In this document: in pieces, positions 1 to 64,000 of the stretch
Numbering within the stretch: the first letter of the stretch is position 1
Layout of the letters: every line of letters starts with the position of its first letter
DNA from: a virus
DNA length: 64,000 nt
Virus record (IMG/VR): IMGVR_UViG_3300017786_000003
Location: 43,861 to 107,860 of that record
Direction: 5' to 3' (one strand)
Position numbers and translations under genes: made by a program
Notes under the pieces: model-generated
Database searches by the model: none
Seen by the model: the letters and a program-made list of their open reading frames with translations, nothing else
What the model was told of the DNA's origin: nothing

Positions 1-186
1 TTTCTTACTCCGTCAGAGGGGTTTGATGATTATGCAAACTTCTTAAACATTGATGTTAAAACATTAGAAGAAATAGGAGAGTTATGTTCTAAACCAGATC
101 TTGAAAAAGAAACTTTAGTTGATAATAATCAATTTTTATATCAACTATTAAAAAATAGTTCCATATATTTGTCAAAATCAAAATAA
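1..186 (+). CDS. C-terminal fragment of unknown protein (5' partial)
   Basis: The first frame is open from base 1 to a TAA at 184-186 and encodes 61 residues ending in ..IYLSKSK. The start lies outside the window. The fragment is acidic and helix-prone and shows no motif I recognise. It ends six bases before the next start, so it is probably co-transcribed with the following gene and with the polymerase region. Function cannot be assigned from this fragment. Confidence 0.6.
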   Translation, partial: FLTPSEGFDDYANFLNIDVKTLEEIGELCSKPDLEKETLVDNNQFLYQLLKNSSIYLSKSK

Positions 187-192
187 CAATTT

Positions 193-609
193 ATGTCACA
201 AATAGGACAAAATATGATGTTAGTAAATTCTAGCTTTAGAAATGCTAAATCATTCACATTAATTCCAGTGAGTAATGACTCACCATATGTAGAAGCTATG
301 TTTGACCCAACGTCAGGCATCTTAGCTGTCATCAGTAAAGTGATGAAACAATCTTATCACATGGTACCTAAATTAGATGATGAAGGTCAACCTATGAGAT
401 TAAAGAAACCTAATATGCAGACGGGTAAAACTGTTAAAGAAGAAAGAAGATTGGTTGATACCTTTTCTGAGTTTTATCTTAGTGATAGAGAAGACATTGA
501 AAGATTTATACATATGTTTGCAGTTAATGCAGACAACTTTAGTGTAGAAGAATTCTTTGTGGATCTTAAAAAAACTGAGCCATCAAAAATTATATTACCT
601 GGACAGTAG
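193..609 (+). CDS. Hypothetical protein upstream of DNA polymerase
   Basis: A 138-residue soluble protein with no signal peptide or membrane segment. The N-terminal half reads as a compact beta-rich domain (around SFRNAKSFTLIPV and SPYVEAMFDP). A basic middle carries KPNMQTGKTVKEERR, and the C-terminal half is acidic and helical. I do not recognise the family. It lies six bases after the preceding gene and is followed by an intrinsic-terminator hairpin, so it appears to end a transcription unit just before the polymerase gene. Its position suggests a replication or early accessory role, but that is inference from location only. Confidence 0.7.
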   Translation: MSQIGQNMMLVNSSFRNAKSFTLIPVSNDSPYVEAMFDPTSGILAVISKVMKQSYHMVPKLDDEGQPMRLKKPNMQTGKTVKEERRLVDTFSEFYLSDREDIERFIHMFAVNADNFSVEEFFVDLKKTEPSKIILPGQ

Positions 610-643
610 ATTTCGTGGTTGACTTGCTACTGACTTAAAAAGG

Positions 644-668
644 AAAGCCTATTGACGTAGGCTTTTTT
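644..668 (+). terminator. Intrinsic terminator before the polymerase gene
   Basis: An 8-bp perfect stem, AAAGCCTA (644-651) with TAGGCTTT (658-665), encloses a 6-base loop and runs into a T tract ending at 669. It sits between the 138-residue gene and polB and ends only about 26 bases before the polB ATG. It could therefore act as terminator, attenuator or mRNA-end stabiliser rather than a simple operon boundary. Confidence 0.75.
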
Positions 669-694
669 TGGCTCTAATAATTAAAAATGTAAAT

Positions 695-2689
695 ATGAAA
701 CACTGGGTAATGGACTATGAAACGTTATCTAATTGTTTTACAGGTGTATTTGAACATTACAAAACTTCAGAAACTAAAGTCTTTGTGATACATGATCTGC
801 AAAATGATTTAGATATTCTAATTGAGTTCTTAAAACAAAATATAAAAAACAGAGAGTGGCATATATCCTATAATGGATTAGCTTTTGATGGACAGGTCAC
901 TCATTATATATTAGATAACTATAATAAGTGGGACTCTAATCTTAGTGGATGTGATATAGCTTGTACTATATATAATTATGCACAAAGTTGTATTCAAAAA
1001 TCTAGGAATAAAGAGTTTCAAGATTATCCGCAATGGAAAATGCAAATAGGTCAGATAGATATATTTAAAATGCATCATTGGGATAACCCTGCTAAACGTT
1101 CTAGTTTAAAATGGATTCAGTATAGTATGGATTGGCAAAATATTCTTGATATGCCTATACATCATGACACAGAGATAACTACTCAAGAAGAGATAGATAC
1201 AATTCTTGAGTATTGTATTAATGATGTCAAGTCTACTAAAGAAATATACAATAGATCTAAATCACAGATTGGGCTTAGAAAAGAACTTACTAAAACATAT
1301 GGAATAAATATGTTTAGTGCTTCTGAACCAAGAATAAGTAAAGATATATTTGGTTATTATCTAACTAAGATGCTAAACGTTAGTAAAAGGGATCTTAGAA
1401 ATATGAAGACATATAGAGATAGTATTAAGATATCAGACATTATCTTACCCTATATTAAGTTTACATCTCTTGAGATGAATACACTACTTAGTAGATTCAG
1501 ATCTCTTGAAGTTGATGGTAAAAGCTTAAAAGGTAGTTTCAAGTATGGTCTAGACTATAAAGGTGTTAAAACCCACTTTGGTTTAGGCGGGGTACACGGT
1601 GCTGCTAGCAAAGGTGTTTATGAGAGTGATGAGGATATGGTTATAATGTCTTCAGATGTAACCAGTTTCTATCCTAATCTTGCTATAAAGAATAAGTTTG
1701 CCCCAGGTCATTTCCCTAAAGAAGAATTTTGTAATCAATATGAATGGTTCTTTAATGAAAGAAAGAAGATACCTAAGAGTAATCCTATGAACTATGTCTA
1801 TAAGATTATACTTAACAGTACCTTTGGCCTTAGTAATGATGATAAGAGTTTCTTTTATGATCCTGAGTTATGTTTACGTATTACAATTAATGGTCAGTTA
1901 ACGCTGATGATGTTGTATGAAATGATTATGGAAAGGATCCCCGGTGCATTTGCTTTATTGCAGAATACTGATGGTGTAGAAACTTTAATACCACGTTCTT
2001 ATATAGAAGAGTACATGGCTATTTGTAAAGAGTGGGAAGAAATAACTAACTTACAACTGGAGCATGATGAATATCAAAAGCTTGTATTAGCTGATGTCAA
2101 TAATTATATTGGTGTGAATAACTTTGTAGAAGTTGACATCACTAAATGGAGAGAAGTTAAACAGAGTCAGCCTCATTATCTTTTTAAGGTAGAGAATGAT
2201 AAGTTTAGCTTTGCTCCGGTTAAGTTAAAGGGACGTTTTGATTTCCATAATTTACAGCTACATAAGAATAAATCCAAACTAGTTATACCAAAAGCTATTT
2301 ATAATTACTTTGTTCATGATACTTTACCAGAACAATATCTAGATGAAAATAAAAACATCTTAGATTACTGTATTGGTGGCAAGTCTAAAGGACAATGGGA
2401 ACAAGTAGCACGCTCTATTAAAGACGGATCTTTCTATGAAGAGAAGTTACAGAAAATTAATAGATACTTTATATCTAAAAATGGTGTCAAGATTATAAAA
2501 GTAAATAAAAATGATCAGAGAGAGATACAATTAGAATCAGGTAAATGGCTACAAACAGTATTTAATGATATGAAGGTTGAACCTAAATGGGATAACTACA
2601 ATATTAATAAAGCTTACTATTTGCAGGCTATAGAAACTGAGATTAATAATATCTTATCTGTTTCAACTAATCAACTTAAACTATTTTAA
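695..2689 (+). CDS. Family B DNA polymerase with 3'-5' exonuclease
   Basis: Replicative DNA polymerase of about 664 residues. The DnaQ-like exonuclease comes first: ExoI D7-Y-E9, ExoII around N60-D65 (SYNGLAFD) and ExoIII Y173-x3-D177 (YCINDV). The polymerase core follows: motif A D321-VTSFYP, motif B K370-x3-N374-x3-G378 (KIILNSTFG) and motif C with T425-D426-G (QNTDGVE) in place of the usual YxDTD. These are the classic family B landmarks in order, and this compact form fits crAss-like phage polymerases. A TTG at 668 is in frame but lies in the terminator T tract, so the ATG at 695 (MKHWVMDYET) is the likelier start. The stop overlaps the next start (TAATG). The protein is short, with a small thumb region. 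Confidence 0.9.
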   Translation: MKHWVMDYETLSNCFTGVFEHYKTSETKVFVIHDLQNDLDILIEFLKQNIKNREWHISYNGLAFDGQVTHYILDNYNKWDSNLSGCDIACTIYNYAQSCIQKSRNKEFQDYPQWKMQIGQIDIFKMHHWDNPAKRSSLKWIQYSMDWQNILDMPIHHDTEITTQEEIDTILEYCINDVKSTKEIYNRSKSQIGLRKELTKTYGINMFSASEPRISKDIFGYYLTKMLNVSKRDLRNMKTYRDSIKISDIILPYIKFTSLEMNTLLSRFRSLEVDGKSLKGSFKYGLDYKGVKTHFGLGGVHGAASKGVYESDEDMVIMSSDVTSFYPNLAIKNKFAPGHFPKEEFCNQYEWFFNERKKIPKSNPMNYVYKIILNSTFGLSNDDKSFFYDPELCLRITINGQLTLMMLYEMIMERIPGAFALLQNTDGVETLIPRSYIEEYMAICKEWEEITNLQLEHDEYQKLVLADVNNYIGVNNFVEVDITKWREVKQSQPHYLFKVENDKFSFAPVKLKGRFDFHNLQLHKNKSKLVIPKAIYNYFVHDTLPEQYLDENKNILDYCIGGKSKGQWEQVARSIKDGSFYEEKLQKINRYFISKNGVKIIKVNKNDQREIQLESGKWLQTVFNDMKVEPKWDNYNINKAYYLQAIETEINNILSVSTNQLKLF

Positions 2690-2925
2690 TGATAACTAAA
2701 CAGCTACATGATGTACCTGTCGGGAGTAAAGTCAAGATAATAAGACCCAAACATTATCTTGGCACTCCCCCAGCATCATTTAATATTAAAGAAGATGAAG
2801 TATTAACTTATACTTTTAAGGATGGCATGTATGCATGCTGTACAGATGAGGAAGGCAATAAATTACATGTTGCAGGCTGGACTGAAGTAGAAATTATTGA
2901 AGAACGTTTGGCTGACTCAGAATAA
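2689..2925 (+). CDS. Small beta-rich protein coupled to polB
   Basis: A 78-residue protein whose ATG overlaps the polymerase stop (TAATG), implying translational coupling. The sequence has a small SH3-like look: alternating hydrophobics (GSKVKIIRP, EVLTYTF, WTEVEIIEE) with glycine turns and an acidic tail. No catalytic motif is visible. The coupling suggests a polymerase accessory or another replication role, but I recognise no family. Confidence 0.7.
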   Translation: MITKQLHDVPVGSKVKIIRPKHYLGTPPASFNIKEDEVLTYTFKDGMYACCTDEEGNKLHVAGWTEVEIIEERLADSE

Positions 2926-2956
2926 TTAATTATATTTACACTTAAAAAGTTTAATT

Positions 2957-3832
2957 ATGGGATATATAAAACCAAAAGAAACCACAAGATGGCATTTAGA
3001 AAATGCACCTTTACCAAATCATGGTAAGAGTTATACAGTTATATCACACAAACAGGTGATAGATAACACTATGAAACTGCTCAATGATAGCGGATTCATT
3101 ATACAAAAATCATTTTATAGAGCTAGTACAAATGCTAGCGTAGCACAAGGTATATATTATATACATCCTGCTAATACTAAAAATGATTTAATATTAAATG
3201 AAGGTGAGCTAGGGATGATGTTTGCCTGGACAAATTCATATGATAAGAGCACACGTTTTCAATGTGCTATTGGAGGATATGTAAAAGTATCCTCAAACGG
3301 TCTTATAGCTGGAGACTTATTAAATTATAAAAGAAAGCACACGGGATCTGCAGACATGGATGCTAAAGTACAAATTAGTAATCAAATAAAAAATGCAGAG
3401 AAGTATTATGAACGCATAATACAAGACCGTAATGTTATGAAAGATGTTAGAATTACTAGACAACAACAATCTGAATTGATTGGTAGATTGTTTATTGATG
3501 AAAAACTTCTTGACTCACAACAAATGAGTAATATTAAAGCAGAAATGCACAAACCTACATATCAATATGATACTAATCCTGAAACTGCATGGTGTTTTTA
3601 TAATGTCATTTCTAATGCATTAAAGAAGGCCCATCCAAGAGAGTGGTTATGTGATCAACAAAACTTTCATGACTTTATGATTGCTCTTTGTCTTAGTAAT
3701 AGTTACGTAACTATAGAAGAGGAAGTAGAAATTATAGGAGAAAATGAGTTTGATAATATAGTTGTGGGAGAAGATGTAGAAATATTTGATGATGGTACAT
3801 GGATTAATCCTCAAGTATCTTTAGCATTATGA
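2957..3832 (+). CDS. DUF932-like phage/plasmid protein
   Basis: A 291-residue soluble protein. The overall pattern resembles the DUF932 (phage/plasmid-like TIGR03299) family: an N-terminal beta domain including a segment around GELGMMFAWTNSYDKSTRF, a helical middle with many charged residues, and a C-terminal element (NPETAWCFYNVISNAL, then a helix ending in HDFMIALC) typical of that family's 'W..yN.....a' signature. Members are common beside replication genes in phages and plasmids, and their biochemical role is not established. The end is acidic. Its stop overlaps the ATG of a tiny membrane ORF. Family assignment is by eye and moderate. Confidence 0.6.
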   Translation: MGYIKPKETTRWHLENAPLPNHGKSYTVISHKQVIDNTMKLLNDSGFIIQKSFYRASTNASVAQGIYYIHPANTKNDLILNEGELGMMFAWTNSYDKSTRFQCAIGGYVKVSSNGLIAGDLLNYKRKHTGSADMDAKVQISNQIKNAEKYYERIIQDRNVMKDVRITRQQQSELIGRLFIDEKLLDSQQMSNIKAEMHKPTYQYDTNPETAWCFYNVISNALKKAHPREWLCDQQNFHDFMIALCLSNSYVTIEEEVEIIGENEFDNIVVGEDVEIFDDGTWINPQVSLAL

Positions 3833-3906
3833 CACTAAACATCATTTTATTGGGAATATTATGTTTATGTATTTACATATGTTTCTGTATGAATGAAACC
3901 AAATAA
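3829..3906 (+). CDS. Candidate 25-residue membrane microprotein
   Basis: A short ORF starting at an ATG that overlaps the upstream TGA (ATGA). It encodes 25 residues, nearly all one hydrophobic segment (NIILLGILCLCIYICFC) followed by MNETK. Four of the hydrophobic residues are cysteines. The overlapped start and membrane-spanning composition favour a real coupled microprotein over chance, but it is short and no homologue is recognisable. A hairpin with T tract follows at once. Confidence 0.35.
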   Translation: MTLNIILLGILCLCIYICFCMNETK

Positions 3907-3908
3907 TT

Positions 3909-3960
3909 AGGAGACAACCAACTGGGGTCAAGTTTTTGCATTCTTGGCCCTTCTCCTTTT
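3909..3960 (+). terminator. Two-tier hairpin with T tract
   Basis: AGGAGA (3909-3914) pairs with TCTCCT (3952-3957). Inside it, GGGTCAAG (3925-3932) pairs with CTTGGCCC (3943-3950) with a single G-T pair around a 10-base loop. Four T follow. This is a plausible intrinsic terminator or attenuator, lying only 12 bases before the next ATG at 3973. Confidence 0.5.
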
Positions 3961-3972
3961 AAATATAAACAA

Positions 3973-4395
3973 ATGAAAGATAAAGCAACTAAAAGAAAAG
4001 AAAGACCAGTATTTACTGGAGTATTAAAATATTTTCCGGATGCTATTATGGAAATAGCACGTGTATCACTACAAGGGAACAAACAACACCATCCAAATAA
4101 ACCTTTACATTGGGATCGTAGTAAATCAAATGATGATTTTGATGCATTAGCTAGACATTTAATTGATGCAGGAACTATAGATGATGATGGAATTCGTCAC
4201 ACATCAAAGGTTGCCTGGAGAGCGTTGGCTTGCTTACAAAAAGAGCTTGAGCTTGAGAAAGAGAAAGGTCTTCTAGGTGCTGTGGAACAATATAATAGAA
4301 ACCGTGATGTTAAGGATCATATAACTTCTATTGAACAACTGCCATATGAAATTATAAGTGGAACAGAGTCAGCATATGTTGATGGAGGAGTATAG
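3973..4395 (+). CDS. dATP/dGTP diphosphohydrolase-like protein (DUF5664 type)
   Basis: A 140-residue protein with the layout of the phage 'dATP/dGTP diphosphohydrolase N-terminal' family (DUF5664, MazG-like all-alpha). It has a short lead-in, a helix PDAIMEIARVSLQGNKQH, then N-K-P-L-HWDR, followed by FDALARHLIDAG and a DDDGIRHTSKVAWRALACL helix. In the family the RHL..G and D..G..H motifs form the nucleotide/metal site, and all are present here. Such enzymes hydrolyse purine dNTPs and shape phage dNTP pools, which fits the ribonucleotide reductase genes further along. The diphosphohydrolase activity is inferred from the fold family. It ends five bases before the next gene. Confidence 0.6.
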   Translation: MKDKATKRKERPVFTGVLKYFPDAIMEIARVSLQGNKQHHPNKPLHWDRSKSNDDFDALARHLIDAGTIDDDGIRHTSKVAWRALACLQKELELEKEKGLLGAVEQYNRNRDVKDHITSIEQLPYEIISGTESAYVDGGV

Positions 4396-4400
4396 AAACT

Positions 4401-4607
4401 ATGACTAAGAAAGAAAAAAGAGAACTAGAAAGATATGCTAAAGCTGGCATTATTCCTTGTACAGAAGATAGCCAAGTGTATAGCTGGCAGAGAACAAACA
4501 AGAAAGCAACAGCTCGTGCTTCACACGGACCCAATGGTGCGTATGAAGTTAGAAAAATAGAAGATGTAATGGCTGAAAGGCGAAAAAAAAATAAAAAAAG
4601 AAAATGA
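4401..4607 (+). CDS. Small basic hypothetical protein
   Basis: A 68-residue, lysine/arginine-rich protein ending in a strongly basic tail (AERRKKNKKRK). The middle contains a mildly conserved-looking SHGPNGAYEV stretch. There is no membrane segment or catalytic motif. Its stop overlaps the next ATG (ATGA), so it is co-translated with the lipoprotein gene. A nucleic-acid-binding role would fit the charge but is not demonstrated. Confidence 0.65.
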   Translation: MTKKEKRELERYAKAGIIPCTEDSQVYSWQRTNKKATARASHGPNGAYEVRKIEDVMAERRKKNKKRK

Positions 4608-4840
4608 AAAATAAAAGTATAATTCAGTGGTGTATATACGTAGGAGTATATTTAATGATATTATTTCATTTGTTAAGTTGTAAACCAACTGTATATAATC
4701 CAGATACGGATCCTGAAGTCTTAGACTGGTACATTGATAATAATGATACTATTATATATACTAAACAGGATTCTATTAGAGATGAACGTGAAAGGTGGGA
4801 GTATATTAGAAGCCTTGAACATGATAGCTTGTGGGAATGA
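4604..4840 (+). CDS. Small predicted lipoprotein
   Basis: A 78-residue protein with a basic N-terminus (MKNKS), a hydrophobic segment at about residues 7-24 and a lipobox LLSC ending at Cys26, followed by an acidic, polar domain of about 50 residues. This is the pattern of a signal-peptidase-II lipoprotein. In phages, small lipoproteins act as outer spanin subunits or as superinfection-exclusion proteins. Placement in the replication-strand block rather than the lysis region leans towards an early envelope role, but that is inference. Starts and stops overlap with both neighbours (ATGA). Confidence 0.65.
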   Translation: MKNKSIIQWCIYVGVYLMILFHLLSCKPTVYNPDTDPEVLDWYIDNNDTIIYTKQDSIRDERERWEYIRSLEHDSLWE

Positions 4841-5019
4841 GATACTTTAGTGTTTGGTACATACCGTATGATAAATTACTTAGTGATGACCCGCAGTATT
4901 ACAGCAAATGGATGGCTGTAATGGCTGATAATAAAGGAGATGCTAAACAAATGGGAAGACAAGATGGTCTTGTTACCAGAGTTGAGCTATTAAATAAGAA
5001 TAACAAAAAGGTGTTTTAG
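4837..5019 (+). CDS. Small hypothetical protein, last gene of the left + block
   Basis: About 60 residues when started at the ATG at 4837, which overlaps the upstream TGA (ATGA). A GTG two codons earlier (4831) is possible but less likely. The sequence (RYFSVWYIPYDKLL ... VTRVELLNKNNKKVF) looks like a small alpha/beta protein. No family is recognised. It is the final gene before a convergent junction with the fibre operon. Confidence 0.6.
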   Translation: MRYFSVWYIPYDKLLSDDPQYYSKWMAVMADNKGDAKQMGRQDGLVTRVELLNKNNKKVF

Positions 5020-5099
5020 ATAAGGGAGGGTAGGCAATACTGCCAAATAATTTTATAGGTGTAAGATACCTTAATATTAAATGTTTAGCCCTTCCTTAT
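5020..5099. other. Structured intergenic element at convergent junction
   Basis: ATAAGGGAGGG (5020-5030) can pair over 11 bp (one G-T) with CCCTTCCTTAT (5089-5099). Two small hairpins lie inside: GGCA/TGCC (5033-5036 with 5041-5044) and AGGT/ACCT (5057-5060 with 5068-5071, 7-base loop). Located between the stops of two convergent blocks, it may be a bidirectional terminator or a multi-branched RNA. It does not meet tRNA geometry. Confidence 0.4.
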
Positions 5100-5519
5100 T
5101 TAACTCCAGAATATACCACCTACAACATCACCTGCTCCTACTGCACCAGTATTACCATCAGCAGATCCTGTAGTTAAATTCATACCTAATCCTAATTTAA
5201 ATTGAAAACCAACTTCTAAAGATAGATCTAAATAACTATCTGCTGCTACACAGAAGGTTGCAACAGGAATATCTGAATTGACAGGGGCTGTAGCTTTATC
5301 AAATAATCTTAAAAACATATCAGAACTAGTATTATTATGAAGGTTTATAGCATATACACTACCTCCACCTTTTTTAATAAAATCCAGATTGGTTCCAGCT
5401 GATGAAAGTACTCTATGAATAGCTACTCCACCAAATCCATATTGATTTGGCATAGCCATAGACTTTGGGTATTGTGAGTTTAAGCTTGATGACTCTGATG
5501 TATTAAATTTTACTCCCAT
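5100..5519 (-). CDS. Small beta-rich virion-type protein
   Basis: A 139-residue protein dominated by beta-strand-like alternation. It has an element VYAINLHNNTSSDMFLRLFD, a P-rich turn (SDIPVATF), and a C-terminal glycine-rich segment ending GGIFWS. The pattern resembles small beta-sandwich phage proteins found next to fibres or head decorations, but no exact family is named. It is the last gene of the minus-strand fibre operon and directly follows the 1218-residue fibre. A structural role in the virion is an inference from position and composition. Confidence 0.6.
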   Translation of the reverse strand: MGVKFNTSESSSLNSQYPKSMAMPNQYGFGGVAIHRVLSSAGTNLDFIKKGGGSVYAINLHNNTSSDMFLRLFDKATAPVNSDIPVATFCVAADSYLDLSLEVGFQFKLGLGMNLTTGSADGNTGAVGAGDVVGGIFWS

Positions 5520-5551
5520 TTTATTTTATTTTAATTGTTTATTATATTATA

Positions 5552-8500
5552 CTATTGATACATAGTACATGTTATTTCATAAGTTTGAGCTCCCTTAAAT
5601 CCTACTACTGCACTTGTTCCATTAGTACCTATTACTTCACCTTGGAAACCAGTTGTAGTATGATTTCTTGTTACAAATGAAAGAATAGAGGCATTACCCA
5701 TACTTTTTACTATAGTACATTGAACTAAATAGTTTGCACTAGGTCTTGTTTGATTAAAAGTTATTGTAAACAATCCGGTTCCTGAATTATATGCTACTTG
5801 GTTATTTCCTGGATAAGTTGAATCACCTTGATTAACTATACCACTAACACCAAATGAAAAATAATCACTTGGTCCTGGATCAGAAACAACTAAGTTTTTA
5901 ACCTCAGTATACTTAACTTTATTGGCATCATCTACATCTTGGTATATTATTAAATCAGAACCATCAGGAATTGATCCAGATGCATTTTGTGCTGATTGGA
6001 TAACAGAACTTGTACCTACATATTCTACAGCTATATCATCTGCATTAGCTTTTAAACCTGCCCCAGCTCCAACATTAAGTGTTAATGTTCCAGTAGTACC
6101 ACTACCTGCTTCAGAACAACCTGTTCCTGCAGTAAGGCTTGTTACTAATGGTAATGCACTAATAGCAACTCTTTTAACAGTATTAGAATCGTCAGCATCA
6201 TTAAATATTATCTCATCTGCTATGTCTGCTGAACCGGCTCCTGGTACTTTTACTAGGTTATCAGCTCCTACAAATTTAACACCTATAGTAGGGTTAACAG
6301 TACTAGATCCAGATTCTATTTCTAATGCTTCACCTGCTGTAATAGATGTAACTGTACCCGCTGGAGGTGCTGATCCTGCAGTAATTGAAGTAATATGTCC
6401 GGTTGAATTAACTGTTATGGATGCAGGATGAGCTGATGTACCTGCTGAAATAGAGTCAGTGTGATTAACTGTAACAGTATTAGTTGTAAGTGGACCTGGA
6501 CCAGTTGATGCCTCAGTAATTACTGTTGTTAAACCTGTTCCACCGGCAATATCAAAATTCTCATCAGTATTTACTACTTGAGCTGGATTTGTATCCGCTT
6601 GTAATGTAAATCCATTGTAGAACCCTGGCATTAAATAAATCTGTTGTTTCTTAAGTGTATTACCATCAGAGGTATCACTAAACATGTAATAGTCAAGAGT
6701 AGCTGGATTTGACTCCGTAGCTCTTGCCATAATTAAGTTGTCTGATCCGGCTATATCAACACCAATTGTAATAGTATCTGTGGTTGAAGTGTTTACTGTT
6801 AGACCACCAAACGTTGAAGCTTGATTTGCAGCAGCAACTGTAAGAGTACCACCTAAATTAATAGTTTGCGGATTAGATCCATCACTTACAATAAAGTTAC
6901 CAGCAGCAAAGAAGTTAGAAAGAGTATTCTTTTTTATAGTATCACTATCACTTGCATCACTGAACCAAATAGAATCCGCATCTGTTGGAGTTTCAGTAGA
7001 TGCAGCTAGTATAGCATTATCTGTACCAACATAGTCTATATTGACAATTGGACTACTTGCTGTACCTGTAACAGTTATACCAGTTCCTGCATTAACAGTT
7101 GTACTACCACCGCCTCCACCAGCTGGGACTTGCCATGTACCATCAGCTCTTAAGAATGTGGTTGATTGTGCTGAGCCTGATGAGTCAGGAACATATCCTA
7201 CTACATTACCACCACCAAACTTATTTAAGCTAAGGTTAAGGGTGCTTCCAGAAATGCTTCCTGCAAAAGGAGTTGTATTTCCTGTAGTTAATGATAAGTT
7301 TAATGTTGTTAAGTTATTAAACGGTAAAGCAGATACTAATGATTTCTTTACAGTATTACTATCATCTATATCAGAGAAAAGAATAAAGTCACCAGTAGCT
7401 GGTGTGCCTGCAGTTTGTACTTCTATAAAGTTATCTGTACCGGCTATATCTAAAGCTATTTGTGCAACATTAGGTGTACCACCTGCTACACTAAAGTCTA
7501 AACCAGCTTGTCCCACAAAGTTTATAGTTTCTCCACCAGTTATTTGCTGTACTACACCACCATCTCCTTGAATACCAAAACTATCTGATCTAAGAATATC
7601 TTGAATAACTGCACGCTTTACTGTATTTCCAGCATTAACATCATTAAATACTAAAGTATCTGTAGCAATATCTATTACTCCAGCACCTGCTGATAATATA
7701 AAGTTATCAGCACCAACATAATCTACAGCTACTGTAGCTGTTGGTCCTGTTCCATTTGTTACTGTAATACCATCTCCCTCATCTATTTGAGATATTGTAC
7801 CACTTCCTGCATTAATCCATGCTGTTCCTGAACCAGTAGAACTTAATATTTGTCCGTTAGTTCCAACAGCATTAGTTCCATCATAAAGTCCAGACCTTAG
7901 TCTTACATTACCATTAACATCTAATTTTTGTGTTGGTACAGTATTTATACCTACACCACCTTGTCTTAATATCATTGCAGTAGCAGCAACACCGTCAGTA
8001 GTTTGTATAAACTCTAGTTGAGATCCTCCTGCACCACTGCCATCCCAACCAACTTGTCTAATTTCATTTTTTATACCTGCTTGACCAACTGCATCAAAAA
8101 GCATAATTTGTGCAGTTATATCACTTACATCATTATTATTAGAATCAATTTTTATGATTGATGGTCTATCTCCAGGGTGTTTTATAGATAATGAAGTATT
8201 TGCTGTAGATTGACTTGGAACCCCTATAGCTAAACAATCATCTGAGTTATGCCAAAATAAGTTTGCGTCACTAGATAATGTATCAGCAGCTGACCAGAAT
8301 GCAACTCTTGTTGCTACACCGGTCCCTGTTACAAAACTAAGGCTTGATGCCAAGTCTCCAAGTTTAATACTTTTATTACTATCAGCTGATTCATCATATA
8401 TCATTAACTTATCAGCTATAACTGCATTTGTTGAAAGGTCAGCTAAATTAAGTATGGTAGTACCAATCTCTATAGCACTACCTGTAGAAATTACATTTGA

Positions 8501-9208
8501 TCCAAGTAAATTACCAGTAGAACTAGACCCTATAGATTTATAACCTACACTTGTACCATCTGATATAATTAATTGACCAGCTGTTCCTGGTGGTAAAGGC
8601 TGTTGTATATTACTAGCGTTACCAACCCAGATGTTACCAAATGGAAGAGTTACTACCGGGTCATCATCTGACCAAACAACTCTACCATCAGCTAAAGATC
8701 TTAATACTCTGTTAGCAGCACCTGCTGCATTACCAGCAGAATCATGAACTTTGTTAAACAGTGTTGTAGCATTTGTTGTGTCTCCTGACGTACCTAATTC
8801 AACTCTTAATTTTAATACACTATTTTTATCAACCTCCAGATTATCATCAACATTTAAATTTCCATTAACTATTATTGAATCAGCAACAGCATTTTGAATC
8901 ATGATACTATCTTTGATAGCAGGATTTTGTACTAAACATGTTCCTACAGCTGTACTGCTATACATAGGTACTCTATGTTCTGTTGCAACACCGTCTTGTA
9001 AGACAACATTAGTTAGTATATCACATTTAATATCTCCGTATTTAACTGCAAAAGGCTCCATTCTTGGAGCGTAAGTACCACCGTGGTTATTTAAAGTACT
9101 GGTTTGGTATAAACGTCCAATCTCTAAATAGTCTTTTTGACTATCTAGTTTAAGCTGTTTTTTATTTCTCTTTAATAGGCCTAATACCTCTTGTATGAAA
9201 ACACTCAT
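5552..9208 (-). CDS. Long repetitive tail fibre (1218 residues)
   Basis: A fibre-type protein rich in T, S, G, N, V and I. Its N-terminus (VLGLLKR ... YLEIGR) matches the first about 35 residues of two other fibres in this window, suggesting a common virion-docking segment. The central part carries six related modules with the pattern [YFI]-[VA]-G-[TAS]-[DS]-N-x-I ... D-x-[DS]-D-x-[ND]-T-[VLI]-K-[KR], separated by variable beta-rich linkers, plus one more divergent copy nearer the N-terminus. The C-terminal 100 residues (from about YFSFGVSGIV) differ and probably form the receptor-binding tip. No enzymatic domain and no S74 chaperone is seen. The start is the ATG at 9208. Confidence 0.85.
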   Translation of the reverse strand: MSVFIQEVLGLLKRNKKQLKLDSQKDYLEIGRLYQTSTLNNHGGTYAPRMEPFAVKYGDIKCDILTNVVLQDGVATEHRVPMYSSTAVGTCLVQNPAIKDSIMIQNAVADSIIVNGNLNVDDNLEVDKNSVLKLRVELGTSGDTTNATTLFNKVHDSAGNAAGAANRVLRSLADGRVVWSDDDPVVTLPFGNIWVGNASNIQQPLPPGTAGQLIISDGTSVGYKSIGSSSTGNLLGSNVISTGSAIEIGTTILNLADLSTNAVIADKLMIYDESADSNKSIKLGDLASSLSFVTGTGVATRVAFWSAADTLSSDANLFWHNSDDCLAIGVPSQSTANTSLSIKHPGDRPSIIKIDSNNNDVSDITAQIMLFDAVGQAGIKNEIRQVGWDGSGAGGSQLEFIQTTDGVAATAMILRQGGVGINTVPTQKLDVNGNVRLRSGLYDGTNAVGTNGQILSSTGSGTAWINAGSGTISQIDEGDGITVTNGTGPTATVAVDYVGADNFILSAGAGVIDIATDTLVFNDVNAGNTVKRAVIQDILRSDSFGIQGDGGVVQQITGGETINFVGQAGLDFSVAGGTPNVAQIALDIAGTDNFIEVQTAGTPATGDFILFSDIDDSNTVKKSLVSALPFNNLTTLNLSLTTGNTTPFAGSISGSTLNLSLNKFGGGNVVGYVPDSSGSAQSTTFLRADGTWQVPAGGGGGSTTVNAGTGITVTGTASSPIVNIDYVGTDNAILAASTETPTDADSIWFSDASDSDTIKKNTLSNFFAAGNFIVSDGSNPQTINLGGTLTVAAANQASTFGGLTVNTSTTDTITIGVDIAGSDNLIMARATESNPATLDYYMFSDTSDGNTLKKQQIYLMPGFYNGFTLQADTNPAQVVNTDENFDIAGGTGLTTVITEASTGPGPLTTNTVTVNHTDSISAGTSAHPASITVNSTGHITSITAGSAPPAGTVTSITAGEALEIESGSSTVNPTIGVKFVGADNLVKVPGAGSADIADEIIFNDADDSNTVKRVAISALPLVTSLTAGTGCSEAGSGTTGTLTLNVGAGAGLKANADDIAVEYVGTSSVIQSAQNASGSIPDGSDLIIYQDVDDANKVKYTEVKNLVVSDPGPSDYFSFGVSGIVNQGDSTYPGNNQVAYNSGTGLFTITFNQTRPSANYLVQCTIVKSMGNASILSFVTRNHTTTGFQGEVIGTNGTSAVVGFKGAQTYEITCTMYQ
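5900..7740 (-). repeat. Six degenerate protein-level repeats in the fibre
   Basis: Each unit contains a V/A-G-[TAS]-[DS]-N strand followed about 20 residues later by a D-x-x-D-x-[ND]-[TK]-[VLI]-K turn. Examples start near nucleotides 7725, 7445, 7040, 6760, 6270 and 6020. The units differ at many positions, so DNA-level identity is low, and spacing varies (roughly 240-490 bases). They are likely trimeric shaft modules. Confidence 0.7.
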
Positions 9209-9219
9209 GATTTATTTTT

Positions 9220-9564
9220 TTATAAGTACAGTGCAGCTAATTTAATGTTAGCTTGTGCTGAACAAGTTATTTTTATGTTACCATCAACATCATTAAAAGC
9301 ATCAACTTCAAATGGTCCTAAGAAGCCAATTTCTCCTGCAGCTAAATTTAAAACTGCATTTTCTTTCTTTAATGTACCTAGTAAGGGATCTATAACTGTA
9401 GTAACTACCGGAACTACGGTAGCAGTAATAGCTCCACCACTTGTATTCTGCACCCAGAAAAATTCTTTTGATGTATTCTTAAGTTTATCACCACCTGCAG
9501 CTGGAGTAACCGTGGTAGGTTCTAAACCAGCTTGTGTTATTTGTTGTGCTGTTATTTGTGCCAT
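9220..9564 (-). CDS. Small beta-sandwich-like virion protein
   Basis: A 114-residue protein of alternating hydrophobic residues and glycine/threonine turns (ITATVVPVVTTVIDP; LNLAAGEIGFLGPFE). It resembles small phage capsid decoration or fibre-associated beta-sandwich proteins; the start 'QITQAGLEPT' is typical of that kind. No cysteines or catalytic motifs are present. It lies 11 bases upstream of the large fibre gene, preceded by an A-rich leader without Shine-Dalgarno. The exact role is unresolved. Confidence 0.65.
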   Translation of the reverse strand: MAQITAQQITQAGLEPTTVTPAAGGDKLKNTSKEFFWVQNTSGGAITATVVPVVTTVIDPLLGTLKKENAVLNLAAGEIGFLGPFEVDAFNDVDGNIKITCSAQANIKLAALYL

Positions 9565-9574
9565 GATTTAATTT

Positions 9575-9796
9575 TTAACTATTTCTATATCCATTTTTAA
9601 AAGCTGCTGACTGAACTGGTTCTGATGCTCTTGTGGACTTCATATCACACACAATACCGGCTTTAGCCAATCTTTGTCTTTTAGCAACTTTTTTTGCATT
9701 TCTCTTTTGTTGGGACTTCTGATATTGAGAAGTAGGGTTAAAGTACCCATTAGGTACATTACCATCTCCCAGCGGGAATGATATCTTCTTTGCCAT
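9575..9796 (-). CDS. Small basic protein
   Basis: A 73-residue protein with a strongly basic middle (KRNAKKVAKRQRLAKAG) and a polar, glycine/asparagine-rich N-terminus. No family is recognised. It is one of a string of small lysine/arginine-rich genes here that could encode virion-packaged or DNA-binding proteins. It is preceded by the recurrent leader AAATAGAAATTATG, in which the TAG ends the tiny upstream CDGSH gene. Confidence 0.65.
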   Translation of the reverse strand: MAKKISFPLGDGNVPNGYFNPTSQYQKSQQKRNAKKVAKRQRLAKAGIVCDMKSTRASEPVQSAAFKNGYRNS

Positions 9797-9801
9797 AATT
9801 T

Positions 9802-9885
9802 CTATTTATTAAGTAGATGTGATCCATCACAGATTCCATCAGGATTCTGAGTATTACCACATACACATTGAGTTCTATTTTTCAT
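9802..9885 (-). CDS. 27-residue CDGSH-type iron-sulfur microprotein
   Basis: A tiny ORF, 27 residues, containing CVCGNTQNPDGICDGSH. This matches the signature of CDGSH iron-sulfur domains (C-x-C ... T ... P ... C-D-G-S-H), in which three Cys and one His ligate a [2Fe-2S] cluster. The spacing between T and the third Cys is one residue longer than in mitoNEET, as in the 'TKNPxGxCDGSH' forms I recall from Bacteroidota. The ATG lies one base after the upstream TAA, and the stop is 5 bases before the next ATG, so it is tightly packed in the operon. All four ligands are present. Its function in a phage is unknown. Confidence 0.7.
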   Translation of the reverse strand: MKNRTQCVCGNTQNPDGICDGSHLLNK

Positions 9886-9886
9886 A

Positions 9887-10162
9887 TTATTTTTTCATTT
9901 TACCTAAAGTTAATGCTAACCTTGCACGTTGTGCAGTCTTACCACTACCTTTAGCTTTTTGTCTCAACCAAGACTTCTTAATAGTTCCATCAGCTTTCAT
10001 TGCTCCTGCTCTTTTAGCAGTTGCTTTTAAGGCTCCTGGCTTTTTAATTGCCCCCTTGATCCAGTTCTTACCAGATTTTTTTGCACCACCTTTTTTATAA
10101 GACACTACACTCTTAGGCATAGTTCCTTTTTTCTTAGCTGGCTTAATTTTTTTTGCTGGCAT
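9887..10162 (-). CDS. Very basic small protein of a widespread phage family
   Basis: A 91-residue protein with about a third lysine/arginine and almost no acidic residues. A recognisable core runs WIKGAIKKPGALKATAK, then a GTIKKSWL turn and a C-terminal helix RARLALTLGKMKK. Similar 'GAIKKPGAL' proteins are common in phages and their function is not established. Charge suggests binding to DNA inside the head. One YKKGG sequence precedes the core, related to the QxGG sites elsewhere in the operon. Confidence 0.75.
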   Translation of the reverse strand: MPAKKIKPAKKKGTMPKSVVSYKKGGAKKSGKNWIKGAIKKPGALKATAKRAGAMKADGTIKKSWLRQKAKGSGKTAQRARLALTLGKMKK

Positions 10163-10167
10163 AATTA

Positions 10168-10581
10168 CTATTTTTTACTTCTTCTTCCTTGAGCACTTGA
10201 TCTGTTACCAGAATAAGCTCTTTTACCTGCAGCTCTTTTAGCTCCTTTACTTTCATTTCTTCTAGACTTCATAGATTGTTTTTTCTTACCTCTTCTCATT
10301 CCTAGAGATTCATCTAATCTAGAATTGTATCCTTGCTTTTTCTTCTTTTTAACTGCTCCTCCTTTTTTATAAACATCCATTACATCTCCTCCTTCTTGCA
10401 TTCCCATGAGACCTCCCATATCTGCAAATTTTCTTTGTTTATTCATTCTTTCTGGAGAGACAAATGGGTCTCCATCTCCGGTAGTCATACCCATTCTTGC
10501 GTACATTTTTTGACCACCCTTTTGTTTTTTCATAAGTTTATCTAACTTTTTACTTGCTTTATAACCTGATTGTGCTGGCAT
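10168..10581 (-). CDS. Basic protein with QxGG sites
   Basis: A 137-residue, very basic protein. Around residues 19-75 it has KQKGG, MQEGG and YKKGG sites separated by polar linkers, followed by a nearly pure basic tail rich in K, R, S and G. No fold is recognised. The QxGG sites match those in the large ejected proteins further right, suggesting the same processing or assembly signal. The tail could neutralise packaged DNA. It starts after the leader AAAAAATAGAAATCATG. Confidence 0.65.
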   Translation of the reverse strand: MPAQSGYKASKKLDKLMKKQKGGQKMYARMGMTTGDGDPFVSPERMNKQRKFADMGGLMGMQEGGDVMDVYKKGGAVKKKKKQGYNSRLDESLGMRRGKKKQSMKSRRNESKGAKRAAGKRAYSGNRSSAQGRRSKK

Positions 10582-10593
10582 GATTTCTATTTT

Positions 10594-11061
10594 TTATTTG
10601 TTATTACTAATTGACTTAAATTTTTCTGCCCCTCTGCTTCCAAAGTAGGCTACATAAACGGTAATGAGAAGTGACTTGAGTAAATCTACCCAGCCAGCAT
10701 CAATACCAAACTCTATGTCAAAACCATCTAACAAAATAAATATAACTAATGAAACAGTTAAAAATATTAATGTTAAAGGTCTTGTGTTCTTACTTAGATA
10801 TGAATCAGATTGCATATCCGCCTGCCATCTTTTGCTGACTTCTTGCATCTCAACCATATCCATCTCTAAAAGCTTTAATGCTTTTTCTTTATCTTCTGGT
10901 GGTAACACAGCAGGGTCTTCCTTCTCTATAAGAGATTTAACCATGCCAAGTACACCTGCATCTGGAAGTAAGTCTCCAGCTACGCCTAACAGACTAGGAA
11001 CTTTCTCAACAAGAAATTTTCCCACTCTGGTGTCTTTGAATTTTTTCTTTCCTTTGCTCAT
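10594..11061 (-). CDS. Holin-like membrane protein
   Basis: A 155-residue protein with a soluble helical N-terminal part and two clear membrane helices near the C-terminus (PLTLIFLTVSLVIFILL and LLKSLLITVYVAYFG). The block RWQADMQSDSYLSKNTRPL directly before the first helix and the YFGSRGAEK end fit the three-helix phage holin family (GTA_holin_3TM-like) seen in Bacteroidota phages. Holins make the inner-membrane lesion that times lysis. The neighbouring gene encodes another membrane protein, so the pair may be a lysis unit. No endolysin was found beside it. Confidence 0.6.
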   Translation of the reverse strand: MSKGKKKFKDTRVGKFLVEKVPSLLGVAGDLLPDAGVLGMVKSLIEKEDPAVLPPEDKEKALKLLEMDMVEMQEVSKRWQADMQSDSYLSKNTRPLTLIFLTVSLVIFILLDGFDIEFGIDAGWVDLLKSLLITVYVAYFGSRGAEKFKSISNNK

Positions 11062-11063
11062 AA

Positions 11064-11471
11064 TTATTTTTTCTTACTTGCAGTTACTTTACTTTCACCT
11101 TTAGTTACTGTAACATCTGTGTCAGTAACATCTACCTGCATTGGATCATCTTCTTTATCAGACAACTCTTTAATCAAGCTCTTAATTATTTCTAACTCAG
11201 GCTTCTCTTCTTTTTCTTTTGCTCCAACTATATGTTGTAATATACCTATCAATGCCATTGCTGCTGTAGATACCAAACCAATAACTGCTGTTAGTGCTCC
11301 ACCTTCTAAAGCTGTAGAACTTACTACACCTATTACTACTAATACTGTGATATAATTTATAGCATGTTTACCTAAATGTTTAGATGCTATTTCTTTAGCT
11401 GTACTTTGAGCTACAATTTTATCAATCTCAATCTTTGCTAATACTTCTTCTTTTAATTTTTCTCTACTCAT
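11064..11471 (-). CDS. Membrane protein next to holin-like gene
   Basis: A 135-residue protein with two hydrophobic helices (about residues 39-56, YITVLVVIGVVSSTAL, and 58-83, GALTAVIGLVSTAAMALIGIL) joined by a short glycine turn. They are flanked by an amphipathic N-terminal helix and a charged C-terminal tail. The topology suits a second holin, antiholin or membrane-anchored scaffold. It ends two bases before the holin-like ATG, implying co-translation. No family is recognised with confidence. Confidence 0.6.
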   Translation of the reverse strand: MSREKLKEEVLAKIEIDKIVAQSTAKEIASKHLGKHAINYITVLVVIGVVSSTALEGGALTAVIGLVSTAAMALIGILQHIVGAKEKEEKPELEIIKSLIKELSDKEDDPMQVDVTDTDVTVTKGESKVTASKKK

Positions 11472-11474
11472 AAC

Positions 11475-12317
11475 TTAAGGATATATTCTTATTTCTACTC
11501 CTGTTCTTATTAATTCACTGTCACCAAGACTACCATTTTCCTGGGTGCTTAACTGAAAGCTTGCAGTAGTAGCACCAAATATATTAATCACTACTGTTTG
11601 ATTTTTTAAATTACCTTGTACAGGTGCAAAAAATACTTTATCCATATCAGCTAGAGCTGTGTCCCAAGTACCTCTATACACTCCTGTAGTTATACGTGTC
11701 CAAGTAATATTATTACCTGTTGTATTTTCTAATACTGTTGCAGCTGGTGCACCGGTTCCAGATTGATTTAACAAAGCAGTGTAGCTTGTATACGGCCTTC
11801 CACCTGTGGAATTTATTGTTATTTCATTTGCACTTTGTGACACAGTAACATTTGTACCTTGCACAATACTTCTAAAATTAAGGGTCTCCCCTACTTTATC
11901 TTTAAAAATTTGTGATCCACCACCTACATTTGCTGCAGTATTTGGTTCACCACTTGTTGTTATCTCTACATAATCATCATCTGATGAATTAGCAAGAGTA
12001 AGGTTGCTGCTCAGAGACTTTAGTGATCTAAAATAAACAGTACATGTTTCTTCAACATCATCAGATTCTGTCTTCTGATATACTTGACCTGTGCCAGCAG
12101 CTGGATTAGCTGGAGAATTTGCGTGTGCACAATGTTCTGCAGCAACCTTAAAATCTCTCACCTTTATCACCTTTACACTTTTGTATGGTATAGGAGATGC
12201 TACACCTGTCATATCAGGCTTTTCATTCACCCCTAAAATCAATACATCGTCTAACTCAGCCTTCTTAGCAAAAACAGATCTTCTTATTAAACTTAATACA
12301 TCAGTTAAAATGTTCAT
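11475..12317 (-). CDS. Second fibre-like protein (280 residues)
   Basis: A beta-rich, T/N/S-rich protein. Its first about 30 residues (LTDVLSLIRR ... VLILG) align with those of the 1218- and 516-residue fibres, so it probably attaches to the same virion site. The rest contains two strand-rich segments, one with repeated NVTVSQSANEITINS-type alternation, and a C-terminal domain ending GVEIRIYP. There is no enzymatic motif. Its ATG overlaps the stop of the upstream 101-residue gene. It could be a short fibre, an adaptor or a fibre-cap protein. Confidence 0.65.
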   Translation of the reverse strand: MNILTDVLSLIRRSVFAKKAELDDVLILGVNEKPDMTGVASPIPYKSVKVIKVRDFKVAAEHCAHANSPANPAAGTGQVYQKTESDDVEETCTVYFRSLKSLSSNLTLANSSDDDYVEITTSGEPNTAANVGGGSQIFKDKVGETLNFRSIVQGTNVTVSQSANEITINSTGGRPYTSYTALLNQSGTGAPAATVLENTTGNNITWTRITTGVYRGTWDTALADMDKVFFAPVQGNLKNQTVVINIFGATTASFQLSTQENGSLGDSELIRTGVEIRIYP

Positions 12318-12619
12318 TTTTTCTTCTTCTTATTCTTTTTCTTATAAGAAGATGTCCATCCCCCTATCTTGTATGGTTGTTTTGATTCAGTACCATCTGC
12401 TCTTTTTGCATTCCTTAAAGCATTGCCTCCCTTTTGCATCTTATTTATTAAAGAGTTAAGAGATACATCTGCTAGGTCTAGTTCACCACCAAGCATTTTA
12501 CCAGATACGTCCATTGATCCTTCTTTAAGCATATCATCTATTGCGGCTGCTTGAGCCCCATGCATTTTAGATGCTTTCTTTAATGCACCAGATATTTCTT
12601 TTAACTTCTTCTTTGCCAT
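12314..12619 (-). CDS. Small lysine-rich protein with one QxGG site
   Basis: A 101-residue protein that opens with an amphipathic helix (LKKASKMHGAQAAAIDDML), continues with a polar helical region and an MQKGG site, and closes with a lysine tract. The 'HGAQA' helix recalls small conserved phage proteins of unknown role. It lies within the chain of overlapped small genes that leads into the fibre genes, and its stop overlaps the next start by four bases. No function can be assigned. Confidence 0.6.
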   Translation of the reverse strand: MAKKKLKEISGALKKASKMHGAQAAAIDDMLKEGSMDVSGKMLGGELDLADVSLNSLINKMQKGGNALRNAKRADGTESKQPYKIGGWTSSYKKKNKKKKK

Positions 12620-12624
12620 GTCTT

Positions 12625-12726
12625 TTACTTTTTACAATCCTTTTTTTTACATACCCCTTCTTTACACCAGCCTAAGCAAACGTATCCAAAGGTTATCCAT
12701 TTTATAAATACACAAATATTTCTCAT
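12625..12726 (-). CDS. 33-residue cysteine-rich membrane microprotein
   Basis: A tiny ORF whose ATG overlaps the TGA of the gene before it (ATGA). Its 33 residues comprise a hydrophobic segment (ICVFIKWITFGYVCLGW) and a C-terminal Cys/Lys cluster with CKEGVCKKKDCKK. Cysteines stand at 5, 17, 21, 26 and 31. The composition and overlapped start support a real gene. The C-terminal cysteines could bind a metal or form disulfides; neither is shown. Confidence 0.5.
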   Translation of the reverse strand: MRNICVFIKWITFGYVCLGWCKEGVCKKKDCKK

Positions 12727-12857
12727 TTTCCTTGTCCTCTATAGAGTTTTTTATAATTTTTACTTGACATCACACTTGAGTGTTTTGTCTTTGCATGAAT
12801 CCCAGGTCTTTTTCTTCTTCTAGGTTTCTCATAAGTTGAAGGGAGAATCCGTGCCAT
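12723..12857 (-). CDS. 44-residue conserved-type basic protein
   Basis: Encodes 44 residues starting MARILPSTYEKPRRRKRPG and ending SKNYKKLYRGQGK, strongly basic and without acidic runs. The sequence resembles very small phage proteins I associate with Bacteroidota phages. Its ATG overlaps the upstream stop (TAATG) and its stop overlaps the next start, so translation is coupled on both sides. It may be a nucleic-acid-binding or virion protein; the function is unknown. Confidence 0.6.
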   Translation of the reverse strand: MARILPSTYEKPRRRKRPGIHAKTKHSSVMSSKNYKKLYRGQGK

Positions 12858-13105
12858 TACTTCTTAGGCTTTCTTCCTTTACGCTTCTTTCCTGTTATTG
12901 CACCTGGTACGTCTCCAAGCTGATTACCTACTTCTTTTATTGCTCTAGCAACATCCGCTAGTTCAGCTTTAGTTAGTTGGTAATGTTCTAAACTTTTTTT
13001 CATAGCTGCAACAACTTTTTCATCTACTTCTGTCTTAGACCATAATTTTACCCAGTAATCTTGTGGGCTATAAGTCCATAATACATTTATAATTTTCTTA
13101 AACAT
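12857..13105 (-). CDS. Small helical protein, first gene of the fibre operon
   Basis: An 82-residue protein with an N-terminal hydrophobic/aromatic segment (FKKIINVLWTYSPQDYWVKLW), a helical middle (VVAAMKKSLEHYQLTKAELADVA, split by turns) and a basic tail ending KKRKGRKPKK. No known catalytic motif is present. It leads the minus-strand operon, with a likely promoter about 110 bases upstream in the divergent region. Confidence 0.65.
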   Translation of the reverse strand: MFKKIINVLWTYSPQDYWVKLWSKTEVDEKVVAAMKKSLEHYQLTKAELADVARAIKEVGNQLGDVPGAITGKKRKGRKPKK

Positions 13106-13183
13106 AATAAATTGTTTTACTCTTTATATAAATAATATACAAATTTTGTCTCACTTTAGCAACAGAATCCGTTATATATGTGC

Positions 13184-13191
13184 TATCTTTG
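13184..13191 (+). promoter_or_regulatory. Candidate -7 element for the nrd-side transcript
   Basis: TATCTTTG matches the TAnnTTTG -7 element of Bacteroidota promoters, 57 bases before the ATG at 13248. No convincing -33 TTTG was seen at the right distance, so this is weak. The 142-base region contains no coding sequence and separates divergent operons. Confidence 0.3.
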
Positions 13192-13213
13192 TTAGCCTTG
13201 TATCTATAATATA

Positions 13214-13246
13214 CAAAAATAAATTCACTAAAATAAATTAAATCAA
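13214..13246 (-). promoter_or_regulatory. Candidate Bacteroidota-type promoter for the fibre operon
   Basis: On the minus strand, TATTTTTG (13221-13214) matches the Bacteroidota -7 consensus TAnnTTTG. A TTG lies 22 bases further upstream (13246-13244), near the expected -33 position. This would give a leader of about 100 bases before the ATG at 13105. The call is made by eye and the surrounding AT-richness lowers its specificity. Confidence 0.35.
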
Positions 13247-13247
13247 C

Positions 13248-13436
13248 ATGGAAGAAACCGCAAATAAATCTAATTCATATACATTTAGTATAGATTTACT
13301 CCCTAAAGAAACTTTACTTGGAATACATACTGTAGATTGTCAAGTAGACTTAAATGAAGATGGAGTTTTACATGATATGAAAGGAATACAATTTGGTTTT
13401 ATATTTTTAACCATAAACTGTATGAAAATATATTAA
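13248..13436 (+). CDS. Small hypothetical protein before nrdB
   Basis: A 62-residue protein with a central YTFSIDLLPKETLLGIHTVD stretch, an acidic turn and a hydrophobic end. No family is recognised. It starts a plus-strand unit in the divergent region and is followed by a strong hairpin, so it may be transcribed alone or with nrdBA by read-through. It could be a small regulator, but nothing in the sequence shows that. Confidence 0.5.
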   Translation: MEETANKSNSYTFSIDLLPKETLLGIHTVDCQVDLNEDGVLHDMKGIQFGFIFLTINCMKIY

Positions 13437-13462
13437 TTTTTCATACATTATAATTACTTGAC

Positions 13463-13498
13463 AGCTGCACTGCTCACTAGCAGGAGTGCAGCTATTTT
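13463..13498 (+). terminator. Hairpin between small gene and nrdB
   Basis: AGCTGCACT (13463-13471) pairs perfectly with AGTGCAGCT (13485-13493), followed by ATTTTAT. An inner GCT/AGC pairing can extend the structure. It ends about 30 bases before the nrdB ATG, so it may attenuate rather than simply end transcription. Confidence 0.6.
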
Positions 13499-13524
13499 AT
13501 CTATAACAAATAAACATCCTTAAT

Positions 13525-14502
13525 ATGAAAGACATCTTTAAACCTAGACTCAATATTCTACCCTATGAATACCCACAATTATTAGCATATAAAGATGCCA
13601 TTAGACATTCCTATTGGATTGATACAGAATTTAATTTTACTGAAGATATACAGGACTTTAAAGTGACTATTAATCCTAGAGAAAGAGATGTTATAAAAAA
13701 GACTATGTTAGCTATTGCACAAATAGAAGTTAATGTTAAAACTTTCTGGGCTGACATATATAAACGTATGCCTATTACAGAGATAGGAGATGTAGGAATG
13801 ACATTTGCTGAGTCAGAAGTAAGACATAAAGATGCTTATGCTAGACTGTTGAGAATCTTAGGTTTAGAAGAAGAATTTAAAAATGTTGTTGAGGTACCAG
13901 CAATAAAAGGAAGGCTTAAATATTTAAAAAAATATTTAGATGGTACAAGATCTAAAGACAACAAAATGTATACTAAATCTGTTTTACTATTCTCTTTATT
14001 TATAGAGCATGTTAGTTTGTTTAGCCAGTTCTTAATTATGATGAGCTTTAATAAAGAAAAGAATGTACTAAAGGGTATATCTAATGTTGTAGAAGCAACA
14101 AGCAAAGAAGAAGAAATACACGGTAACTTTGGAGCAGAGTTAATTAATATTATTAAAGAAGAAAACCCGGAATGGTTTGACAAAGACTTTGAAGATCTAA
14201 TACACTCAGCATGCAATAAAGCATATAAAGCAGAGTGTTGTATATTGGACTGGATATTTGAAAAAGGAGAACTAGACTTCTTACCAAAAGAAACTATAAA
14301 GAATTTTATCAAGAATAGATTCAATAATTCACTTGAAAAAATTGGGATGCCAACTTTATTTATTGTAGATTTGGATCTGTTAGAGTCTACAGAATGGTTT
14401 GACATTGAGGTTACTGCAACAAAAGAAGGAGACTTCTTCTACAAGAAAAGTGTTGACTATAATAAAAAGAGTAAAAGCATAACTGAAGATGACTTATTTT
14501 AA
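13525..14502 (+). CDS. nrdB: Ribonucleotide reductase, class I beta subunit
   Basis: A 325-residue radical-generating subunit of aerobic ribonucleotide reductase. The di-metal ligands are visible in order: D77 (FWADIYKRMP), E98 and H101 (ESEVRHKDAY), E161 (LFIEHVSLF), E196 and H199 (EEEIHGNFG). Tyr105, four residues after His101, occupies the radical tyrosine position. The C-terminus is acidic and ends EDDLF, as expected for the tail that docks into NrdA. It reduces ribonucleotides to deoxyribonucleotides together with the next gene, two bases downstream. Length is slightly shorter than the E. coli subunit. This supplies dNTPs for phage replication. Confidence 0.93.
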   Translation: MKDIFKPRLNILPYEYPQLLAYKDAIRHSYWIDTEFNFTEDIQDFKVTINPRERDVIKKTMLAIAQIEVNVKTFWADIYKRMPITEIGDVGMTFAESEVRHKDAYARLLRILGLEEEFKNVVEVPAIKGRLKYLKKYLDGTRSKDNKMYTKSVLLFSLFIEHVSLFSQFLIMMSFNKEKNVLKGISNVVEATSKEEEIHGNFGAELINIIKEENPEWFDKDFEDLIHSACNKAYKAECCILDWIFEKGELDFLPKETIKNFIKNRFNNSLEKIGMPTLFIVDLDLLESTEWFDIEVTATKEGDFFYKKSVDYNKKSKSITEDDLF

Positions 14503-14504
14503 TT

Positions 14505-16130
14505 ATGGAATATAAAAAATACTACTGGCTAAATGAAAATAGTAGAACCTTTTTATCTAGAGGTTATATAACAGAATCACCAGAACAAAGAATAAAAGAC
14601 ATAGCTAATAAAGCAGAGAAATATCTTCATATGCCTGGCTTTGCTGAAAAGTTTGAGAACTATATGTCTAAAGGATTTTACTCACTATCTACTCCTGTAT
14701 GGATAAACTTTGGTAAACCAAAAGGTTTGCCTATTAGTTGTTACGGATCCAATATAGATGATAACTTAAATAGTATACTTAATGCAGGACGTGAGATTGG
14801 AATGATGTCAAAATATGGTGGAGGTACAAGTTGCTTTTTAGGGAATATAAGACCTAGAGGATCAAAGATATCTACAGGAGGCTTAGCTGATGGACCAGTA
14901 CACTATGCTAGAATATATGATACAGTTGTAGATGTATGTAAACAATCTGAAGCAAGGCGTGGAGCCTGTGCAGCATATCTACCATTAGAGCATCCAGACA
15001 TAGATGAGTTCTTAGATATAGGTACTGAGGGAAATCCAATACAAAACTTACAGTATGGTATTACAGTTTCTGATGCTTGGTTGAGATCTATGAAAGCAGG
15101 TAGTAAAGATAAACGTAAGATATGGGCTAAAGTAATTCAAAGAAGATCTGAGTTTGGATATCCTTATATAATGTTCAAAGACAATTCTAATAAGAACACT
15201 CCATACAATGAGATAGGAATGGAAATCACAGCATCAAACTTATGTTCAGAAATCCAACTACCAACAGACACCTATAACTCCTTTGTGTGTTGTTTGGGTT
15301 CTATTAACTTACTACACTGGGATGAGATAATAAAGACTGATGCAATAGAAACGTATGTATTCTTTTTGAATGCTGTTATGGATGAGTTCATTAAGAAAGC
15401 GGAAGTAAAAGCTGGCCTTAAAAGAGCATATAACTTTGCTAGCAAACATAGAGCTATTGGTTTAGGTGTGTTAGGTTATCACAGTTTGTTTCAGTCAAAG
15501 CTAATAGAGTTTGAATCATTAGCTGCTAAACAACTAAACAATCATATATTTAAACATTTAAAAGAAGTATCAGATGAAGCATCAAGATGGTTATATGAAC
15601 ACAGGGGATATAGATCCCTACGAGAAGGCTATGCAAACACAACTCTTATGGCTATTGCTCCTACTAAATCAAGTTCATTTATCCACGGTGCTGTATCTAT
15701 GGGTATTGAGCCAATAAAATCTAACTACTTTATCAAAGATCTTGCTAAGTCTAAGACGGTGTATAAGAACCCATTCTTAGTAGAAGAGTTAGAAAAGTAT
15801 GGTCTTAATAATAAAAAGACATGGGATAGTATATTAAAGAAAGATGGATCTGTACAGCACTTAAACTTCCCAACAAAAGAAGTATTTAAATCATTCATTG
15901 AAATAAGTCCTAAAGAACTAGTACTACAAGCAGCACAAAGACAAAAGTATATTGATCAGTCACAGTCATTAAACTTAATGATTGACCCGTCTGTATCAGC
16001 TAAAGATATTAATAAGCTTTATTTATATGCACATGAAGAAGGAGTAAAAACACTATACTATCAGTTTAGTATAAGTTCTGCTCAAGACTTTGCTAGAAAC
16101 ATATTAGAGTGTGCAAGCTGTGAAGGATAA
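14505..16130 (+). CDS. nrdA: Ribonucleotide reductase, class I alpha subunit, no ATP-cone
   Basis: Catalytic subunit, 541 residues. Key residues are present: C79 (PISCYG), the NLCSE loop with N245, C247 and E249, C262 (FVCCLGSINL), the APTKSSSFIHG loop, the TLYYQ radical-transfer tyrosines near residue 517, and a C-terminal C536-x2-C539 pair for re-reduction. It begins close to the ten-stranded barrel (STPVWINFG at about 62), so the roughly 90-residue N-terminal ATP-cone of full-length NrdA is absent. The dATP off-switch is therefore probably missing. It follows nrdB by two bases. It ends one base before the end of the convergent fibre gene. Confidence 0.93.
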   Translation: MEYKKYYWLNENSRTFLSRGYITESPEQRIKDIANKAEKYLHMPGFAEKFENYMSKGFYSLSTPVWINFGKPKGLPISCYGSNIDDNLNSILNAGREIGMMSKYGGGTSCFLGNIRPRGSKISTGGLADGPVHYARIYDTVVDVCKQSEARRGACAAYLPLEHPDIDEFLDIGTEGNPIQNLQYGITVSDAWLRSMKAGSKDKRKIWAKVIQRRSEFGYPYIMFKDNSNKNTPYNEIGMEITASNLCSEIQLPTDTYNSFVCCLGSINLLHWDEIIKTDAIETYVFFLNAVMDEFIKKAEVKAGLKRAYNFASKHRAIGLGVLGYHSLFQSKLIEFESLAAKQLNNHIFKHLKEVSDEASRWLYEHRGYRSLREGYANTTLMAIAPTKSSSFIHGAVSMGIEPIKSNYFIKDLAKSKTVYKNPFLVEELEKYGLNNKKTWDSILKKDGSVQHLNFPTKEVFKSFIEISPKELVLQAAQRQKYIDQSQSLNLMIDPSVSAKDINKLYLYAHEEGVKTLYYQFSISSAQDFARNILECASCEG

Positions 16131-16131
16131 T

Positions 16132-17682
16132 TTATGAGTTTTCTAATGCTTTTACTTTAGCTGATAAATCTTGTATTGCTTTTACTAGAACAGGTATTAA
16201 TCTACCATATGTAGCTTCTAGTTTTTCCGGATTAACATCATATACTAATCTTGTATATTCATCATCAACTTCTTGTAAGTCTTGAGCTACAAAACCTACA
16301 TCTTTTAAACCTTTTTTAGCACCATCTCTTCTATCCCACTCAAACGTTACTGGTTTTAAATTATCTACAAAGTCTAATCCATATACAGAATCTTTAATAT
16401 CTTTTTTATCACGCTTATCTGATAAAGCTGTTATGCTTGTTACTTGACATCTTAAAGCAGCTGTACTAGAATTACCTAAAGTTATTTCATTACTTACAGT
16501 TAAACTACTAGGCTCAGCTTGATCACCTATAACTATATTGTTATTACCTGTAGTGGCTCCATCATTTGCTTTCCAACCAATTGCTATGTTTTGATTAGCT
16601 GAGATAAGTCCTTCTAATGCATAAGCACCTAAAGCTATATTAAAATTACCATCTTGTAAGTTTTTTAAACAAGATCTACCAACACCAACATTATTAGTAC
16701 TTTGGCCTGGATTTACACTTTTAATTTCTGCACCTACAAATGTATCAGCTAAACTTAATGTACATTCCATACCAGCTTCAAAACCTATAGCAGTGTTTGA
16801 TGGTACCGCAAACATTGCAGATACATTTTGTTTGGCTAATGCTTTATAACCTACAGCTGTACATTGAACTTCATTATTTTCTAAATTTAAAGCATTAAAC
16901 CCAAAAGCTGTATTACCACTATCTCCTGGTACTCCACCACCTTGACCAAGTAGGCTTGCTCCAGCCCCTATACCAAAAGCTGTAACACCTGCTTGAGTTG
17001 TTGCTGGATTTGCTCCTTGCATAAAAGTTCCTGAAGCTGGTGAATATTGAATTGGATTTGTCTCAATAATATTACCAGTACTATTAACAGATAAATTAAA
17101 TGTAGGTGTACCAGTTTTGCTACCAGACCCATAATCTACAAACTTTACAGATTTATGCAAATCTATTTCTTCTGCTCCTGACGTAGTCTTAATCTCAAGC
17201 ATTGGATTATTTCCAGCAGCTCCAAACTTTAAACCTAGCCCAGCCCAGTTATATAAAAATCCAAAACCTCCCCCGTCATCATCCCATCCGAATGAAACTT
17301 TAGCAACTTTATCTTGTTGTATCACAAATTCAGGATCACCAAGAGTTACACTACTAGGTTTATTTATAATAAATCTATCACAATCGTTAACTCTCATTTG
17401 ATACAAACCAGTAGATAACTGTGGAGATTGCTCTAACTTACTATCTGCTAAAGTTCCCTTTGGGCCGTCTGACCATAGAGGAACAAAGTTTGTTGTACCA
17501 GAGTTTAATGAAGTTCTAAATTCTTCAAAAGTAATAAGTCTATTCTCCATCTTAGGATCATATGCATAAATACCTTCTGGCCCTTGTATTCTTCCTAAAA
17601 TTATATAGTTGTTTGGATCTACTTTCTTTGCTACTTTCTTTCTAGAAAGTAATCCCATCATATCTTGTAAAATATTTCCCAT
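16132..17682 (-). CDS. Tail fibre/spike with C-terminal S74 chaperone
   Basis: A 516-residue fibre. The N-terminal about 35 residues (ILQDMMGLLSRKK ... YIILGR) match the docking segment of the 1218- and 280-residue fibres. The centre has YadA-head-like AFG.NAL / AIG.EA / IVIG.QA repeats. The C-terminus (about 415-516) is an intramolecular chaperone of the peptidase S74 family: the SDKRDKKDI signature supplies the Ser-Lys self-cleavage pair, followed by GLDFVDNLKPVTFEW and DVGFVAQDLQEV. The domain would trimerise the fibre and then cut itself off. It lies convergent to nrdA with a one-base gap and no visible terminator between. Confidence 0.88.
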   Translation of the reverse strand: MGNILQDMMGLLSRKKVAKKVDPNNYIILGRIQGPEGIYAYDPKMENRLITFEEFRTSLNSGTTNFVPLWSDGPKGTLADSKLEQSPQLSTGLYQMRVNDCDRFIINKPSSVTLGDPEFVIQQDKVAKVSFGWDDDGGGFGFLYNWAGLGLKFGAAGNNPMLEIKTTSGAEEIDLHKSVKFVDYGSGSKTGTPTFNLSVNSTGNIIETNPIQYSPASGTFMQGANPATTQAGVTAFGIGAGASLLGQGGGVPGDSGNTAFGFNALNLENNEVQCTAVGYKALAKQNVSAMFAVPSNTAIGFEAGMECTLSLADTFVGAEIKSVNPGQSTNNVGVGRSCLKNLQDGNFNIALGAYALEGLISANQNIAIGWKANDGATTGNNNIVIGDQAEPSSLTVSNEITLGNSSTAALRCQVTSITALSDKRDKKDIKDSVYGLDFVDNLKPVTFEWDRRDGAKKGLKDVGFVAQDLQEVDDEYTRLVYDVNPEKLEATYGRLIPVLVKAIQDLSAKVKALENS

Positions 17683-17694
17683 TGGTTTGTGGTT

Positions 17695-18099
17695 TTAAAA
17701 TTGTGATTCTCTTTTGCAATCATCAATAGAAAGCTGCAACTCTTCTAGTGTCACTGGACATACAAGATCAAGCCCTGCTTTGAATGCAGCATACTTAAAT
17801 CCATCCTTATCAAATACAATGATTGTTGGAGCCATTCGTACTCTATACTTTTTCTTTGCTTTTAGGTTCTCTGATATATCCGCCCTATAGTATTTTACAC
17901 CTGTTAGTTTTCCCCAGTCCTTAAAAGAGTTATCGTCATTAAATTCTGCCCAAAACTCTACTACAACCAAAACATCTAAATCGTCAAATGCAGAATTACC
18001 TACTACAGACTTTTCAAAATCTTTATCCGTTAACCAATCTTGTCCATTAACTGTAGTACTAAACAGTAAAAAAAAGAAACATAATACTGCTCTTTTCAT
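17695..18099 (-). CDS. Exported thioredoxin-fold protein lacking the CxxC pair
   Basis: A 134-residue protein with a signal peptide (KRAVLCFFFLLFSTTVNGQ) and a thioredoxin-like domain: strand VVVEFWAEF, helix, strand VKYYRADI, helix, then VRMAPTIIVFDKDG with the cis-proline. The position where thioredoxins have W-C-x-x-C reads W-A-E-F-N-D, so both redox cysteines are missing. It would act in the periplasm, perhaps as a chaperone or binding protein rather than an oxidoreductase. It lies 3 bases downstream of the membrane/coiled-coil gene, in a cassette that also encodes an outer-membrane barrel. Confidence 0.7.
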   Translation of the reverse strand: MKRAVLCFFFLLFSTTVNGQDWLTDKDFEKSVVGNSAFDDLDVLVVVEFWAEFNDDNSFKDWGKLTGVKYYRADISENLKAKKKYRVRMAPTIIVFDKDGFKYAAFKAGLDLVCPVTLEELQLSIDDCKRESQF

Positions 18100-18102
18100 A
18101 GT

Positions 18103-18384
18103 TTATTTTTTAGTTAAATCATAGATTCTCTCTTCCATTTTCTCAAACTTCTCAAGGAGCATCTCTACATCCTCTTGGGTATCCATAATTGTTTGTCTTA
18201 CTAGTTCATCTTTTAGATCATACTCAACCCTGTCTATAACTGGCTTGGGCATTTCCATTGCATGAGCTATATCTGCTTGGAGTGTAAACCACATTGTTGC
18301 TAATGTGATAGTAAATCCTACAATCATACCTATTGTTTTTAAGTCTAATGTTACCTGAGTTTCTTCTCCTATTTTCTGTGCCAT
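18103..18384 (-). CDS. Single-pass membrane protein with coiled coil
   Basis: A 93-residue protein with one membrane segment (about residues 17-35, IGMIVGFTITLATMWFTLQ) and a C-terminal acidic/basic coiled coil (heptads in TQEDVEMLLEKFEKMEERIY). The layout resembles small phage envelope proteins such as inner spanins, with a periplasmic coiled coil, but the N-terminus is unusually polar and long for one. It sits between the exported thioredoxin-like and the outer-membrane barrel genes. A spanin or envelope-anchor role is an inference. Confidence 0.6.
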   Translation of the reverse strand: MAQKIGEETQVTLDLKTIGMIVGFTITLATMWFTLQADIAHAMEMPKPVIDRVEYDLKDELVRQTIMDTQEDVEMLLEKFEKMEERIYDLTKK

Positions 18385-18390
18385 TTTATT

Positions 18391-19599
18391 TTATTTAAAA
18401 CTGAAATTTAATCCAAATGATGTAAGGAATAATTCACTATCCCACATTTTAGAATACTCACCTTCAACAAATACTCCAAAGTTTTTACTGAGCTTCCAAC
18501 CTAAACTAAGTCCAGCAGAATAATCATCCCACTGTTCTAGATCTGCGTCTTCTCTTAATCCACCTTTACCCCAGTTGTTTCTATTTAGATAAGACACTTC
18601 TTCATCTCCTTTAATATATCTATGGTAAGGTAATATATAGTTTGCATATGCATGAACCCAAAATTTGCTTTCATAATGATAAAAATCCATTCCTACAATT
18701 GGTGCAATCTCACCAAAAGCATCAAGCATATCCCACTGCTCATTATTATAACGGTTCATAAGATCAGTAAATACTGTTTCTCTAAACTCTAAGTCTGTAT
18801 CAGCTACTCTATTTCCTTGAGGATCTACCCAATACCAGTCACTTGTTTGGTTCCCTAGCTCATCTTCTGAAGTATAATATATATCATCATACCCATATTC
18901 AAACCCTAGCTCATACCAATAGTTTACAGGATACTCTTCACCGTTTATAACTTGTGTTTCATTTAACCATATTTCAATTGGATTATATCCATAAGCACGG
19001 TCATGAGTACGGTAGATTGCTCCAGCTGATATACTAAACTTTTCACCTAATGGTAACCTAGCTCTTAACTCTGCTGACTGATAATCAAGATTTATCTTTC
19101 CTACTTCTCTTGATTCAACTTTTACTATGTGATATTTTCCACTATGTTTTAAAAAGAATCTATGATTTTTAAAGTCTTCTCCTCTCCATCTTTCTTTTTC
19201 AAAATGGAATTGATATTCTAATCCTTGTAGTGCAGAAGAAGGTGCAGTAAAAGCAAGCTGTTGTTCTGTGCCATCATACCAGTTTCTTGGCTTTCTTTCA
19301 TAATCAAATCTTGCTAGCTTTCTAATACCAAATCCATATCTATAGTCAAAAGGAAATACTTCCGTATTATCTACTACATCTGGAATAGAATATAAGCCAC
19401 CATCTGGGTTTGTTCTTACAAAATAAGTTTGTTGTCTTGCTTCTATAGAATTTTTTACATCACCGGCACCATATACAGTACCATACTGTAGAAAATCAGA
19501 AACTAAATCCTTTACAAAACTACGTTCTTTAATAGAATCTTGTGCTAGTAATGTAGTGTAAGAGAGCATACATACCAACACTAAAAAATATTTTCTCAT
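18391..19599 (-). CDS. Predicted outer-membrane beta-barrel protein
   Basis: A 402-residue protein with a clear signal peptide (RKYFLVLVCMLSYTTLLAQ, cleaved before DS). Many amphipathic beta strands with aromatic girdles follow (KFSISAGAIYR, NYWYELGFEYGY, KFWVHAYANYIL, DYSAGLSLGWKLS), and the protein ends in a strand terminating in aromatic-hydrophobic residues (SFGLNFSFK). This is the pattern of an outer-membrane barrel, not of a virion protein. Regulation is not visible; 71 AT-rich bases precede it. It could alter host surface receptors, block superinfection or help release. No specific family is recognised. Confidence 0.7.
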   Translation of the reverse strand: MRKYFLVLVCMLSYTTLLAQDSIKERSFVKDLVSDFLQYGTVYGAGDVKNSIEARQQTYFVRTNPDGGLYSIPDVVDNTEVFPFDYRYGFGIRKLARFDYERKPRNWYDGTEQQLAFTAPSSALQGLEYQFHFEKERWRGEDFKNHRFFLKHSGKYHIVKVESREVGKINLDYQSAELRARLPLGEKFSISAGAIYRTHDRAYGYNPIEIWLNETQVINGEEYPVNYWYELGFEYGYDDIYYTSEDELGNQTSDWYWVDPQGNRVADTDLEFRETVFTDLMNRYNNEQWDMLDAFGEIAPIVGMDFYHYESKFWVHAYANYILPYHRYIKGDEEVSYLNRNNWGKGGLREDADLEQWDDYSAGLSLGWKLSKNFGVFVEGEYSKMWDSELFLTSFGLNFSFK

Positions 19600-19670
19600 A
19601 TTTTAAATGTATTATATTAATAAGCTGTGCATTGGTTTGTATACTAATAATATAAGAATTTTTTACTAAA

Positions 19671-22600
19671 TTATTTAATAAAGAAGTCACTATTTTTAAG
19701 ATAGCTATCCCATTTTTGGAATGTATACCAAATAGGAACAACATCTTTCCAATTTTTAGCAAGTTTCAGTTCTCCTTTTCTAGGCTTATTTTGATATACA
19801 TACTCAGAGTTCTCTCTAAATTCTTTATCACTATAATATACATAAGCTATTGGAGTTCTAAAAGATAAAGATAAAGCCTCACCCAGTTCTCCTAATGTTC
19901 TTGTAGCTGCTATAGGTGACTTAAACATTTGATACTGTTGTTTTAATCCAGAAGGATGCGGTGTAAATAATACTAATTCTTTATATGTTCTATCTGCTTG
20001 ATATTTAGCAATATTTTTAAATCTTTTTGTTAGTTCTGAGTCATCATCATCACCAGCTAACATTACTTGCATTAACTCACTAAGTAAAAATACTGATATC
20101 ATAATTCCTATTTCACCTGCAGTTCTGTAGAAACCATATAGTTTGTTCTCTGCTCTCTGATCAATATTACCTCCTTCTCCAGTCCAATCATGATCTTTTA
20201 AAAATCCTTCTTTATAAGTATTAAACTGTAGATTACCTGTTGCTGCTGTTTTTAAAGCATAGTTTATAAACTTCAAAGCGGATATATATCTACCTTCCAT
20301 CCATCCAAGGTTTTCATCAAAGTATTCTCTTTGATATCTTGCTCTAAATGCTGGCATAACCCATTTATGAAACTGTGCTGCTAAGTTACCAAGCGTTGTA
20401 CTTTGAATAACCATTCTATCTTCTTTAGCATAGTTACCATGAATTTGTTTATTAACCTCTCTTATTTTATTTCTTAAGTCATATCTATACTCATCAGTAT
20501 AAGCCACTTCTCTACCACCTTTTTCAACTACAGTATCAAATCCTTCTTTAAGTTCATTCTTATGTGTTTTAGGATTATAGGTAAATGCATCATATAAAGA
20601 GAGTGTCTCACCTGTTGTACTATTTTTAATTGTAGTATCCATCAACATGGCCATACCTACTTTAGTTTGTACATTGTATTCTGCTGCATCCTGAAGAACA
20701 TATCCCCACTCAGCTGCTTTAGCAAACCAACTTTGGCCTGTAGTAGTATCTGCTCCCTGTTCACGTATGTCTGTCATTTTATCCATCATCCTAAACATAT
20801 CTACAAAAGCTTCATATTTACTATTAGCTTTCTCAGGATCATAATCAACTTTACCAACACCTTTAGCTGCACCAAAAGTAGCAACATAACCTAAATCTTT
20901 CATATAATAACTAGTTCTAGAAACAATATCAGGAATAGCTCTTTGATTAAAAACTTTTACAGCTCTTAGATATGATGATCTATTAAAGAATCTTTGACCA
21001 AGCATTTCTATATTATTGTTCACTCTACCAATAACATAGTTGTTAAAGTTACCAAACGGGTTAAAGGCAACATAAGTAAGAGAAGAAACTTGAATTAGCT
21101 TATCTGCTATTTTATCAAACATTCCTTTGGATATTTTGTGGTTATCATAAAAGGTCATAGACATCCACTTCTTAGCTCGTCTAACAGCATTTGCTTCTAA
21201 CTTGTTACTACTTATTTTTTGTCCAACCTTTTTAACAGCACCTTCTACCACACTGAAAGATTCTATATCTGTTTCAGGTGAACCATATTCTCTTTGTTCT
21301 AGTACCTTTACCATAGAATTTAATGTGTCTTCTACAGTACTCATTGTCTCATAGTTTTGAGCCATTGCAATAAACTTTAAAAGACTATCAGTAAGATCTT
21401 TACTAATCTGACCTACAGTTGGAGTAGCTCTTAACCTTGCTATCTTACCATTAAGTTTTTTTAATTCTATATCATACTCACGTGCTCTAATTTTATTTTT
21501 CTTTCTTTTACTTTTTAATTCTGTTCTTTCTGCTTCAAGCTTTTCTAGTTCTCCTTCAACTCTTGCATTACCAGTAAAGTAAATTGGTAAAGTGCTTACC
21601 ACATTACCAAGCTCATCAGTAGTAACACCCTTTTGCTGAGATGTACCTTGAGTAAACATAGAAACATTTTCAACTGTTTCTGCCCACTTTCTAGCTATAA
21701 AGTTCTTTTTGCCTTTTACTTCAGCTAACATTTTTTGTTGAACTACAGGAAGTCTACCAAGCATATTAGTTATATGTCCAGGAGGAAGCTTTTCCAATTG
21801 CTGTTTATAAACTGCAGTCCACATCTCATAATATTCTTTTTGTGCTTGTCCTAGTGCATCTGTAGGATTCATAATCTTAAGATACTCCGGACTTAAAACA
21901 CTTTCACCATCTATTAGTGCATCATCTTTTATCTCTCTATACTCTGTTTTTGGAAAAGCATTGCTACCCTCATTAAATACTGTAGCACCAGTAGGTTGAC
22001 CCTTAAAATATACTGGTCTAAGCTTTTCTTCATTAGGCATAAAGTACTTAGCTTTATATTGGATGTACTCTGCTTCAGAAACAGTGGCTCTTTTTTTCCA
22101 CTTTATAAATCCTATCTCAGTATTTACAATTGCATATTCATGAATATCTCTAGCATCTTTAAACTCTTGAGTATATCTGTGGATATCACCATCTATTATA
22201 TTCCCAGCATCATCAACTTGTTCAGCCTTAAAAAAGTTACCTAAAGCTGCTTTGTCTTCTGCAAGTTGTTTATTATGTTCTAATTCCTCTGGCTTAGCCT
22301 TAAATGTATTAGGTATGTCATAATATAAACGTGGTTTACCATCACTATCAAAAGTCTTTTGTCTTAACTCATGTTGTTTATTTTTATAGTTTGGTCCTAT
22401 CTTTTCTACATATGTACCATCATCCTTAGCCATAAAATTATATATCTTCTGAGGATCAGTTTCTGCAGATAACTTAATTAATTTATCAGCAGCTTGAAGT
22501 ACCATATCTTTTTGAACAGATATTTTATCAAGCATCTTTTGCATAGCTGCTTTATATATCTTGTCCATTATAGCTAATATTACATCAGGAGATGTTGCCA

Positions 22601-25391
22601 TATCTCTAGTTTGATAGTCCATATCAGTAATGTCAGGAGCATAAACTAATAACTCTTCTAAGTCTTCTTCAGTAAATACACTGTTTTCACCACCAAAATC
22701 TCTGTTAGATCTAGCTCTAATCTGTTCTTTTACAAAATTCATAAGTGCATTATCAATAAGTCCTGGCTCACCTTTTAATAGTGCAGATCCTCCAGTAAGT
22801 TTATTAAGTTCAATTTGAATATTAGATATAAGCTTTAGTTGAGAGTTATTTAACTCTCCTGCATCTTTAATACTGTAAAGACCCTCAAAGGTTTTTATAA
22901 ATCTATTAAAGTTTAGAACAGCAGTTATATATTCAACGTCTTGTACATTATTAGGATCTTCTATATATTCTGTAAACTCTTGGATTTGTTTTAATGCATC
23001 ACGTAGTAGGCCTGTATATATAGTAGACCTACCAGCAGATCCTACCTCATCACTAAGTGCATAGGTAATATAAGCTGCCTGAGATGCTAGCTCTTCTAAT
23101 TTTTCTTTCTTAGTACCTTTCATAAAAACTTTACTCTTAATCATCTGTAAAGCTTTTTGTTTATCTATAATACCAATACGGTAATCTCTAAGTGCAGAAA
23201 TAATAGTTTCTGTCTCAGGATTATCAAGTCTGTTTACTTCTTCTCCTGCTGGATCATTTTCTTGTTCAACATCTTTACCTTCAAAGTCTGCTTCAGGTTC
23301 ATTCTTATTTAACTCTGCTTGTCTTTGACGTTCAATAGAGTTATCTACTTTAATTAATTTATTTAAGTTACCTTCTGTTGTATTATCTAAATCATGTTGT
23401 TGCCATGAGTCAAATTCAATCTTACCATTAAACTTTTGATTTTTTCCTTTGCCTGATATATCTGCAGTAAAGTGTAATGTAGATGCTCCATAAGAGCCAT
23501 TATCAACCTTGAACCCCATATTCTCAAGCATTCTTCTATACATGTTTACTTGAAGACTATGTTGAGCTCTTGTAGATAATTTTGATACACCTCTTTGTTT
23601 TAATAGACTATCTGCCTTTAAACTGTTATTAAATTCTTCATCATATAATTTTATTCTTCCTCTACCTTTTGCTTTTTCTGCTAAACTTTTTGGTGAGTTA
23701 GATAACTTACTCAATGAGTTTTTAGAAGTTTTTAAATCTAAAACCATGAACTCTCCATTCTTCTTTAGAATTAATAGATCAGCTGTCCCAGCTATTTCTG
23801 ATGCTGTATCATATAAAATGACTTGAGGTATTAGTATAGAACCTGGTGGTGCAATATATCTTAATGCATCACTCAGACTGGTCCATACTTCAGCAGCTTG
23901 TTCTTGAGTAAGTAAAGTTAATTGAGATACTGCACTAGAGAACGGTTGATCACTTGCTATTGTATTTAATAGAGTATCTACATCATTACCTAAATCTAAA
24001 TTTAGTTGTATTTCTTCTTGGTTTGCAAGTGTACCTTTTATTGCTGTAGTAGCAGATGTCATTTTTTTACCTGTAGTAATATTTCTATACTGGTGATCCT
24101 TTTCATTAAAAGTTATAATAGGTGAAGTTAGCTCTGGGTCATTAAGATTAGCAACTAAAGCATCTTGTTCATAGGTCTCTGGATCCGCAGTCATATGAAA
24201 TAATCTATCAAGAGCTGCTAGTTGTATTTTGTTTCCTGCAGCTTGTTGTTTCAAACTATCTACAACTTTTTGTTTTTCTGGAGTTAATGAAAATCTAATA
24301 CTTCCATCTACTCTAGACTCTAGCTTAAACTGTATACCTTCTGTATTTAAAAGTTTTGCTATATCACTCATAGATGTGTTAGCATTTATATCTGAAACTA
24401 GTATGGGTCTTCCTGTTAAATATTCATTAAGATTATTGATCACAGTTGCTAACCATTGTAAAAATTCTTTAACTCTATTTAAAAAACCTTGTGATGGCCC
24501 GTTCTCATACTCTTTATTAAAGTGTCTAGACAATGCTTGTGTTACAATTTCTAAGTCTCTATCTTTTTGTGAAAAGGATCTTTCTGCACTATTGTAAGAG
24601 TCTTGTATCTCTTGACTAAGTTCAGGAAAAGTTCTTATTGATTCAATCAACAAGTTATCAAATAACTCAGGATTATCTACAGCTATGGCATCTATAAAAG
24701 GATGAAGCATTTCTTCTATAGCCATTTCATCTGTTATTCTCCCTTTGATTAGGTAAGCTACTCCATCAACATAAAATGAATTTACTTTGTTGAATGGTGT
24801 ATTTTTTTTCTTCCAGTCAGGCATTGAGTCAAATAAAGCAGACGCTTCTGATACAGACAGCATTTGTATATTAACTTGGGGAAACATTCTTTTAAGGTGC
24901 ATTACAACGGCTCTAGCTCTTGGTGTATCCCATGATCTTGACTCTGGTAATATATCTTTTTCACTAAATAAGTTTTCATTTACAACTACTCTAAATGTTT
25001 TAGGAGTTCTTTCTAATGATACTCTATCAGCAGGTATGTTATTAATCTGCAAATATCTTTGTAATCTTATTCTATTAGTATTTAAAGTGGATTCATCATA
25101 CTCTCTTGTATTGGCATTAGAATTATTTATATAGTAATTGTTTTGGTATTGATGTATTATTCTTTCTCTACGTAAATTATTTAACAGACTTTCTTTAAAG
25201 CTTCTTTTTTTCAAATTAAAGGCTAAACTTTTGTTCCTTAAATAATCAGCCGCTTCTACAACTGTAGGAAAAGTATCTACATTGTTAGCATCTTGCCATG
25301 CATTTATAATATTATTAGTCTGCAACTCTGTTTTATAAACTGATTGTAGTACTTTATACTCTGCTGTATTTTTATTTGGACATCTAGCCAT
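19671..25391 (-). CDS. Giant virion protein: degenerate zincin and PD-(D/E)XK nuclease
   Basis: A 1906-residue protein. Residues about 140-330 resemble the zincin domains of phage giant proteins, but the HExxH site reads E226-E-M-L-H230, so the first metal His is missing. At about 430-670 there is a RecB/Cas4-type PD-(D/E)XK nuclease: D538 (AGTADLLIL), D552-L-K554 (LDLKTSK) and a QxxxY-like motif (QHSLQVNMYRRML). The remainder is helical with long charged coiled coils, a region FNPFGNFNNYVIGRVNNN, and a hydrophobic helix near the C-terminus (GIMISVFLLSELMQVML). It lies directly downstream of the virion RNA polymerase gene and so probably enters the host with the DNA. Confidence 0.75.
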   Translation of the reverse strand: MARCPNKNTAEYKVLQSVYKTELQTNNIINAWQDANNVDTFPTVVEAADYLRNKSLAFNLKKRSFKESLLNNLRRERIIHQYQNNYYINNSNANTREYDESTLNTNRIRLQRYLQINNIPADRVSLERTPKTFRVVVNENLFSEKDILPESRSWDTPRARAVVMHLKRMFPQVNIQMLSVSEASALFDSMPDWKKKNTPFNKVNSFYVDGVAYLIKGRITDEMAIEEMLHPFIDAIAVDNPELFDNLLIESIRTFPELSQEIQDSYNSAERSFSQKDRDLEIVTQALSRHFNKEYENGPSQGFLNRVKEFLQWLATVINNLNEYLTGRPILVSDINANTSMSDIAKLLNTEGIQFKLESRVDGSIRFSLTPEKQKVVDSLKQQAAGNKIQLAALDRLFHMTADPETYEQDALVANLNDPELTSPIITFNEKDHQYRNITTGKKMTSATTAIKGTLANQEEIQLNLDLGNDVDTLLNTIASDQPFSSAVSQLTLLTQEQAAEVWTSLSDALRYIAPPGSILIPQVILYDTASEIAGTADLLILKKNGEFMVLDLKTSKNSLSKLSNSPKSLAEKAKGRGRIKLYDEEFNNSLKADSLLKQRGVSKLSTRAQHSLQVNMYRRMLENMGFKVDNGSYGASTLHFTADISGKGKNQKFNGKIEFDSWQQHDLDNTTEGNLNKLIKVDNSIERQRQAELNKNEPEADFEGKDVEQENDPAGEEVNRLDNPETETIISALRDYRIGIIDKQKALQMIKSKVFMKGTKKEKLEELASQAAYITYALSDEVGSAGRSTIYTGLLRDALKQIQEFTEYIEDPNNVQDVEYITAVLNFNRFIKTFEGLYSIKDAGELNNSQLKLISNIQIELNKLTGGSALLKGEPGLIDNALMNFVKEQIRARSNRDFGGENSVFTEEDLEELLVYAPDITDMDYQTRDMATSPDVILAIMDKIYKAAMQKMLDKISVQKDMVLQAADKLIKLSAETDPQKIYNFMAKDDGTYVEKIGPNYKNKQHELRQKTFDSDGKPRLYYDIPNTFKAKPEELEHNKQLAEDKAALGNFFKAEQVDDAGNIIDGDIHRYTQEFKDARDIHEYAIVNTEIGFIKWKKRATVSEAEYIQYKAKYFMPNEEKLRPVYFKGQPTGATVFNEGSNAFPKTEYREIKDDALIDGESVLSPEYLKIMNPTDALGQAQKEYYEMWTAVYKQQLEKLPPGHITNMLGRLPVVQQKMLAEVKGKKNFIARKWAETVENVSMFTQGTSQQKGVTTDELGNVVSTLPIYFTGNARVEGELEKLEAERTELKSKRKKNKIRAREYDIELKKLNGKIARLRATPTVGQISKDLTDSLLKFIAMAQNYETMSTVEDTLNSMVKVLEQREYGSPETDIESFSVVEGAVKKVGQKISSNKLEANAVRRAKKWMSMTFYDNHKISKGMFDKIADKLIQVSSLTYVAFNPFGNFNNYVIGRVNNNIEMLGQRFFNRSSYLRAVKVFNQRAIPDIVSRTSYYMKDLGYVATFGAAKGVGKVDYDPEKANSKYEAFVDMFRMMDKMTDIREQGADTTTGQSWFAKAAEWGYVLQDAAEYNVQTKVGMAMLMDTTIKNSTTGETLSLYDAFTYNPKTHKNELKEGFDTVVEKGGREVAYTDEYRYDLRNKIREVNKQIHGNYAKEDRMVIQSTTLGNLAAQFHKWVMPAFRARYQREYFDENLGWMEGRYISALKFINYALKTAATGNLQFNTYKEGFLKDHDWTGEGGNIDQRAENKLYGFYRTAGEIGIMISVFLLSELMQVMLAGDDDDSELTKRFKNIAKYQADRTYKELVLFTPHPSGLKQQYQMFKSPIAATRTLGELGEALSLSFRTPIAYVYYSDKEFRENSEYVYQNKPRKGELKLAKNWKDVVPIWYTFQKWDSYLKNSDFFIK

Positions 25392-25402
25392 ATCTTAATC
25401 TA

Positions 25403-28400
25403 TTAATTTAATCCTAAACATTTTAAATGTTCTTTGAACTCTTCTTCTGTAAGGTTCACATTAATCTTTCTCATTTCTTCATATTGTTCTATCATAGAGT
25501 CTAATGGGAAAAGTTTCTCTTGTTGCAAGATAGGAATATTATTTTTGTTTTCTAATAACCTATCATACTCATTTGCTATATCAGGATACTGTTCTTCAAC
25601 TTCTTCTTCAAACTGAAACTCCATTTGTTCATAAACTATATTATCTAAATTACCAGGATCAGATGGAATATACTCTTCTTCCATAGCTTTAAGGACAAGA
25701 GCCTCACGTTCATCATTATCCATAACTTCTTGATTATCAAATAATTGTTGTTGTATTTCTTGTGTATCAGCAATATTAACAGGTGTAGATTCAGGTCCAG
25801 CAGCTTGAACTGTTACAGACCTTTCTGTAGCTTCAACAATACTGCTTTCAGTTTTTATTGCTTCTTCAACTGGATCAAAAGCTATATCTGTTGTTTGAAC
25901 AGGTGCATCTATTTGATTTTCTTCAGAATAATTCTGAGCATTTTTTCTATCTATAAAATTATTATTTTCTGATAGTGTTGGTCTATCTCCAAATATAAAT
26001 CCAATAGGAGTTTGTTGCTTAGATCCCATAGGTTGAACTCTTTTATATACAACCTCCTTTTTAGATGCAAGATCACGTGTAAATAAAAAGTAATCTATAT
26101 TTCCAAATTCATTTATATTACCTAATCTTACAAAAGCAAAACTTTTTTCCTGATTTTCTTCTGTATTAAATACTAAATTTCCATCTTTAAATGAGTATCC
26201 TTCTGGCAGGCTTCTTCTTTCCTGTGCTGGACCACCTTGATATATTGTTTTAACATATTCTTGAGAAGAAGTAGATAACAAATAATTGTCTAATAATGTT
26301 TTTTCTAAGTCAGCCTGTGATAAACCAAAAACAGACTCAAATGTAGCTTTTCCATTTAAAGCCTTTTGCACATTGTTTACTTGATTCAAATAAGTATTTA
26401 AGGTATACGGACTAATTGCTTCTAATAAACTTGCATAACCTAATTCTAAACCATCCTTAACCATTATGTAATTAATAATAGCTTCAGCAGACTTGCGTGT
26501 TTCAATTGTATTATATAACTGAGCAAAGCTGGTTTGTAGATCTATTTTTTGTGAAGATGAAAGATTTCTAAATGTATTAGCTTGTGCTAAATTCATTCCT
26601 GTTTTATTATTTGAGTTATCTGCAGACAGTAAAAGCACAAAGTTTTGTAAAAAGAAATTATCTGCTAGACTTTCTCTTTTTTGTAAATCTTGTACAACTG
26701 AAATAATAGACTGAACTGATTGTCCATCTATTACTGGTTGAGGATAAACAAAACTATTAGATAATGTTGCGGCTAGTTGACCATCTGTTTGTAAAGCATT
26801 ATGTAAATAAGCTTGCAGTGTCAAATAAGATACAATATTCAATGAGATATCATTTTGTATTTTAGTTATCTCTGGAGTTACTGGTATATCCATCCCATCT
26901 AAGAGTTTGGTGTACATACCTACAAAAGGCTTTGTAGAAGATATAAAGACTTCAGGAAGTAAAACATCTGTTAGCTGATTAACTATATTTACATATGTAC
27001 CCCTCCATGTATCATTATATAAATCACTTACGGAAATTAATCCCTGGGTTTTAAGTTCTTGAATTGTTCTTTTTAAGTTATTTAGTTCTACTATGCTACT
27101 AGGTAATCCTTTAGTAAGGCTTGTTATCGCACCCATTTTACTAGTAACTTCAACCAAACCAGAAATCTTAATTAGTTCTTCTAAAGCAGACTTTGTAACA
27201 TCTTGACTATCCACTAGGTTACCATCAATAAAATCATACATCAACTCTTTAGTTAACTTAGTAGATTTTATAGATTTATATTCGTCTGACCTTAATATCT
27301 TTTCTGCATAAGTTGTAAGCTTTATTCCTGAATCTACTCTTGCATTAAAAGCATCTTGAATTACTGGAAGATTAATAAATAAAGTAGCTACTTCTAAAGG
27401 TACTCCTAATGCAATCATGTTAGCCATTACACTCATTGCTGGTTTACTTAAACCAAGTTTAGATATATAACGGTCTTTAGCATTATCTACTGCAATAGAT
27501 ATTAAAGCAGAAAGTGTATCCTGCTTTCTTTGGAGACCACCTACTTCAGTTGACTCAGCAAAACTATCATACTTAATACCATCTAATTCAAAGGCTCCAT
27601 TTACAAGCTTGTTACTTTTGAGCCAGAAGTCCCAATCTAGTTTCTTTTTACTTTCAGTTAATAAACTCAAATATAAATTAGGTAATACCACTGCACCAAT
27701 AGATGCACCTTTATTAGATTTAAATGCTTTTGTCTTTCCTAGTAAATTATCTACATCAACATTATCTTCTTGTAATCTATCACTAAATACCTGAGATTTT
27801 CCTGCTAACACATCTAATGTAGTTTTTACAATATTGTCATTTGCTGGAGAATAAGCTATAGGTATTCCTGTGCTTGATTCTGTCATACCTCTGTTACCTA
27901 CTAAAGCATATCTATAATCTAATACTTCATTATTATAAGGAGCTTCATATGGAAAACCATGATCTTCTTTATATTTTGCGTACTGTGCTTTAGTTACAGG
28001 TAAACCTAACATCATTAATGCTTTTCTACTTTCTTCACTAACAGGACCATCCGGAATAGTTACTAAATCTACTTCAGCATCACTAAGTTGGTGTTCTGGT
28101 TTTACAGCATTATCTTTATATTGCTCTAAAGATTCAGAATAAATAGTTCCTGGCTTAGTAACTTTTTCATTTACATAATTAATATATGCATTATACTCTT
28201 CAGTTAAAGAAGCCTCTTTACCATATTCTACAAATTGACCATCTTTAATATAGTACTCTTTCATCAATGCAAATACTTTATCTATGTCAAAATCAGCACC
28301 AGAAGTTTCTATTAGTTCTTGAGCAAACATTGCTGAAGACCCATAATAGACAGGCATAAAGTCTACTAATTTCATATTTACAGAAGAGTGTTTATCCTGA

Positions 28401-31400
28401 GAAGGTATTCTCACACCAAAAAACTTAGATATAACACTTGGCATTGATGCATCAACTTTATCTTCTATCATTTCCATAACATCTTTGTCATGTGCTGGCA
28501 TCATAAACTCAGTATATCTTTGTCCAGTCAAACTTTCTGGGTCTTTAGGATCAGTATACTCCATTAATCCAGATCTTAATCTGTCTAGAATAACTACACC
28601 GTCTTTGCCTGGATCTACACCTAACCAACTCTGTGGTTTATTTGAGTCAGTATCATTTGTTGACTCAAATATTTCTGGTTTTGTAGACATAGCTTCCCAT
28701 TGCTTTTGTCTTATTATTTCTGATCTTAATGGCAAACCGTTTTCATCAAACTCATACACACGTCTATATACTTTATTACCATAATCAGATACCAGATTTA
28801 CAGTAACACCAGGAACACGTTCTGCTAATACACCTCTACTAAAGTATGACATGAATAATGATTCTGCTTTTCTTACAGAAATAGCATTATTTAAATTGTA
28901 AGATATACCAGCATCATCAGCAAAAAATTCTAATAGATTAGATGAAGCTTGAGATGCTTTTAGACCAGCTGTTGCATACCTTAAAAATGCTGCTAACTTT
29001 GGAGTAATAACATTATCCTTTTTAGATAAAGTAAACTCATCCATTGCAGTTTGAAAATCAAAGACTAAGTTTCTTCTATTCTTATATTTAAATAATACTC
29101 TATTAGATAATGCATCACTGTATGCTTTTCTAACATCCGCAATGGTCATAGTAGTACCATCAGGATTTTTTAATCCTTCAACTTTGACTGAGTCATCTTG
29201 TTCAGAAGTAACTAATTCTTTTATCTGAGACATGTCTACTATGTCCATTTTATTAGATGGACTTACAACTTGAAGACCCATATATCTTGCATCTAAATCA
29301 GTAAACTGTTCAGATTTTAATTCTGTTTCATTATTAAATTCAGATATATCAACAACATTCCTTTTTTCCATTTTCACAGCAGACACAGGAGCAGCAATAG
29401 ATATTGTTTGTTCTCTTGCCTCTTGTGCTTCCATCTTAACTCTAAGATTATGTAACTCTACTCTGTTAGGTTTTGCAACCCAAACACCTTTATCAGCATT
29501 CCAATCAGAAGTATAATCTTTGGTTAGTACAAAAGCAGACATCTTTAGATATGTTTTACCATCTCCATAAACTAATTTCTTAGAATTAATTAATGCTTGT
29601 GCTTTAGCTAAACCGGCTTTATTATCATAACCAAAGACTCTATTTCCAGTTATTGGCTCAAGACCTACATCTAAATGATCAAGCAGTTCAACTTGTTCAG
29701 GTTTTAAAAGACCCATACCAAACCATAAATATCTAAACGCTTTAGTAGTCATATACATTTGAGCATCTGCCTTATCAATTGAAGCGTTAGAGAAAGAAGA
29801 TACACCTTGTGGCTCAGTAAAGCTTATTAATGATATTTTTTCTACGCTGTGTAGTACCCCTTGATCAGGTGATGGAAATGCACTATAAGCATTATAATAA
29901 GATGCATTTTGCATTTTGGCTCTCTTTATCTTATCAACAGGATCCTTTAATGATGTTGCTTGATCTCCTAGTAATATCTCATTTATACTGAATGTATTTA
30001 TATAATCATTAACAAAAATCTGTTTTAGATTATAATCAAAGTTATCTGTAAGATTTAATAGTTCATTAGATCTTTGCAAATCTGGTGTACTAAATCCTTG
30101 AGCTCTTACTAAACCTTGCTTGACCTTCTTAGAAATTAAGTCTGATGCATTTTCTGATTCTATTACCTCTTTAAACTCTGTAACTTGGTTTTCAAGATTA
30201 TCAACAACAACCTTTCTTAATGCTGTCATTCCTGCTGCATTTTCTAATGCTTGATCAAGAGTTATAGTATTACCTTGTTCACCTTGTAGTTTAGCAATAG
30301 ATATAAGTTTATTTTTTAGTTCTTCAGATAATAAAACTCCTGTATTAAAAAATGTATATGCTCTACCACCTTCTGTATTATAACCTCCTACTGTATCTTT
30401 GGTTGCAGTATCTGGGTTAAATTCTCTGTTAATCCTTGCAAACTCATTTCTGATATTATTAACTATAATGTCTACAGCTTCTTCAGTAAGTTTAACTTCA
30501 TTCCCAACAAGCTCAACAGCTTTAATTACAGGTAAGTCAATTTGATCTCCTGTATTAGATGCTTCCATTACTCTAATGAGCACGGATGCAATAGCACGCT
30601 CTTGAGTATTACCTTCTTCATCAAGGTATTCTACTGTACTAACTTTACCACTTTTAGTATTAACGTTTGCAGTATAGTTATTTAATAAAGTTGATAAAAA
30701 CTGTCTAGGACTAAAGTCACCATAAGTATCAGTACCTAATACATTACCTGAAATATCTTCTCCTGTTATTCTATCTTTTTGTTTAAGACCTGCTACTCTA
30801 AGAACTTTTAGTCTATTAGTAAGAGAAAGTTTTAAGAACGCAGGATCATTTAATAAATAATTATTTTCTAAAGCAGGATCCTCAAGTTTTCTTTGTATGT
30901 TATTTGGATCATTAAGTTCTGCTATTGATGTTAAATGATATGTACCATTTTGATGTGCATAAACCAAATCACCATTAGCATTTCTAAATACAGAAGCACC
31001 TATTGTCTCATCAAACATAGCATTACTTTCTGCCATAGCTCTAAGTCTACTATTCATGCCCATTTCACCTGTATCAAATATGTCTTGATTTCTTTGAATT
31101 TGTCTAGACATTTGCTCTATATCTTCAAGTACCAGTCTTTGTCCATTAGGATTTAAATTTAATAATGCAATCTGAGATGGTTTCAAAGCATCAGTAGACT
31201 TAGCTGCAATAAAATTATATTTTAAATAAAGCGGACTAAATCTAATACCTACATACTGATATATTTGTTCAGATAGCTCTTTTGCTTTGTTACTTAATAC
31301 CTCATCTGTTTCTGTTTCACTATTCAATGATATAGCATCATACAAATCTTGTATTGCATCAACAGCTTGATTTTTTCTTTTCTTATCAGATATAAGTTTT

Positions 31401-34400
31401 TCTTGTTTATATAAAAACGCTTGTGCCCATCTATCCATTTGTGAATTAATATCATCACGTTGGGCAGCAGAATAAACTAAGCTATTACCTTGTTGGTCTA
31501 TCTCAGTAAATATATACTCAACTCTAAAGTTTGAGAAACCTTTTATAATTTGTTGTAAGAGTAAAGGATCTTTAATTGGCAATGACAATGCTGACCCATC
31601 AAGTATTGCTTGTGGATTTATTTCTCCAAAAGTATCTAATAATATTCTATCTATTACTGCACCAGAGTTCACATTAGACTGTCCAAATAAATATAAACTT
31701 TTTAATATGTCTATAGGAGCAGTAAGATTCTTAACTGATTTTAAAATACCATTATATGCCTCATTAAAATTAACAGGAACTATTAATGGCTCACCTTCTA
31801 CCAATATAGTATTACCAAAATAATCTTGTTCTGTTACAGTAGTAGTTGCTAAGTAAGCTCTTAAGAAACCAGGTATACTATTTATTCCTCCTATGTTTGA
31901 AGCATCTGTATCAAATTGTGATGCAGATCTAATACCTGTTATATCTGAAAAGTATTCTTCATTATACACAGCATCTACTAATTGACCATTAATGATATTT
32001 AAATATTCAAATACTTGTTCTTGAATAACATCTTCAAACCTATCAAAGGCTAAACTTATTTCTGTTAGTCTTTGTTTTTGTATGTCTGATCTTTCTGCAT
32101 TAATTGGATTTTCAATATTATATAAATTTCTAAAGTTATCTAATACCTCATTCATTACTTCTCTAGGACTATATGGTCCTTCTGATGCAGCCTTGCGTTC
32201 AGCTTGAATATAATGTGCAGCAATACCATGTATAAGTGGATTGGCAATATTGTTACTTAAATACAAGTTTCCTTTTACACCATTTTGAGTAATCTCAGCA
32301 TATGGTACTAATGCATTTGCCTCAGAAGCAATACCAACTTGCATATCTGCAGTGAATTGATTTCTAACCAATGATGCTCCTTTAAACTTACCAGCATCTA
32401 TAGATTCAAATAAACTATCTAAAGAAGCAAGTTCTGTCTTAGCACCTAACACAGATTTAATCCATTCCATTATTCTATTAAAGAAAGACTTTATAATACT
32501 ATTAGTCTTTGTACTCTTAGGATTCATTTTAAATTTTTCAAATTCATCTGCTAAGTACTCTTCGTAATATTCTCTTTCTAATTCTGCTCTAGTCATATTT
32601 GCATATGTATCAGCAGAGTTCTTAAATTTCTGAAGTTCAATTTCTAAACTCTTTCCTTCAGATCTAAGTTTTGCTCTCACTTCTTTTTTAGCTATACCAA
32701 TATACTGGTTTATTTGCTCATCAGTTAACAACATTCTAAACACACCGTGAAAAGCCTCATGATATTTAAATGGAGAATTTGCTCCTGTGTATATTGTACC
32801 ATTAATCTTTAGTTCACCTGCAATCTCCTTAAGCACCATTACAAAAGCACCTACTCTAACCCCTCCTGCTTTCAGGTTATTACCTAAAGTCTCTATATCA
32901 GCTGTAGTTATAAAATCAGGTAATGCTCCTTCTGCCCATGTAGTAAAAGTATTTATATCTTCAATATCTTCTGGTTTGAGTTCTGAAGTATCTCTTACAA
33001 CTTTATTAGCACCTTTATCTAATTTTTTTCTAAGCTTTAAAAGGTTTTGGTATTTCTTACTTTCTCTTAGGACTTTACCTTTTTCTTTAAAAGGCACGCC
33101 TTGTGTAAGTTCTTCTTTTAATTTATCTAGTTCAATTATTACATCTGATAAAGATGCTACTTCATTAGTTGGATTTTCTATTTCAGAAGTATCTATTCCT
33201 TGTTTCTGTTTAGAATTAACTAATAAAGTTATTTCAGTAATCCTAGCTGATTCAAGTTCAGTTTCTCTTTCCGTAAGTTCTTCTCCAGCAACTCTTTTCT
33301 GTACTATCTTATTTATATATTCAACAGGTACTGATGCAAATCCTTCATCTTTATAATCAGCAAAGTCTTGATCAGAAATTTCTTCTAGTTCTACAAAAAC
33401 AGTGCTTGATGCTGGAGCCCGTGGTACTGATACATCTTGTTCTGGTGCATCTTCTGTTTGTGTATTAACACTATTAATAACTTTAGTTAATTGTAATGCT
33501 TGTAAAACACTTTGACTACTTGCATTCAGTAAAAGCTTCTGTGGCACAATTACATTATTAGCCACAGGTGTTGTTGTATTATTTATAATAGTATTTACAT
33601 CTGTATTCCTAGGCAAGTGTTCTCTAAAGTTTTTACTACCTAATACAACAGTTTTTCCTTTGAATTTTATTTCTTTATTAACTTCATCATTATTAAACTT
33701 TTCTATTAAGTTACTTAGTTTCTTTGCAGGAGTAAGACCCTCTTCAACTTTATTTACTTCATCTTTATCTAATTCATAAAATGTTCTTTCTTTAGTAAGC
33801 TTATTATATTTTAATAACTGAACTTTACCAAACTTATCTACTTTTAATTCTAAATCATATCCTTGAGCAAAACTAATAAATAAAGAATTCTCTAAATCTA
33901 TATTGAATTGTTTTGGATATTTATTATTTTTTTGTACCTCTTGAGCTTTTGTTATTAAGCTTATTGCTAAATCATTCATTTGCTGAGGAGTATAAGATCT
34001 AGCCTTTAAAGGAACTAATACATAGGTACCATTAGGTAAAAGAACTGCAGCTCTATATCTATCACTATTTTGTCTAATACCTGAAGAATTACCTTTGCTT
34101 TGTTCAACCATCTCTGACCATTGTCCAGACTTTTCTAATCCTGCTTTAACTTCTTCTCTTAGTTTTTTCTGTTCTGCAAGAGTCTTTTTATTTGTTACTG
34201 GTACAACAGTCCCTGCTTGTATATCATAGATTATTAACCCACCGGAGTTATCAGAAGTGTTATACTGTAGAGTATCAAATGAGTTGAGTATACCTTTCTG
34301 CATATCTAGTTTAACACCTTGCAAACTAAAACTCATACCATAAGGTAACTGCTTTGCATTAAGAGTAAATACATCCCCCTCAAAGGTTCTATCTATAAAT

Positions 34401-37400
34401 TCTGTCAATAAAGAATTGATACCAAATACTTGCGTAAAGTATTTAACTATTTCTTCCTTTGGTACCCCTTTAAAGTCACTTAAATCTACCAGATTAAATA
34501 ACTGATCATAAGTAAGATTAACTTGATCAGGTAATGCTACACCTTTAGTATCTGTATATATATTTCTATTATTTGGTAAATATGCAAAAATACCATCTGC
34601 CTGATCGCTTGGTTTAATCCCTGCTCCTTCTAAAACACTATTAATTTTTTCTTTTGTAGTTTGAAAATCTTCTGGACTTGAACCAATAAAGCGTAGACCT
34701 ATTGTATATTTTTCTCTTACTTGTTTAATACTTGAGTTAGCTTCTTTCCCTGGGATAACAAAGTTGTTTCTTTTTTTACCTGCATCTTCATTAAGTTTAA
34801 TTACAAGCTCTAAACTATTTATTTGCTCAGGTGTCAATACAGAAAGGATCAACTTCAGTCTTTGCTTTCCTGTAGCATAATCTGCGTTATCTCTTTCATC
34901 TATATTAATATGTGGATAAAAGCCTAATAAATCTTCTACCGTTAGTCTACTAACATCAGTTGTATATTTAGTTAGGTCTAAAGGTTTTTGTAAAAACTTT
35001 CTTTCTATATTTTCTGCTAATACTTCTTCTGTTTCATCTATCTTATTTTTAGGTGCTACAATGATTGAACCAACTCTAACTGCTTTAGGAGTACTCAATA
35101 CTATATATTCTACACCTGTAATTTTATCAAATAATGATGAACCTTGATTAACTGTAAACCCACCAATTGAATATGATGTAGAATCAGGTGCAGCATCCTC
35201 TAGTTGTTCAAACACTTTTCTTGCTGCAGCCTTAGTCTTGTATGTAGATTCTGGATTATTATTTTCAGGGTCTACTAAAGATCTAAGAGTAGAGCTAATA
35301 GGATTACCTTTTTTATCTGTAACCATATAAAACGCACCAACATCTGGATCAGTTACTTTAACAACATTTACAGTAGAGCCAGATATTAAAATCTCTGTAT
35401 TAGCTTTACCTGCTACTTGTTCACCTGGTTCATTATATTCTATACCAGTATCAAAAATATCATTATAAGATAAATTAGATATAGCTAATACTTGTCCTAC
35501 TAAATCATTCTCACGCCCATCTCTACTATTTAGCCATTCCTGTAATCCTACTTCTGATTGTATATCTTCTGGAGATGCATTTGTTTCATCAGCCCAAATC
35601 TTTTTTATAGCATTAAAGGTGTTTTTATAATTTAATCCTTCTTCTGTGTTTCTCCATTCTTGGAAACCAATCTTTGATTTCTTACTACCTTGTTTCATAG
35701 AAGCTAGCATCTCTGCTTCATATTTTTTATATTGTGTCATTAATAATTCATCCAACATAGGAGAATTATTTTCATTTTCAACAATAACTTCTACTCCACT
35801 TTTGTCTAATACTTCATCTTGTTTTGTTTTATTTTCATCTGCTACTTTTGCAGCCTGCTTTTCTTCTTGAGTTTCAGCCTTAGTAGATTGTGTTTCTGTT
35901 TGTTTTCTATAAGCTTTTAGTTTTTCTTGTATTAGATTCCATGTTACTTCATCTTGTAATGGTGTTACAGATCCATCAGCATTATAAAAAGTTTTAAGTA
36001 CATCAACAACTCCTGTCTGTAAGAATACTTTTGTCTGGTTTATATCAGCATAGATACCTAAAGCTGCTAACTGGTTTAATAACTCATTAGCTTTGACAAC
36101 ACCTACATAATTTTCAATAACACTCTTAAAGTTCTTTTGTATATTTCTGTATGCTTGCTTATTAAACTCAAATGTTCTATCAACAATTTCCTGAAATTTA
36201 GTTGGATCCTGTAAATATTCAATAGCCTTATAGTATGTCTTTGCAGAACCTTTTAAAGCCATATAATCTACCATCATCTTAAGAGCATTTTCTACTTTGG
36301 CTTCATTTATAAAACCGTCAGAAGATTCACTAGCCATAAATCTCATATAATTAAAAAACTCTTTTCTTAGTTTCTCTATTTTACGTCTATCAAAAGCACC
36401 CTTTCTGCCACCTTTAGTACTAGTAGCATTTTTCGGGTCAGTTACAATCTTATAGATAGCTTGTAACCTTTTCATTCTTTCATTCTTAGATTTTATTTCT
36501 GCTCTTGCTGCTGAGGTAGCACCAATAGGAACACCTTTGTTATCTCTTTGAAGGTTGCCATTTTCATCTTGCTTTATATCACTATTGTTTATTTCAGCAA
36601 GCAACAAGTTAATTTCTTTTTGAATGCTTGCAGGATCTAATAATACGGTAATATCTTTTGCTGCCATATTTTGAAACAGAGGCTCTTGAGACAAGTTACT
36701 AAATATGGAGTCAGCTCTTTTTAATGCTGCACTAAAACTATCTTGTGTAAATAAATATAAATACCTTGCATGCTCATATCCCATGTAGGCTAATGTTTCT
36801 TTTATATACTCTCTACTACCTGGTTTAAATGATTTTGGATCATGCGGGTTTTGATATCTGTCCTTTGCTTCATTATAAAAATCTTGTGTCTCACCAATTT
36901 GATTAATCATTTTTTGCAACCTGTGTCTGAGCTTCCCGTTTTTTATATCTTTTTTAGTTGATGGAAAAGCTTCTGCAAGTTCTTCATCAGAAAGATTCAT
37001 AAAATCTTTAAGTTGTTCTTGAAAATAGAAAGAACTTTGGTTATTCATTATAGTATAAATCTGCTGAAACTTAGCATAGTCTTGTTTATTTTTAAAATTA
37101 AACATGTCATCTTGAAACATGTCCTCCTTCATTCCATCTTTTATTTGCTTTTGTATTAAGAAGTTAAACTTAGTTGGATCAAACATTGAGTTAGGATCAT
37201 TTATTTGATTGTTCCATGCTGTATTATGCACCTCAACCAACTTACTAATCATATCTTCTTCTGCTTGTTTTAGATCTTTGTATGCTTGAGGATCATTAAT
37301 TCTTTGATATATAGCAGGTACACCTTGGAAAAATAATTTTTGTGGTCCTTGTACTACTCCACCCATTAAGAATCCAGACATAAAAACATCAAACCCTTCT

Positions 37401-39100
37401 TCTGAAAATTGTGAGCCTATAGCAGAGTTGACCATTTCTTTTTGTAGCTCAAATCCTCCTGCCATTGGATCTCTAGTTACAGCAGTAAAGTACCCTGTAG
37501 TTGCAGCAGATATTGCTTCTTGTGTAACCTCTTGAATACCTTCAGAAATATTAGCAGCAAAATATCTTAGTGTAGCACCTGCAGCCATTCCTGCATTACC
37601 TTTTATACCACCTGCTTTTACTTTATTTAACCAACCTGAAAAACCTTTACCAGCATCACTAAATGGACTTTCATTAAAACCTCCTGATTTTTTTCTAGTT
37701 GGTTTACTTTTAATTAACCTTCTTCCTATTCCTCTATATGAATCATTAAACATTCTGCCAATAGATCTATTAAATCCACCCAGTGCATTGCCTAATACAA
37801 ATTTGTTACTTAAGTATATAACAGGAACATTAGCTAATGTAGTTGCAAATGCACCTTTAGCTGCTTTTTCAGATATAGAGGCCATATCACCTTCTTGGAT
37901 TTCTCCAAAGTTTTGTGCAGCTGTTATACTAGAAAGTTCATTAATTAATTTATTGTAAACCATTCCGCCTTCTAGCTTACCTTCTGCAAGAGCGTAGTTT
38001 AGAGCTCTTATGTCTCTATAGAATCCTCCAAATAATGAAGATCCTTTTCCCATATTAAATACATTTTGGGTTCCGTTCTTTGCTGTTTTAAGTTTACGTA
38101 TAGCATACATAGTTTCTGGAGCTATAAAATCTAAAAACATATTTGTTCCTCTCCCTAATCCTTGAGTACCATAATATACATCTTTTGCATTACCAACGTT
38201 ATTAAGGCTTTTCATCATGTTTCTAGTGCCTTTAAATAACTTAGTACCGGTAAACACATTACCAATCTTTCTTAAAATATTTGCTTGACCTATTGCCCAA
38301 GCTCCTGCTGCTGGTATAGCACCAACACCAGTTGAAGCAGCCGCTGCAGCACCTAACGTTAAAGCTAGTTCTTCAACAGCAATAGACCCAATTATACCAA
38401 ATGTATAACCACTGTTTAATAATAAGTTATTAGTCCATGCTAATGCACCGTCTCTAGTAGAATTACCAATAGCCATAGCATCTTCAAATTCTCTAGCAGA
38501 TTCTACATCTGCACCAGAAAAGTCTCCTGTAAATATATCTCCCATAGATCTATATACACTTTTAAAACCTGCTCCTACAAGACTACCAAATTGACCTCTC
38601 ATTCTAGCCATGTCATCCCATACAGTAGAATTAGCATTATATGATGCTTCTATATTTGAATAAGGAGTATAACCAATATCTGCAAACTTAGGGTGCTCAT
38701 AATATCTCATAAAGTTTCCTGCTCTTATACCAGAGTAAGTAGAATCTACTCTGTTCTGTCCAGGACCTGCATCATATGCTGGAGTGCTGTCAATTCGGTC
38801 AATCCATCTTTGTGCAGGGTTTTGCTGTTTAACAGGGTCATATGTATCTGTAGCTAATGTGGGATCTGGATTTGCCATATTACCATAAGCATTTATAGCA
38901 TACTTATTAATAGATGGTGCATATGCATCAAGTTGCTGTACAGCAGCTATGTTAGCAGTATTAACAAATTGATCAGTTTCAGGTGTTTCAAATAGTTTAT
39001 CTACAGGAACAAACATAAATTGACTAGGAGGTATTACACTACCCTGCCTTTGATTATTCTGTATAGTAGTTTCAAGAGTTGGATTATTTTTCTTTTCCAT
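25403..39100 (-). CDS. Giant virion RNA polymerase of crAss-like type
   Basis: 4565 residues, larger than the about 2200 of the phi14:2 polymerase, suggesting fusion with other virion domains. The catalytic DxDxD is D3603-F-D3605-I-D3607 in SGADFDIDK, preceded by RIPSQDKHSS, the hallmark of crAss-like virion RNA polymerases that transcribe early genes after injection. At 2114-2118 there is a zincin HEAFH motif with a downstream EEYLADEF helix for the third ligand, so a metalloprotease is likely present too. The N-terminal 600 residues carry several hydrophobic segments (SGYTFGIIGSIAVEELALTL; VPVIYLSNKFVLG) suited to membrane passage. The start is the ATG at 39100. Confidence 0.88.
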   Translation of the reverse strand: MEKKNNPTLETTIQNNQRQGSVIPPSQFMFVPVDKLFETPETDQFVNTANIAAVQQLDAYAPSINKYAINAYGNMANPDPTLATDTYDPVKQQNPAQRWIDRIDSTPAYDAGPGQNRVDSTYSGIRAGNFMRYYEHPKFADIGYTPYSNIEASYNANSTVWDDMARMRGQFGSLVGAGFKSVYRSMGDIFTGDFSGADVESAREFEDAMAIGNSTRDGALAWTNNLLLNSGYTFGIIGSIAVEELALTLGAAAAASTGVGAIPAAGAWAIGQANILRKIGNVFTGTKLFKGTRNMMKSLNNVGNAKDVYYGTQGLGRGTNMFLDFIAPETMYAIRKLKTAKNGTQNVFNMGKGSSLFGGFYRDIRALNYALAEGKLEGGMVYNKLINELSSITAAQNFGEIQEGDMASISEKAAKGAFATTLANVPVIYLSNKFVLGNALGGFNRSIGRMFNDSYRGIGRRLIKSKPTRKKSGGFNESPFSDAGKGFSGWLNKVKAGGIKGNAGMAAGATLRYFAANISEGIQEVTQEAISAATTGYFTAVTRDPMAGGFELQKEMVNSAIGSQFSEEGFDVFMSGFLMGGVVQGPQKLFFQGVPAIYQRINDPQAYKDLKQAEEDMISKLVEVHNTAWNNQINDPNSMFDPTKFNFLIQKQIKDGMKEDMFQDDMFNFKNKQDYAKFQQIYTIMNNQSSFYFQEQLKDFMNLSDEELAEAFPSTKKDIKNGKLRHRLQKMINQIGETQDFYNEAKDRYQNPHDPKSFKPGSREYIKETLAYMGYEHARYLYLFTQDSFSAALKRADSIFSNLSQEPLFQNMAAKDITVLLDPASIQKEINLLLAEINNSDIKQDENGNLQRDNKGVPIGATSAARAEIKSKNERMKRLQAIYKIVTDPKNATSTKGGRKGAFDRRKIEKLRKEFFNYMRFMASESSDGFINEAKVENALKMMVDYMALKGSAKTYYKAIEYLQDPTKFQEIVDRTFEFNKQAYRNIQKNFKSVIENYVGVVKANELLNQLAALGIYADINQTKVFLQTGVVDVLKTFYNADGSVTPLQDEVTWNLIQEKLKAYRKQTETQSTKAETQEEKQAAKVADENKTKQDEVLDKSGVEVIVENENNSPMLDELLMTQYKKYEAEMLASMKQGSKKSKIGFQEWRNTEEGLNYKNTFNAIKKIWADETNASPEDIQSEVGLQEWLNSRDGRENDLVGQVLAISNLSYNDIFDTGIEYNEPGEQVAGKANTEILISGSTVNVVKVTDPDVGAFYMVTDKKGNPISSTLRSLVDPENNNPESTYKTKAAARKVFEQLEDAAPDSTSYSIGGFTVNQGSSLFDKITGVEYIVLSTPKAVRVGSIIVAPKNKIDETEEVLAENIERKFLQKPLDLTKYTTDVSRLTVEDLLGFYPHINIDERDNADYATGKQRLKLILSVLTPEQINSLELVIKLNEDAGKKRNNFVIPGKEANSSIKQVREKYTIGLRFIGSSPEDFQTTKEKINSVLEGAGIKPSDQADGIFAYLPNNRNIYTDTKGVALPDQVNLTYDQLFNLVDLSDFKGVPKEEIVKYFTQVFGINSLLTEFIDRTFEGDVFTLNAKQLPYGMSFSLQGVKLDMQKGILNSFDTLQYNTSDNSGGLIIYDIQAGTVVPVTNKKTLAEQKKLREEVKAGLEKSGQWSEMVEQSKGNSSGIRQNSDRYRAAVLLPNGTYVLVPLKARSYTPQQMNDLAISLITKAQEVQKNNKYPKQFNIDLENSLFISFAQGYDLELKVDKFGKVQLLKYNKLTKERTFYELDKDEVNKVEEGLTPAKKLSNLIEKFNNDEVNKEIKFKGKTVVLGSKNFREHLPRNTDVNTIINNTTTPVANNVIVPQKLLLNASSQSVLQALQLTKVINSVNTQTEDAPEQDVSVPRAPASSTVFVELEEISDQDFADYKDEGFASVPVEYINKIVQKRVAGEELTERETELESARITEITLLVNSKQKQGIDTSEIENPTNEVASLSDVIIELDKLKEELTQGVPFKEKGKVLRESKKYQNLLKLRKKLDKGANKVVRDTSELKPEDIEDINTFTTWAEGALPDFITTADIETLGNNLKAGGVRVGAFVMVLKEIAGELKINGTIYTGANSPFKYHEAFHGVFRMLLTDEQINQYIGIAKKEVRAKLRSEGKSLEIELQKFKNSADTYANMTRAELEREYYEEYLADEFEKFKMNPKSTKTNSIIKSFFNRIMEWIKSVLGAKTELASLDSLFESIDAGKFKGASLVRNQFTADMQVGIASEANALVPYAEITQNGVKGNLYLSNNIANPLIHGIAAHYIQAERKAASEGPYSPREVMNEVLDNFRNLYNIENPINAERSDIQKQRLTEISLAFDRFEDVIQEQVFEYLNIINGQLVDAVYNEEYFSDITGIRSASQFDTDASNIGGINSIPGFLRAYLATTTVTEQDYFGNTILVEGEPLIVPVNFNEAYNGILKSVKNLTAPIDILKSLYLFGQSNVNSGAVIDRILLDTFGEINPQAILDGSALSLPIKDPLLLQQIIKGFSNFRVEYIFTEIDQQGNSLVYSAAQRDDINSQMDRWAQAFLYKQEKLISDKKRKNQAVDAIQDLYDAISLNSETETDEVLSNKAKELSEQIYQYVGIRFSPLYLKYNFIAAKSTDALKPSQIALLNLNPNGQRLVLEDIEQMSRQIQRNQDIFDTGEMGMNSRLRAMAESNAMFDETIGASVFRNANGDLVYAHQNGTYHLTSIAELNDPNNIQRKLEDPALENNYLLNDPAFLKLSLTNRLKVLRVAGLKQKDRITGEDISGNVLGTDTYGDFSPRQFLSTLLNNYTANVNTKSGKVSTVEYLDEEGNTQERAIASVLIRVMEASNTGDQIDLPVIKAVELVGNEVKLTEEAVDIIVNNIRNEFARINREFNPDTATKDTVGGYNTEGGRAYTFFNTGVLLSEELKNKLISIAKLQGEQGNTITLDQALENAAGMTALRKVVVDNLENQVTEFKEVIESENASDLISKKVKQGLVRAQGFSTPDLQRSNELLNLTDNFDYNLKQIFVNDYINTFSINEILLGDQATSLKDPVDKIKRAKMQNASYYNAYSAFPSPDQGVLHSVEKISLISFTEPQGVSSFSNASIDKADAQMYMTTKAFRYLWFGMGLLKPEQVELLDHLDVGLEPITGNRVFGYDNKAGLAKAQALINSKKLVYGDGKTYLKMSAFVLTKDYTSDWNADKGVWVAKPNRVELHNLRVKMEAQEAREQTISIAAPVSAVKMEKRNVVDISEFNNETELKSEQFTDLDARYMGLQVVSPSNKMDIVDMSQIKELVTSEQDDSVKVEGLKNPDGTTMTIADVRKAYSDALSNRVLFKYKNRRNLVFDFQTAMDEFTLSKKDNVITPKLAAFLRYATAGLKASQASSNLLEFFADDAGISYNLNNAISVRKAESLFMSYFSRGVLAERVPGVTVNLVSDYGNKVYRRVYEFDENGLPLRSEIIRQKQWEAMSTKPEIFESTNDTDSNKPQSWLGVDPGKDGVVILDRLRSGLMEYTDPKDPESLTGQRYTEFMMPAHDKDVMEMIEDKVDASMPSVISKFFGVRIPSQDKHSSVNMKLVDFMPVYYGSSAMFAQELIETSGADFDIDKVFALMKEYYIKDGQFVEYGKEASLTEEYNAYINYVNEKVTKPGTIYSESLEQYKDNAVKPEHQLSDAEVDLVTIPDGPVSEESRKALMMLGLPVTKAQYAKYKEDHGFPYEAPYNNEVLDYRYALVGNRGMTESSTGIPIAYSPANDNIVKTTLDVLAGKSQVFSDRLQEDNVDVDNLLGKTKAFKSNKGASIGAVVLPNLYLSLLTESKKKLDWDFWLKSNKLVNGAFELDGIKYDSFAESTEVGGLQRKQDTLSALISIAVDNAKDRYISKLGLSKPAMSVMANMIALGVPLEVATLFINLPVIQDAFNARVDSGIKLTTYAEKILRSDEYKSIKSTKLTKELMYDFIDGNLVDSQDVTKSALEELIKISGLVEVTSKMGAITSLTKGLPSSIVELNNLKRTIQELKTQGLISVSDLYNDTWRGTYVNIVNQLTDVLLPEVFISSTKPFVGMYTKLLDGMDIPVTPEITKIQNDISLNIVSYLTLQAYLHNALQTDGQLAATLSNSFVYPQPVIDGQSVQSIISVVQDLQKRESLADNFFLQNFVLLLSADNSNNKTGMNLAQANTFRNLSSSQKIDLQTSFAQLYNTIETRKSAEAIINYIMVKDGLELGYASLLEAISPYTLNTYLNQVNNVQKALNGKATFESVFGLSQADLEKTLLDNYLLSTSSQEYVKTIYQGGPAQERRSLPEGYSFKDGNLVFNTEENQEKSFAFVRLGNINEFGNIDYFLFTRDLASKKEVVYKRVQPMGSKQQTPIGFIFGDRPTLSENNNFIDRKNAQNYSEENQIDAPVQTTDIAFDPVEEAIKTESSIVEATERSVTVQAAGPESTPVNIADTQEIQQQLFDNQEVMDNDEREALVLKAMEEEYIPSDPGNLDNIVYEQMEFQFEEEVEEQYPDIANEYDRLLENKNNIPILQQEKLFPLDSMIEQYEEMRKINVNLTEEEFKEHLKCLGLN

Positions 39101-39119
39101 TTTTTATGTATTGTTACAC

Positions 39120-42100
39120 CTATTGGTTTGTTCTTTCATTTGCTATGGAAGCTGCATTATTTGTAGCTACATCTGCTGCTTCAGCTAATGCGTTTGAATC
39201 TCTTAATTCATCAAAAACTGCTTTTATACTTTTATATTCATAATCTAAAGCTCCTAAACCATTTGTCATATCTATATCCTTAGTTATTAAAGGAGACTTT
39301 AAATAAGTACCACCAGGTTGATATGTATTTAAATAATAATTCATAGTATAGTCATAACCATCACCACTAGCAATTCTGTTAAATCTTACATTACCAACTT
39401 CATAGTCACCACCTTGGAAAACATATTCTTTATAATCACCTCCCTGAGCATTTATATCATTCATTACTTGAGATACTACTGTTGCACCAGCTCTTCTTGG
39501 ATTTTGATCAAACTCTTGTGGAAAAACAAAAGATAACTTTCCATCATATTTATTAATAAATCTATTTATATCTGCCTGTGACAATGCACCATATTGACTA
39601 TCTGGATCTTCACCAGCTTTCTTAGTTGACAACCATTCTTTTGGTAAACTAAGTTGATAACCAGCAAAGTCTTTATTAGGGTCACCTGGTGCTCCATAAA
39701 CAGAAAGGTATGAAAGATTTATTTTAGGAACAAGTTTTGAACTGTTACTTGCTTTAGGGTTCCTTGCAAAATAAGTATGATCATTTTTATAAATATTATA
39801 TATTTTTAAAGCAAGAGGATCTTTTTCTAAATACTTTTCTATATCTCTTTCTTGATTAGCATTTCTACCAGCAGTTGTCATGTCTCCCATAAATAAACCA
39901 TACTGATCAGGATTTTGTCTATCCATTTTTGCAATCTGATTTCCAAACTGTTGAAACAACATCATAGATTCATTAGATGTCATACCTGGCTTAGGTATTA
40001 TTACTCCTGTATAAATTGGATTACTTAATAAATCTGCATAGGTTTCAGTATTTTTACCCATTGCTATAGAATTATAAGTTGCAGTAGGTATTACCATTGC
40101 TTTTCCATCTTGATTAGTAATCTGTCCTGTCATACCTTGGTTTAATTTCTTTTTTAATCCATCATATACAATACTTGCATCTGTAGCAAAGTCTCCCCAA
40201 TTCAATCTTACCATTTGTCCTTTTAATTTACCTTCAGTTGCTCTTATAAATTCTGGAAGGTCGGGTCTTTCAGAAGAACCTCCACTAACAGTACTAGGAA
40301 TCATTGTTGATGAACTAGAACTAGTATAACTACCACCATAAGTTGGATTTTGGTCTACATGTAAATAACTATTTACTACTTCTCCATCTATCATATAGTC
40401 ATCATCATCTTGAGAGTAGGATCCATCAAAATTGTCCTCAAAATCATATCTATCAGTATTAGTTATCTGAAGATTTGCAGCTTTTAATGCCATTTCATTA
40501 ATGTATTCTTGTTTAGTTTTTATACTGCCATCACTGTTCATTATTCCACCAAAGCCATCATCCATTAATAACTTTACATTCTGTCTACCATTGTTTTCTG
40601 ATCTAGCTAGTTCTTCTGTTATAGCATAAGCATCTTTATATACTTGTCTTAATGCTGTTACATTTGATCCTACCGCTTCCTTTTCTACTACTGCACCATT
40701 CAATCCATAATAATTATTATACAAACTATTAAAACTTTTTGAGTTGACACCTTTAGTTATATTTGGATCATTTGAACCTGTTATAGAATTTTTATAATCT
40801 TTTATAATTAATGATGAAGCATCAAAATTTGCAGAAATATCATCTGCATATTTAAAACCTAAGTCTACACCCTTCTTATCCGTTTCTCTAAAAGATAATT
40901 TATTGAATATTGTATTTATATCTCCAACTACTTTTTCTCCTCCAATCATCATACTATAATTTCCGTCAGGCTCATTACCTCTAGGATGTAATTTTTGGTA
41001 GTACTCTTTAAGAAGAGCTAGTTGTCTTTTTTCACTTGCTTGATAAGCTTTATCTTCTTGTATAAAATTACTATCAACAAGATCACTATCAGGAGTAAAC
41101 TCTGCTATACCATCTTCTACTTCTACATCCATTTGTATAGTCTGTGCATCACCTGACACTATAGTATTATCAAATACATCTAATCCAGTAGATGTATTTT
41201 CTCCAATTTTTTCTAATGCTATTTCTGCTCTTTTATTTCTAGAACGTAAATTTTCTAATGATACTTTAGCATCTCTTTCTCTTTGATTTTCTTTAAGTTG
41301 ATTTATACGCATTGTAACTTCTCTATCTCTGTTACCATACTCAATAGCAGCCTTTTGCATATCACCACTTATATTAAAGCTCATTAACATATTATAAGCT
41401 CTATTAAGTTTACCTAGATCTGTATTAGAAGGAGTACTTCCTGTTGTACGTATTTTTAGTTTAGCATCTAATGCAGCTTGTGTTGCTTCAGCAGCAGACA
41501 TGTTTTCTCTATATAGCTTATCCATATTAGAACCAGGAATAACTCCATTAGCTGCAATCCAATTATCCCAATTAACATTAGCATCTTCTAGAGTTTTTAA
41601 AAGCTTTGTATCTTCTTCAATAAGTGCCTCATTAATATTATTTATTCTCTCAATTGTTTCATCAGCCCACGCAGCTTGTCCTTGTTCAACACTACTGAAC
41701 CTTCCAGCATCTATTCCTGCCTTAGCAAAATTTCTACTTTTTACATATGCATCTGTTTGGTATGCATTTATAACTTGTGGATCATCTAGTAATCTACTTT
41801 GTATTACTTGTAAAGCTGCTCCTGTTACTAACTCACCATTTTGTGTTGTTATGATCCAGTCAGTATTTACTGAACCATCAGCATTTTGACCATAATGATC
41901 AATCTTTGCTTTTAGTGGAGGATCCATTTCAGATAATATATCAGATGCTAGTTCAAACAAATTAGCATTTTCAACATAAGTAGGTAATTTCATTTGCAAT
42001 GCCTTGTCTGGAGATGCATTTATAAAATCATCCATTTGATATTGCATTGCTGTCACACCTGTTTGCCAATATCTTTCTCTTTGATCATTGATAGGTGACT

Positions 42101-42479
42101 GTTCAAGCTGTCTTGCAAAGTTCATTTCTTTTCTATATTGTGAAGTAAACACAACATCTTTTACAATTTCATCATCTTGGTAAAAGGGAGCAAAGACACT
42201 CTTGGCAGCATCAACATTTTGTTGCACAGACAAATCCATACCAGATATCTTTTCTATTTGAGGTGCAATAGTCTCTGAGAACTGATCTCTTTTTTGTTTA
42301 TTGTCTTCTCTTGATAGATCAGCATATACTACTTTATTATATAAATCATTTGCTGCTTGGAAATTAGCATCATATTTAGATGTTCTTGTATCCAAAACAG
42401 CAGATAAAAATTTATAATCTGGTGTGAAAGGTTGTATGTCTGGTAAATAACTATTTACTCCTTTTATATATGTTGCCAT
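39120..42479 (-). CDS. Virion cargo protein (1119 residues)
   Basis: A soluble, helix-rich protein. Its N-terminus (YLPDIQPFTPDYKFLSAVL, then helices with DNLYNK-like repeats around TKYDANFQ) matches the pattern I associate with crAss-like cargo/structural proteins next to the virion RNA polymerase. The middle is long coiled coil with many charged residues. The C-terminal third is beta-rich, with GGDYEVGNVRFNRIA. No catalytic motif is seen. It lies 19 bases upstream of the polymerase gene and is probably packaged and ejected with it. Confidence 0.65.
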   Translation of the reverse strand: MATYIKGVNSYLPDIQPFTPDYKFLSAVLDTRTSKYDANFQAANDLYNKVVYADLSREDNKQKRDQFSETIAPQIEKISGMDLSVQQNVDAAKSVFAPFYQDDEIVKDVVFTSQYRKEMNFARQLEQSPINDQRERYWQTGVTAMQYQMDDFINASPDKALQMKLPTYVENANLFELASDILSEMDPPLKAKIDHYGQNADGSVNTDWIITTQNGELVTGAALQVIQSRLLDDPQVINAYQTDAYVKSRNFAKAGIDAGRFSSVEQGQAAWADETIERINNINEALIEEDTKLLKTLEDANVNWDNWIAANGVIPGSNMDKLYRENMSAAEATQAALDAKLKIRTTGSTPSNTDLGKLNRAYNMLMSFNISGDMQKAAIEYGNRDREVTMRINQLKENQRERDAKVSLENLRSRNKRAEIALEKIGENTSTGLDVFDNTIVSGDAQTIQMDVEVEDGIAEFTPDSDLVDSNFIQEDKAYQASEKRQLALLKEYYQKLHPRGNEPDGNYSMMIGGEKVVGDINTIFNKLSFRETDKKGVDLGFKYADDISANFDASSLIIKDYKNSITGSNDPNITKGVNSKSFNSLYNNYYGLNGAVVEKEAVGSNVTALRQVYKDAYAITEELARSENNGRQNVKLLMDDGFGGIMNSDGSIKTKQEYINEMALKAANLQITNTDRYDFEDNFDGSYSQDDDDYMIDGEVVNSYLHVDQNPTYGGSYTSSSSSTMIPSTVSGGSSERPDLPEFIRATEGKLKGQMVRLNWGDFATDASIVYDGLKKKLNQGMTGQITNQDGKAMVIPTATYNSIAMGKNTETYADLLSNPIYTGVIIPKPGMTSNESMMLFQQFGNQIAKMDRQNPDQYGLFMGDMTTAGRNANQERDIEKYLEKDPLALKIYNIYKNDHTYFARNPKASNSSKLVPKINLSYLSVYGAPGDPNKDFAGYQLSLPKEWLSTKKAGEDPDSQYGALSQADINRFINKYDGKLSFVFPQEFDQNPRRAGATVVSQVMNDINAQGGDYKEYVFQGGDYEVGNVRFNRIASGDGYDYTMNYYLNTYQPGGTYLKSPLITKDIDMTNGLGALDYEYKSIKAVFDELRDSNALAEAADVATNNAASIANERTNQ

Positions 42480-42538
42480 AGTTCAAAAATACTTTAATTT
42501 ATTAAGTTTACAAAGTGGATGAAATAAACTCTTTAAGT

Positions 42539-45500
42539 TTACATTCCCATTTTTCCACTATAAAATGGCATTACCCATTTTTTAATTTTTTTCTCCATAC
42601 CATGTTTACCCTCATCTACTGAGACATTTGATCCAGGATATCCCGGTATACCTCTTGATTGTAACTCTTGCTGTCCATATGTGGTACCTCCAACATTAGG
42701 TAAACCTGAGTGAGTATCCTGATATATTCTATTCTCTATTTCTTTTGTAGGTTGTACACCAGTTATTCTTGTATACTCTGCAATTTTTCTAAAGTATGCT
42801 TGATCAGCATCTTCCTTGTTTTGTTTAAAGAACTGTTTACCTTGGTCAGTAAATTCTATTTTTCCATACTCATCTGGATTTATACCATAATAATCATATA
42901 AACTATTCAAGTTAGCAGTATTAGCTTTATTTGTTTGAGCAGTATTCATTAATTCAACAGCTTTATTTATATAAGCATTATCAAAGTTATCTGCATCTTG
43001 TAGTGCTTTTACCGTACCATCATATGCATTCTGATCAATATCAGCTTGTGCTAAATTAAATTTATAATCTAACTGAGGCTGCATCATTCCTACTTGGTTC
43101 ATTGTTCTAACATTATTCTGATTAACTAAATTAATAGCTTTTGCATTAGCCGCCATTGTTTTACCTTGTATATTACTACGTGCAATCTGTTGCGGTCCAT
43201 AAGTAGACAAAGCCTCAGCCATAGTATTTTGTGCACCTAAGTTTGCATTTATTGCCTGTGTTGGATCATCTAATACATAATCTATAACAGGTCTTTCTAA
43301 TTGTGGAGCATAAGGTAAATATAAATTATCCTCCATCATTCCTAAAGCTCTTAGATTATTTAAATCTTGTTGCCAGAATCTATCAATAGGTGGATCAGCT
43401 TCTTCTATAGGGTTTGGTTCTATTGGATCATCTGGAATATCAAAAAATTGTTCATCATCAGAACCAAAATCTATATCTAATCTTGGTGCATTAAATGTAT
43501 GGAAACCAAATTTACTATCAAAACCTTCTCCTTTTATATAACCTTCACTACCCTTTTCTTTAAAGTAGGGCACATATAACTTATTATATAACTCTTCATT
43601 AAATACTCCATTAGCGTCTGTAGCTAATTTTCTAGCTTCTTCTTGTCTTGTTTTTTCTGCAAGTTTTTGGAACTCACCCCACTGCTTATTATCTCTACCA
43701 GCGTCATAATCAAACCCTTCTATTTGTTCTACTACATCTCCCCATCTTTCCATGAAGTCAGCTTCACCTTCTTCACTCATAAATACACTAGAACCATAAC
43801 TACCTTCACCTGCTTTAAACTGTTTCAATGGTCTTGAACCTTTTGAATATCTGCCGTATCTATACTGACCTATAGGAGAACCTTCAAGTACTTGCCCTTG
43901 TGTCTCTATATCATCTGAGTATATAACAGTTGATCCAGTTCCTTCACCTTCTATTTCTTCTCTTACTCTTTCATGACTTTTATCAAATCTACCTTGATAT
44001 GGTCTGTATGCTCTAAGTCTACCATCAGAAGTTAAACTAAAAGTATATCCTTCTCTTCTATACTTTTCCATTTTATCATAGTTTTCACTACCTTTTGGAA
44101 ATGGATTCTTATAGTTATCTACATTCTCATCAACAGTCTCTTCAACAGTAGATACTACATCTGCTGAGCCTTCAGTATTATCTGATTCTATAATTTCACT
44201 TGTAGAAACAGATAAATCTTCTGGATATGTTGGTTTATTAAATATATCATAATTATCTATATCTGTTAATGCTTTACCATACATTTGTTTTTCTTCATTG
44301 GTTAAGTCATCTAAAAATTTCTTAGGTATTGTACCATCTATACTTCTATGCAAATCTTGTCTAATAACATAATCAATATATTCAGCTCTTCCTACTGGCC
44401 TTCCCTGAATCTCATACATAGAGCTAGTAGTTACTCCAGCACGTGCTCCTGTATTCTCACCACCATCTTGCATCTTTCTAAAATTTGGTAACTCAAAGTT
44501 TTCTGATTGTTCTGGTAACTCACTTAGCTGTAATGATTTAAATAATCTAGTAACAACTGGTTCACTAAATGTAGATTTTTGATCAAAATTTGGTAATTGA
44601 AAATCTACTGATTGACTAGGCAATGAAGATAGATAATTATATTGTGGAGTGTTTGGTACAAAAGGTATTTTATTAGCTCCTGTAATAGCATCTAATTGTG
44701 ATTTTGTAGGCATACCCGGTATTTGTTGTCCAGGAACACCGCCCTGTTGAGCTTTCTTCATAGATTCTTTGATGGCAGCATCTCTTCTTGCTAAATATAC
44801 ATCTTCTCCTTTTGGTCCTCCATATGCTGCTGTTTGCATCATATCCATGTCTGCCTGTGCTAGTTGCATTTGGTCAGCAGGGTTTGGCTGTTGAGGTTGT
44901 ACTGGCATTGCTTCAGCTTGTTGTAACATTGCTTGAAGCATCATAAGTTTTTCTTGTTCTCCTGGAGGCATAGCGTCAATTGTATTTTGTTGTGCTTGTT
45001 GTTGAGATATATTTTCTATTTTTGCTGTAAACTCTAAAGGGTCTACTCCCACACTCAATAAAAAAGGATGTGCTATTAAAGGTACACCTTCTTCAAAATT
45101 CTTTTTATTTTCTTGCATGAATCCTAATTTAGATAAATCCATCATATTTTTCTTTAACATAAGCTCTGCACTTCTTGATGATATGTCATCAGCATATTGA
45201 GAATCTAATTCAGCATAAAAATCATTAATATCAAACTTCTTTGAAATTGCAGCTGGTGTTTTTTTCTTTTTACTTTCAATACCAAACTCTGCCATCTCAT
45301 CTCTATCAAATTTCATCTTTGCTGTATCAGAAAAAATAAATGATTGCTCAGGTAAAAACATAGGTGTTCCCCCTTTAGAGTGTCTTTTACCCCCTATATC
45401 ATATAAACCAAACATACCATCACCTGACAAATCTGTTAGGACTGTTTCTCCACGTTCTGCTTCTACGTTTGCATTTTCTCTAGGTACACTAGATAAACTA

Positions 45501-45700
45501 TATCTAACGTTCTCATCACGTGTATTATTAAAACTAGTTTCTCCATAGTATTCCTGTGGAACTGAAACCAAACCATAATCAGCTTGATCACCAGTAGTAT
45601 ACATATCACCACCAGTACGCATAAATTTGTCTTCTACAACTTTACCGTTTACTAATTTAAATCCTTTAGGTAATTTACCTTTTAGTTTTATTTTTGCCAT
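42539..45700 (-). CDS. Virion cargo protein with HSxGG core and QxGG sites
   Basis: A 1053-residue protein. Residues about 75-135 include ENANVEAERGETVLTD and GGKRHSKGGTPMFLP..SFIFSD, a motif pair common in crAss-like phage virion proteins. A glutamine-rich helical stretch follows (about 235-290). Residues 292-321 hold the 29-residue module YGG...YLAxRD...KAQQGG shared with the 1035-residue protein. A further QDGG ends at G414. The rest is polar and low-complexity with acidic segments, ending in a basic YSGKMGM tail. There is no enzyme motif. It is probably a scaffold or cargo protein ejected with DNA. Confidence 0.65.
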   Translation of the reverse strand: MAKIKLKGKLPKGFKLVNGKVVEDKFMRTGGDMYTTGDQADYGLVSVPQEYYGETSFNNTRDENVRYSLSSVPRENANVEAERGETVLTDLSGDGMFGLYDIGGKRHSKGGTPMFLPEQSFIFSDTAKMKFDRDEMAEFGIESKKKKTPAAISKKFDINDFYAELDSQYADDISSRSAELMLKKNMMDLSKLGFMQENKKNFEEGVPLIAHPFLLSVGVDPLEFTAKIENISQQQAQQNTIDAMPPGEQEKLMMLQAMLQQAEAMPVQPQQPNPADQMQLAQADMDMMQTAAYGGPKGEDVYLARRDAAIKESMKKAQQGGVPGQQIPGMPTKSQLDAITGANKIPFVPNTPQYNYLSSLPSQSVDFQLPNFDQKSTFSEPVVTRLFKSLQLSELPEQSENFELPNFRKMQDGGENTGARAGVTTSSMYEIQGRPVGRAEYIDYVIRQDLHRSIDGTIPKKFLDDLTNEEKQMYGKALTDIDNYDIFNKPTYPEDLSVSTSEIIESDNTEGSADVVSTVEETVDENVDNYKNPFPKGSENYDKMEKYRREGYTFSLTSDGRLRAYRPYQGRFDKSHERVREEIEGEGTGSTVIYSDDIETQGQVLEGSPIGQYRYGRYSKGSRPLKQFKAGEGSYGSSVFMSEEGEADFMERWGDVVEQIEGFDYDAGRDNKQWGEFQKLAEKTRQEEARKLATDANGVFNEELYNKLYVPYFKEKGSEGYIKGEGFDSKFGFHTFNAPRLDIDFGSDDEQFFDIPDDPIEPNPIEEADPPIDRFWQQDLNNLRALGMMEDNLYLPYAPQLERPVIDYVLDDPTQAINANLGAQNTMAEALSTYGPQQIARSNIQGKTMAANAKAINLVNQNNVRTMNQVGMMQPQLDYKFNLAQADIDQNAYDGTVKALQDADNFDNAYINKAVELMNTAQTNKANTANLNSLYDYYGINPDEYGKIEFTDQGKQFFKQNKEDADQAYFRKIAEYTRITGVQPTKEIENRIYQDTHSGLPNVGGTTYGQQELQSRGIPGYPGSNVSVDEGKHGMEKKIKKWVMPFYSGKMGM
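44738..44827 (-). repeat. Gly-Gly-bounded module, copy in the 1053-residue protein
   Basis: Residues 292-321: a YGG, then KGE..YLA.RD..IK..M.KAQ, then QxGG. It matches the copy in the neighbouring protein at 19 of 29 positions with no gaps. The block reads as one amphipathic helix flanked by Gly-Gly. Confidence 0.75.
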
Positions 45701-45702
45701 AA

Positions 45703-48700
45703 TTATAACATTTCTATATCAGCTCCCGCTGCAATTAATTTTGCTAATATTGATGAGTCAACATTAACAGTCTCACCACCCTCTTGTCTTCTGGTTCCAG
45801 TTTGTCCTAAATCTAAACCTGAAACAAAGTTTAACGGATATCCTTCAACATCTGAAGATACTGATTGTATTGGTTGTGACTCAATAACAGAAGCTGCAGG
45901 AATGTTGTATTGCTTAAGTAAATTCCTAGCTTCATCTAACTGAGTTTGTATCTTAGGTAGTTGTCCAACATATCTTAAAAATTGTGGATCTTCTCCTCTT
46001 ATTGCATTTGGATCATTTTGATCATATGGCCCATCTACCATTGGAAAATTACCTTCATTAAAATCTAATCTAGTTCCACTATCTGCTTGATATGCGTTAA
46101 ATGTTGGTTGCATCACAGGCATACCATCTTCATCATAAGTACCAGAAGTTGTTTCTTCTCCAGGACCAGAATAAATACCTGTATGATGAGGTCTCCAAGA
46201 TTCTCTATTACTATGCTTTCCTCTATATGTAGTTGGTGCGTAGCTATACATAGATACCATATCACCTAATTCTGCCTCATCATCACTAATTAACTCAAAT
46301 GGTATTGAACCTGCACCAGGAAACTTAGAGCCATAAGCTTTTTCAGTTAAACTATAATTACCACCCAAAGTTGGCATATCATATGCTCCTGCTTGTTGGT
46401 ATGCAAAACAACCATATGGAGTACAATATAATTCATCATCGTTACTACCAGTAGTACCAAGTGTACTATAAGGTGTATCACTACCTGCTCTAGTTTTTGG
46501 TAATGCATCCTTTATCATTTGAGGTAACTTCTCATATGCACTCATCATTTCTTTTCGGCTAGTTGCTAGTTGAAAGTCTCTGTATAATTGGTAATCTTCG
46601 TCAGACATTCCTCCCTCACTTGGACTTAAAAACATCCTATCATCTGCTTGATCCAAAAATTCTGATGTACCTAGTATATTATCTCTTACTTCATTAACTC
46701 TTGTTTCTTCTGTATTATATAAGTTTTTAATGTAATTATAATAAGCACGAGCTGATGCACTATCTTTTACACTTTCACTAGTAAGACTCCCGCCATCTTG
46801 GGCTTTAGCCATTTCTCTTTTTATAACTTTATCTCTATTAGCTAGATAAGCTGCTTCTCCTTTCTCACCACCATATTCAGATACTGAATTCATATATAAA
46901 CCAGTTACATAGTCTGAGTCAGCACCAGTTCTTCCTGTGTTTATATCAGTAGTACCTTTATAATTAAATGGTTGTGTGTATGTATTAAATCTTTCATCTG
47001 CTATTGCACCCATTCTATTATCTACTTGTGCATCAAAAATATCATCTCTTTTAGCAAACTTAGTTAATTCTGGAGCTAACTGAACAGCTACGTCACTTAC
47101 ATCTTCAAAACCTCTCATAAAGTTACTATCCCTAAATCTATTATAAGCTCCTTCTATTCCTCCAGTATTTATATTTATTTCTGGTGGTGTAATTTCATCA
47201 AAAGCAGCTTGAGCTTCAGCTTGAGCCTTTTCTTGCATTCCTTGTTGATTCTGTTCATTTAAAGAATCTAACGTTGCTTGGTTCTGTTGTTGTGCTGGTG
47301 TTGGACCTACTAATGGATTTCTTTGTCTGAATTCTTCATCTTCTACCATTTGCACAGATGTGCTGTAATCTAAAAAAGGTACATTAAAATCAAAGATATC
47401 AGAACTATCTTGTTGTGGAAACATAGCACCTCCATCTTGTTTTTGTGGAAACATTTTTTGTAATGCTTCTAATGTTGCATTACCTACATTACCTAAATTT
47501 TCTTTTTGAGTAGCTGCCCAGTCTTTGAAATCTTTTTGTAAGTTACTAATCATTCTTTCAGTGCCAAGCCCTCCACCTGTAACTGTCTCATTAAAATTAC
47601 CTACATCAATATTAGAAGCAATTTCATTTGCATTTTCTGATGACTTTAGTAAGTCTACATACTTTTGCATTGCAGCCATATTATCTTCAGATAAAAATTC
47701 ATCCATATTCTTTATTGAATACTCTGCATCTTTAAATTTATTAGATCTATTTATATCTTTTTTTGCCTGCCAATCTCTGAATGTTCCATCTTTAACACCA
47801 TCTTTATTTAGATCTTTGCCACTAAACATATCTTCATATCCAGTACGTAGAGTATTAAAAATATTAGCATAGTTGACATCTCCATCTTCAAATGCAACTG
47901 GGTTAATGTAAAATGGCTTAGCATTTATAACATCATAATTATAATTCTTATCAATCTTATACGTTGGGTTTGGGTCTGCAATTGTTCCCATACCACCATA
48001 TTGCATTTGGGGTGCTTGCTCTTTTAATTTTTTTAAACCTGCTCTTCTATATGCATCAAATTTACCAACACCGTTCATATCACGGCTATATGCTCCAGTA
48101 TTAATTGGTACTAAAACATTATCTATTATAGCTTGAACACGTTCTGGATCTTCCAAACCAGTATAAAAATCTGAACCTCTTAAATCTTCTAGGGTCAAAT
48201 TAAGTTGAGTAGTCATATCTATTTCCTCACCACCTTCTTGTTTTTTAAACTTAGCAGCATTACGTGCAAAATTAGCCATTTTTACTACTTCGGTAGAATA
48301 CTTCTCTTTATTAGCTAAAACCTTTCTAGCAGCTTCTTGTACACCCATACCACGTGCCTTAGCCCATTTAGTAAACTTACCTCTATTTTCTTTTTTAATT
48401 TCTATGCCTGATTTAGCATACTCATCTATTACATCTACATTAAGATCAACAGGATCCATTTCACTTTCTACTGATTCATTTCTTGCTAGCTCTTGAGGAT
48501 TTTGATTTACTTGTGCAGGAGTAGCAAGTTCAGGTTGCATTCTTTTAACAACTTCTTGAAAGACCTGTTGTATTTGGACTTCTTCCATACCACCCATCAT
48601 AAGTGCTTGAGCTATAACTTGTTGATCTATTTCTTGTGTAGAAAGTTCTGTTACTACATCAACTATATCTTTTCCTTGTTTAACTGACTCACTAATCATC

Positions 48701-48810
48701 ATAGTAACTTTCTGAATCATAGGATCCGGTTGCTGATTATTTTGCATACCAGGTTGCGTTGGAATCATTTGTCCTCCTTGTTGTTTTAAACTTTTTTTGT
48801 TTAATTGCAT
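45703..48810 (-). CDS. Virion cargo protein with NlpC/P60-like peptidase and QxGG sites
   Basis: A 1035-residue protein. The N-terminal 170 residues are Q-rich and helical, resembling internal phage proteins. Six QxGG sites (first Gly at 12, 193, 272, 460, 673 and 1011) punctuate it. A papain-like domain lies at about 775-905: C796 (LYCTPYGCFAYQ), a GDMV turn and H876 (HHTGIYSG) in the order Cys...His of NlpC/P60/CHAP peptidases, which cleave peptidoglycan peptides. It may digest the host wall during entry or process virion proteins. The shared Gly-Gly module is at 645-674. It is packed two bases from the next gene. Confidence 0.7.
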   Translation of the reverse strand: MQLNKKSLKQQGGQMIPTQPGMQNNQQPDPMIQKVTMMISESVKQGKDIVDVVTELSTQEIDQQVIAQALMMGGMEEVQIQQVFQEVVKRMQPELATPAQVNQNPQELARNESVESEMDPVDLNVDVIDEYAKSGIEIKKENRGKFTKWAKARGMGVQEAARKVLANKEKYSTEVVKMANFARNAAKFKKQEGGEEIDMTTQLNLTLEDLRGSDFYTGLEDPERVQAIIDNVLVPINTGAYSRDMNGVGKFDAYRRAGLKKLKEQAPQMQYGGMGTIADPNPTYKIDKNYNYDVINAKPFYINPVAFEDGDVNYANIFNTLRTGYEDMFSGKDLNKDGVKDGTFRDWQAKKDINRSNKFKDAEYSIKNMDEFLSEDNMAAMQKYVDLLKSSENANEIASNIDVGNFNETVTGGGLGTERMISNLQKDFKDWAATQKENLGNVGNATLEALQKMFPQKQDGGAMFPQQDSSDIFDFNVPFLDYSTSVQMVEDEEFRQRNPLVGPTPAQQQNQATLDSLNEQNQQGMQEKAQAEAQAAFDEITPPEININTGGIEGAYNRFRDSNFMRGFEDVSDVAVQLAPELTKFAKRDDIFDAQVDNRMGAIADERFNTYTQPFNYKGTTDINTGRTGADSDYVTGLYMNSVSEYGGEKGEAAYLANRDKVIKREMAKAQDGGSLTSESVKDSASARAYYNYIKNLYNTEETRVNEVRDNILGTSEFLDQADDRMFLSPSEGGMSDEDYQLYRDFQLATSRKEMMSAYEKLPQMIKDALPKTRAGSDTPYSTLGTTGSNDDELYCTPYGCFAYQQAGAYDMPTLGGNYSLTEKAYGSKFPGAGSIPFELISDDEAELGDMVSMYSYAPTTYRGKHSNRESWRPHHTGIYSGPGEETTSGTYDEDGMPVMQPTFNAYQADSGTRLDFNEGNFPMVDGPYDQNDPNAIRGEDPQFLRYVGQLPKIQTQLDEARNLLKQYNIPAASVIESQPIQSVSSDVEGYPLNFVSGLDLGQTGTRRQEGGETVNVDSSILAKLIAAGADIEML
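46789..46878 (-). repeat. Gly-Gly-bounded module, copy in the 1035-residue protein
   Basis: Residues 645-674: YGG, then KGE..YLA.RD..IK..M.KAQ, then QDGG. It has the same spacing as the copy in the downstream gene, with identity at 19 of 29 positions, while the surrounding sequence does not align. Confidence 0.75.
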
Positions 48811-48870
48811 GATGATTATATTATAATATTAATATACAAATAATTAGGGAGAATCACTAATCTTTTAGGT

Positions 48871-51648
48871 TTAAGAATTGCCTGCAACATAAGTCATAAT
48901 GTAATTAGCAGGACTCATATTCATAGCTTTAGCATCTCTATAATAAACTCTATTAAGTTTATCATATACTTTTTGACCAATTATTTCTTCTTGTTTTGTT
49001 TTGAAATTACCATTTATATAATGTTTATAAATAGCATGTGGATTACTCATACTTCCACCATCTTGACCTTTAGGTAATGTTTTAATTTTACCGTTCTCAG
49101 TTCTAGCATATCTGTTCTTTTCATTTTCCATGCTAGGAATAAGTGTGCCTGAATAAGTTTTACCTTTCCATTGCCAGCTAACTGATCCACCTTTTTTATA
49201 TTCAGGTCCTTTTACATTTCCATCTTTATCTTTAAAGTATACGTTTTCTGAAAGACCTTCTGTTTCTCCTTGTTTAGTTCTTACATACCCGTCTGGCAAA
49301 AGATTGTTATATGAAAGGTATTTTATAACCTCATCTTTTTTAGAATCATCTATATTTAATGATCCAACAATTGATCCAACATAATTATTAAATGTGTCTT
49401 CTCCCATTTCTAGAAGCTTTGCTAAGAATGGTCTTTCATCTCCGCCAAATATAGTTCTTAACTCATGTCCTACACCTAATAGATTTGAACCTATAAAACC
49501 AGCTGCTTTGTCTACACCAACAGAATCTAATAGTCCACCAACATAAGGTATATCTTTAACTTTTTGTTGTATTGCTTCTGCTGCATATCTACCTCCTGCA
49601 GCATGTCTCATATTATCAATACTATTTTCTTCACCAGGATTCTCAGCAAAAGCTTGAGCTCTATCATTTACATTATCTAAAGATGCATTAATTAATTTTT
49701 CTAGATCAGAAAGAAAACTGGTTTTAGGATTTGACCTCTGAATTGCATTTACATCACCACCTTCTTGAAAACCTAATTTGTCTTTCCAGTAATTTGGTAT
49801 ATTTTTAATACCTTCCATAGAGATGTCTATATTAGGAACATCTATACCTAATTTTTCAATTGCAAATCTATTTGCTTTATCTTTAGCCATATCTAAAAGC
49901 TCAGGTGCCCACTTATCTCTTTCATAAATTACTGTTTTTAATGCAGCTGGTATTGTTCCATCTGGAAGGATATTATATATCTCTTTTGCATCAGAACCTA
50001 CCTGACGTAATCTTTTTGCTGCTTTATCCTGTCTGCGTTCACTGGGCTCATCACCAAAAGGAAGGAAGCCAGATATAACTGTATCAAGATCTTTTAATGT
50101 TTGATCTGTTATGTCACCAATACCCTTATCTTTTATTGCTTCTATTGCTGTAGGATTATGTAATACTGTTTCTACTACATCATTTATTTCATCTCTATCT
50201 AAACCATCTAAATAATTTGTAAGAAGATTAATAGTAGTAGCATTAAGATCTACTTTTGCTTCTTCTTTTACTAATTTTGTTAACCCCTCAAATCTACTTG
50301 TCCTTTTTCCTTTTACACTTCCTGGAACTATTTTATCACTATAATTTTCTAAAATATTATCCATAACAAAATTAGGATCAGTAATACCCCCTCTACTATT
50401 TTCTGGTGAATTAGGATCCATACCTAAAGCCAAACATACCCCAGTAGCACAATTAGAATCTAAAAAGTCATAATTATATATGCTTTCATCCTCCAATGAT
50501 ATAGGAAGTTTTTCTGGTCTCAATCTTACATCATCATGAATAGAACTTCTTTCAGTACCTTCAAATAATTGTGCTTGATTTATAAAACCTTTTATTTCAT
50601 CATCAGATAAATCTAAATCTAAAACTCTTACGTCATCTTTCCCTTTATAATCTCTTTCACTAACACGTTTATTTCCTGAACCAGTTGACCATCTATTTAC
50701 ACGGCCAACTAACTTAGTACCAGGTATTACATTTACTTGATCACCTGTATCAGTATTAATTAGTACAGCTTCAATATGTCCAGGACTAAACTTTTTACTT
50801 CCATAAGGATATTGTATAACTCTTACATTATATTTTGAATAATCTATATCATTAATTCCTTTAGATCTTTCTGGGTCACCACCGTCTTGTAACTGACTTG
50901 CTTTGGAACCTTTGTTTATTGTTTTAGCTGCCAACTTAGCCTGGAGAGGAGTTACACCTTTAATTGCTTTGAGGGGTTTAGCAAAAGGTATTATACTTAA
51001 TGCATTTAGTGCTGCGTTACTATAATCACCACTATCTAAACTATCAGCTGATTTATACGCAGCATTAATTGGATTAAAAAAATCTATTGCACTTGTAAAA
51101 GAATCTTTTTCAACTTGTCCAGCATCTATACCCTTATCAAAATTATATGGTACATTTCCAGTATTAAATTTTTCTTTAATAGTTGCAAAAGGATATCTAA
51201 CAAATGATCTTATGTCACTTTTAAAATTATCAAGCATGCTAGGTGCTTGTGTTATTGTACCTCCTTGTTGAAATTGTTCTGGTTGTTCTAACTCAGGTTG
51301 CATTCTATAGTTAGTAGTAAGTTCTTCTCCTTCTTTTAAATCTTTCAATGCATATACAAATCTTTGATCACCTACCTTTTTACTCATCATAGTTGGTGAT
51401 TCTTCATTATGATTATGCATCTTACCTAACTGAGTAACAGGTTGTCCACCTTTATGTGCTAAACCTATTAGCTCACCCTGTTTAAAAGATCTTCCTGCAA
51501 ACATACCATCTCCTTCTATATCAGAAGGGGCTTGAAATATATCACTCATAGGTGCATTAGAACTAAACACACCAGTTACATAGGTAAACATTTCATTAGG
51601 TCCACCAGGTAATCCTCGTCTTTCTTTCTCTTCAAAATATTCTTTCAT
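48871..51648 (-). CDS. SET-like domain plus permuted NlpC/P60-type peptidase
   Basis: A 925-residue multidomain protein. Residues about 40-118 match a SET domain: IEGDGMFAGRSFKQGELIG, the NHN core at 79-81, and GEELTTNY at 107-114, a layout like short viral SET methyltransferases. Residues about 270-430 look like a circularly permuted papain/NlpC-P60 peptidase: H291 (SPGHIEAVLI) comes before C400 (LDSNCATGVCLALG), as in YiiX/LRAT-type folds. QxGG sites (first Gly at 129, 256, 630 and 864) and a KKGG site (820) fall between domains. The C-terminal domain is unknown. Its start overlaps the muzzle-like stop (TAATG). Probably a virion cargo protein. Confidence 0.72.
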   Translation of the reverse strand: MKEYFEEKERRGLPGGPNEMFTYVTGVFSSNAPMSDIFQAPSDIEGDGMFAGRSFKQGELIGLAHKGGQPVTQLGKMHNHNEESPTMMSKKVGDQRFVYALKDLKEGEELTTNYRMQPELEQPEQFQQGGTITQAPSMLDNFKSDIRSFVRYPFATIKEKFNTGNVPYNFDKGIDAGQVEKDSFTSAIDFFNPINAAYKSADSLDSGDYSNAALNALSIIPFAKPLKAIKGVTPLQAKLAAKTINKGSKASQLQDGGDPERSKGINDIDYSKYNVRVIQYPYGSKKFSPGHIEAVLINTDTGDQVNVIPGTKLVGRVNRWSTGSGNKRVSERDYKGKDDVRVLDLDLSDDEIKGFINQAQLFEGTERSSIHDDVRLRPEKLPISLEDESIYNYDFLDSNCATGVCLALGMDPNSPENSRGGITDPNFVMDNILENYSDKIVPGSVKGKRTSRFEGLTKLVKEEAKVDLNATTINLLTNYLDGLDRDEINDVVETVLHNPTAIEAIKDKGIGDITDQTLKDLDTVISGFLPFGDEPSERRQDKAAKRLRQVGSDAKEIYNILPDGTIPAALKTVIYERDKWAPELLDMAKDKANRFAIEKLGIDVPNIDISMEGIKNIPNYWKDKLGFQEGGDVNAIQRSNPKTSFLSDLEKLINASLDNVNDRAQAFAENPGEENSIDNMRHAAGGRYAAEAIQQKVKDIPYVGGLLDSVGVDKAAGFIGSNLLGVGHELRTIFGGDERPFLAKLLEMGEDTFNNYVGSIVGSLNIDDSKKDEVIKYLSYNNLLPDGYVRTKQGETEGLSENVYFKDKDGNVKGPEYKKGGSVSWQWKGKTYSGTLIPSMENEKNRYARTENGKIKTLPKGQDGGSMSNPHAIYKHYINGNFKTKQEEIIGQKVYDKLNRVYYRDAKAMNMSPANYIMTYVAGNS

Positions 51649-54600
51649 TAGCGTTTAGATAATAATAGTTTAGTATTGTTTAATCTTAGTAACATTTTTC
51701 TATCTCCTGATCTATTTTTTCTTAATATTAATTGGTTAGAATAATGTCTAAATTTTTTGCGTTGTGTAGGAGACTTATCATAATTAAGATTAAGTGCATT
51801 TAAAGGTCTAATATAACCATTACACTGTGTATTAAATATAGGTTGTTCAACATTAGTAAATTCACCTCTATCATTTGTTATATCAAAAAATTGATTAAAT
51901 CTAAATTTATGTTCTACTTTAGATGATAGTATGTCTATGCTACTATTATTTATTATTGGATAATTTAATTCACCCCACGGATCATTGTAAGGTTGCATAT
52001 TTAGATTTAATAATCCAGATACTTGATCATTATTATAAACTATAGCATGATCAAAATTAAATTCTAAATCTTCCCACTTATCTTCTCCACAAGCGTTACC
52101 AAGTGTATTATTTTTATAGACGTATGTTTCAAGTTGATATTCAATACTTCTAACTGTATTAACAATTTGACCTGTATTTTCTATTAGATCTATTTCCCAA
52201 GGATAATCTACCTTATAGAAATTCACATATGAATCACACCTTGCATTATGTCTCCATATAGAACCTACTTCAAAGTTAGCATTTTCTTGCTCAAATATTT
52301 GATAGTTACAAACTCTATTACTTGTAAACGTTGGAGTATCTACTTGATAAATTAATGGTGCTGAATCAGGACAATCACCTGTAACAGTAGTAGTATAACC
52401 AGGTTGAGAAGTTGGACAATCACAAAGAACTCGTCTGCATATAGGTGGATTAACAGGATCACATGTACCCGTTGCTTGTGTATAGTCTCCGTTAGCATCT
52501 GGATAAACTATTGTGTATCCTGCAGGACAACTACAAGAAGGGGTAGAAGTACATATTTGGCCAAGAAATTCAGTAGCAATCATATCCCAGTTTGTTATTG
52601 GATATGATGCATCAATTGTAGATTGTATACCAAATTGATATCTATCAGTTGAAATACCAGCCGTACCAGGTGATATAGTTGGTGGTCCTCCTGTACTAGT
52701 AATATTATTTAATACCAATGGTTGAACTGGTACTGGACTATTTACACCACAATAAAGTGCATATACAAATTGATTTGCAGGAGCAGGACCTCCTGGAACT
52801 ATTGTACTAGATTGAAACTGGGTATTTGGTCCCGTTGGTGATGTAGTATCTGTAATTAATAATATAATTTGTGTAAAGTTTCCTTGTCCTGATCTATCTC
52901 CTAATGCAGAAGCTGCTTTATTATTAAGTAGTGCTTGTCCACCTGTTAAACCTCTAGTTATATTAGTACCTGTCCCAACAGTAGTTCCTGGTGGCCAAGC
53001 TCTAGCTGCTAATGTTTGAGCATACCAATTAAGAACATTTGCACGGGCTTGAGGTGTTGTAATATTATTAACCATACTTTGTGTAGAAGCTGCTGGTGAA
53101 CCAGTATTATTCACATCCCAACTTTGTGATAGGTTTGCCCATGCAGTAAATCCTATTTGCATTGTTCCAGCTTGTTGAGCATTTATAACTAAAGGATTTT
53201 GTAAAAACGCCTGTATCCATTGTTGTTGTGCAAATGCTCTAGTTCCTGGGTTATTAGGGTTTTGCCCTAATCCCATAGTACTTGTAGACATGTCTGTAGC
53301 AATAACTATATCTAATAAACATGCTTGTGTTCCACCTGTTAGGGTCATTGTTCCTCCATTGTCTACAGTAATTGTTGCAGGCTCAGTAATTGTATCTGCT
53401 CTTTCACATTTGAAAGATGTTGGATTGTAATTAAATCCTGGAGGACATTGAGGTACATCAGTTGTTAAAGTCTTAGTAGTAAAGAAATGATTTATACTAG
53501 GTAAAGTTAATTCTGGGTGCCAATCATGAAATGATATCCAAGCTTTAGCTTTTGGATCATAACTTACTGTCCAAGAACAATCATCAAAGTAAACTGGATC
53601 TCCAATACTAATATCTATTATTGTTGAACCAGTACCTAGACTACCTAATGCAGCTGTTACATTAAATTTAAATCCTCCTTCTTCAGTATAAGTTACATTG
53701 CTTATATATTCTTTTTTTACTTTATAATCTCTTTTACAGAAGTATACTATATCATTATTAGTATCATACACTGTTTGGCAACCTACACCTGCTATAGGAT
53801 TGTCAGATAATACAGAATGTTCTAACTCTGGAAATTGTCTTATTAATGAAGAAGGTAAGTATTTATTAAACCACCACTTCATACCTTTGTTAGATATAGG
53901 ATCTAAACCTTTACCTGCATATTGGAATATTTTTCCTTGTGCTTGTGATATAAAAAATAATCCCATTGGTGTATTCATTACACCTCTTAAACTTTCAGAT
54001 GAACCATATTCATTAGATAAATCAGAATTAGCAACATTTTGCATTGGTTGAGAAAAAAGACCACCATCACCAATAGTTACCTTTGTATCTAATTGAGTTT
54101 TTAAAACATCAACACCTTGAAACAATTGAGGAGATAAGTATGGGAAAAATACTAGTGCACCATTTTTACTAAAAGGTTTTATTACACTTACTTCACCTTT
54201 GAAATCTTTATAATTAAAGTTTAAGAATACTCTCCAGAAATCTTTTTTAGATTCTTCTTGAGCTCTTAAAGAATATACAAGTCTTTTAGGGTAACTTGTA
54301 AAACATGTTTCAGCAACCAAAGGATCATAATCTAATGGCTGTACTTGACCAAAGCTACCTATTTGAGTAACAAACTTTGATGGACTTAAAGATTCATCAT
54401 ATTTATAGAAGTTGTCTGCTTTTTCTATTCTTGCATGAAATAGCTCATCAAGATCATTGTAATCATATACACTGTATATTCTTCTTGCTGGTGATTCTTC
54501 CCAATCTCTATAATCTAAATTAATTTCTGACTCTACATAAAAATCTAATATACCATTATTGTGAGTATATATATAAGCAAACCTCATAGCTAATGCAGGA

Positions 54601-57600
54601 TTCGGATCATTTGCGTTTCCAAATATTGCACTTAATCCAGTATTACATGAATCATTTCCTCTATCTAAATAATATAGATCATCTGGAAATTTAGCATCTA
54701 ATGCATTTTCACTTTGCAACCCTAATGTTGCAATTTCTCCTGCCAAAGGAGTTAAGTCAAATCTTTGAGAATTCAACCAGTATCTTGGATAAGGAATATT
54801 AACATATAAAGAATAGTCAAATGTATAACCATCAGGTTGTCCTTGTAAGTAATTACTAAATATAGGCATTATTGTTTTTTCAGTATATCTACCTATAAAT
54901 GTATCACCAGAAAAAATTGGTTGGCTTTTATATTTAAATTGATTAGGTTTTGTTGGATCTAATAATTCAACACAACCTCTCATTTGTATTTGTTTAATAC
55001 CAGCCAGCTGTCCGTACTGATTATCCATATTAAACTTTAATGCCCCATAATAAGCTGATATCTGTCTTTTCTTTGATGATCCAGGGTCTAATAAATAGTT
55101 ATCAGAAAATGGTATTGGTTGACTGCTTACATATTCCCCTTGTGCATTTAGATTCATTTCTACTTCACCACCTACTACATATCTAGATTTATCTTTAAAA
55201 TCTGGATCTGATATTGGTTTATCTATAGCTACTGCCACAGTGCTTGGTCTAAATAAATTATTAATTTTATATTCTCCTTTGTTAAATGTTTGAAAAGAAG
55301 AACCTAAATAATTTGAGTCAGTACATTTAATTCTCCATAAACCATTTGTTTGATTTCTGTATGTATCAAAAAATCCAGATGAATTATGTTTCCATGCAAA
55401 ATCTGAATCATTAACCATTGCATATATTAAATCTATAATTTCATTTCCACCTATTGCAACATTTGCTTTAGCAACAGCCATACCTGCAAAAACTCTAACT
55501 ACAAAAGGAAGATTAGAAACACTAGTATCTTTTCTAGTTGAATTACTTTTCATTCCACCAATTACTCCGGGGATACCACCTTCAGCAGACTGTATACCTT
55601 CACTAACGGCTGTTGCAATTTGACTAACTGCTCCCCCACTATAAAAATCTCCAACTGCTATTAAATCATCTATTAAAAATTGTTCAACTATTTGCAATAC
55701 TGTAGAAGCTGCACCAGCTGCACCAGCTACAGGTCCATTAACCAAAAGCCATCCCCCAGGCTGTACACCATAACCAGCACCCGCAGGTCCTCCAAAACCC
55801 CAATTTCCACTTACAGAATCCATAGCAGCCCTTGCTCCTTCAAAACTACTAGTATCAGTACCTCTCACTTGATGAAATGCATAACCTAAACCAATAAGAG
55901 AAGCAATTACTGCACCACCATTTCTTAATAATTTAAATTGTGGATGGTCTTCTGATGGTTTAAAATATCCAAATGCATTACCTGTTAACTGACCATACAT
56001 TCTAGCTTCAAATGCATTTAAAAATGGTTTTGTAAACATAAGTTCAGGAGAAGAAAATGTAAAAACTTTTCTTGAATATCCAGCAGGTTCACCATCTACG
56101 TCTGGTCTATCACCTAATGCTCTATATCCATTTACACCTAATGACTGAGTAAAACTATCACAACCACTAGTTCTATTTAATGGGCCTCCTTGAATACCAT
56201 CATGAAAATATATATCTGGTCTTAAATCATTATATGGATAGTTAGGATATAAACCTTGAACCCCATCTCCTATAAGATCTTGTGCGTTTGGTACAGTGTA
56301 CTTACGCATATTTCTAAATAAACCTTTTGCAAGTATAGATCTTGCACCAAGCCTTGAACCTCTTAAAATTTCATAACCAACTACATTTTCAATAAATGTA
56401 CCGTCATTATTTGTTGGTCTTCCTATATTTTCAAACTCAACTCCTAATATCTGCATAGTATCACCATTGTCTTTAGTGATATGTAATGGACCTGCATTAC
56501 CTATTTCTTCTGTTGGCATCTTATGATGTCTAATTGGTAAGCCACATAAATCTCCCCAAATATCAGGTCTATTACTAGGATATCTTTCTGTTGATTCCCA
56601 ATATCCCATTTTACCTCTTGCGGTAATAACATCACCATTTGCTGATATTTCTTGTAATCCTTGTTGGGTAATAGACCCAGTGTTATATACTTTATATACT
56701 GGATCTCCATTAGGATCTATAACATTTTCTCCAAAAATAATTTCATTTTCTAAAACTGTATTTCCATTATCTAATGTATAATTTTCAGGTGCTCTACCCG
56801 GTATATGATATGAAGAAGATCTTTCACCAGTATTATATATCCAACGTATAAAAAATGCATATTGTTCATCCCTCATAAAACCCATATTATTCCCACCTAA
56901 AGAATAATAAGTTGAATCTTGTTGATTAATTACCCAATTAACTTGTATTTGATTAGCAATAGGTTGATAATTAAAATCAAATTGTTCTGTTGGTCCTTGT
57001 CTAATTAAGTAATCATTAACAACAAACATAGACTCTGATTTTTCATAAGCAGGACTACGTAAAGGTATTTGATCTAAAGCTACAGCAGTTAATGCTGGGT
57101 CAATATAATCTATGTTAATATTAACTTGTTGTGTACTATATAACCCAATTTTTTTAGCAAATGTTTGACCTTGGTTTCTCACTAATAATACTAATTCAAA
57201 GTACTCATAGTCTTCATCTAAATTACTTATTGATATATCTAATGATCCTTGTGAACCTGCATGTGACCAAAGTGTTTGAATATTAGATACTCCAATATAG
57301 TCAGTTACTCTTTGTTCATTTTCTGTATAAGCAACAAATGCTTGATAAGAACCATTTGATAATAATCCTCCGTCAGTATTTTTATTTAGTTTTACGCAAG
57401 GTGTATCTAATAAAGGAGCCAATCTTATTTGTTCACAATCTAATTGTAATGGTAATATGTTTTCATATATTACACATGGATCACCAGGAGCAGAAGTTAT
57501 TTCTTGTTTATATGGTATATCATCTATGTTCATTGCACGTGATGGATTATTACCATCATCCCAATAAACTTCCCATGTACAATCAAAATTTTCTTTTGAT

Positions 57601-58004
57601 GCACCTGTAATAAGAAATTTAGTATTAAAATTTAAACAAGGATCATTTACTAATGTAGTATATTTACATTCACTGTCATCAAATGTACCTATCTCTGAGT
57701 TGTTATTATCAGTAGAATATATAATCCATTCATCTCCGTATCTATGTATAGCACCAATTATTGTATATGGTATAACACCACATTGTAAATTAGCCGGTTC
57801 ATTTCCTAATAGACCTACATCACCATCATTAGAGTTATTAACTGCATTACGTGCATGCCACCAACTCATGTTGTTCTCCATGGAAGGTGCAATGTCCTTG
57901 TTCATACCCTTTACAAAAGAGTTAGAAACTATAGATGAACTGCTTTTAGGTCGTGCACTAGCTGGTCTACCTTTAGATTTAGAAGATGTCTTTTTTTTTG
58001 CCAT
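51648..58004 (-). CDS. Muzzle-like tail protein with inserted VWA module
   Basis: A 2118-residue tail protein. The N-terminal region (SNSFVKGMNKDIAP, then WWHARNA...GLLGNEPAN) and C-terminal landmarks (FHDWHPEL near 1490; SIWRHNARCDSYVNFY near 1913; VNTVRSIEYQLETY) follow crAss-like muzzle proteins that line the distal tail. Between these landmarks an extra block of about 400 residues holds a VWA domain with a full DxSxS metal site, D1571-M-S-T-S. It is flanked by three Cys-rich CP.G[YF] segments and ends before VGSIWRHN. The tail role is inferred from order and motifs. The insert suggests binding to host glycan or protein. Coupled to the SET/peptidase gene. Confidence 0.7.
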   Translation of the reverse strand: MAKKKTSSKSKGRPASARPKSSSSIVSNSFVKGMNKDIAPSMENNMSWWHARNAVNNSNDGDVGLLGNEPANLQCGVIPYTIIGAIHRYGDEWIIYSTDNNNSEIGTFDDSECKYTTLVNDPCLNFNTKFLITGASKENFDCTWEVYWDDGNNPSRAMNIDDIPYKQEITSAPGDPCVIYENILPLQLDCEQIRLAPLLDTPCVKLNKNTDGGLLSNGSYQAFVAYTENEQRVTDYIGVSNIQTLWSHAGSQGSLDISISNLDEDYEYFELVLLVRNQGQTFAKKIGLYSTQQVNINIDYIDPALTAVALDQIPLRSPAYEKSESMFVVNDYLIRQGPTEQFDFNYQPIANQIQVNWVINQQDSTYYSLGGNNMGFMRDEQYAFFIRWIYNTGERSSSYHIPGRAPENYTLDNGNTVLENEIIFGENVIDPNGDPVYKVYNTGSITQQGLQEISANGDVITARGKMGYWESTERYPSNRPDIWGDLCGLPIRHHKMPTEEIGNAGPLHITKDNGDTMQILGVEFENIGRPTNNDGTFIENVVGYEILRGSRLGARSILAKGLFRNMRKYTVPNAQDLIGDGVQGLYPNYPYNDLRPDIYFHDGIQGGPLNRTSGCDSFTQSLGVNGYRALGDRPDVDGEPAGYSRKVFTFSSPELMFTKPFLNAFEARMYGQLTGNAFGYFKPSEDHPQFKLLRNGGAVIASLIGLGYAFHQVRGTDTSSFEGARAAMDSVSGNWGFGGPAGAGYGVQPGGWLLVNGPVAGAAGAASTVLQIVEQFLIDDLIAVGDFYSGGAVSQIATAVSEGIQSAEGGIPGVIGGMKSNSTRKDTSVSNLPFVVRVFAGMAVAKANVAIGGNEIIDLIYAMVNDSDFAWKHNSSGFFDTYRNQTNGLWRIKCTDSNYLGSSFQTFNKGEYKINNLFRPSTVAVAIDKPISDPDFKDKSRYVVGGEVEMNLNAQGEYVSSQPIPFSDNYLLDPGSSKKRQISAYYGALKFNMDNQYGQLAGIKQIQMRGCVELLDPTKPNQFKYKSQPIFSGDTFIGRYTEKTIMPIFSNYLQGQPDGYTFDYSLYVNIPYPRYWLNSQRFDLTPLAGEIATLGLQSENALDAKFPDDLYYLDRGNDSCNTGLSAIFGNANDPNPALAMRFAYIYTHNNGILDFYVESEINLDYRDWEESPARRIYSVYDYNDLDELFHARIEKADNFYKYDESLSPSKFVTQIGSFGQVQPLDYDPLVAETCFTSYPKRLVYSLRAQEESKKDFWRVFLNFNYKDFKGEVSVIKPFSKNGALVFFPYLSPQLFQGVDVLKTQLDTKVTIGDGGLFSQPMQNVANSDLSNEYGSSESLRGVMNTPMGLFFISQAQGKIFQYAGKGLDPISNKGMKWWFNKYLPSSLIRQFPELEHSVLSDNPIAGVGCQTVYDTNNDIVYFCKRDYKVKKEYISNVTYTEEGGFKFNVTAALGSLGTGSTIIDISIGDPVYFDDCSWTVSYDPKAKAWISFHDWHPELTLPSINHFFTTKTLTTDVPQCPPGFNYNPTSFKCERADTITEPATITVDNGGTMTLTGGTQACLLDIVIATDMSTSTMGLGQNPNNPGTRAFAQQQWIQAFLQNPLVINAQQAGTMQIGFTAWANLSQSWDVNNTGSPAASTQSMVNNITTPQARANVLNWYAQTLAARAWPPGTTVGTGTNITRGLTGGQALLNNKAASALGDRSGQGNFTQIILLITDTTSPTGPNTQFQSSTIVPGGPAPANQFVYALYCGVNSPVPVQPLVLNNITSTGGPPTISPGTAGISTDRYQFGIQSTIDASYPITNWDMIATEFLGQICTSTPSCSCPAGYTIVYPDANGDYTQATGTCDPVNPPICRRVLCDCPTSQPGYTTTVTGDCPDSAPLIYQVDTPTFTSNRVCNYQIFEQENANFEVGSIWRHNARCDSYVNFYKVDYPWEIDLIENTGQIVNTVRSIEYQLETYVYKNNTLGNACGEDKWEDLEFNFDHAIVYNNDQVSGLLNLNMQPYNDPWGELNYPIINNSSIDILSSKVEHKFRFNQFFDITNDRGEFTNVEQPIFNTQCNGYIRPLNALNLNYDKSPTQRKKFRHYSNQLILRKNRSGDRKMLLRLNNTKLLLSKR

Positions 58005-58021
58005 AATATATTACCCTTTAT

Positions 58022-58990
58022 TTAACAGGTTGCACTGGTTGATGATTGACTTGTTGTAGAGTCATTAGGATTTACAGTAAATTTTTCTGGCAAAGGAGCA
58101 ACTGGATTATTAGGAGCATAGCTCAAGAACATATTATAATAGTTATGATATTGTGCTCTTCTATTTACTTCCCACATTTTTCTCATTTCTGCAAAGTTTG
58201 GTGTATTAACAAATGTTAATGCATTGTTTCTTGCTCCTCTTAGTTTCTGTGATACTAAATTTAATTGCTGAGAAACGTTCTCACCGTTCCATACCATATT
58301 TTCAAGTATTCTTTCTTTAACTGCATATTCATAATATTCATTACAATAAGGATGATCTAATACTAATAAATCTCCATATGCATCTTCCATAGCACCCTGA
58401 TAACTTATATAAACTTTTCCTGTTCTAAATGTTGTAACTAAAAATCCATCTCTAACTTCAGCTATATCTAATGCTTGTGCACCTAATGTAGGACAAAAAC
58501 AAACAGCATCATTTACATCTTGAATTCTTAATTGAGTCCAACTATCAAATTGTCTATATTGATGTGGTCCTACTCTTTGAACTAACTGGTAACTGTTTTT
58601 ATCATCACAAGTTTTAATAACACATACATCTTTACAGGTGTCATCTTTACTGCATGGTGACATTTCTCCAGGAGAAGGAACATAAGGTACTTCATTAAAT
58701 GTTTCAATATGTGTACCAGATGGCATTGTTGCATTAACTGTATAGCTGCCACATCTAAATGCATAATTTATATATTTGAAATCCATAGGTAATTGCCCTC
58801 TACCATGTTCTATATCAATTATGACCTGCTTAGTTCTGTGAATTCTTAAACCTAAATCATAATTAACTCTTTGAGCAACTTTAATTAATTGCTGTGGCTC
58901 AATCATTCCTTCCAATGCATAGGTTGAAAAATCAATGGAAACATCTTCCATTAATTGACTGAATGTTCTATATTTTTGTGATACTCCCAT
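58022..58990 (-). CDS. Ring-like tail protein A
   Basis: A 322-residue protein. The N-terminus is helical (FSQLMEDVSIDFSTYALEG, PQQLIKVAQRVNYDL), followed by beta strands with DFKYINYAF and cysteine-containing turns. The C-terminal half is helical and ends in a polar Ser/Thr tail. Its place directly before the muzzle-like gene matches ring proteins of crAss-like tails. No enzyme motif is present. Its start overlaps the preceding gene's stop (TAATG), so the two ring-like genes are coupled. Confidence 0.55.
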   Translation of the reverse strand: MGVSQKYRTFSQLMEDVSIDFSTYALEGMIEPQQLIKVAQRVNYDLGLRIHRTKQVIIDIEHGRGQLPMDFKYINYAFRCGSYTVNATMPSGTHIETFNEVPYVPSPGEMSPCSKDDTCKDVCVIKTCDDKNSYQLVQRVGPHQYRQFDSWTQLRIQDVNDAVCFCPTLGAQALDIAEVRDGFLVTTFRTGKVYISYQGAMEDAYGDLLVLDHPYCNEYYEYAVKERILENMVWNGENVSQQLNLVSQKLRGARNNALTFVNTPNFAEMRKMWEVNRRAQYHNYYNMFLSYAPNNPVAPLPEKFTVNPNDSTTSQSSTSATC

Positions 58991-59661
58991 TATCTATTAA
59001 TATTTATTTTATTATCAGAATCCTCTGGCGGAACTTGCATAGTATTCATCATAGTCTGTATTACTTGAGCTTCTATTTCTGCAAATAATGCTTCAGGTAT
59101 ATATATTTCTTGATCATACCTAGGTATACAGTTATTTGTATCATCACAGTCCCAATTAGTTATATCTGAATCAAATACTCCTTCTAATTTTAAAGCATCC
59201 CATTCAATATTTGGTGCATATATATAACCATCTAACCACCAAAAATATAATGTTTTATTATATTTAAAAGTTGTAGTTTTAGTCATAGAAGTAAAAGTAC
59301 CCGGCTGAGTAGCTTGAAGTTCTTTTGATCCATCTATAGAGCTTACAGTACGTATTAGAGGTCCCCAGTATCCTTCAAACATAGAAGGTAGTTTCTTTTT
59401 AGATCTTTTGATTGTACATCCACTTGTTATACCTGCACAGTGTGCCTCTACTTTATCTACATCAATTAATTCAATATATGGTAATGTTTTCCAAACTGAA
59501 TTAAATTTCATTAGTTTATTGGCATAATCTTGTCTTCTCATTAATACTTGAGCGTACTTCTCTATTAGGCTGTATATATATCTATCAGTTACAAATGCAT
59601 CTTGTACTTCTGCTTTTACTTGACCTCTGATTCTAGATATTGCTTCTGATATTTTTGACAT
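58990..59661 (-). CDS. Ring-like tail protein B
   Basis: A 223-residue protein, helical at the start (ISEAISRIRGQVKAEVQDAF, then LIEKYAQVLMRRQ) and beta-rich in the middle, with an aromatic strand TLYFWWLDGYIYAPN. It ends in a helix (FAEIEAQVIQTMMNTMQ) and an acidic tail. It lies upstream of ring-like protein A and is coupled to it. The pattern and place fit crAss-like neck/tail ring proteins, but the specific ring is not identified. Confidence 0.55.
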   Translation of the reverse strand: MSKISEAISRIRGQVKAEVQDAFVTDRYIYSLIEKYAQVLMRRQDYANKLMKFNSVWKTLPYIELIDVDKVEAHCAGITSGCTIKRSKKKLPSMFEGYWGPLIRTVSSIDGSKELQATQPGTFTSMTKTTTFKYNKTLYFWWLDGYIYAPNIEWDALKLEGVFDSDITNWDCDDTNNCIPRYDQEIYIPEALFAEIEAQVIQTMMNTMQVPPEDSDNKININR

Positions 59662-59666
59662 ATTAT

Positions 59667-60233
59667 TTACTTTTCAAATTCATTATAATGCTTTAACTCT
59701 TCTTTATTCTTATCAGCATTGTGATCATATAAATGAGCCACTCTGTATTTATTTTTCATAACTACATACTTGGTCCAATTTGCAGGATATTCTTTAGCTA
59801 CAGTTCTTTTAAAATCTCTGCATGCTACAAATCTCCATAGATCCCTATTTTTAAATCTATATTTGGTTGACCAATTGGTATAAAATATTTTACCTAAGTT
59901 ACCATCAGTTTCCCAATTTTTATTTTGTAAGACTTTACCGTATTGATTAGAAAGAGCATAATTTGTATTAACTGATTTTGATGAAGGACATGTACCTATA
60001 AATAAATATCCTAATGAATCAGGTAATTCTACACCATCTCTATTTTTAACAACAGCCTTCCATAACTCTATATTGTATAACTTAATTATACTTTTTAATT
60101 TCTTATTATCTATATCAGAATATAAAGGTTTTTTCTCTTTAAATTCTTTTATTGTTTCTCCATTTAATAACCCTAATCTTTTTTCTCTATACCTTGGAGC
60201 TTTTAAATTGGGTTTTTTAAAATTATTAATCAT
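59667..60233 (-). CDS. Conserved-type hypothetical protein beside ring genes
   Basis: A 188-residue basic protein with aromatic strands. Characteristic stretches are RDGVELPDSLGYLFIGTC, KNWETDGNLGKIFYTNW and DLWRFVACRDFKR, a pattern I associate with an unnamed protein family that sits next to tail-ring genes in crAss-like phages. There is no catalytic motif I can name. It is preceded by a terminator from the phosphoesterase gene, so it probably starts a new unit or depends on read-through. An assembly or structural role is possible. Confidence 0.55.
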   Translation of the reverse strand: MINNFKKPNLKAPRYREKRLGLLNGETIKEFKEKKPLYSDIDNKKLKSIIKLYNIELWKAVVKNRDGVELPDSLGYLFIGTCPSSKSVNTNYALSNQYGKVLQNKNWETDGNLGKIFYTNWSTKYRFKNRDLWRFVACRDFKRTVAKEYPANWTKYVVMKNKYRVAHLYDHNADKNKEELKHYNEFEK

Positions 60234-60253
60234 ATAGTTATATTTATAATTTA

Positions 60254-60289
60254 CAAAAAAAACCCCACTTTATGAAATTTAAGTGAGGT
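60254..60289 (-). terminator. Terminator after the phosphoesterase gene
   Basis: On the minus strand, ACCTCACTT (60289-60281) pairs with AAGTGGGGT (60270-60262) with one G-T pair. A T tract of about nine follows (A run at 60254-60262 on the plus strand). It marks the end of the phosphoesterase transcript. Confidence 0.7.
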
Positions 60290-60291
60290 CT

Positions 60292-61515
60292 TTATAAAGC
60301 TTGATAAGTTAATTCGCAGATGTTACCCATTATAGGGTGTTGTATTTCTAATTTACCAGATCTTCTATTACCTACATATTTGTTACTATAATGATAGTAA
60401 TCTGTCTTTCCTAAACTAGGTAATGTTTTTTCTATAAAACCTGCTGTTTCATTAGATGTCATATATTCAACCTTTCTGTCAGTGTGTATATGACCTTTGA
60501 ATAAAGTTCTATTTATAGTAGCTCCCCATTCTTTAGGGTATTCAGTAGCAAATATTAAAGGATTATTTTTACTACGTTTATCTCCATGCTCAAATGCATT
60601 AAAATTACTATGCCAAACATGAACTTTTCTTTCTTCATAATTTATATCCCATTCTATTTCTTCACTCTCTATTGACTTTGACAGTGCGTGAACTAAATGA
60701 AATGAAGACAATCTATCATGGTTACCTGGTACATAAACAACAACTAATTCTTTACAGAAAGCTTTTATATAATTAATAGCCCAATGCATTGCATCAAATG
60801 CCTGCATATAAGCGTCTGTAGCTTTCATACAGTTATCTAATCCTGTTCCGCTAGTAGTAGTGCCCTCAAACGTATCCATGTTGATTAAATCTCCTCCTAC
60901 AACAAAATACATTTTTTCAATATAATGTACAGGAGCTGCCTTACTCATAAGATATATAATAGTATCTTCAAAATCTTTATCTATAGTATCATTACCTTCT
61001 TTACCAAAATGTATATCTTGTAAAGAAATAACACCACATACTGGGTCAGACTTATCTACTGATTTTAAACTAAATTTTGGAAGCTTATGTTTTTTTGGTT
61101 TCCATACCTCAAGAAGATTTTTAAATAAATTTTCTTCTTGATCTTTCAATTGAGTAACTAATGCTGACACTCTCCAATGATCACCCATTTGTTTATTCCA
61201 ATACTGTGATAATCTCCATTTATTAGTATCTATCTTAAGTAAACTTATAATCTCTTCTGCACTCTTAGGTTCATAATCAAATGTACCAGATATTTTACCT
61301 TCACCTTTATCTAAATCAATAGACTCAACTAATTGTGCTTTATCAGCAGCTTTAGAAAAAAAGTTTGTTTTTTTTCTTTGTTTGCTTCTATCTGCTAATA
61401 TTTCTTTTTTAATTTTTCTATATTCTTCTTCTGTAATTCCTATTCTTTCAGCACTTATTTTAGGATGCTTTTTCCATTTTAATGAGTCAATTACTTTTTG
61501 TTTTATATAGTTCAT
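60292..61515 (-). CDS. Calcineurin-like metallophosphoesterase
   Basis: A 407-residue protein. The N-terminal 60 residues have a helix-turn-helix look (HPKISAERIGITEEEYRKI). The C-terminal 250 residues are a metallophosphoesterase: D167-I-H169, G208-D209, G264-N-H-D267, an H310 (FEHGDK) and G341-H-I-H344. These are the ligands of a binuclear metal site. The substrate is unknown and could be nucleic acid or a small phosphoester. It is flanked by minus-strand terminators on both sides, suggesting a single-gene unit. Similar enzymes with N-terminal DNA-binding regions occur in many phages. Confidence 0.85.
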   Translation of the reverse strand: MNYIKQKVIDSLKWKKHPKISAERIGITEEEYRKIKKEILADRSKQRKKTNFFSKAADKAQLVESIDLDKGEGKISGTFDYEPKSAEEIISLLKIDTNKWRLSQYWNKQMGDHWRVSALVTQLKDQEENLFKNLLEVWKPKKHKLPKFSLKSVDKSDPVCGVISLQDIHFGKEGNDTIDKDFEDTIIYLMSKAAPVHYIEKMYFVVGGDLINMDTFEGTTTSGTGLDNCMKATDAYMQAFDAMHWAINYIKAFCKELVVVYVPGNHDRLSSFHLVHALSKSIESEEIEWDINYEERKVHVWHSNFNAFEHGDKRSKNNPLIFATEYPKEWGATINRTLFKGHIHTDRKVEYMTSNETAGFIEKTLPSLGKTDYYHYSNKYVGNRRSGKLEIQHPIMGNICELTYQAL

Positions 61516-61543
61516 CTGTTTTGTGTTTTTTTTATAAAGATAA

Positions 61544-61579
61544 GAAAAAAAAAGAGACTGGCTATTTTAACCAGTCTCT
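61544..61579 (-). terminator. Terminator downstream of the Cys-rich FN3 gene
   Basis: On the minus strand, AGAGACTGG (61579-61571) pairs perfectly over nine bases with CCAGTCTCT (61561-61553), then runs into a T tract of eight or more. It lies 29 bases before the phosphoesterase ATG on the same strand. Confidence 0.8.
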
Positions 61580-61625
61580 CCAACGTTTGTAGTAGAAAAC
61601 CAACAAACCACCACTCTGTTGTTTT

Positions 61626-62186
61626 TTATGCTGCTATAGTAGAAACTAACAATTCAATAGGTACACATGCTCCACCTATTTGTGAATCTTGTATCTTAAT
61701 TTTGTAAGCTGTACTAGCAGTTAAATTAGTTATTGTATAGTTTGAAATAGTTGTTGCTATTGGAGCAGCGTTTACTAACGTCCATCCTGAAGGATTAATT
61801 TGTGTATCAATATATATATTAATACCATTACTAGAACTCCATATACCATCCCACAGTACATTTATGGAAGAACTAGTTACCACCCCTGCATATTGATTAT
61901 AAGGATTATGTGCTAAATCATTAGATGAACAAGCCCCATTACCATTTATTTGTAATAGACAAAGTTTTTGAATTATCTGATCTAATCTAGTACCAGAAGT
62001 AATTACTATCTGTCCACCAGCTGGGCCAATTTGAAATGATGTACCACAATAACTTACACACGCAGCACACTGAACATCATCACACCTTTCACTTCCTGTA
62101 CTACAATCTGTATACGTACATGGATTAGTCAAAGCTGTATCAGCACAGCTACATTTTTCACTACATTTTGTACAATTACATGCCAT
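61626..62186 (-). CDS. Cys-rich surface protein with FN3-like domain
   Basis: A 186-residue protein. The first about 48 residues carry eleven cysteines in C-x-C and C-x-x-C spacings (MACNCTKCSEKCSCAD, then PCTYTDC), suggesting a metal- or disulfide-stabilised tip or base. The C-terminal 100 residues look like one fibronectin type III-like sandwich (INVLWDGIW ... YTITNLTASTAYKIKI). No signal peptide is present, which points to a virion rather than an envelope location. It is next to the larger VWA/FN3 protein and ends with a strong terminator. Probably part of a surface appendage. Confidence 0.6.
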   Translation of the reverse strand: MACNCTKCSEKCSCADTALTNPCTYTDCSTGSERCDDVQCAACVSYCGTSFQIGPAGGQIVITSGTRLDQIIQKLCLLQINGNGACSSNDLAHNPYNQYAGVVTSSSINVLWDGIWSSSNGINIYIDTQINPSGWTLVNAAPIATTISNYTITNLTASTAYKIKIQDSQIGGACVPIELLVSTIAA

Positions 62187-62204
62187 TTTTTAATTTTTTA
62201 TATT

Positions 62205-64000
62205 TTATGAGCAACCTGCTATTAATTCATTTTGTATAACTGCAGGACCTTCAGATACATTCCAACTACCTCCAGTATTTACTGCTAACTCTCTCCAAGG
62301 ATATACTGTTGAAGCACCTGGTGGAGTATATGTTTTACTTGTTCCTGCTCCAACTACAATTATTTTAATTCCTTGAAGTAAAGCAATTGTTGTTAAAGTA
62401 CCAATTTGTGCATAATCAGTTGCATCAAATGCATCATCTGATCCACTTGGTAGATCATCTGTTATTACAACTATAAATTTAGCCACATTACTTCTAAATG
62501 CACCTACAAGGTTACCTGTCATTATTTGTTGGATTGCCATATCAGTTGGATCTGGAGATCCGTCTCCTTGTCCTAATGGTACACCTGATGTAGGTGCTCC
62601 AGTATTAAGTTTATTTAACTGATTAGTAAATGCAGTACCATTATCATTTCCAAACATTGACCATGCTGTTATGAATTGTCTGTGTCCTCCTCCAGTATTT
62701 ATAATTCTTTGTGCTGCAGGTAATGCAACATAATCACTTGATGTATTATATGTAGGGGTTGATGTAGTACCTTGTGCTTCATCTGCTGTTACTAATGCCA
62801 TTCTATATGGATTAGATCCAGAGTTATTATCTATAGTACCTATAACTGCAGCTATACCAGATTGTAGAGTTCCTATTTCAGTACCCATAGTTGAAGTATA
62901 ATCAAGTACTATTGCTACATCCATACCTGCACTACATGCTTGTGCAACAGCTTGCATAGTAAATGCTTGTGTATTAGGACATATTTGACCTGATACTCCT
63001 TTAAATGATACTGTTATCCTAGCATCATATGTTGTGTTAGCTGTTAAACCGGAAGTAAATTGATGACTTACAGAAGCAGCTGGATTATTAATTGTTTGTG
63101 TTGCCACAACTACTCCACTTGCATTTAAAATATCTATTACGTATGTTGCAGTGGTTCCTAATGTATTAGCAAAGCTTACTGTCACGTTTGTTTGTGTTAT
63201 ACCGCTAATTGTTATTGATGGTGGACAAGGTATTAAACCTGCTACCACACTACTTTGGTTTGCCTCACAAGTATCTACTCCATCTGTTACACTAAAATCT
63301 ACTTGTACAGATATGTTTTGAGAAGTATTTAATGTTTGAGTTGGAAAAATATATCCACTTGATGAATTTTGTAGTTGAGATACGCTAACGGTTGTTTGTA
63401 ATGATGCACCTAATGCATCTGTTAATGTTATTATACTATACCCTGATGTATCATTAAAGTTACTAGGTATAGAAGAAGATTGAAAATCAAATATTATTCC
63501 ATCAATTAAATTGGATGAACTATTGATTCTATTTGTTGTAGAATATCCAAATGTTACTGCACTACAACCACTTGGACAACAATTAGTTTGTATTGAACTT
63601 ATAGCAGCATACATATCATCTATAACTACCCATGCATTTTGTACACTCTGTGCTAAAGTGCTTGCAGAATTATTCCATCCTGTTATAGCACCATAAGTTG
63701 CACTAGAACTTAATGAAGCATAACTTCCAGTAATAACACTTTGTGCAACAGCAGCGTTAATTGCTGCTGGTAAACCCACTGCATTTCTTAAAGCACAAAA
63801 AGCACTCTCAAGTGCTAATACTACTACAGATACATTTGTTAAGGTACCTACATTACTTACACAAGTTGGTACAATCTGTACTTCTGATACAGCACCTGAA
63901 CATGGTAATACACATGCTTCTAAAACATCTAATCTACTACTGTAGCTAGTTAAAGTACTATTTATAAGTTGTATACTTGATAAATTTGTACATACTTGAT
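62205..64000 (-). CDS. Surface protein with FN3-like and VWA domains (5' partial)
   Basis: The frame is open from the stop at 62205 to the window edge, so the N-terminus is missing; a GTG at 63779 is in frame but the reading frame runs past it. The visible part begins with a helical stretch ending VVVLALESAFCALRNAVGLPAA, followed by beta-rich polar sequence, an FN3-like domain (PSITISGITQTNVTVSFANT...) and a VWA domain with the metal-site motif D-Y-T-S-T near nucleotide 62903, plus IVVITDD downstream. No signal peptide can be judged. The combination suggests a virion adhesin. It shares the VWA theme with the muzzle-like protein. Confidence 0.65.
   Translation of the reverse strand, partial: QVCTNLSSIQLINSTLTSYSSRLDVLEACVLPCSGAVSEVQIVPTCVSNVGTLTNVSVVVLALESAFCALRNAVGLPAAINAAVAQSVITGSYASLSSSATYGAITGWNNSASTLAQSVQNAWVVIDDMYAAISSIQTNCCPSGCSAVTFGYSTTNRINSSSNLIDGIIFDFQSSSIPSNFNDTSGYSIITLTDALGASLQTTVSVSQLQNSSSGYIFPTQTLNTSQNISVQVDFSVTDGVDTCEANQSSVVAGLIPCPPSITISGITQTNVTVSFANTLGTTATYVIDILNASGVVVATQTINNPAASVSHQFTSGLTANTTYDARITVSFKGVSGQICPNTQAFTMQAVAQACSAGMDVAIVLDYTSTMGTEIGTLQSGIAAVIGTIDNNSGSNPYRMALVTADEAQGTTSTPTYNTSSDYVALPAAQRIINTGGGHRQFITAWSMFGNDNGTAFTNQLNKLNTGAPTSGVPLGQGDGSPDPTDMAIQQIMTGNLVGAFRSNVAKFIVVITDDLPSGSDDAFDATDYAQIGTLTTIALLQGIKIIVVGAGTSKTYTPPGASTVYPWRELAVNTGGSWNVSEGPAVIQNELIAGCS

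Follow-up and report, generated by a model that had tools for sequence, protein, structure and literature searches.

Giant cargo genes of a crAss-like phage

The window analysed here is a stretch of 64,000 nucleotides of viral DNA, and all features given with coordinates lie on its minus strand. By its gene block the phage is crAss-like, with PHROG matches for terminase (E = 1.5e-60), portal (5e-90) and major head protein (6e-31). The nearest named terminases are those of the crAss-like phages cr50_1 and cr1_1 (25% identity), and the nearest capsid protein (29%) belongs to the Leptolyngbya phage Lbo-JY46, which is not classified in Crassvirales.

The nuclease domain studied here is carried by a 1906-aa ORF (19671..25391) resembling, by profile, gp49 of crAss001, an RNA-polymerase-associated cargo protein. 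The C-terminal region of this protein (residues 1172-1843, 19863..21878) is homologous to crAss001 gp49 (gp49-family profile, E = 1.9e-49). Upstream of the nuclease, residues ~150-300 (24492..24944) are predicted to form a zincin-like domain. Its AlphaFold2 model (pLDDT 73) has zincin metallopeptidases as top matches (Z 5-7) and also matches residues 2156-2371 of the N4 virion RNA polymerase (vRNAP; Z 4.1), while HMM comparison pairs it with a domain of phage Lbo-JY46 whose HEFMH site is intact. In the HExxH site of the window protein, E226-E-M-L-H230 (24702..24716), Glu replaces the first His, as in 43 of 44 relatives.

The adjoining ORF encodes a 4565-aa protein (25403..39100) that contains DFDID, the DxDxD catalytic motif of vRNAPs, at residue 3603 (28280..28294), as in the phi14:2 vRNAP, and a canonical zincin site, HEAFH, at residue 2114 (32747..32761). 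It matches crAss001 gp50 by blastp (E = 1e-12), and the crAss001-type gp47 profile gave no match to its N-terminal half. Judging from the HEAFH/DxDxD spacing, which is that of other fused giants, from the gp50 match and from related giants that match the gp50 profile, this protein appears to be a fusion of a gp47-like part with the vRNAP. Between it and a muzzle-like ORF lie four large ORFs (1119, 1053, 1035 and 925 aa; 39120..51648) with 0-2 cysteines each, candidate cargo or ejection proteins by composition and crAss001-like gene order.

In crAss001, proteins of the gp47 and gp49 types are called RNA-polymerase-associated, and gp47, gp49 and gp50 were detected in virions by mass spectrometry (PMC10172136, whose methods include LC-MS/MS of both reduced and non-reduced samples). 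Homology and composition make the 1906-aa protein of the window phage a probable cargo protein as well.

A conserved PD-(D/E)XK domain

The original prediction placed a RecB/Cas4-type nuclease site at 23410-23860, which corresponds to residues 511-661 of the 1906-aa ORF. This interval falls inside the nuclease domain, but the whole domain is longer, spanning residues ~415-690 (23322..24149) as delimited by conservation, PHROG and Pfam matches, AlphaFold2 and structural matches. Translation of the ORF located all five site residues where they had been predicted: D538, the first catalytic Asp (AGTAD, 23778..23780); the (D/E)xK motif D552-L-K554 (23730..23738, with D552 at 23736-23738 and K554 at 23730-23732); and Q614-VNM-Y618, the QxxxY motif of RecB/Cas4-type nucleases (23538..23552, with Q614 at 23550-23552 and Y618 at 23538-23540). 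A sixth conserved polar residue, D472, occupies the motif-I position (LGNDVD, 23976..23978).

Conservation was assessed on an alignment of the domain from 47 relatives, each below 85% identity. D538 is kept in 47/47 sequences, and D472, the D552-K554 motif and the Q614-Y618 motif in 46/47, against a mean column conservation of 51%. All six columns rank within the top 16 of 256 (P = 2e-8), so that conservation of the site exceeds chance.

The predicted structure of the domain (AlphaFold2; pLDDT 91.5, pTM 0.88) contains the alpha/beta core of restriction-endonuclease-like PD-(D/E)XK enzymes. Its best structural match is MGME1 (Z 11.6), followed by AddAB and Cas4 (10.8), RecE (10.1), Dna2 (9.7), RecB (8.9) and lambda exonuclease (6.7). 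PHROG 298, annotated as 'exonuclease', matches the window's own domain (E = 1.4e-8) and 45 of the 47 members, and Pfam PDDEXK_1 matches 34 of 47, the window's own domain scoring just under the curated cut-off. When the full 1906-aa protein was scanned against Pfam and PHROG, the only match at the nuclease site was a sub-threshold one to PDDEXK_1, and the isolated domain and its relatives were therefore needed for detection; PDB sequence searches returned nothing or chance matches. On the modelled fold and the conserved residues, we conclude that residues ~425-690 are a PD-(D/E)XK domain of the RecB/Cas4 type. The original prediction had proposed structure prediction and a search of homologues as checks, and had named absence of the fold, or of conserved catalytic residues in relatives, as grounds for rejecting it; both checks bore it out, and neither ground was found.

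Within this type the domain is set apart by two features. The motif-I position is Asp in 46 of 47 domains, as opposed to the His of RecB-type nucleases, and none of the 47 domains contains a cysteine, leaving no trace of the four-cysteine Fe-S signature of Cas4, AddB, Dna2 and EXO5. Domains of the window clade would thus carry no Fe-S cluster. Asp in place of the motif-I His is unusual and affects the subtype, not the fold. Asp is also found in gp47 of crAss001, cr128_1, cr106_1 and cr126_1, and His in cr1_1, cr55_1, cr108_1 and the stand-alone copies of crAss002 and of the window phage (272 aa, LGNWYH). As read from the sequences, the window-clade copies are new in combining a cysteine-free domain with Asp where RecB has its motif-I His.

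The domain also occurs in crAss001 gp47 (E = 2.6e-13), with all motifs in place (GTSVD, AGEVD, DVK and QLSAY), and cargo copies generally reside in gp47- or gp49-type proteins near the vRNAP gene. The domain tree has long branches and left one versus several origins of the cargo copies undecided (AU p = 0.22); for this reason we make no claim that the domain moved independently between cargo proteins. Together with the gp49 homology and the depletion of cysteine described below, the presence of the same domain in a virion-detected protein agrees with the earlier proposal that the nuclease is embedded in a probable ejected giant protein.

Terminal cysteines of the cargo proteins

The 1906-aa protein has one cysteine where 20 would be expected (P = 4e-8). 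This residue, Cys4 (25380..25382), is our proposed N-terminal coupler; in 44 of 44 full-length relatives, one cysteine is present at residues 3-5 and none elsewhere. The 4565-aa protein likewise has a single cysteine, Cys4561 (25418..25420), which is the proposed C-terminal coupler, and a cysteine lies 2-5 residues before the C-terminal end in 42/42 of its relatives. Crassvirales cargo proteins are nearly cysteine-free save at their facing ends, with one cysteine close to the C terminus of one protein and one close to the N terminus of the next. The facing pair was present at every junction checked across Crassvirales and in one cyanophage, and absent where two neighbours are fused. In crAss001 the facing residues are C2339 of gp47 with C5 of gp50, and C2404 of gp50 with C5 of gp49. 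No mention of this terminal-cysteine pattern turned up in the literature searched, and it is apparently unreported.

A DNA-level junction signal was considered as the source of the two cysteine codons and rejected: their spacing ranges from 20 to 55 nt, their positions are not fixed, and TGC is found at the C-terminal site. The N-terminal codon is TGT at 44/44 sites, which is uninformative because TGT encodes 60 of the 65 cysteines counted in the phage. Phage cr108_1 was likewise dismissed as an exception to the rule, because an interruption close to the catalytic motif, probably an intron, divides its vRNAP; the insert had no Rfam match.

The facing cysteines suggest that disulfides couple gp47, vRNAP and gp49 to one another in an ejected train, of which the last car would carry the nuclease in the window phage. 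We regard it as an even call whether the cysteine near the C terminus of the vRNAP giant and Cys4 form such a coupler, keeping the order of the two proteins and opening in the reducing cytoplasm. Somewhat more tentatively, we propose that crassvirus cargo in general is coupled head to tail by single-cysteine disulfides (gp47 - vRNAP - gp49) into an ordered train of ~0.7 MDa, which would thread its way through the tail and separate in the reducing host cytoplasm, with nucleases and other enzymes as its passengers. For crAss001 the three proteins add up to 694 kDa (262.5 + 276.9 + 154.5). If real, the rule would explain the fixed order and ratio in which giant proteins leave a narrow tail, a question left open by the authors of the crAss001 structure.

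Possible tasks and relation to known systems

Whatever its task, the domain is probably an active DNA nuclease delivered as cargo, to judge from its modelled fold, its conserved site and its host protein. Counting against this are the lineage described below that has lost most of the site, the lack of a recognisable copy in phi14:2 and the unusual motif-I Asp. On this reading, residues ~425-690 would cut DNA in a metal-dependent manner and with no Fe-S cluster, as an enzyme of the RecB/MGME1/Cas4 type housed in the gp49-type protein, the last of the vRNAP-associated cargo. In the window phage, as we infer, the 1906-aa protein would be packaged into the virion and ejected, following gp47 and the vRNAP through the tail in unfolded form and bringing the nuclease into the cell ahead of any phage gene expression. 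Any nuclease entering together with the genome is at work before phage genes are read, and could thus determine what becomes of the infecting DNA. No viruses of the human gut are more abundant than the crAss-like phages; since gp47 of crAss001, a virion protein of a phage cultivable on a laboratory Bacteroides host, contains the same site, the question is approachable in a laboratory phage.

The sequence itself offers nothing to separate the roles that can be proposed. As the most likely of them, albeit tentatively, we suggest the processing of DNA ends at entry, above all those of the linear phage genome; processed ends would let terminal repeats anneal, so that the genome circularises or gains protection. 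In its favour, the enzymes matched structurally by the domain act on DNA ends. The genomes of crAss001 are described as terminally redundant and circularly permuted (PMC10136315). The window phage encodes three PD-(D/E)XK nucleases, the cargo copy and two stand-alone proteins; with these two available for later stages, the cargo copy is set apart by arriving first.

Less likely, if conceivable, is an attack of the ejected nuclease on host DNA, plasmids or defence-system nucleic acids before phage genes are switched on, an action proposed for enzymatic domains of polyvalent proteins (PMC5512222). The pairing of a zincin-like domain with a nuclease is in the style of those proteins, the last car is variable, carrying a GNAT acetyltransferase in phage Lbo-JY46, and the closest PADLOC models are DruK and Cas4, both matched weakly. 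However, no targeting domain was found, helicase-less RecB-type domains usually require ends, which an intact chromosome does not have, and the domain is kept across the whole clade, unlike fast-turning anti-defence genes. The location of cargo copies near the vRNAP gene, in proteins called RNA-polymerase-associated, could also mean that the nuclease assists the vRNAP, for instance in opening ends or nicks at which transcription can start, or in trimming RNA. We consider this improbable: neither the nuclease profile nor PHROG 298 matches anything in the record of phi14:2, source of the experimentally studied vRNAP, and the nearest folds are those of DNA enzymes.

Slightly more doubtful is the reading of the domain as a structural or DNA-binding module without catalysis. 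Besides the replaced motif-I His, one lineage (L120-L123, L130 and L133) lends itself to this reading, for it retains the domain although the member examined, L120, lacks five of the six site residues, so that nuclease activity seems dispensable there; against it, 46 of 47 lineages retain the five canonical residues, where mean conservation is 51%. Least probable of all is a role in virion assembly, such as trimming packaged DNA, with the cargo location incidental: the gene adjoins the structural block and the stand-alone 272-aa copy sits just beyond the terminase gene, but two stand-alone PD-(D/E)XK proteins already serve intracellular work, and the absence of cysteine from the cargo copies (47/47), against 2 and 6 in these two proteins, points to an ejection constraint.

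Yutin et al. (2021, PMC7886860) describe a PDDEXK domain in large crAss-like phage proteins associated with transcription, and the cargo nuclease is therefore not new as a kind; superfamily, kind of host protein and phage order are the same. In the available part of that paper, two to three such nucleases per genome are given for many crAss-like phages, in line with the three of the window phage, and the domain is named in general, whereas here it is assigned to a gp49-type subunit, aligned over 47 lineages and characterised by motif-I Asp, lack of cysteine, a dead lineage and a link to virion-detected crAss001 gp47. With crAss001 (PMC10172136) the window phage shares gp49 homology, the domain found in gp47 and the vRNAP gene block, but its gp47 and gp50 appear as one 4565-aa protein, and its nuclease lies in the gp49-type protein instead of gp47.

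Among cellular and phage nucleases, RecB, AddB, Cas4 and Dna2 have the fold, D...DxK and QxxxY in common with the window domain, which differs in having no Fe-S cysteines (AddB, Cas4 and Dna2 type), no helicase and Asp for the motif-I His. The Fe-S-free PD-(D/E)XK exonucleases MGME1, RecE and lambda exonuclease are matched in structure at only ~13% identity, and the window domain is embedded in a 1906-aa probable virion protein. Polyvalent proteins (Iyer et al. 2017, PMC5512222), in a paper that does not mention crAss phages, are likewise very large multidomain phage proteins with zincin-like domains and nucleic-acid enzymes; the zincin site here is EExxH, in a fold predicted to be zincin-like. 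Finally, N4 vRNAP and T7 gp15 and gp16 are large ejected proteins without cysteine, like the nearly cysteine-free crass cargo, but in N4 and T7 no terminal cysteines face each other from one large protein to the next: in T7, Cys2 is present in gp14 but gp15 and gp16 lack cysteine, whereas the crass cargo proteins carry cysteines at their facing ends.

Nuclease domain and its conservation

The predicted site residues (D538, D552, K554, Q614 and Y618) were located where the original prediction had placed them, in the 1906-aa product of the ORF at 19671-25391 (minus strand). The stretch designated there as the nuclease, 23410-23860, contains these residues but is too narrow, since the domain spans approximately residues 425-690. 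The Pfam profile PDDEXK_1 scores just under threshold on the window domain (18.8 bits, against a cut-off of 22) and matches 34 of the 47 relatives, whereas PHROG 298 ('exonuclease') detects both the window's own domain (E = 1.4e-8) and 45/47 relatives. These relatives derive from 80 loci collected via the nuclease domain and 58 via the C-terminal region, thinned to 47 lineages with <85% identity; five full-length relatives present 50-56% identity over the best segment.

The proposed active site is borne out by its conservation, with D538 present in 47/47 lineages, D552, K554, Q614 and Y618 in 46/47 each, and D472, at the motif I position, in 46/47 (mean column conservation, 51%). The exception, L120, has lost D472, D552, K554, Q614 and Y618 yet retains the domain, which is how lost activity should appear in sequence; L121-L123, L130 and L133 were grouped by scores as being of the same kind. 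Judging from this alignment, the remaining 46 lineages are constrained to retain the nuclease site.

An AlphaFold2 model based on 47 sequences (pLDDT 91.5, pTM 0.88) adopts the PD-(D/E)XK fold, as anticipated, and matches its solved members, including human MGME1 (Z 11.6, rmsd 3.9, 164 aligned), AddAB and Cas4 (both Z 10.8), RecE (Z 10.1), Dna2 (Z 9.7), RecB (Z 8.9) and lambda exonuclease (Z 6.7). Foldseek returned only marginal E-values against the PDB (best 1.1e-3), and large crAss-like phage proteins were among its best matches in a viral library. The domain lacks cysteines in 47/47 lineages, which rules out the kind of Fe-S cluster found in Cas4, AddB and Dna2 and predicts a nuclease of Fe-S-free type.

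RecB-type nucleases carry a metal-binding His at motif I. The cargo domain presents a conserved LGNDVD at this position, whereas the phage's 272-aa stand-alone PD-(D/E)XK protein presents LGNWYH. Searches with the domain profile matched gp47 of crAss001 (E = 2.6e-13, all motifs present), cr128_1, cr106_1 and cr126_1, all with the motif-I Asp, and gp49-type proteins of cr108_1 and of Culoivirus cr1_1 and cr55_1, which have His, as does the crAss002 stand-alone copy. Metal binding is possible with Asp, and its presence therefore predicts no inactivity.

Cargo assignment and cysteine depletion

Residues 1172-1843, in the C-terminal part of the nuclease-bearing protein, share homology with crAss001 gp49 (E = 1.9e-49). 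Mass spectrometry found gp49, gp47 and gp50 in crAss001 virions, and all three are assigned to the capsid cargo zone (PMC10172136). The adjoining 4565-aa giant (25403-39100, minus strand) matches gp50 and contains a DFDID motif, as in the phi14:2 virion RNA polymerase (vRNAP). The nuclease protein harbors a single cysteine against 20 expected (P = 4e-8), and the giant one against 48 (P = 5e-20), at the 1.05% cysteine content of the phage's other proteins. T7 gp15, T7 gp16 and N4 vRNAP, all ejected, have none, and the phage's two stand-alone nucleases have 2 and 6. This composition supports, apart from homology, ejection of the nuclease-bearing protein. The earlier placement of the domain in a probable ejected giant protein is hence strengthened by gp49 homology and by depletion of the kind seen in ejected proteins, from which we infer ejection of the protein itself.

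A zincin-like domain precedes the nuclease in the protein; its site reads EExxH (24702-24716) in 43/44 relatives (HEYLH in L136), and the third ligand, E281, is kept in 44/44. HExxH is present in gp49-type proteins of phi14:2 and cyanophage Lbo-JY46, intact as HEFMH in the latter. The Lbo-JY46 counterpart (XAI97381, 2748 aa, L011 17355-25601) also contains a GNAT acetyltransferase domain (E = 3.6e-8), and the capsid protein and gp49-like region of this cyanophage are kin of the window phage's. Elsewhere in the window, a 925-aa candidate cargo protein (48871-51648) has a SET-domain match just above the Pfam cut-off (23.6 vs 22.4 bits), a DNA repair exonuclease-like protein (60292-61515; PHROG 704, E = 3e-40) lies amid structural genes, and a 186-aa protein (61626-62186) contains 14 cysteines, mostly near its N-terminus.

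Facing terminal cysteines in successive cargo proteins

The sole cysteine of the nuclease protein, Cys4 (25380-25382), faces that of the giant, Cys4561 (25418-25420), five from the end. Relatives of the former have Cys at residues 3-5 in 44/44 complete proteins, and relatives of the latter 2-5 residues before the end in 42/42; ordinary ORFs of these phages have Cys within the first six residues in 5% of cases and within the last eleven in 13%. The crAss001 set consists of a single Cys in gp47, third from the end; Cys5, Cys2404 (nine from the end) and one internal Cys in gp50; and Cys5 alone in gp49. The cleanest case is phi14:2, where Cys is the last residue of an 1800-aa protein, the vRNAP contains only Cys3 and a penultimate Cys, and the protein after it only Cys3. 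Facing pairs also occur in cr128_1, cr111_1, cr106_1, cr126_1, cr1_1, cr118_1, cr108_1, cr10_1 (C-terminal Cys eleven from the end), crAss002 (the N-terminal Cys depending on a start at the Met preceding it), loci L139, L142, L144, L147 and L206-L209, and Lbo-JY46. Identity between lineages in the last protein of the series is mostly 20-32%, and internal cysteines, as many as 10 per protein, have been acquired in some lineages without loss of the terminal pair. L120 keeps both terminal cysteines despite its lost nuclease site. In cr108_1 (NC_055878), ~280 bases (record ~58405-58684), probably an intron and with no Rfam match, interrupt the vRNAP gene near the catalytic motif. A search of open papers found no report of the terminal-cysteine pattern, and earlier notice elsewhere is possible.

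These facing cysteines of successive, nearly Cys-free proteins may constitute disulfide couplers, a reading that predicts loss of pairs at fusions and retention elsewhere. Where gp47 and gp50 appear to form a single protein (the window clade and Suoliviridae-type giants), no pair is required to join them, and the one leading to gp49 persists. The crAss002 giant combines gp50 with gp49 (E = 1.8e-53 for the gp49 profile, residues 3618-4215); it lacks a C-terminal Cys, no separate gp49 is present, and the 2021-aa protein at the gp47 position, with Cys second from the end, retains its pair. Disulfides do occur in crAss001 virions, in the tail hubs, rings and gp57. Single terminal thiols could serve otherwise, for instance as anchors to other virion proteins.

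Proposed role and relation to known nucleases

The genomes of crAss001 are described as terminally redundant (PMC10136315). The domain is probably an active DNA nuclease carried in as cargo. In the weakest step of the mechanism, it may work on DNA ends at entry, above all those of the incoming linear genome. We rank end processing first because enzymes related to the domain require DNA ends, terminal redundancy is described for crAss001 genomes, and the other two copies would be free for later stages. Host or defence DNA is the second-ranked target, somewhat less probable, and a general need of the vRNAP for a nuclease is less probable still, since phi14:2 has no recognisable nuclease domain.

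The virion-structure paper (PMC10172136) contains no mention of a nuclease, and a search of open papers found none connecting a cargo-protein nuclease with virion structure. The tree of nuclease domains is compatible with either one or several origins of the cargo copies. The window phage encodes three PD-(D/E)XK copies, the cargo copy and, beyond the window, two stand-alone proteins whose genes lie at 17594-18412 and 42465-43460 of the record. Yutin et al. 2021 (PMC7886860) describe up to three copies per genome, one of them, in some phages, within a large transcription-associated protein; the three copies found here agree with that account, and this kind of nuclease is thus already known.

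Follow-up and report, generated by a model that had tools for sequence, protein, structure and literature searches.

Crassviruses are the most abundant viruses of the human gut, and the locus analyzed here touches the question of how they move cargo of megadalton size through a narrow tail. In crAss001, gp45 and gp46, encoded between the muzzle and the polymerase, are the cargo proteins C1 and C2 (PMC10172136). C1 is seen in two places simultaneously and is assumed to be a single stretched chain; its portal-bound modelled domain spans residues 425-552 (PMC10172136). A giant protein is also ejected by phage N4, whose virion RNA polymerase contains an HExxH zincin-like motif (PMC12633501) and is packaged unprocessed (PMC5512222). 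Polyvalent proteins, a further group of large multidomain phage proteins, are thought to be delivered to the host, and their embedded peptidases have been proposed to release domains (PMC5512222, Iyer et al. 2017). A literature search for cleavage of crassvirus cargo, for the proteases involved and for Gly-Gly motifs in these proteins returned nothing.

Here, we analyze a window of 64,000 nucleotides that corresponds to bases 43861-107860 of a 107,860-base virus record, the 107.9-kb genome of a crass-like phage. Its minus strand encodes, in this order, a muzzle-like protein, proteins of 925, 1035, 1053 and 1119 aa, and two giant proteins of 4565 and 1906 aa that hold the RNA-polymerase position as judged by gene order. 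A portal and a major head protein were recognised elsewhere in the record, and no dedicated prohead protease was detected when the main head and packaging proteins were scanned against Pfam and PHROG. The slot between the muzzle and virion RNA polymerase genes was matched in crAss001 and related loci in a gene-order test. The 925-, 1035- and 1053-aa proteins occupy the cargo-protein slot, and the gene order agrees with that of crAss001.

QxGG sites in the cargo-slot proteins

A preliminary description had listed 15 Gln-x-Gly-Gly (QxGG) sites in five proteins and read them as possible traces of polyprotein-like processing. All 15 are present (Table 1), against ~1.45 expected in these proteins from within-protein shuffles, and the remaining proteome of the 107.9-kb genome contains 4 sites against ~6 expected. 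Single sites occur in the muzzle-like protein (residue 750), a 516-aa fibre protein (249), the 1119-aa protein (1056) and a 186-aa protein (171); these lone occurrences are at chance level. The stated absence of the motif from the muzzle-like, RNA-polymerase and fibre proteins thus holds for the two RNA-polymerase proteins, which have none, but not for the muzzle-like and fibre proteins with one each. QxGG itself captures the motif only in part: the sites are real, but KxGG is enriched as well, and at the best-conserved border the Gly-Gly is kept while the Gln is not. The initial observation is real and broader than first described.

Table 1. Coordinates of the features discussed, numbered from the first base of the window
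Feature	Residues	First Gly	Window position	Strand	Remark
Muzzle-like protein			51648-58004	-	virion-protein PHROGs matched
925-aa modular cargo-slot protein (m2)			48871..51648	-	module layout in text
SET-domain match PF00856	76-114		51307..51423	-	
QQGG	127-130	129	51259..51270	-	border after SET-like module
QDGG	254-257	256	50878..50889	-	border before permuted papain-like module
Permuted papain-like module	263-633		49750..50862	-	PGHIEAVLI ... SNCATGVC
QEGG	628-631	630	49756..49767	-	border after permuted papain-like module
QDGG	862-865	864	49054..49065	-	before C-terminal module
1035-aa modular cargo-slot protein (m1)			45703..48810	-	six QxGG
QQGG	10-13	12	48772..48783	-	N-terminal leader site
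QEGG	191-194	193	48229..48240	-	end of KGKFT module
QYGG	270-273	272	47992..48003	-	
QDGG	458-461	460	47428..47439	-	
QDGG	671-674	673	46789..46800	-	end of repeated segment YGGxKGExxYLAxxDxxIKxxMxKAQxGG
Papain-like module, cysteine then histidine	~701-1008		45787..46710	-	CTPYGC...H
QEGG	1009-1012	1011	45775..45786	-	before conserved C-terminus ETVNVDSSILAKLIAAGADIEML
1053-aa cargo-slot protein			42539..45700	-	two QxGG
QQGG	318-321	320	44738..44749	-	in 1053-aa protein
QDGG	411-414	413	44459..44470	-	in 1053-aa protein
HEAFH motif	2114-2118		32747..32761	-	in 4565-aa RNA-polymerase cargo protein (25403-39100)
101-aa basic protein			12314..12619	-	
QKGG		64	12425-12436	-	in 101-aa protein
137-aa very basic protein			10168..10581	-	
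QKGG		22	10513-10524	-	in 137-aa protein
QEGG		64	10387-10398	-	in 137-aa protein

When the 1035-aa protein was modelled with AlphaFold, each of its six sites fell in coil with a pLDDT below 50, a placement that is only supportive because about half of all residues of this protein are likewise coil at pLDDT <50. The model of the 925-aa protein is poor (mean pLDDT 43.5). Foldseek searches of both models against the PDB returned nothing, and searches against viral models gave weak links from the 1035-aa protein to crass-like cargo proteins. The CTPYGC...H module of the 1035-aa protein also occurs in the m2 protein of another phage. A comparison of the 1053-aa profile with that of gp45 was not significant, and an assignment of the 1053-aa protein as C1 by profile is unsupported. 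The small, very basic Gly-Gly proteins are possibly DNA-associated; comparable small basic proteins lie close to the corresponding place in two other genomes, one of 102 aa and one of 90 aa with three QxGG (G001 and G002, respectively).

Module borders across related phages

A scan with the alignment of the 1053-aa family yielded 80 viral contig stretches, i.e., 79 besides a near-identical one, and gene order is conserved in the related stretches. QxGG occurs 78 times in relatives of the 925-aa protein (18.6 expected) and 128 times in those of the 1035-aa protein (23.9 expected), and KxGG 102 times (43 expected) and 106 times (26 expected), respectively; these family counts are inflated because homologous sites share ancestry and are not independent, a bias that leaves the count of the window itself unaffected. 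The neighbouring families are not enriched in QxGG, with 15 sites against 12.1 expected in muzzle proteins, 24 against 21.7 in the 1053-aa family and 9 against 10.8 in the 1119-aa family, and the RNA-polymerase family contains 9 against 23.1. Since the 1053-aa family is at chance, the two sites of the 1053-aa protein are a trait of this phage and not of the family.

After removal of similar contexts, 136 distinct non-redundant QxGG sites remained, with preferences for L/I at position -4, P/S at -3, K at -2 and M/K/Y/A at -1 before Q-x-G-G, and for E after it. A sister form, GG-x-LPKAQ-x-G, is found as well: [LI]P[KRMQ]AQ occurs 47 times where 0.1 are expected and 22 times where 0.4 are expected. 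A DNA pattern scan for GGxxLPKAQxG hit at least 120 viral-contig stretches; among the matches listed, the sister form stands in frame within long ORFs at 79 of 80 loci, and for about a quarter of these listed ORFs similarity to the fetched cargo proteins was not detectable. The number and spacing of sites differ widely among phages. Three apparent gene splits at the motif (L047, L063 and L099) look like frameshifts and were set aside.

The 925-aa protein consists of a conserved N-terminus (1-30), a SET-like module, a segment at 130-256, the permuted papain-like module, a segment at 644-820, the SVSWQWKGKTYSG module and a C-terminal module. As proposed, its sites fall between these parts: the one at 129 follows the SET match at 76-114, those at 256 and 630 lie before and after the module at 263-633, and that at 864 precedes the C-terminal module. 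The pieces 263-633, 644-~820, 815-868 and 862-925 match proteins of other phages elsewhere in the chain or in the other cargo gene, and the resulting homology breaks at 267, 644, 817 and 864 coincide with motifs. The permuted papain-like module, too, is carried by other phages at different positions and in the other cargo gene. The SET match stands where homologues usually carry an SPDxNNPxNII...FPGD N-terminal region. Across the family, modules include SLT, LysM, PG-binding, YkuD, phage lysozyme, ART-PolyVal, Peptidase_M91, Amidase_6 and SET, i.e., mostly cell-wall enzymes, as expected where proteins must breach peptidoglycan. One homologue of 2185 aa (L003 7301-13855, G001) combines a zincin-like HEIGH motif with SLT, YkuD and permuted papain-like modules in a single chain, with Gly-Gly motifs between them.

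To compare motifs with module borders, we collected 660 clustered homology breaks from 103 proteins, excluding muzzle proteins and retaining high-identity breaks only, and counted motifs within ≤10 residues against rotated sites. QxGG occurred 75 times near breaks versus 25 expected (3.0x), [QK]xGG 148 versus 48 (3.1x), GGE 110 versus 25 (4.4x) and PKAQ 37 versus 7.7 (4.8x), while the controls (other Gly-Gly contexts, GxG, PxP, NP and DG) were flat at 0.9-1.2; breaks inherited by several phages are counted repeatedly in these numbers, and the controls carry the same bias. An earlier version that included muzzle proteins gave a diluted ratio of 1.8. The sites are kept at domain borders in homologues, and the processing idea survived this check.

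Alignments of the two best-defined borders reveal which residues are held. At the C-terminal module border of m2, Gly-Gly is present in 50/50 aligned sequences and followed by Glu in 34/50, and the Gln position is filled by K (18), A (13), Q (8), E (5) or R (4); the family was aligned in two halves, and the window protein is counted once per half. In the N-terminal leader of m1, Gly-Gly is present in 46 of 49 aligned sequences, 43 of these 46 with Gln. From these alignments, Gly-Gly is the core of the motif and Gln one of several permitted residues. The borders of modules are marked by a motif of the form [hydrophobic]-x(0,1)-[Q/K/A/R]-x-Gly-Gly-[Glu/Ser/Gln], with the sister form GG-x-LPKAQ-x-G. 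The polyprotein-like reading suggested at the outset is borne out to this extent: the proteins are built of swappable modules, and the motif is non-random at their borders and conserved in relatives.

Known crassviruses carry a related border motif, as indicated by enrichment of AxGG in C1-type proteins, with 8 sites in gp45 (1.5 expected) and 5 (1.1 expected) and 4 (0.6 expected) in two gut relatives. Residues 130-190 of the 1035-aa protein, the KGKFT module, align to residues 368-425 of gp45 (hhalign E 5e-4, probability 31%). This module is followed by K-K-Q-E-G-G in the 1035-aa protein and by N-A-F-G-G in gp45, such that the site at 193 takes the same place as A425-F426-G427-G428. The modelled C1 chain runs through the Gly-Gly at 425-428, which therefore looks uncut in the virion. 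The KGKFT module (GIEIKxENxGKFTxWAKARGM...MANFAxNAA, PHROG 20603) is common to gp45 and the gut phages cr127_1 and cr108_1, and it possibly recurs in a small protein of Thermus phage P74-26, a weak structural match. The CARG1 portal-binding domain (PF25725) is present in gp45, where it covers 424-555, and in Cellulophaga phage phi14:2 gp81, and was not detectable in the 1035- or 1053-aa proteins. In phi14:2 gp81 (L117 11361-13142), a structural protein, CARG1 is accompanied by zincin-like HEFTH and HEFIH motifs with A-A-M-G-G-P-V-D-P-P-S-K between them; with its cultured host, this phage is a good test system.

Processing, docking and hinge readings

On the sequence data, the motif is best read as a module-border element that is probably a processing site and possibly a docking or hinge element. 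The 925- and 1035-aa proteins would be modular cargo in which swappable, often cell-wall-active modules lie between fixed N- and C-terminal segments. The border motif would be recognised by a protease and cut after Gly-Gly, and these cuts may trim terminal packaging segments, free single modules, or both, either in the maturing head or, with greater likelihood, in the course of ejection or afterwards. Among the families compared, the enriched motif is restricted to cargo-slot proteins, and it is conserved at the amino acid level. Against cleavage, the position ahead of x-Gly-Gly accepts Q, K, A, E or R, a loose specificity for a protease; the short repeated segments between sites fit docking equally well; and the N4 polymerase, despite its HExxH domain, reaches the capsid intact (PMC5512222, PMC12633501). 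We hold the protease-site reading tentatively, as a call that falls slightly short of even. Should the sites be cut, the injected proteins of crass-like phages would follow a virus-polyprotein strategy. The border motif provides exact candidate positions for cutting or docking, lets giant proteins that otherwise lack annotation be divided into modules, and points to a named candidate enzyme.

Somewhat unlikely, in our estimate, is that Gly-Gly and its flanks bind either the inner face of the portal, tail rings or muzzle, or a loading chaperone, and thereby serve as a packaging or threading handle for each module that is never cut. Such docking would account for the gp45 structure, in which the ring-bound segment 214-245 starts just past S-A-Y-G-G (first Gly 209) and another A-F-G-G marks the start of the portal-bound domain 425-552 (PMC10172136), as well as for the short conserved segments that recur between sites and for the terminal segments adjoining sites, which are among the most conserved parts of the proteins. 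However, the ordered ring-bound density of gp45 does not include the Gly-Gly at 209-210, the 137- and 101-aa basic proteins, whose genes are distant from those of the tail, carry the motif as well, and site number and spacing vary between phages in a manner unlike that of a stoichiometric dock.

We consider it improbable that the motif is a flexible hinge between modules that unfold through the tail tube, repeated because linkers descend together with their modules and recognised by no partner. Modules do move together with the flanking motif, the sites are in predicted coil, and Gly-rich borders are what linkers would look like. Yet linkers rarely keep position-specific preferences such as Q/K/A/R two residues before Gly-Gly, M/Y/F/L/K before that, Glu after it, or LPKAQ at 47 versus 0.1. 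Other Gly-Gly contexts, GxG and PxP are unenriched at borders, and an ordinary linker would not persist in 46/49 N-terminal leaders.

A DNA repeat that promotes module exchange, with an accidental amino acid reading, would explain why sites fall where phage-phage homology breaks; this is very improbable and was rejected, as the codons at Q, G and G match the background of the same genes, which indicates that selection acts on the peptide and not on DNA, and as the 1035-aa family retains its leader site at a fixed N-terminal place. Chance or the composition of Gln- and Gly-rich proteins is a negligible explanation: Gln-rich stretches do exist in the 1035- and 1053-aa proteins, but the composition-keeping shuffles reject it, and the enrichment recurs across ~110 homologous proteins.

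Candidate enzymes and comparison with known systems

Under the processing reading, the two papain-like modules had been put forward as the enzymes. They were detected in 8 and 9 of the 79 related loci. Of 56 loci in which the start of the 925-type gene is intact, 45 contain neither module but still have 4-21 [QK]xGG sites; this patchy occurrence rules the modules out as the general processing enzymes. The permuted module has a conserved H and C (PGHIE...SNCATGVC), but Pfam gives only a sub-threshold Lnb_N similarity for this module; its peptidase activity is therefore uncertain, and it may instead be an amidase or acyltransferase.

A stronger candidate is the metallopeptidase-like motif HEAFH...EEYxAD midway along the 4565-aa protein, where EEYLADEF lies ~70 residues past HEAFH (family pattern EEYxAD(E/Q)F). 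Domains of this kind have been put forward as processors of polyvalent proteins (PMC5512222). Of 35 records searched, 33 contain the zincin region, and the remaining two are on contigs whose ends may truncate the gene. HEAFH is found in all 30 fetched copies, with a strict EEYxAD downstream in 27, and HExxH also occurs in crAss001 gp47, cr108_1 and other crassviruses. No Pfam family recognises the HEAFH region of the 4565-aa protein. The most likely processing enzyme would be this conserved zincin-like metallopeptidase inside the giant virion RNA polymerase protein rather than the patchy papain-like modules. With motif and candidate enzyme changed in this way, the polyprotein-like reading is a reasonable hypothesis. 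We are doubtful of the wider proposition of an order-wide crass polyprotein system, in which Gly-Gly border sites (QxGG/KxGG here, AxGG in gut phages) would receive timed cuts by the polymerase-borne metallopeptidase, and swappable cell-wall and effector modules would be loaded as one chain and released as separate parts.

Adenovirus protease, African swine fever virus pS273R and SUMO proteases recognise x-x-Gly-Gly in core proteins or polyproteins, and their substrates include small basic core proteins. The recurrent x-x-Gly-Gly at domain borders is matched here, and the resemblance is one of sites only: the enzymes named are Ulp1-type cysteine proteases, of which none was found here. The polyvalent proteins share ADP-ribosyltransferase (ART-PolyVal, PF18760), lysozyme-type and peptidase domains with the present cargo family (PMC5512222). 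Here, too, several unrelated enzyme domains are joined in one polypeptide (SET and papain-like in the window; SLT, YkuD, LysM, ART-PolyVal and M91 in homologues). In contrast to polyvalent proteins, most modules here act on peptidoglycan, and it is a separate polypeptide, the RNA polymerase, that bears the conserved peptidase-like motif; the polyvalent paper mentions neither a border motif nor diglycine nor crAss (PMC5512222). N4 likewise ejects a giant RNA polymerase with HExxH, and no Gly-Gly motif system has been described for it (PMC12633501). Relative to crAss001, where C1 contains AxGG, the cargo proteins of the present phages use QxGG/KxGG and, unlike C1 and C2, are two or three large proteins in which enzyme modules have been swapped.
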